A program made the position numbers and the translations under genes. A stretch of DNA of 20,559 nt, taken from positions 1-20,559 of the IMG/VR virus record IMGVR_UViG_3300000116_008942. One strand, 5' to 3'. This DNA comes from a virus. Shown piece after piece: positions 1-20,559 of the stretch. The notes beneath the pieces were generated by a model. The model saw only the letters and a list, made by a program, of their open reading frames with translations. It made no database searches and was not told where the DNA came from. Each line of letters starts with the position of its first letter. The stretch's first letter is position 1.

Positions 1-3000
1 CCATGATGGTATCAGTTGGAAAATTTTGTATCTTAGCAAAAGTAACTGCATCATTTTGAATTTCAGCAGTAGCAACACCAAGATCTTTAATTCTAACCAT
101 ATCACCTGTAAAGGCAAAGTTAAGACTACTAAACTTAGTAACACCGGCATTATCATGGGTTGCTTGTTCAGCTGTAATTGTAATTGAGTTATTAGCATTA
201 GTAATATCAATACCAGTTCCAGCAGTAAGAGTTGCCGCGGCAGGGCCACTCGTACCACCAATAAGCAGTTGACCATTTGTTGCCATTGTTACAGCAGATA
301 ATTTATCAGTACCACTGTCCTGAGAAATAATAACAGCCTTATTTGCAAATGCTGTATTACCAGTACCGCCCTTAGCAACTGCAAGAGTAGCTGATAGTGT
401 TGTTGCAGTATCAGCATTACCAGTTAAAGTACCAGTAAATACGTCAGACTTAACATTTGAACTACCACCAGGAGATGGAGTTAGATCCATCATTGTAGAA
501 CCATTAGCCTTAGCATATATTTCTATCAATGAATATTCATTACCACTATTAATTGAAGTACCAGTTGGATCAAAACGGAATCTAAATTTATCAGCAAGTG
601 ATGGACTATCACTATAATCATCTGATATTCTAAAGTCTAATGCTGATCTGTTTACGGCATCATTAATAGTAGAAACAAATCTTATTGCTGCACTATCGTT
701 ATCATTTAGGCCTCCATCAAAGGCAATTTCGGCACATTCTAATTTAGAATTATCAACAAAAACCTGATTATTTGCGATGGCACCTATAGATCTAGTAGTT
801 CCCGGTAATGAAGCACCAGTACCAGTAGTTCTAAATCTTAGTGCATTATTATAATATAGATCAACTGAATTGTCATTAGTAGCTCTAATCATTAACTCAC
901 CAGCAGCAGATTTGCGAACTTCAAAGAGCGGAGTTTCGATTTCTAGCTTATCATTTGAAGTAATATGACCACCAGCTCCGTCATGAATCATTTTGAGGTA
1001 ATCACTACCACCACCAAATGCATAGAAACCTTTACCTGAAGCAGTTGTTTTAACATCCTTATTACAATCAATCTGACCTTCGAAGTCATTAGTGCCAGTA
1101 CCGTTTTGATCGATAATACCACTTAGCTTAATATTACCGCCAACATCTAATCTTTCGGTTGGTGGATTTACATTAACACCAAGACTACCTCCGTCAGTAA
1201 GTACCATGGCACTTGAATTGGTTCCAGTGCCAAAATTAATATGGCCTCCTGATCCGTTAAGGGTTCTGATATAAAAATTACCAGCCGAGCAAACTATTTC
1301 ATTATTATCTAAACCAATACCATCAGCTGCAGTACCAACCAGCAACTTAGCATTTGCCATTGTTGCGCCGCCTATCGTACTAGCAGTCAGGTTTGTAACG
1401 TGTAGTCCGTCACATTCTGGAGAATCAGTACCAACTCCTAATTTACCGGTAGTTGATAATTGACCTGTTACTTTAGCACCACCTGCTAATGTTTCAAACT
1501 TCTTGGTCGACCCGCCCATAATTGTACTGCCATGATATAATTCTACCGCACCAGGACCATTATAAGAAGCAGCTTTTCTAAATCTGATCCACGGCCGTGC
1601 ATTTGATCTAAATGGATCTGATGAATTTCGTGCAGCACTACCAATTTCAAAGCCGTAGTTTTCATTCCAGTTTGCAGCAAGATAAGCCATACGAGTGCTA
1701 TCAATACCAAACTCAATTCTCTTATGAGCTTTTTCCCAAGTCTGAGTATTAGTGCTATGGCCAAGCCTAGACCTTTCATCAATTATCTGTAAGTACGATT
1801 CGTTATTATTGCGAGTTGTGAATGTAGCTTGAGTAGTACTAGAACCTACTGAAGCACCTAGTTGAGCGCTTTGTGCAAATATTGCACCACCTTTATCATT
1901 AAAATTAGTATTAGATAATATAACTTTATTAATAAGAGTAGAAGTACCAGTTGCTTTTTGTATTTTAATTTCTGAAGCTGCATCACGTATAACAACAAAA
2001 CTAGCAGCTTTAGCTGTACCATCAACATGAAGAGTTGTGTCTGGATTAAGCGTACCAATACCAACCGCTCCTCTACCAGTGATAATCATTTTCTCACCAT
2101 ACACACCGTTAGATGTGGCACCAAAGATTAGATTAGAAGTAGCTTCATTGTTATCACCGTAATCAGTATCATTAACCGTTGCTTGAGAAATCCGAACAAA
2201 ATTTGTTTTATTATTTGTATCCTGACCTTTAATATCAATAGAGATTTTACCAGGAGTAGCAGCATAATCAGATCCATGTGCTTCAAATGTAGCTAATACA
2301 TTAGTAGTTTGCAAATTACAGTTTCTCTTAAGAACATGCAATAAAGAAGCCGGAGCTAAATTATAATTCGAATCAGCGCCACCTGATGGGTCTTGAGCCG
2401 ACGGGAATGGAGCATTTCTAATTACTAAATTACCAGTTACATCAGCAGAATCTGCTTCTAAGTTACCGCTAATGTTAATACCGCCTGATTTCGTTTGTAA
2501 AACATCCTGAGATGCTTGTGCATCAGCAGTATTATGGTATAATCTAGTAGCACCGTTACCTTGACCAAGGAAATAAGCTTTACGAACACCATGAGATATA
2601 CCGCCAAGCTGAGCAAAGTGTGTATTACCGCTTGTTCCGTAGAACTCAAGGAAACTCATTCGAGTACCATTTATCTTATGTTGTAATTGTTTTGATGCAC
2701 TTCCAATAGATTCACTACCATCAGTTTGACTAATAATTCGTTCATCTCTAATTTCAAGTACTGACAAATCGCCTGATGTATTAACTCTGCCTTTAAACTC
2801 TGTACCAATACTTGTGGATCCGCTTGTATGACCTAAAGTGCTACCCGCCTGAGTAACATCATTTCGCGACTGTGTAAGCAAACCAATTATATTTGTTGAT
2901 TTTAAATTAGATGCGCCATTAACTGTCATGCCATTATTGGTAATATAAAGGCCACGTGTACGAATTTCGTCTTTATTAATCTCTAATCCTAATCGATCAG

Positions 3001-6000
3001 TTATTTCGTCTGCATCATCATGATTACCGTTTAAGAAGAATCTGTACTTACCGAATACATTTTTACCTTCACTATGTGTATCTTCAATATAATTAAATGT
3101 AGCGATAGTATCAGTAATACCTATTTTCATTACCTGACTTGCACTAACGCCGACACGACTTATTTCTAATGGTAATGTATTAGTCTCAGTATTAACTTTA
3201 AGTTGATTACTTACACCAGTAGTAATCTGAACTTTACCAGCACTAAGACCACCAAGAGTAACTAAGTTAGTACTTGCATTATAAGTTAGGCCATTATCAG
3301 TTCTAAGTTTGCCTTTGCGGCCGGCGGCAGAATTAGCATTAGTGCCATGAAACAACATTCTGTATTCTACGTTATCGTCAGCTTCAGTCGAATTGTATAC
3401 TTGATTAGCTGACATTGTATCGCCTTGAGCAACGATTGCACCTGACTGAGTATTAGTACTAATAGACGCTGTGTCCGAACCTCTATATAATACGAACTGA
3501 CTATTTGATTCGCTCCATGCAATCTTAGCCTCTGGTTCTTGTTCATTTAATCTAATATTACTTCCTGCAGCAAGAGCAGCAGCACCCGTTGTTGCTGCTG
3601 TAATAATATCGTTATTTGCAAGATCATCAGTCAGGCCGCCACCTATCGCTTTTAGAGCAGTTTGTTCTGCCCCGGTAATTGCTTGGCCAGTATTTAGTTG
3701 TTTAACTCGATATCTTTTACCTTTCGTTAATGCACCTACAATTGCAATTACATCAGTACTTGTTTTAAATCCACGGTGAGCAACAAAAGCAGCCGCAGGA
3801 AGATATGCTTGATTAGTACCAGCTGCAATATCAACATTTGGATTAGTTGTTAATGCATTTAATATAATAGATTTTGATGAAACTGTAGCAGAAGTAGTAG
3901 AGAATCCAAATGATCCACCACCACTTTGAGTAATAGAACCTGTTACAGCTAAAGCACCAGCAATTGTGGTATCACCTGTTGCGCCATCAACCGTAAATTT
4001 GTCTGTATTAATGATAAAGTCATTGCCAACATTTAAGTTATTTGTAATGCTAACATCACTATCTAATCCAATTGTAACAGTTCTTGTACCACTAACATCA
4101 GTTACAGCAGTTGTAGTTCCGTTTGTAGTACCAACAAATTTAAGATTATTACCTGATGCAACGGTCTGAGTACCAGTCTCACCTAGAACATTAAATGTTC
4201 CGAGGAAGTCGGCCATATCGACTTCAGCAATACCTGCAATTCGACCTTGACGATCAACATGAATTTGAGGAATCTTAGCAGTTGTACCCCATGCAGTCAA
4301 ACCGGCTGTTGCATCCGACCCTACAGGACCAGTGCCACCACCTGTCATATCAGTAGTTGTATCGTTTAATGAAACATCAAAGTTATGATTTGTAGCATCC
4401 CATGTAACTGTTACATTAGACATGCTATTAGCAACATTAGTTGTACCAATACCAAATAGACGGTATGCATTTTGGAAATCAACGTTAGGTTTATTATAAT
4501 CAGCTGGACTTGTTGCTGATGTTAGACCTTTTACGTGCCATGCAATATCGCTAGTATTATGAGCTGATGCTGGATTATTAGTATTAACAGAAGATTCTAT
4601 CCACTGTATAATTGCATCTTCACCTGTTTCAATAGTAGCACCAGTAATCCCACTACGATCAACTTGTAAACCTGCTCCAGTGTTTGCTGAAGGTTGTAGG
4701 TTTATAAATGCACTTGAAACATTAAATACGCCAGCAGCGTCTGATGACATTTTTAAGGTACCGGCCGAAACATCAAGAACCGTATTTGCACCAAACGTTA
4801 ACGTAGTTGTATTTGTTGCACCATCTCCAGGTGAATTAAAGTCAATATCACCGATTAGTGTTTGAGCACTAGCTGATACTCTATTTAATTTACCTGTTGG
4901 TTGTTGACCACTAGTATTTTTAACTGTAACGGTTGCAGCGCCTGTTCCATCAACTAATTCTCTTATCGATGTCACAATAGTACTTGATGTAGTACCTAGG
5001 TTACCTGCAGTTACATCACCTAGCTCATCAGTAATTTCTTTAATTGCTGGTACTAACGTAGCTTCAGTAGTACCCATGTTTGCTGAATTAACTTCTTGAC
5101 CAATGCGCGCATCAATCGCGTTAATTGCATTTACAACAGTAGAAACATCAAATCGTAAGGTATCACCACTATTGATTGTTGAAACAACATCTGTATCTAC
5201 AACAATACTATCGGCATTAACAGTTGTTACTTTAGTTCCAGCTGCAATACTATCTGTACGACCAGTTTCTATATTTAGAACCGACATACCTGGTACGATA
5301 CCAGTTGTATCACCCATTGGAATTGTTGTTTCTAAAGCAACAACTTCGCTAGAAGTATCTTTTTGGACTCGAGTATTGATTGCTCCTAGGTTAGCAGCAG
5401 TAGCAACAGGATTACCAATTAATCCTTGAATCTCAGTAATTGCGGGAACTATGGTAGTTTGAGTGTAACCAACAGCATTATTTAGATCAAGAACTTCACC
5501 AATTTCGGCATGTAATTCGTTAACAGCAGCTGTTAAATGAGTTGCAGTTGTAGTTAAATTTGCACCACTATCACCAACATCACCAATATCAATTCTTAAT
5601 TGTCTAATTGCTTGTGTGAGAGTTTCATTACTACCACTATTAATTGCGTTACCAATATCAGCATTACCGATTGCAGCAGTAATACCATTAATTGCCAATT
5701 GGAAATCTGTACTAGCATATACATCAGATCCTGTAGTTGTATATAAGTCTGCATGGAATGGCGATGCAGTTAGTAGACTTTGTTGACCAAGATCAGTTTG
5801 AAGTTCGGCAATAGCATTAACGACCGTTGTAGCTGAAAAATCAGTTTCGTCATTTACATTTAAAGTAGCAATTGTATCTGTAAGATCACCAGTACCAACA
5901 AGAGCTGTTTTTAATTCAACTAATGAATCAGTAACTCTCGCGTTATTAAAATCATTATCTGAATTATTGAGTGAAGTAACATCACCCATTAAATCTTGGA

Positions 6001-8965
6001 TTTCTAGAATAGCATCAATAATATTTGTTTTACTATAACCAGCCAAATTAGCTAGGTCAGTAATTGCATTTTGAATTGTGGCATTAGTTGCTGTGTCTGT
6101 ACGAGCATTTGTAACTGCTGCTAAGTTTGCAGTGTTACCAACAAGCGCTTGTCTTAATTCTGTCAATGCTGATACTACTGTTGCTTCAGAAGCTGTTTCA
6201 GCTACGGCATTTCTAAATCCACCAACACCATCAGTCTCTTGACCACTAGTATCGTTATATGCAGTAGGTGAAGAATTTAATGTATCTGGTTCTCCAAGCT
6301 CAACATGCATTTTATCGACAGCTGAAGTAATTGTATTTGAAGACCCTATCGCATCAAGGCTGGTATTACCGACAAATGATGTTAAAGTATTAACCGCAGT
6401 TATAATACCATTATTGACGGTATAAGTAATGTCAGATGGTAGATTATCTGTAATAGTGTAATTATTTACTGTTCCACGGATATTTGTTTCTAATTCATTA
6501 ATAGCTGATGCAATATCGCCATTAGAAGTTGTTAATAGTGCAGCAGTACCAATTTCGTCTTTAATATGATTAATTTGTGCAACAATATTGTTTGTTGCAG
6601 CAGCAGTACCAATAAGATTAGCTGTACTAATACCAACTCTATCACCAACAATAGTTTGTAATTCAACAATACCATCAGTATTTGTAGTTGCAGCAAAGTT
6701 TGCTGCAGGTGCTACATTAGCAGACAACGCGGCCTGAGCATCATCGATATCACCAGGACATACAAGAGTTCTTAATTCAATAAGAGCTGTTGTGAGAACT
6801 TCGGTATCAAATCCACCAGCAGTTGCTGAACCAGTAGCATCTAGAGTTGTAACATCACCGACTTCGTCATGAAGCTGTGCAATAGTGGTAGTAACATTTT
6901 CACCAGTAGTAATATCAGAAATATCTGTACTACCAATAAAGTTTTTAATTGTTGTAATTGCATCAGTCAAAGTAGAAGATGCGTTGGCTGTAGCACCTAA
7001 ATTTGCATCTGATAAATCAGTATTACCAATAAAATCAACTACGCTTTTAGCTAAACCACTAATAGTATTTACATTTGCTGGAACCAAATGTGTATTATTA
7101 GTAATAATTGGCATTTCAGCATTACCAATCATATCTTGTAATGTATTCAATGTTGTAACAAGATCGGTAGTATCAAATGCTTTTCTGTCTCCAGTAGCAC
7201 CAAATCCTGCTTGAACAGTATTAGTTGCAAGATCTTCAATCTTACCAATGTCATCTTGTACTTCTACGATTGCATCAACCGCACTAGCAAATTCAATTTC
7301 AAATGTATCACCAGTAACTGCAGGAGTATTTAGTCGAATAATAGATGAGAATGTATTGTCTATTACACAATCAGTATGAGCTGCAGTAAATTTACTTGCC
7401 TCAACCGTAGCAGCTCCAGTTGTAGTACCTCTTAATCTTCGTGCTGGATTAAAAGTACCAATTACATCATACAGTATAAATCCACCATTAGTTCCTAGAC
7501 CATATTTTGATGATGTTACACCAGTCAATATAACAGCACTAAATGATGCAATGTTCGATGCTGACTCTACATTACCATCGGTAGTTTGATAAATTCTTTC
7601 ACCTTCTGTGAATGATGCCGGAATTATAGCACTTGCGCTAAATGGCAAAGCAAAGGTTGCACGAGGTAAATGGAAACCATTTGCTGTATTAACATTCTGT
7701 TCTAATTTTGTTGTAGTACCACTATTTGTTTTATATACTCGAACGTAACCAAAATCAAGTGAACCAACAACTTGTCTAACTAATCGAGCTGCAAGAATTT
7801 GTTGTGTTGCATAATTATCAGCCGAACCTAGATTTAATCCTGGATTAAATGTACCAACTGCATTTGTAATAAGAAGTTTTGCAATATTATTTCCGCTTGA
7901 ATCTCTTACAACACCTACAATATCGGCGGCAAACTCACGAGCATTACTAGAGCTGTTGCCAGTAAACTGATGTACAGAATTTCCTGCTGTAAAATCTGTA
8001 GGAGCACCTGCATCGACTTGGTTATCTATAATAATATAACCTGCAGTCATATCGAGCTTTTTATCAGTAGCTAAATCAATTCTCATACCAACATCATTAG
8101 AACCATTAGATTGATCTCGAATAAATTCTTCATCAAGATCAATAATTTCACTTGCACCAATAGACACACTTAAGGCAACATTTTCTAGAATAATTGAAGT
8201 CTCTGTTACTGTGGTATTAGTAGCATTAGCATTTCGACCACCAACGGTGAAACCAACTTGAACTTCAACATTATTACCTTCTTCAATATCTAGTGATATA
8301 TCCCAATCATTTGCTGAAGTTATTACAGCTACTGCTTCAGAAAGAAGAGCATAATCATTAGTTATATCTAGTGTTCGAATATATGCTTCTACAGTATATC
8401 TTGAATGTAAATCACTAGATTGAATATCACCAGTAAATTGTAAGGTTTTACCTCTCCACGCAGTATTTTTTTGGAAAGTATTAAACTCGATATATGCTCC
8501 GCCATCACTGCCGCTTTGAGCATAATTAGTACCACCTTGTGAAACTCGTAGATTGTTATCAGCGTAAACACTAGTGTTAGGAGCTAAGGTAATGTCACCA
8601 TCTACTGCAACACTAAATTTCTGATCATCAATATTAGTACCACCGACACCAAGACCAGAAGCTATATTACCAAATCCACCTAAAGAGGCACCTTTGCCCG
8701 TTGAACCATCTAATGCGAAAAAATCGTTCCAACCTTGCCATGGAGCAGAAGCACCAACATCTGCAGAGGTTGCAGTAGATACACCAGTCGATACATTGAC
8801 TATTTTAGCTTGGTCAGTAAGACGAGTTTCCTTATCTAGAGAATCTGCATTTTTATTACTATCACTTTCAATCGGACCTAGATCAAATGATACTTGGTTA
8901 GAGGACTGTCTCCATTCTTCAAACGTTGAAGTCTTTGGTATTCTTGTTTCTTTATTTTGCGCCAT
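1..8965 (-). CDS. Giant tail-fibre-like virion protein, C terminus beyond window (2988 codons visible)
   Basis: Probably a long fibre or fibre-like appendage anchored to the baseplate that reaches the host surface. The frame is open from the ATG at 8965 to the window edge with no stop, so the C-terminal tip is missing. Visible order: residues 1-60 a polar N terminus with TFEEWRQSSNQVSFDLG, resembling N-terminal anchors of marine phage fibres; about 125-270 a beta-rich, jelly-roll-like region; about 270-560 unrecognised; 561-1340 a degenerate INEL-x-x-x-IG repeat array interrupted at 1208-1274 by an unrelated module; about 1345-1760 beta-rich segments with IPQIHVDRQGRI and FTVDGATGDTTIAGAL; three VGIGT-x-x-P-x-x-x-LHV-like shaft motifs near 2297, 2504 and 2591; AVAKGGTGNTA near 2862. 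The start overlaps the preceding stop in TAATG, and no strong Shine-Dalgarno sequence is visible, which suggests coupled translation. No catalytic motif was seen. Fibre assignment rests on repeats and position; host receptor unknown. Confidence 0.88.
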   Translation of the reverse strand, partial: MAQNKETRIPKTSTFEEWRQSSNQVSFDLGPIESDSNKNADSLDKETRLTDQAKIVNVSTGVSTATSADVGASAPWQGWNDFFALDGSTGKGASLGGFGNIASGLGVGGTNIDDQKFSVAVDGDITLAPNTSVYADNNLRVSQGGTNYAQSGSDGGAYIEFNTFQKNTAWRGKTLQFTGDIQSSDLHSRYTVEAYIRTLDITNDYALLSEAVAVITSANDWDISLDIEEGNNVEVQVGFTVGGRNANATNTTVTETSIILENVALSVSIGASEIIDLDEEFIRDQSNGSNDVGMRIDLATDKKLDMTAGYIIIDNQVDAGAPTDFTAGNSVHQFTGNSSSNAREFAADIVGVVRDSSGNNIAKLLITNAVGTFNPGLNLGSADNYATQQILAARLVRQVVGSLDFGYVRVYKTNSGTTTKLEQNVNTANGFHLPRATFALPFSASAIIPASFTEGERIYQTTDGNVESASNIASFSAVILTGVTSSKYGLGTNGGFILYDVIGTFNPARRLRGTTTGAATVEASKFTAAHTDCVIDNTFSSIIRLNTPAVTGDTFEIEFASAVDAIVEVQDDIGKIEDLATNTVQAGFGATGDRKAFDTTDLVTTLNTLQDMIGNAEMPIITNNTHLVPANVNTISGLAKSVVDFIGNTDLSDANLGATANASSTLTDAITTIKNFIGSTDISDITTGENVTTTIAQLHDEVGDVTTLDATGSATAGGFDTEVLTTALIELRTLVCPGDIDDAQAALSANVAPAANFAATTNTDGIVELQTIVGDRVGISTANLIGTAAATNNIVAQINHIKDEIGTAALLTTSNGDIASAINELETNIRGTVNNYTITDNLPSDITYTVNNGIITAVNTLTSFVGNTSLDAIGSSNTITSAVDKMHVELGEPDTLNSSPTAYNDTSGQETDGVGGFRNAVAETASEATVVSALTELRQALVGNTANLAAVTNARTDTATNATIQNAITDLANLAGYSKTNIIDAILEIQDLMGDVTSLNNSDNDFNNARVTDSLVELKTALVGTGDLTDTIATLNVNDETDFSATTVVNAIAELQTDLGQQSLLTASPFHADLYTTTGSDVYASTDFQLAINGITAAIGNADIGNAINSGSNETLTQAIRQLRIDIGDVGDSGANLTTTATHLTAAVNELHAEIGEVLDLNNAVGYTQTTIVPAITEIQGLIGNPVATAANLGAINTRVQKDTSSEVVALETTIPMGDTTGIVPGMSVLNIETGRTDSIAAGTKVTTVNADSIVVDTDVVSTINSGDTLRFDVSTVVNAINAIDARIGQEVNSANMGTTEATLVPAIKEITDELGDVTAGNLGTTSSTIVTSIRELVDGTGAATVTVKNTSGQQPTGKLNRVSASAQTLIGDIDFNSPGDGATNTTTLTFGANTVLDVSAGTLKMSSDAAGVFNVSSAFINLQPSANTGAGLQVDRSGITGATIETGEDAIIQWIESSVNTNNPASAHNTSDIAWHVKGLTSATSPADYNKPNVDFQNAYRLFGIGTTNVANSMSNVTVTWDATNHNFDVSLNDTTTDMTGGGTGPVGSDATAGLTAWGTTAKIPQIHVDRQGRIAGIAEVDMADFLGTFNVLGETGTQTVASGNNLKFVGTTNGTTTAVTDVSGTRTVTIGLDSDVSITNNLNVGNDFIINTDKFTVDGATGDTTIAGALAVTGSITQSGGGSFGFSTTSATVSSKSIILNALTTNPNVDIAAGTNQAYLPAAAFVAHRGFKTSTDVIAIVGALTKGKRYRVKQLNTGQAITGAEQTALKAIGGGLTDDLANNDIITAATTGAAALAAGSNIRLNEQEPEAKIAWSESNSQFVLYRGSDTASISTNTQSGAIVAQGDTMSANQVYNSTEADDNVEYRMLFHGTNANSAAGRKGKLRTDNGLTYNASTNLVTLGGLSAGKVQITTGVSNQLKVNTETNTLPLEISRVGVSASQVMKIGITDTIATFNYIEDTHSEGKNVFGKYRFFLNGNHDDADEITDRLGLEINKDEIRTRGLYITNNGMTVNGASNLKSTNIIGLLTQSRNDVTQAGSTLGHTSGSTSIGTEFKGRVNTSGDLSVLEIRDERIISQTDGSESIGSASKQLQHKINGTRMSFLEFYGTSGNTHFAQLGGISHGVRKAYFLGQGNGATRLYHNTADAQASQDVLQTKSGGINISGNLEADSADVTGNLVIRNAPFPSAQDPSGGADSNYNLAPASLLHVLKRNCNLQTTNVLATFEAHGSDYAATPGKISIDIKGQDTNNKTNFVRISQATVNDTDYGDNNEATSNLIFGATSNGVYGEKMIITGRGAVGIGTLNPDTTLHVDGTAKAASFVVIRDAASEIKIQKATGTSTLINKVILSNTNFNDKGGAIFAQSAQLGASVGSSTTQATFTTRNNNESYLQIIDERSRLGHSTNTQTWEKAHKRIEFGIDSTRMAYLAANWNENYGFEIGSAARNSSDPFRSNARPWIRFRKAASYNGPGAVELYHGSTIMGGSTKKFETLAGGAKVTGQLSTTGKLGVGTDSPECDGLHVTNLTASTIGGATMANAKLLVGTAADGIGLDNNEIVCSAGNFYIRTLNGSGGHINFGTGTNSSAMVLTDGGSLGVNVNPPTERLDVGGNIKLSGIIDQNGTGTNDFEGQIDCNKDVKTTASGKGFYAFGGGSDYLKMIHDGAGGHITSNDKLEIETPLFEVRKSAAGELMIRATNDNSVDLYYNNALRFRTTGTGASLPGTTRSIGAIANNQVFVDNSKLECAEIAFDGGLNDNDSAAIRFVSTINDAVNRSALDFRISDDYSDSPSLADKFRFRFDPTGTSINSGNEYSLIEIYAKANGSTMMDLTPSPGGSSNVKSDVFTGTLTGNADTATTLSATLAVAKGGTGNTAFANKAVIISQDSGTDKLSAVTMATNGQLLIGGTSGPAAATLTAGTGIDITNANNSITITAEQATHDNAGVTKFSSLNFAFTGDMVRIKDLGVATAEIQNDAVTFAKIQNFPTDTIM
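4945..7284 (-). repeat. Degenerate tandem protein repeat in fibre shaft, about 23 units
   Basis: Within the giant fibre, residues about 561-1340 consist of units averaging near 33 residues. Each has a helix-like core of the form (I/V/L)-x-x-A-(I/V/L)-x-x-(I/L)-x-x-x-(I/L/V)-G, followed by a variable Thr/Asn/Ala-rich loop. Examples are LTAAVNELHAEIGEV, VVNAIAELQTDLGQ, IASAINELETNIRG, IVPAITEIQGLIGN and LVPAIKEITDELGD. The pattern is clear in protein but strongly diverged in DNA, so the array is old or under sequence turnover. Short amphipathic cores separated by loops would fit a segmented trimeric coiled-coil shaft. That structure is an inference. Confidence 0.85.
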
Positions 8966-9180
8966 TATTTACTCACTAGTTGTTTTAATAAGTTTTTAAT
9001 TTCTTCAACGTCTGATTCGAGTTTATCAATCTTTTCAGTCTGTTGAGCATGCTTTTTGGTTTCTTCTATCTGTCTTAATCTTGCTTTATATGCAGTTTCA
9101 TTTATATTTATAATCGCGCCAGAGCCGTTATCACGAACTAGTGATGGATTATCTTGTACTTTTTCATATCTCTCTTTCAT
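8965..9180 (-). CDS. Small coiled-coil virion-operon protein (71 aa)
   Basis: Function is unknown. The ATG at 9180 is chosen, starting MKERYEKVQDNPSLVRD. A longer version from a TTG at 9198 would add six residues and overlap the upstream gene, and is less likely. The N-terminal half contains SGAIININETAY, a pattern I associate with small conserved proteins found near baseplate and neck genes of large myophages. The C-terminal half, about residues 35-71, is a strong coiled-coil candidate with hydrophobic spacing in IDKLESDVEEIKNLLKQLV. It starts 4 bases after the stop of the 2272-residue gene and its TAA shares a base with the fibre ATG, so it is probably translated by coupling between two very large structural genes. 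No ribosome binding site is evident. A role as an adaptor, chaperone or minor structural part for the fibre is a guess from position. Confidence 0.78.
   Translation of the reverse strand: MKERYEKVQDNPSLVRDNGSGAIININETAYKARLRQIEETKKHAQQTEKIDKLESDVEEIKNLLKQLVSK
9105..9112 (-). promoter_or_regulatory. Candidate T4-type late promoter before the giant fibre gene
   Basis: An exact TATAAATA on the minus strand inside the 71-residue gene, 139 bases before the fibre ATG. It could give the fibre gene its own late transcript. It also encodes Ile-Asn codons in the run AIININE, so it may simply reflect AT-rich codon choice. Support is weak for the same chance-frequency reason as the site before gene 8. 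Confidence 0.25.
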
Positions 9181-9184
9181 TATA

Positions 9185-12100
9185 TTAAGTTGCCGCAATC
9201 GCTCTAAAGTTTCTTACCATAGGAACATTAGATGAATCTTTACCAGTTAATACTATTTTTAATGCAAAAACACTAAATCCACGCCAACCTGGACCTGCTC
9301 CTGGATTAATAATCCATTCAACATTATCAAAGCCTGAACCTTCTGAAATTGGATCAGTTGATGCAGCATAAGTCCATGGAAGTAGATTAAAGTTATCATC
9401 TAAATTACTAGATGTTTTATAATATAAATGAACATTTGAATCTTTGCCTTTTGATATATTAGCAAGAACTCTTAATTCATTAGCGTTATCTTCCAATGTT
9501 ACATTTCTAGTTATGTAATTATTTATATTACTTACACCGATGGGTGATGTATCAGGAGTATAATATCTACCAGCTCCGGACTTATTATTATAAAATGCAT
9601 TTTGAGTAGAACTTGAAGGATTCAATATATCTCCAGGAGATTGTGTCACATCTTGAACAGATTCATAATAGAAGTTTAATGAACCGTCTGGCGCATATTG
9701 ATTATAAGATCCTGGATCGCTTATTCTGTTTTGTGTTAAAAACAACGAGTTTCTTCTTCCATCAATCACCGGTGATAGGAAATTAGATTCATTAGTAAAG
9801 TTAATTGTAGCAGAGAATGACTTGTTTAAGAAAGTCGACTGTATTATACTTGCCTTTTGAACCTCATTCTTTTCTGATGCAATTAGACATGGGAACTCAG
9901 TATCAAAAGATTGATTTAACGTAAGAACTTCAGAGATTACTGGAGCATAATCCATTTGCTGACCATGACTCGCTGCTCTATCACCGTCCATCGATCTACC
10001 GGTAATAGTTTTAAACTTAGCAGATAAATTAGTTCCAGATGGTTGGAAGTTTTCATTATAAAGATAAAAACTATTAAATTGAGCATTACCATTAGCAAAT
10101 ATATTAGTACCACCACCTCGAATACCTACAGTTGTTGCAGCACCAGGCACAGTTATACAATATGAATCGTGTTCAATATCATGTACCGTAAATCCTGCAC
10201 TACGATTTAAGTTTGCTGCAGTAAGGCCATTTTCGCTAACACAGCCACTTAGAACAACTACGCTATTTTTACTAGGTGAAGCACTATGAGCAGCTCCTTT
10301 TTGATTACCAGTATACATACCATGATTAGGATGTCTAACTCTAATTACAGTATTAGAGTTATCTTCTGAAATATAATGGAATGGGTTACTACTTAACTTA
10401 TCTGCTTCTAGTTTATCATTTACAAAATTAATTTTATAATTGTCATTACTTGAACTACTATTTACATCGAAATTTGCACGATATAAATTAAACTTTAAAT
10501 CTCTTAATTGATGAGGAGACCATGTAGAAGCATTTTGTGATGTAAAGAACACACCATTATATGGTTGCTTACCAATCATTGCTGGTTGAGATGAGTTTCC
10601 AGTTATATCGTATTTACCAGTTTCTGAGAAATATACTTTCCAAAGCTCAGATGATGCAATTAATACGACTGAATATTCAGTAGCTTCTGACAAATAAACA
10701 GGATGTTCAAATGTTATGGGACATGCAACACTTGCATCATCTGAAACATCACCTGCATAACATGTATTCTCAGCTCGAGCGATACCAGTACTACCACCAG
10801 CATTTGTAGCATGTGTACAAATGAATGAATCACCGACAGATGGTGTTGCACCGTGTTTATCACCATTAGGACCAACATGATTAGCATTCCAACCAGCATT
10901 AGACCAGTTCGCGTTACCTGTCACTCTAATTGTGTATGTATCGCCTACTACTAATGCATTAGCATTATGGCCATTAGTTTGAGAATTATAATAAACAGTT
11001 ACATCAGAACCTGGGACAATTTTCTGTGTAGGTATACCATTTTCAACTAATCGTAAACTTACTCGCAATGGAATACTTGCTTTTTCTGCAGTACCTCCAG
11101 TATCATCGGCTCGAGCAACAAATAAATCTAATTTAGTTGTAAACATACCACCAGACTGATCACATATAAATGTTTGTGCTAATGGATCGATATATTGCAC
11201 TCTCTGAGATACTTTAGTTACTGCATCTTCTCTAATAGTTTGTGAATCAGCTAGTTGCGTAGTTTCAATACTTGGAACACGTGTAGAATGAATTGTTTCC
11301 TCTAAGTATTGTGCTTGACCTTGTGCAAAGTAACTTGCTTCTGCATAAGAAACTTCAGTAACTGTATTATTAGTTGAGTCATCGGAAAGTCTAAATTCTT
11401 TTGTACCAACTTTAAATCTTAATCCTGATGCATTATTAGGTATTAAGAACTTACCAAATAGCTTACCACCCGCATCAGAAATAAGTGGCCCTTGAGGTGT
11501 GCTACTTGTCTTATTAAAATTCGCGTTAACATTAATTTCTTCTTGTTGTGAAAACTCAACAAAGCCATTAGGACCATAATTAGATTCTACACTCACACAA
11601 TAATCGCTTACATCGACACCATCAAAGAAAGGATAGAATCTAGTATTAGGCTTTAAATGTTCAGCTCTAAAATATATATGACGTGGGCGCATAAGTGGAA
11701 TAACATTTGTCTCAACTACTTTACTACCTTGAGATTCATATTCTGTATCCCAAACAATAGAGTTATTGAATCCTTCTCTTACTTGGTTATGAAAAGTTGT
11801 TTCTTCATGTATTGTTTCATTAACCTTAATTCTCATGCCTGATCCACCAGTTGCAGTAGCATCAAACCAATCATGATTAGGATTATCTTGTTCTGCTAAT
11901 AAAGCATCAATATCTACTCTTTGGAAATCATATGAATGAGTGGTATTTGCCACCCAATCTCCACCGATTCCATCTACAGTATGAGCACCAGACTTCCATC
12001 CATGTGTTGCTTGTAGAGTCATGTTTCTTTCACTAACAAGATCAATATCTTTTCCAGTATATATTGTTTCCCATTCATTCCAGAATGTACCTATAGCATT

Positions 12101-15100
12101 TTCCTCTAGCACTGTTGCCAATAAAGCATCACTTATACCTTCTTGATCAATAATTACTTCTGGTCGATGATATGTGTCTAACCATTCATCACTATCGGGC
12201 GAAAGATGCATAGTACCGCCCCATGTAAAGATATTGTATGGATTAACTTTTATACTATCAACAGCATAGGGCTGTTCGATAAATGTAGTGTTAGTATATG
12301 GTAATGTGTATATAGAATTTTTAAGAGCAATCTTAGAACTCTTAGGTTCAGTACCAGTGCCCTGATTCATATCATTAACATATCTACGTAGAGGTACATT
12401 TCTAAAATTACAATGCGGTCTTAAAATACCTTGATATTTGTCAACAGCATTTAAATAATCTGGGTGGTTAACATTACCTTTATTGTGACCTTTAAATGAA
12501 TCTACAAAAATACCATTTTTAAATAAAGGGTTACCAGAATCATCAACCATGTGTTGATTTGTTGCCGAAGCTTCTAAAAAGTTTAAAGATGTATAGTATT
12601 CTAGTTTCTTAATTCTTTTATCAAGATTTCCAATATCTTTCATTTGATATCGTTTATAGTTATGAGTCGTAACTTTATAATCTTTTTGAGGTGGTGCTCT
12701 AAACATAAATCCATTTAAGAATAATGTGAAAAGAGTCATAGCATTAGATCGATCTTCTGGAATAGTAGGATTTAATCCAGTTTCACCTTTAATAACATCG
12801 AATTTTCCTTCTTTATCTACTATGATTTTATCTACACGAGGTAAATAAAATTCCATATCAGTTGTAACTTTTTCACCTTGAGCTGGTGGCTTACCGACTA
12901 CACCACCTGTACCACTAGAAAATTCTTTACCTAATACAGGAGAATTTGTTCCATTTGTTACAGCTTTAACTGGTCTAAAGTCAATACAATCTCTTAAAGG
13001 TAAACCATTAAATTGTCTAGCGTAATAAGTTTTATCATCTCCACTGTGTGAATCAATTGTAAAATAGTCGCCAGTTCCATGAGAATAATATTTAAATTTA
13101 ACTCTTAAGTCTGCAATCACGGTACCAGCATTTTTTGGAATCAACTTGGCTTCGTCGTAATATGCTTCTCTTTGACCATCATCAGATGTAAATTGATCTT
13201 TTATATTATCAAAAAGAATAATAGCTTGACTATTAGCAGCTTGAATTAATGGTTTACTCAAAGTTACTACACTTACTCCGCCATCTACTTCAACACTAAC
13301 TACTGTTCCATAACTTATTGGCTCTAGATTACCAGTATCAGTAGATGATTTTACGATTTGCATGCCAGGAATAATTCCCGATACAGATGCAGTTAACTTC
13401 AGCGTAGTAGAACCAATTGTATTAACCGTAGCAGCAGTTGTTGCACTTATTTTAGTTGAATTATCATATGCATAGTATATTCTAGAAACATCTGGTTTAT
13501 GTAATCTAATTTCGCTATATCCGTCAAATGCATAACCAGTGAAAGGAGCAGTACCGGTTTGAGACCATTGAGGTGTTTTAGTTCTTAAAGATTTATTACC
13601 AGTTGGATCAGTTTGCGTCTTTTCAATAGTAATAATAATATTACAATCAGCGTCATCTTCAGTTGCATCTAATCCAGTAACAGTAACAGTACCACCAGAT
13701 TCTGTCACGTTTGTTGTAAAAGCAAGTCCACTAGCATCTTGTGTTAAAAAGCCAGTATTGCCGTATAAAGATTCGCCTGAAGATAAGTCAAAAGTTGCAC
13801 TAGTAGAGTTATTAGCGCTTTTATTAAATTTAACTTTTTTCTTCAATCTTACTCGTGGAACCTCAGCAGTTGGAGATACATGTGATCCGAGATGCTTAAT
13901 TGATCTATATGGTAAACGGAATAACATCGATGTTGCACCACCAGATCTTGCATTCGTAAATAGCTTACCTGTATGAGCAGTAGGAATCGTTGCGGTAAAA
14001 TCTTGGAAATCACCACCATCTCCTCCTTCGTGCTCTTGCGTAATAACCTTAACATCTGTCAATGACCCGCGAGTTATATTTACATCGAATACATGTAATC
14101 TAGCTAGTGAATTATCAGAACTACTAGGATGTTTTTCAAGAGATCTAGTTCGACATGTACCAATACCTAGTAATGTACCATCTAAGTGCAGAGCAGTAGA
14201 TCCACCCCCGAGCTCTGCCGCAGGAATTGTTAGGTCCCAATTAGTAGCATAGTTATTACCGCCATCAATCATGGTAATAACACAAGAACCGTCATACATA
14301 ATTTCTAAATCAAAAGTAAGACCGACACCACTACCAGAATTACTTACTGTAAGATCAACACCTGTGGTTACTGTTCCATCAGATGCAGTTTTCTTAAAGT
14401 TATTTGTAGATGCATGCGCAAGAACTTGTTCGTATCTTACTTTTTGTTGAGTTCTTCCGGAAGTAGGACCGGCCCCTGTAACATCCTTAAAGTGTGCAAT
14501 CGCTGTACTAGCTGAACTTGCTGATTGCAACGTTGCAACAGTATAGTCATTAATATCTGGCATACCTCTAACAGTTGATGATTCAACAATAAAGAAATTA
14601 CCATAGTTTATTTCTCTTTCAACATCACCAAATGCTAAGGTATCAGTACGTGGTTTTTCAATTTTTATGTATCGTGTTTTTAGATTTTCTATCCTATAAC
14701 CATCTACATACATTGTATTCGGTTCAATACCAAATGCAAGATGATTATTACCATAAATTTTAGCCGCTTGAGTATTAGCAGCATCTCCATCAGCTATAAT
14801 TCCTGCAGCAGTTCTATAGCCATTATTACCACCTTCGTTATTTAGATAGTTTCTTACATCATATTTAAAAGGTGATATTGAGTAATTACCAGACTCTTCT
14901 TTTGTTCTAGTTGCTAATCTTGCACTAAATTCAGTTGTATTATTTGGATCACCATTAGACTTATCAGATGCAATAACACCTTGATCAGTTGTTAGCAATA
15001 ATACATATTGGTTAAATTCATCATTAGGGTTTGAATCCTTTGGTGTTTTAATTAACTTAGTACTAATTTGATATCTATCAGCACCAGGAGCAGATAGATT

Positions 15101-16003
15101 AGTAGTACCTGCAGCGTTATCATTTAATGATGAGTCTGTTACAGACGTTACAACTGATTCTGTAACACTTAAACCAATAATATATGACGGATCATTTGTG
15201 TATTTGTCTAATATTACCTCCTGATCTTTAACATAAACAAATGTACCTTTAATAAAATATGCGCCTTCTTCAATAACAGCTTGAGAACCAGATCCTACTG
15301 CTGAAGCTGCAGCTATTTCTGAATCACTATTAGTGTCGTCTACAAATGCTGTTCCAATAAAATCAGTAGCAGTTGCAGTTGATGCAGAACCACCGTCAAG
15401 TGTATCACCATTACCAAATCCACCTACGCGTGTTTTCTTTGTAGTAATTTCATTGCCTGATGAATTTAAAAGCTTAATTATTTCACCGGGTAAAAAGGTT
15501 TTATTTGTTCCACCAGTACCATTAGCCGCATCGCCATCACCAGACGTATATTGAACATATAACGTAATAGGATCGCCAGTTGGATCAGATAAAATACCAT
15601 TTTTTGTAGAATCATTTGCATCAGTACCTACTGCGTTAATTGCTTGAAGTACTGTTGCTTTTACTCCACTTGTTGTACCTTCGATAGTACTACCTTTATA
15701 ATCTGCAAGATATGATGAAGTTACGTATGCTGTACCGCCTGTTGTAAATGTATCTTCTACCTGAATATAGTCATAGTTTAACTCAATAGAAGGTTTACCA
15801 CCAACAACACGAGCACCATCGGGGAATGTATATTGACCATGATAATCGATTTGTCTTTGTATGGCGGTTTGCATTTGTGTAAGCTCGCGAGCTTGAACAG
15901 CAACTCCTGGTTTAAACAATACTCGATGATAGTTTTTAGTTTCATCGAAATCGTCTAGAGTATACGCACTATTAGGATTTCTATTTACAGTTGTAATTGC
16001 CAT
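9185..16003 (-). CDS. Very large baseplate/tail virion protein with DUF4815-type N terminus (2272 aa)
   Basis: Probably a peripheral baseplate or tail-appendage protein that links the wedge to fibres. The N terminus, residues 1-90, has the DUF4815-type pattern of marine T4-like phages: a YHRVLFKPG segment, then VQARELTQMQ and a QIDYHGQYTFPDG segment. Later landmarks are a GNNY beta module at about 572-590; an inserted PGM-type module at 861-932; a conserved stretch at about 1232-1315 including NPYNIFTWGGTMHLSPDSDEW; RPRHIYFRAEHLKPNTRFYPF at about 1437-1457; DPLAQTFICD near 1604; a second inserted module with WSNAGW at 1682-1745; and a C-terminal region with FLSPVIDGRRNSLFL near 2080. No signal peptide, membrane segment or enzyme motif was seen. 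The frame is uninterrupted. It begins 17 bases after the gene 8 stop, in the region where T4 carries genes 9-12, but I see no clear similarity to those proteins. Structural role is likely; exact location in the virion is inferred. Confidence 0.87.
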   Translation of the reverse strand: MAITTVNRNPNSAYTLDDFDETKNYHRVLFKPGVAVQARELTQMQTAIQRQIDYHGQYTFPDGARVVGGKPSIELNYDYIQVEDTFTTGGTAYVTSSYLADYKGSTIEGTTSGVKATVLQAINAVGTDANDSTKNGILSDPTGDPITLYVQYTSGDGDAANGTGGTNKTFLPGEIIKLLNSSGNEITTKKTRVGGFGNGDTLDGGSASTATATDFIGTAFVDDTNSDSEIAAASAVGSGSQAVIEEGAYFIKGTFVYVKDQEVILDKYTNDPSYIIGLSVTESVVTSVTDSSLNDNAAGTTNLSAPGADRYQISTKLIKTPKDSNPNDEFNQYVLLLTTDQGVIASDKSNGDPNNTTEFSARLATRTKEESGNYSISPFKYDVRNYLNNEGGNNGYRTAAGIIADGDAANTQAAKIYGNNHLAFGIEPNTMYVDGYRIENLKTRYIKIEKPRTDTLAFGDVEREINYGNFFIVESSTVRGMPDINDYTVATLQSASSASTAIAHFKDVTGAGPTSGRTQQKVRYEQVLAHASTNNFKKTASDGTVTTGVDLTVSNSGSGVGLTFDLEIMYDGSCVITMIDGGNNYATNWDLTIPAAELGGGSTALHLDGTLLGIGTCRTRSLEKHPSSSDNSLARLHVFDVNITRGSLTDVKVITQEHEGGDGGDFQDFTATIPTAHTGKLFTNARSGGATSMLFRLPYRSIKHLGSHVSPTAEVPRVRLKKKVKFNKSANNSTSATFDLSSGESLYGNTGFLTQDASGLAFTTNVTESGGTVTVTGLDATEDDADCNIIITIEKTQTDPTGNKSLRTKTPQWSQTGTAPFTGYAFDGYSEIRLHKPDVSRIYYAYDNSTKISATTAATVNTIGSTTLKLTASVSGIIPGMQIVKSSTDTGNLEPISYGTVVSVEVDGGVSVVTLSKPLIQAANSQAIILFDNIKDQFTSDDGQREAYYDEAKLIPKNAGTVIADLRVKFKYYSHGTGDYFTIDSHSGDDKTYYARQFNGLPLRDCIDFRPVKAVTNGTNSPVLGKEFSSGTGGVVGKPPAQGEKVTTDMEFYLPRVDKIIVDKEGKFDVIKGETGLNPTIPEDRSNAMTLFTLFLNGFMFRAPPQKDYKVTTHNYKRYQMKDIGNLDKRIKKLEYYTSLNFLEASATNQHMVDDSGNPLFKNGIFVDSFKGHNKGNVNHPDYLNAVDKYQGILRPHCNFRNVPLRRYVNDMNQGTGTEPKSSKIALKNSIYTLPYTNTTFIEQPYAVDSIKVNPYNIFTWGGTMHLSPDSDEWLDTYHRPEVIIDQEGISDALLATVLEENAIGTFWNEWETIYTGKDIDLVSERNMTLQATHGWKSGAHTVDGIGGDWVANTTHSYDFQRVDIDALLAEQDNPNHDWFDATATGGSGMRIKVNETIHEETTFHNQVREGFNNSIVWDTEYESQGSKVVETNVIPLMRPRHIYFRAEHLKPNTRFYPFFDGVDVSDYCVSVESNYGPNGFVEFSQQEEINVNANFNKTSSTPQGPLISDAGGKLFGKFLIPNNASGLRFKVGTKEFRLSDDSTNNTVTEVSYAEASYFAQGQAQYLEETIHSTRVPSIETTQLADSQTIREDAVTKVSQRVQYIDPLAQTFICDQSGGMFTTKLDLFVARADDTGGTAEKASIPLRVSLRLVENGIPTQKIVPGSDVTVYYNSQTNGHNANALVVGDTYTIRVTGNANWSNAGWNANHVGPNGDKHGATPSVGDSFICTHATNAGGSTGIARAENTCYAGDVSDDASVACPITFEHPVYLSEATEYSVVLIASSELWKVYFSETGKYDITGNSSQPAMIGKQPYNGVFFTSQNASTWSPHQLRDLKFNLYRANFDVNSSSSNDNYKINFVNDKLEADKLSSNPFHYISEDNSNTVIRVRHPNHGMYTGNQKGAAHSASPSKNSVVVLSGCVSENGLTAANLNRSAGFTVHDIEHDSYCITVPGAATTVGIRGGGTNIFANGNAQFNSFYLYNENFQPSGTNLSAKFKTITGRSMDGDRAASHGQQMDYAPVISEVLTLNQSFDTEFPCLIASEKNEVQKASIIQSTFLNKSFSATINFTNESNFLSPVIDGRRNSLFLTQNRISDPGSYNQYAPDGSLNFYYESVQDVTQSPGDILNPSSSTQNAFYNNKSGAGRYYTPDTSPIGVSNINNYITRNVTLEDNANELRVLANISKGKDSNVHLYYKTSSNLDDNFNLLPWTYAASTDPISEGSGFDNVEWIINPGAGPGWRGFSVFALKIVLTGKDSSNVPMVRNFRAIAAT

Positions 16004-16020
16004 ATCTTATAAGTCTCTTC
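16004..16020 (-). promoter_or_regulatory. Weak ribosome binding site before the 2272-residue gene
   Basis: The 17-base gap after the gene 8 TAA reads GAAGAGACTTATAAGAT. The purine run GAAGAGA (16020-16014) is an imperfect Shine-Dalgarno match ten bases from the ATG at 16003. It supports this start but is weaker than the gene 8 site. Confidence 0.45.
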
Positions 16021-17727
16021 TTAAAATTCTATAATTAGTTTAACATCTTCAATTTGAGATGTACTTCTTTGAATCGGATCACGATTTTCAAGGAATAACA
16101 TTTCACCAGATCCAGGAGTAAAGCTACTTGGAGCAGGATTAAATGCAATATCATGAGTAGCTGCAGCCAATGCATAATCAGTTTGTTCTTGACCTGCAAT
16201 TTTAATTACCATATCAGCATCTTCACCTGTAACATAACCGGTTAAATCATTTTGGAAATAATAAATTCTTCTTTTATCAGCAGCTGTATCTACATTAACT
16301 ATATATCCTTTAAAGCCAGAGCTAGTGTTTTCAATTACATAATCATTTTGTTGCACAAGCTGTGATAATGTAAGTGCATTATCATCATAAGCACTACCAT
16401 AGGTTATGTATTTTAGTGTGTTAATAGCACTTGCTGGGTTAGTAGAAATTTGACCACCAACAAGAGGGTTTCGTATAAGTGATACTTGTCTAAAGTCTTG
16501 TGTATTAGCAATTTCAGTATCAACAGTACCACTTATTTGAACGTTAATGCCAACATAAAAACCACCTAGCTCGAACACTGGATCACAACCATGACCACCA
16601 TTTGCATGTGAAGTATTAAATCCAGGGCGTCCTCGAGGTGAAATAATTGGAAGGTATTCAGCATCTGTACCACCGCCACCAGTAATTGAAGCTTGAGCAA
16701 CACTAAAATCTGCACCAACATTATCAGAAGAACCTCCAGTTGTAGCTGCGCTAACAATAATATCACTGATAAATGCTCCACCAGATATATAATTGGAACT
16801 AATCTGACCATCGGTTGAAATCGCACTACCATCGCCTGTAATTGTTAAAGTTGTACCAGAACCATCATTATTATAACCACTACCACCATTAATTAATTTT
16901 AGTCTATGTACACCTTGAGCTGAACCAAGTTCGCGAGAAGTTATTTGTGATTGCTGCTGTGAATATTTTGGATCAGTAACAAGGAAATCACCAAAAGTTA
17001 CAATATCTCCATCAGACAAGGTAACAGTTGCAGATACTGTTATTGTTTTACCACTTACTGCAGTTACTACTGTATCAGCACCAATAGTTCCACCTGTTGC
17101 ACTAATTACTTGACCTTTCATAATTCTAGGATTTTCGAAATCAATTGTAAATGTTGTTGAACTAGAAACTGATGCTGCAACTGTAGCTTTAGTTTCTTCT
17201 GTTAAAGTTTTAACAGGCATATAAGAATTTGTTAGGAACTTTTCTGAATCAGCCGCTAGAATAGTATACATGTATTTCCAATAATAACCATCAGAAGTTG
17301 CAGTAATATTTGCATCAACATGAGTTGGTACATCTGATACACCACCTGAAACGGGAGCAATAACACATTTGTAAACTTTAAAATCTGGAGTTAAACAATA
17401 AAAAGCTTTATCGTAAATAGCTGGATCAGTTGAATCCCATGCAACAAACTCTGCTCCAGCAACCCAATCATATCTTGGTACAACATGTGATATGTCATTA
17501 TCAGTTACTAGCTTCATACCAATCATCTGTTGTCGAGCTTCGTTGATTGCATCCAATGTATCAGTGGGGGTAGGTGCATCTGAATCACTTGTATTAGCAG
17601 TAGTAGTGCCTCCCCATGGACTAGATTTACCTAATCCAATGTATATGTTACTTCTATCACCTTTTACTTCATCAACAAAAGCTGCAGCATTGAGTGATCT
17701 AAAATTTCCCGAAATTATAGCGGCCAT
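16021..17727 (-). CDS. 8: Baseplate wedge protein gp8 (T4-like), enlarged form
   Basis: T4 gp8 is a baseplate wedge subunit, a dimer that joins gp7 and gp10 around gp6. Matches with remembered T4 gp8: IYIGLGKSSPW (residues 28-38) to FITFGRSEPW; SDGYYWKYMYTI (145-156) to GDGYVWEYLFEI; FRQVSLIRNPL (412-422) to FRQISIITNPL; and the C terminus GEMLFLENRDPI (541-552) plus IEDVKLIIEF to GEMIYMENRPPI and TEEINILFTF. The protein has 568 residues against 334 in T4. Most of the excess lies between residues 185 and 410, with a PGM-like module at 190-247 and a glycine-rich GSGY module from about 274; a smaller one is at 445-530. The ATG is well supported by AGGA seven bases upstream. The gene lies between a gene 7-position protein and the 2272-residue protein, which is the T4 order. 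Confidence 0.94.
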   Translation of the reverse strand: MAAIISGNFRSLNAAAFVDEVKGDRSNIYIGLGKSSPWGGTTTANTSDSDAPTPTDTLDAINEARQQMIGMKLVTDNDISHVVPRYDWVAGAEFVAWDSTDPAIYDKAFYCLTPDFKVYKCVIAPVSGGVSDVPTHVDANITATSDGYYWKYMYTILAADSEKFLTNSYMPVKTLTEETKATVAASVSSSTTFTIDFENPRIMKGQVISATGGTIGADTVVTAVSGKTITVSATVTLSDGDIVTFGDFLVTDPKYSQQQSQITSRELGSAQGVHRLKLINGGSGYNNDGSGTTLTITGDGSAISTDGQISSNYISGGAFISDIIVSAATTGGSSDNVGADFSVAQASITGGGGTDAEYLPIISPRGRPGFNTSHANGGHGCDPVFELGGFYVGINVQISGTVDTEIANTQDFRQVSLIRNPLVGGQISTNPASAINTLKYITYGSAYDDNALTLSQLVQQNDYVIENTSSGFKGYIVNVDTAADKRRIYYFQNDLTGYVTGEDADMVIKIAGQEQTDYALAAATHDIAFNPAPSSFTPGSGEMLFLENRDPIQRSTSQIEDVKLIIEF

Positions 17728-17738
17728 GACTTTTTCCT
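17728..17738 (-). promoter_or_regulatory. Ribosome binding site of gene 8
   Basis: The minus strand reads TAGGAAAAAGTC before ATG. The AGGA (17738-17735) overlaps the TAG stop of the preceding gene and stands seven bases from the ATG, a normal Shine-Dalgarno spacing. It is the clearest ribosome binding site in the window and fixes the gene 8 start. Confidence 0.75.
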
Positions 17739-20559
17739 ATAGTGTTTTATTCGTAATTGCGTCAGATAAACTAGCTTGTGCGTTTATATTATTTATACTA
17801 GTTCCATCAGCAGTTGAGTTGTAAATATCTTCGATTGTAATTTCATCGAAGTTGTGTATTTGATAATTCCCTTGGAATTTCTTTTGTCCTAAAAATGCTG
17901 GATTTTCTTTAGCCATATTTTTACCAAATATATTTAAAGTGTTACCCATACCCGTATGATTTGAACAATAATAATATAATAAATTCGGCGCATTTTCTGG
18001 AACCTTAAATTCTATATAAGCTCCGTCTGTACCTGGAATTCCAACAGCAGTTATATTAACTGCGTATGCAAGTCCATTAGCATGTATACCATCTAGTCCT
18101 CTAGAAAATTCAAACGGATGAGCATTATTACTATTACTTGGATGATCCAACAAAAATCTATATGTTGCTCCTCGAGTTAATGTTAATACCGGCGCCTCAA
18201 CATTATTAAGCCAGAAAGCATTACCTACAGCATCCCCTGATTTAGCCGCAACTCTTACATTATATTCAGTTATTGGTATATAATTTTTACGCTCAAAATA
18301 ACTATTTTCTGACAATGTTGCTTGTATTTCAACATCATGATTAGCTGGTATAATTTTTTTGTGCATATAGTCAGGTGCACGTTTTGCAGTATGACTTTCT
18401 ACTTTAATCGTAGCATCATTTAAATAGCCAAATCCAGGATTAGTAATTGTAAATCCAGTTATTCGTTTAGTTATTGCATCTCTTGTTAAAGTTGCAGTAG
18501 CTTGTACGTTTGTTGTTAGAGGTTTACCATCAGCTCCAAAAGCATCAGGAGGAGAAATAGTTACTAATGGTGTAGTGACATATTCCTTTTTATTTAATCC
18601 AACTAAATCTAAACCTAAAGATGTTGAATTGAGCTTACCAATTTTACTTGCAACAATTTCATTATCACCAGTAAGACCATCATCTGCATTTTCTTGTGCA
18701 AGTGTTTGTATTCCAACAAGAGTTCCGCCTATGGTATAACCAGTACCAACACTAGCAACTGTAAATGTGAATGAACCACCACCACCAACAGCCGAACCAG
18801 GTATTGTAATGATTTCGCCTATTTCATAATTACTACCAGTTGTAGTCGAAGTAACACTATAAATATCTCTATTAGAATCTACAACAATTGTTACTACACC
18901 ACTCGCACCACTGCCAGAAGATCGAGAGCCTCCAGTTGTAACGCCCGTATATGTACCAGGAACTCTTCCCGAATCTGTAGCGATACCGCCAATGTTAAAC
19001 GAATTATGCCCACCAGCGATAATTACTCTATCAACTTCACCTTTAGAGTTTATTGTAGCAGTTGCAGTTGCTCCTGATCCGGCACCGCTTAAAGTAATAG
19101 CAGGTACTGAAGGATAACCATGTCCAGGTTCTGCAATTGATATATCAATTAGTCCGCCATTTTGTGTGACAGACTTCATAGCTAGTTTAGCATCTCTATT
19201 TGCTCGAGCAATACCAATAATACCAAAGGTAGAAGCAATTGCTTGAATAAGCAAACCAATATCTTCAATGCCAATATAGCCTGGCTGAACACCTGGCATC
19301 GATGAGAACGTTCTTCTAAATGCAGGAGATGCACTATATGCATTTTCGTATACTTGTGTATCAGTACCAATGCCTACAGTCGTATCAGGATTATCATCAC
19401 CTAATATAGCCCGCACTGCTTCAATAACCATTAATACTTCACCGAAATATTTGAATCCGGCTGCATGTACTAACTTATCAAAAGGCTCTTTCCACTGTGA
19501 TAAGTTACGAGCAACTTTTACAACATAAGAGAATTTTTGATAAAAATCAGAGTCGTGTACCTTTATACTTTTTTCTGATAAAAATCCTGCAGCAGTACTA
19601 TAATTACCAGCAAACGCGGGACGATCATAAGTTCTTAAAAAACCCTTTTGATTTCCAGTACCATCTATTTTACCTGGTGCACCAACAGCTAGATAATTAT
19701 ATTCATCATGAGACATATCTATTGCAAATCCATAGTTATGGTTTACAACTGTAGTATCTCCTCTATATTGTTCCTTTTGTTGCCAAACTTCTGTGTCAGT
19801 ATTAAATTCATAGTGATATATTTTACCATTATCAGTAATAACACCATCATCAAACCCTTGCTCACCAATAATTAAATTATCTCCACTTATTCTAACAATT
19901 ATTCCGTAAGTGGTATTATCTCTAATAGAAGGAATAACATAGCTTGGCAAAGAATTAATGGCAACCCATGATGATATTCCTACAGCATTTTCACTTCTTT
20001 CGAAAATATAAACAGTATGATATGGATTATCACGACTTGTTAAAGCAATACGCGGTGTTCCATTTTCAACATTCGTAATATCAATAGCATATCCAAAAGT
20101 TTGGTTCGCTATATCATTACTTGGAGATAATATGTTATCTAATTCGTATTGTCCTGTAATTTCATTTTTTAAGTAAACAACTGCTCTACCAGTTTTTGCA
20201 ATTGAAGGCGTAGAATAATTTTGGAAAGAAGCTACAAGATATTTTCCTCGCACTACAACAGTTTCACCAAATCCATGGTTTTGAGAAGCTCCTGAATTTA
20301 ATACATTTGGAGCTGTTATTGTTTGTAATTTATTCCAGGTTGATCCAGTTCTTTTATATAATATAACTGCACCTCTTGGCCCTGATGCAGCATAATCAAC
20401 ATGGCTTATTGCAAGATAATTTTTGTCTAAGGAAATTGATTCATTACCTGCAGCGAAATTTATACCGTCACTTGCGCCAGGTATAATTTTAGTGGTAAAT
20501 CGCCAAATATTATTTCCGTTTATATCAACCGATCGATCCCAAATTTCAACTGAACCAGT
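17737..20559 (-). CDS. Large baseplate protein in gene 7 position, N terminus beyond window (940 residues visible)
   Basis: Open from the window edge to the TAG at 17737; a GTG at 20253 lies inside the frame and is not a credible start. Visible order: residues 1 to about 330 at least five FG-GAP-like blades with motifs such as HGFGETVVVRGKYLVAS, QTFGYAIDI and HNYGFAIDMSHDEYNYLAVGAP; about 335-377 a segment FYQKFSYVVKVARNLSQW followed by HAAGFKYFGEV, which resembles a motif common in marine T4-like baseplate proteins; about 378-460 largely helical; about 465-750 glycine-rich beta modules (EPGHGYPSVPAITLSGAG, NPGFGYLND); about 782-880 a cupredoxin-like domain; then a polar tail ending NKTL. It sits directly before gene 8, the place of T4 gene 7, whose product is a 1032-residue wedge protein. 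I could not align it with T4 gp7, so the name rests on position and size. Its stop is 9 bases before the gene 8 ATG. Confidence 0.8.
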   Translation of the reverse strand, partial: TGSVEIWDRSVDINGNNIWRFTTKIIPGASDGINFAAGNESISLDKNYLAISHVDYAASGPRGAVILYKRTGSTWNKLQTITAPNVLNSGASQNHGFGETVVVRGKYLVASFQNYSTPSIAKTGRAVVYLKNEITGQYELDNILSPSNDIANQTFGYAIDITNVENGTPRIALTSRDNPYHTVYIFERSENAVGISSWVAINSLPSYVIPSIRDNTTYGIIVRISGDNLIIGEQGFDDGVITDNGKIYHYEFNTDTEVWQQKEQYRGDTTVVNHNYGFAIDMSHDEYNYLAVGAPGKIDGTGNQKGFLRTYDRPAFAGNYSTAAGFLSEKSIKVHDSDFYQKFSYVVKVARNLSQWKEPFDKLVHAAGFKYFGEVLMVIEAVRAILGDDNPDTTVGIGTDTQVYENAYSASPAFRRTFSSMPGVQPGYIGIEDIGLLIQAIASTFGIIGIARANRDAKLAMKSVTQNGGLIDISIAEPGHGYPSVPAITLSGAGSGATATATINSKGEVDRVIIAGGHNSFNIGGIATDSGRVPGTYTGVTTGGSRSSGSGASGVVTIVVDSNRDIYSVTSTTTGSNYEIGEIITIPGSAVGGGGSFTFTVASVGTGYTIGGTLVGIQTLAQENADDGLTGDNEIVASKIGKLNSTSLGLDLVGLNKKEYVTTPLVTISPPDAFGADGKPLTTNVQATATLTRDAITKRITGFTITNPGFGYLNDATIKVESHTAKRAPDYMHKKIIPANHDVEIQATLSENSYFERKNYIPITEYNVRVAAKSGDAVGNAFWLNNVEAPVLTLTRGATYRFLLDHPSNSNNAHPFEFSRGLDGIHANGLAYAVNITAVGIPGTDGAYIEFKVPENAPNLLYYYCSNHTGMGNTLNIFGKNMAKENPAFLGQKKFQGNYQIHNFDEITIEDIYNSTADGTSINNINAQASLSDAITNKTL
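17790..17797 (-). promoter_or_regulatory. Candidate T4-type late promoter before gene 8
   Basis: The minus strand has an exact TATAAATA, the T4 late -10 element recognised by the gp55 sigma factor. It lies 62 bases upstream of the gene 8 ATG, inside the C-terminal coding part of the previous gene. T4 late promoters need no -35 element, so nothing else is expected. In DNA this AT-rich about two exact copies per strand would occur by chance in 20 kb, and I found three by eye on this strand, so position is the only support. Confidence 0.3.
17920..18215 (-). other. Cupredoxin-like domain inside the gene 7-position protein
   Basis: The segment begins at PVLTLTRGATYRFLLDH and ends at YYYCSNHTGMGNTLNIFG. 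It carries a candidate type 1 copper ligand set: His in NAHPFEF (codon 18118-18120), Cys (17965-17967), His (17956-17958) and Met (17947-17949). The first His lies 51 residues before the Cys, close to the 47 of plastocyanin. The cluster is C-x2-H-x2-M, so the Met is two residues nearer than in plastocyanin (C-x2-H-x4-M). The domain is in frame within a structural gene and has no separate start or signal peptide. Copper binding is inferred from motif only; a purely structural cupredoxin fold is the alternative. Confidence 0.75.

Follow-up and report, generated by a model that had tools for sequence, protein, structure and literature searches.

In the available text on the LKA1 tailspike, a small six-stranded barrel is described as breaking into another virion-protein fold (PMC5701251). 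The corresponding text on phage lambda describes an additional domain in gpJ (residues 483-569) that is inserted between two strands of the hub domain and that its authors classify as a beta-sandwich (PMC10721106). Ig-like domains (Big_2, I-set and FN3; Fraser et al. 2006) are optional additions to many virion proteins and have been proposed to help adsorption, as stated in the accessible part of PMC10276861. Phage domain mosaicism is a further precedent, with tail fibre and baseplate proteins sharing shuffled fragments (PMC10684548); the part of that paper available contains no description of the module discussed below, and the word 'cyanophage' is absent from its main text. Neither the barrel insertion-domain fold nor the concept of phage particles bearing accessory insertions is new. 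Among the titles and abstract openings found in an open-licence library, including those on cyanophage and pelagiphage virion proteins, none deals with the present sequence module or with its use across the baseplate, propeller-like and fibre proteins of a single lineage.

The window analysed here comprises 20,559 bases of a 20,890-base IMG/VR virus record. Its minus strand encodes the end of an FG-GAP-like protein, the baseplate wedge protein gp8, a 2272-residue DUF4815 protein and a giant fibre. The FG-GAP-like protein (17737-20559, upstream of gp8) matches FG-GAP_2 (E-value: 9.9e-5; 22.9 bits against a cut-off of 23). Gp8 (16021-17727, 568 aa) matches PF09215 (E-value: 6.6e-18) and phrog_438, and its predicted model aligns with T4 gp8 (1n7z) across 255 residues (Z 15.4), such that both the Phage-Gp8 profile and the fold fit. 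The DUF4815 protein (9185-16003) has the domain PF16075 (E-value: 3.2e-52) and belongs to phrog_358 (E-value: 0). The giant fibre (3-8965) is an open reading frame that runs on past the window; it has no PHROG match at E<=0.1, and its sole Pfam match falls under the cut-off of that family. No tRNA genes were found in the window, and no DNA repeats joining the three modules described below are among the 20 listed of at least 60 direct repeat families. In a tblastn search, gp8 matches 465 phage records, most of them named Synechococcus phages, with Pelagibacter phage Mosig ranked best (29% identity). In Mosig, as in the window, a DUF4815-type protein directly follows gp8; the flanking genes on both sides differ. 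In the related locus L005 (8680-15546), the DUF4815 protein is divided into two adjoining open frames (1137 and 1151 residues), unlike the single frame of L002, L003, L006, L008 and L010.

The initial annotation had reported a shared segment in the fibre, the DUF4815 protein and gp8, and all three segments lie at the positions given there to within 3 bases; residues 861-932 of the DUF4815 protein correspond to 13208-13423 rather than 13205-13420. With limits set from the profile and the predicted model, all on the minus strand, copy F occupies 5147-5362 (fibre residues 1202-1273, amid helical-repeat units), copy T 13208-13444 (DUF4815 protein residues 854-932) and copy G 16987-17196 (gp8 residues 178-247); the latter two are documented by hhalign, by AF2 prediction (model and strands, respectively) and by site comparison. 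The module is approximately 70 residues long. It begins with a TT-hydrophobic strand followed by G-[LI]-x-x-G-[MQ]-x-[VI], and continues with I-x-x-[GD]-T-x-[VI]-x-x-[VI], a short strand and G-[DN]-x-[LIV]-x-F. The motif GM-x-V-x-G-x-x-IP-x-GT is frequent in phage and bacterial proteins. Elsewhere in the fibre gene, a 48-base stretch at 7269-7316 (fibre residues about 551-566) shares 71% identity with 5124-5171 (repeat family D3), where the fibre module ends and the following repeat starts. Judged from this resemblance, the stretch may represent the terminal part of one more, degenerate copy of the module where the helical-repeat region begins.

An iterative HMM was seeded with one natural copy from the related fibre L032. 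This search reached all three window segments, together with copies in relatives and in isolated cyanophages. The reversed-sequence control gave 0 hits at E<=0.01 in iterations 0-4. At the last pass, 2 of the 62 hits at E<=1 were reversed sequences (one at 0.0073), and the reversed-sequence hits of the final profile (0.0073 and 0.0084) were counted against homology. Copy F is matched with an E-value of 2.7e-23 when the fibre family is included and 1.8e-9 when it is left out. When each family was left out in turn, all nine members of the fibre family were recovered (E-values: 9.6e-11 to 6.3e-7). Nine of ten gp8-family members were recovered (1.2e-6 to 3.1e-3), the weakest of which are not separated from noise because the best reversed hit is 1.9e-3. 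Recovery of the DUF4815 family was marginal (6/7, 0.0036 to 0.051; best reversed hit 0.45). In this test, the window copies in gp8 and the DUF4815 protein were entered as L024 and L027 (duplicate or near-duplicate sequences).

Profile-profile comparison with hhalign was performed using 80-residue sliding windows along each host protein, again with the tested family left out. In gp8 the segment comes top among 49 windows (probability 96.5), and in the DUF4815 protein it comes top among 220 (probability 93.5, score 37.9). All nine windows listed for each of these proteins overlap the segment, and the remainder score at most 21.6 and 17.3, respectively. Among the 183 windows of the fibre, the segment itself ranks ninth (96.7); the top eight hold a second module copy which, among the fibres compared, is carried by L026 and L029 only. 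A profile containing none of the three families still finds gp8 (94.3) and the DUF4815 protein (91.1), with 29-31 aligned columns in the four best windows, and matches DUF4815 window 851-930 over 61 columns (88.5); the fibre's own segment is not in the best six rows listed for this profile. Copy T is the weakest in single-profile tests. The three segments thus form one sequence family, as had been proposed. By these sequence comparisons, homology of the fibre and gp8 copies is established, and homology of the DUF4815 copy with the family is very likely.

Gp8 was folded with AF2 using 19 gp8 sequences (mean pLDDT 68.6). The module at residues 178-247 is predicted to contain six strands (178-183, 187-195, 207-210, 220-225, 228-237 and 242-247), with pLDDT values of 76-93 between residues 181 and 240 and lower values at the edges. 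It is flanked by stretches with pLDDT below 50 (175-177 and 248-268). The DUF4815 copy was modeled from a 35-row family alignment which already held the other families, making the model not fully independent; it has six strands in the same order as the gp8 module (pLDDT 79.5). The predicted folds of these two of the three copies therefore agree, and when the models were searched separately they matched the same segments of the same PDB chains. For the gp8 module and the DUF4815 copy, respectively, these are the Mystique tail tube (9n71) at 103-186 (Z 9.1, 76 residues, 3.9 A) and 104-180 (Z 10.2, 75 residues, 2.0 A), the LKA1 tailspike (4ru4) at 284-373 (Z 7.8) and 286-371 (Z 9.0), the Chi tail tip (8vjh; Z 7.5 and 8.8), the lambda tail tip (8k35) at 490-567 (Z 5.7) and 490-565 (Z 7.5) and the P22 coat at 224-344 (Z 7.0) and 225-346 (Z 6.6). 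Z-scores of about 9-10 barely exceed those of unrelated barrels (GH110, 8.0; ATP synthase, 7.3). For the DUF4815-copy model, the Klebsiella K1 lyase (Z 9.1) ties with LKA1, and the Dit OB-fold insertion of T5 pb9 (5mf2; Z 7.0) is tied with other barrels. Neither PDB nor BFVD yielded a Foldseek match at E<=0.001; the top viral hit is an S-PM2 protein (E-value: 0.0056). From sequence only, profile A3 (built without isolated phages) gives five PDB matches at E<=10. The first is 9n71 residues 110-172 (E-value: 0.0018) and the second is 4ru4 chain positions 125-196 (E-value: 0.47), which by an inferred numbering offset would be the LKA1 insertion domain; neither P22 coat nor lambda is among the five. 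The module is accordingly predicted to be a self-folding, six-stranded small beta-barrel, with fold agreement between two copies.

Comparison with the described systems shows both likenesses and differences. Like the insertion domain of the LKA1/P22 type, which both models match, the module is a six-stranded barrel that interrupts another fold. LKA1, however, has one insertion in one protein, beside a proposed active site, whereas the module is one family in three proteins of one operon (four when relatives are counted), spanning baseplate and fibre. The Mystique domain (104-180) is the best domain-level match of both models and of A3, but it sits in the tail tube protein of an Acinetobacter phage, unlike the module's hosts. 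The Ig-like domains share with the module the trait of being optional beta domains on varied virion proteins; the module is instead a predicted six-stranded barrel. The inserted domain of lambda gpJ is matched by both models, but is absent from the A3 sequence matches.

Homologues of the host proteins were compared at 23 loci from a gp8 search (which also carry the DUF4815 homologues) and 9 loci from a fibre search; row counts for gp8 and the DUF4815 protein exclude the near-identical L001 and duplicates of the window. At the gp8 site, which lies between a conserved MPVKTL segment and a GSGY region, the segment is present in 10 of 24 rows and absent in 14 (the window and 23 relatives). The nearest gp8 rows that do not carry it are those of L011-L014 (51-52% identity in the best segment), in which MPVKTL runs nearly straight into the following region. 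T4 gp8 has approximately 52 residues here (212-263) versus approximately 233 (174-406) in the window protein, with borders set by weak local alignments. The statement in the initial annotation that T4 gp8 has no equivalent of the segment therefore holds, and among the gp8 relatives examined the segment behaves as an insertion and not as an ancestral part of gp8. In the DUF4815 protein, the insertion point is a linker ahead of a conserved GQR-x-x-[FY]YD motif. Seven of 25 rows have the segment at this site, ten have a short linker, one (L016) has another insert and seven fall short of it, such that the site is empty in 10 of the 18 rows that cover it; S-H9-1 and L034 have the short form as well. 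The fibre insertion point lies inside a run of helical shaft repeats. Orthologues of copy F occur in L026-L033, and the segment is found in 9 of 12 fibre matches; the other three are distant and repeat-rich, and provide no clean empty site. The proposal that the module splits neighbouring fibre repeat units thus fits the sequence, but lacks an alignable empty fibre site.

The insert at the DUF4815 site of L016 (residues 912-972) is a different module, with the outline GE-x-ITG ... TGAxxxV, in the place taken by the barrel in the window. Used to seed an iterative HMM (no reversed hits at E<=0.01), this insert also leads to the 'GE..TG' module in gp8 of the window (16165-16371, gp8 residues about 453-521), L013, L016 and Mosig, in each case in the C-terminal part. 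The presence of a different module in L016 suggests that the DUF4815 site is a permissive slot.

The family is broader than the three copies originally reported, extending to the FG-GAP-like protein, to fibres of relatives and to structural proteins of isolated cyanophages. In the FG-GAP-like protein, a copy (U) is present in L004, L005 and L006. The site is empty in L001, L002, L003, L007, L008, L009, L010 and the window's own record, where it lies in the 331 bases just beyond the window end (L040 extends the record); L011-L014 and L034 are omitted from this comparison as they were unalignable there or skipped. The flanks of the site are closely alike in L003 (empty) and L006 (filled). L026 and L029 have the second fibre copy, which the eight other alignable fibres lack. 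These two sites are insertion differences between related phages. A third fibre subtype (L032, L033 and L043, near residue 1141) could not be established as a clean insertion, the alignment of the repeats being ambiguous. The L043 fibre (locus 4522-7479, 3144 residues) has four or five module matches of different subtypes in a single chain; with A3 at E<=1, the L043 record gives five fibre matches and one in another frame.

Profile A3 was also run on 12 whole records, nine of which have matches at E<=1. Among the named phages, five of six of which were picked because tblastn had already shown a copy and which are thus not a random sample, S-H9-1 and S-RIM32 have 7 matches each, S-RSM4 has 5, S-CREM1 has 2, Mosig has 1 and S-SM1 has 0. 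The six IMG/VR records have 4, 6, 3, 1 (E-value: 0.029), 0 and 0 matches, the first three being records that contain sequences used in A3. S-SM1 has no A3 match at E<=1 even though it is a tblastn hit with a stretch drawn into the iterative profile. The products under the named-phage matches are annotated as structural, virion structural or tail fibre proteins with two exceptions, a hypothetical protein in S-CREM1 and 'putative VrlC' in Mosig. The Mosig match (E-value: 1.7e-5) was not accepted as a clear copy, as it lies elsewhere in the DUF4815 protein and is equally like the 'GE..TG' module. According to the S-RSM4 record, two of its matched proteins are similar to structural proteins of S-PM2, one of which was detected there by mass spectrometry; S-PM2 itself has a match when the S-H9-1 copy is used as query. 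That query matches 27 records at E<=0.01. With the L032 copy as query, tblastn matches 51 of 50,697 phage records at E<=0.1 (best E-value: 0.004), all of which are named as Synechococcus, Prochlorococcus or cyanophage. The fibre region gave no tblastn match in the same 50,697 records at E<=0.01.

Members of the family are also found in four bacterial MAG contigs (L052-L055) assigned to Leptospiraceae, Chloroflexi, Akkermansiaceae and Prosthecobacter. Two of these copies are in open frames of more than 2,500 residues with Ig-like and nidogen-like domains. The Chloroflexi copy has the same sequence as the copy in viral contig L045, and so this contig may be viral. Given these bacterial contigs, transfer is possible in either direction.

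Among 14 copies scanned against Pfam, the best match has an E-value of 0.017 (16.1 bits against a cut-off of 20.9). Big_2, I-set and FN3 are not among the eight families listed at E<=1 for these copies; an Ig-like model of another kind, INTS4_C, matches one copy (E-value: 0.073). Two bacterial segments and one whole fibre have no Pfam match at E<=0.01. For 35 copies scanned against NCBIfam, the best match (E-value: 0.0071) is to an unrelated enzyme model. In PHROGs, the families matched are those of entire virion proteins, with phrog_6005 hit by 11 of 14 copies. The family has no credible Pfam or NCBIfam model among the scanned copies, and so routine annotation would miss it.

The tree, built from 35 copies, has a separate clade for each window site (support: DUF4815 99/99, gp8 100/99, fibre 99/98). 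Across sites, a grouping is seen only for the fibre and FG-GAP-like-protein copies (95/94); long branches are flagged in a warning from the tree program. From the per-site clades, the three window copies were acquired before the clade diversified and were then inherited in place; recent copying among the three sites is not supported, as each is monophyletic. The initial annotation had suggested a mobile domain spreading among virion proteins. That one domain is inserted in-frame in different virion proteins agrees with this suggestion, but ongoing spread of the three window copies is not supported, as these were inherited where they stand. All three are open and in frame in every close relative examined that covers the sites. 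Identity within the gp8 module is 47-72% versus 70-80% in the 100-residue flanks (lower in 9/9 comparisons), and within the DUF4815 module 42-93% versus 57-98% (lower in 6/6 comparisons, L016 left out). The fibre module is not more diverged than its flanks (74-82% versus 74-87%, five comparisons). The loops that look conserved, as judged by eye from the alignments, differ by site: ENPRI in gp8, EP-x-SYG in the DUF4815 protein and GRT-x-SIA-x-GT in the fibre.

The window segments are probably three copies of one six-stranded barrel domain inserted in-frame into virion proteins, a reading that concerns their identity and insertion and not their function. Two alternatives to it were considered. 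If the segments were merely analogous, their likeness would reflect convergence or generic beta-rich sequence of the kind that gives repetitive virion proteins their recurring G-x-x-G-M turns and beta strands. Small barrels are indeed a common fold, and the first hhalign comparison, using the three families alone, gave probabilities of 83, 84 and, for DUF4815 versus fibre, only 7. Another profile, A1, matches a short stretch of the ATP synthase beta subunit (about 27 residues; E-value: 0.0055). Kinship with ATP synthase was rejected, as the larger profile A3 does not give this match at E<=10, and the A1 match is taken as a similar hairpin in another small barrel. The family-left-out scans, in contrast, place the segment above the other windows of gp8 and the DUF4815 protein, the reversed controls are nearly empty, the family alignment spans about 70 columns and the segments match insertion boundaries in whole host-protein alignments. 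Convergence is accordingly considered quite improbable; chance or composition is likewise made unlikely by the sliding-window scans and the reversed-sequence controls, least surely so for the DUF4815 copy. The second alternative, that gp8 and the DUF4815 protein had the segment from the start and other lineages lost it, draws on the fact that at deep nodes the pattern alone cannot tell loss from gain. The gp8 site, however, is empty in T4, Mosig, L011-L014, L016, L018, L019 and others, which disfavours the segment as an ancestral part of gp8. Together with the 10 of 18 empty DUF4815 rows, these sites would require several parallel clean losses. Searched by tblastn at E<=1, the 50,697 phage records contain no match to the gp8 copy, although such a search is weak for distant copies. 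Ancestral presence followed by loss is thus highly improbable.

The proposed model for insertion of the barrel domain is as follows. The barrel enters virion proteins in-frame at places that tolerate it, namely gp8, the DUF4815 linker, the fibre shaft and, in relatives, the FG-GAP-like protein. The DNA would move by recombination between tail genes of co-infecting phages, which is the default assumption. The module is presumably solvent-exposed and accessory, as other copies come and go between close relatives and as its sequence has diverged further than the adjoining regions of gp8 and the DUF4815 protein. It would then act as a plug-in exterior domain whose loops gain site-specific contacts after insertion, given that different loops look conserved at each site. 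The likeliest effect would be weak binding to the cell surface or local bracing of neighbouring subunits, as proposed for other phage insertion domains.

Adhesion is tentatively preferred as the role of the barrel, slightly ahead of bracing, with bracing ahead of no benefit; the latter two differ from the proposed model only in function. As a structural brace, the barrel would serve as a contact in assembly or stability, with a fixed interface preserving it at each site. The P22 coat insertion domain, to which both models align (Z 7.0 and 6.6), likely stabilises subunit interactions according to the LKA1 authors (PMC5701251). Each site also seems to keep its own loops, and the window-site copies were inherited through the clade. 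Against a general assembly role stand the module's greater divergence than its flanks at two sites and its gain or loss among close relatives at two others, and bracing is regarded as possible but doubtful. A neutral passenger, by comparison, would be a self-folding domain that exposed loops tolerate and that spreads by recombination while conferring no benefit. Variation in presence and absence among close relatives would be expected of it, as would the acceptance of two different modules at one site. It is nevertheless unlikely, because the window copies are open and in frame in close relatives with site-specific loops kept, which suggests selection and argues against a pure passenger.

More speculatively, marine T4-like phages may keep a kit of interchangeable exterior modules (the barrel and the 'GE..TG' module) that are slotted into baseplate, propeller-like and fibre proteins, such that the outer surface is rebuilt while the core stays fixed and the gp8 and DUF4815 sites serve as standing docking slots. 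Since related phages include both filled and empty forms of a site, removing a single module from a cultured cyanophage could show how it affects adsorption or stability. The predicted barrel would add a further promiscuous accessory domain to the Ig-like ones, in marine T4-like viruses and in proteins that include the core baseplate protein gp8.
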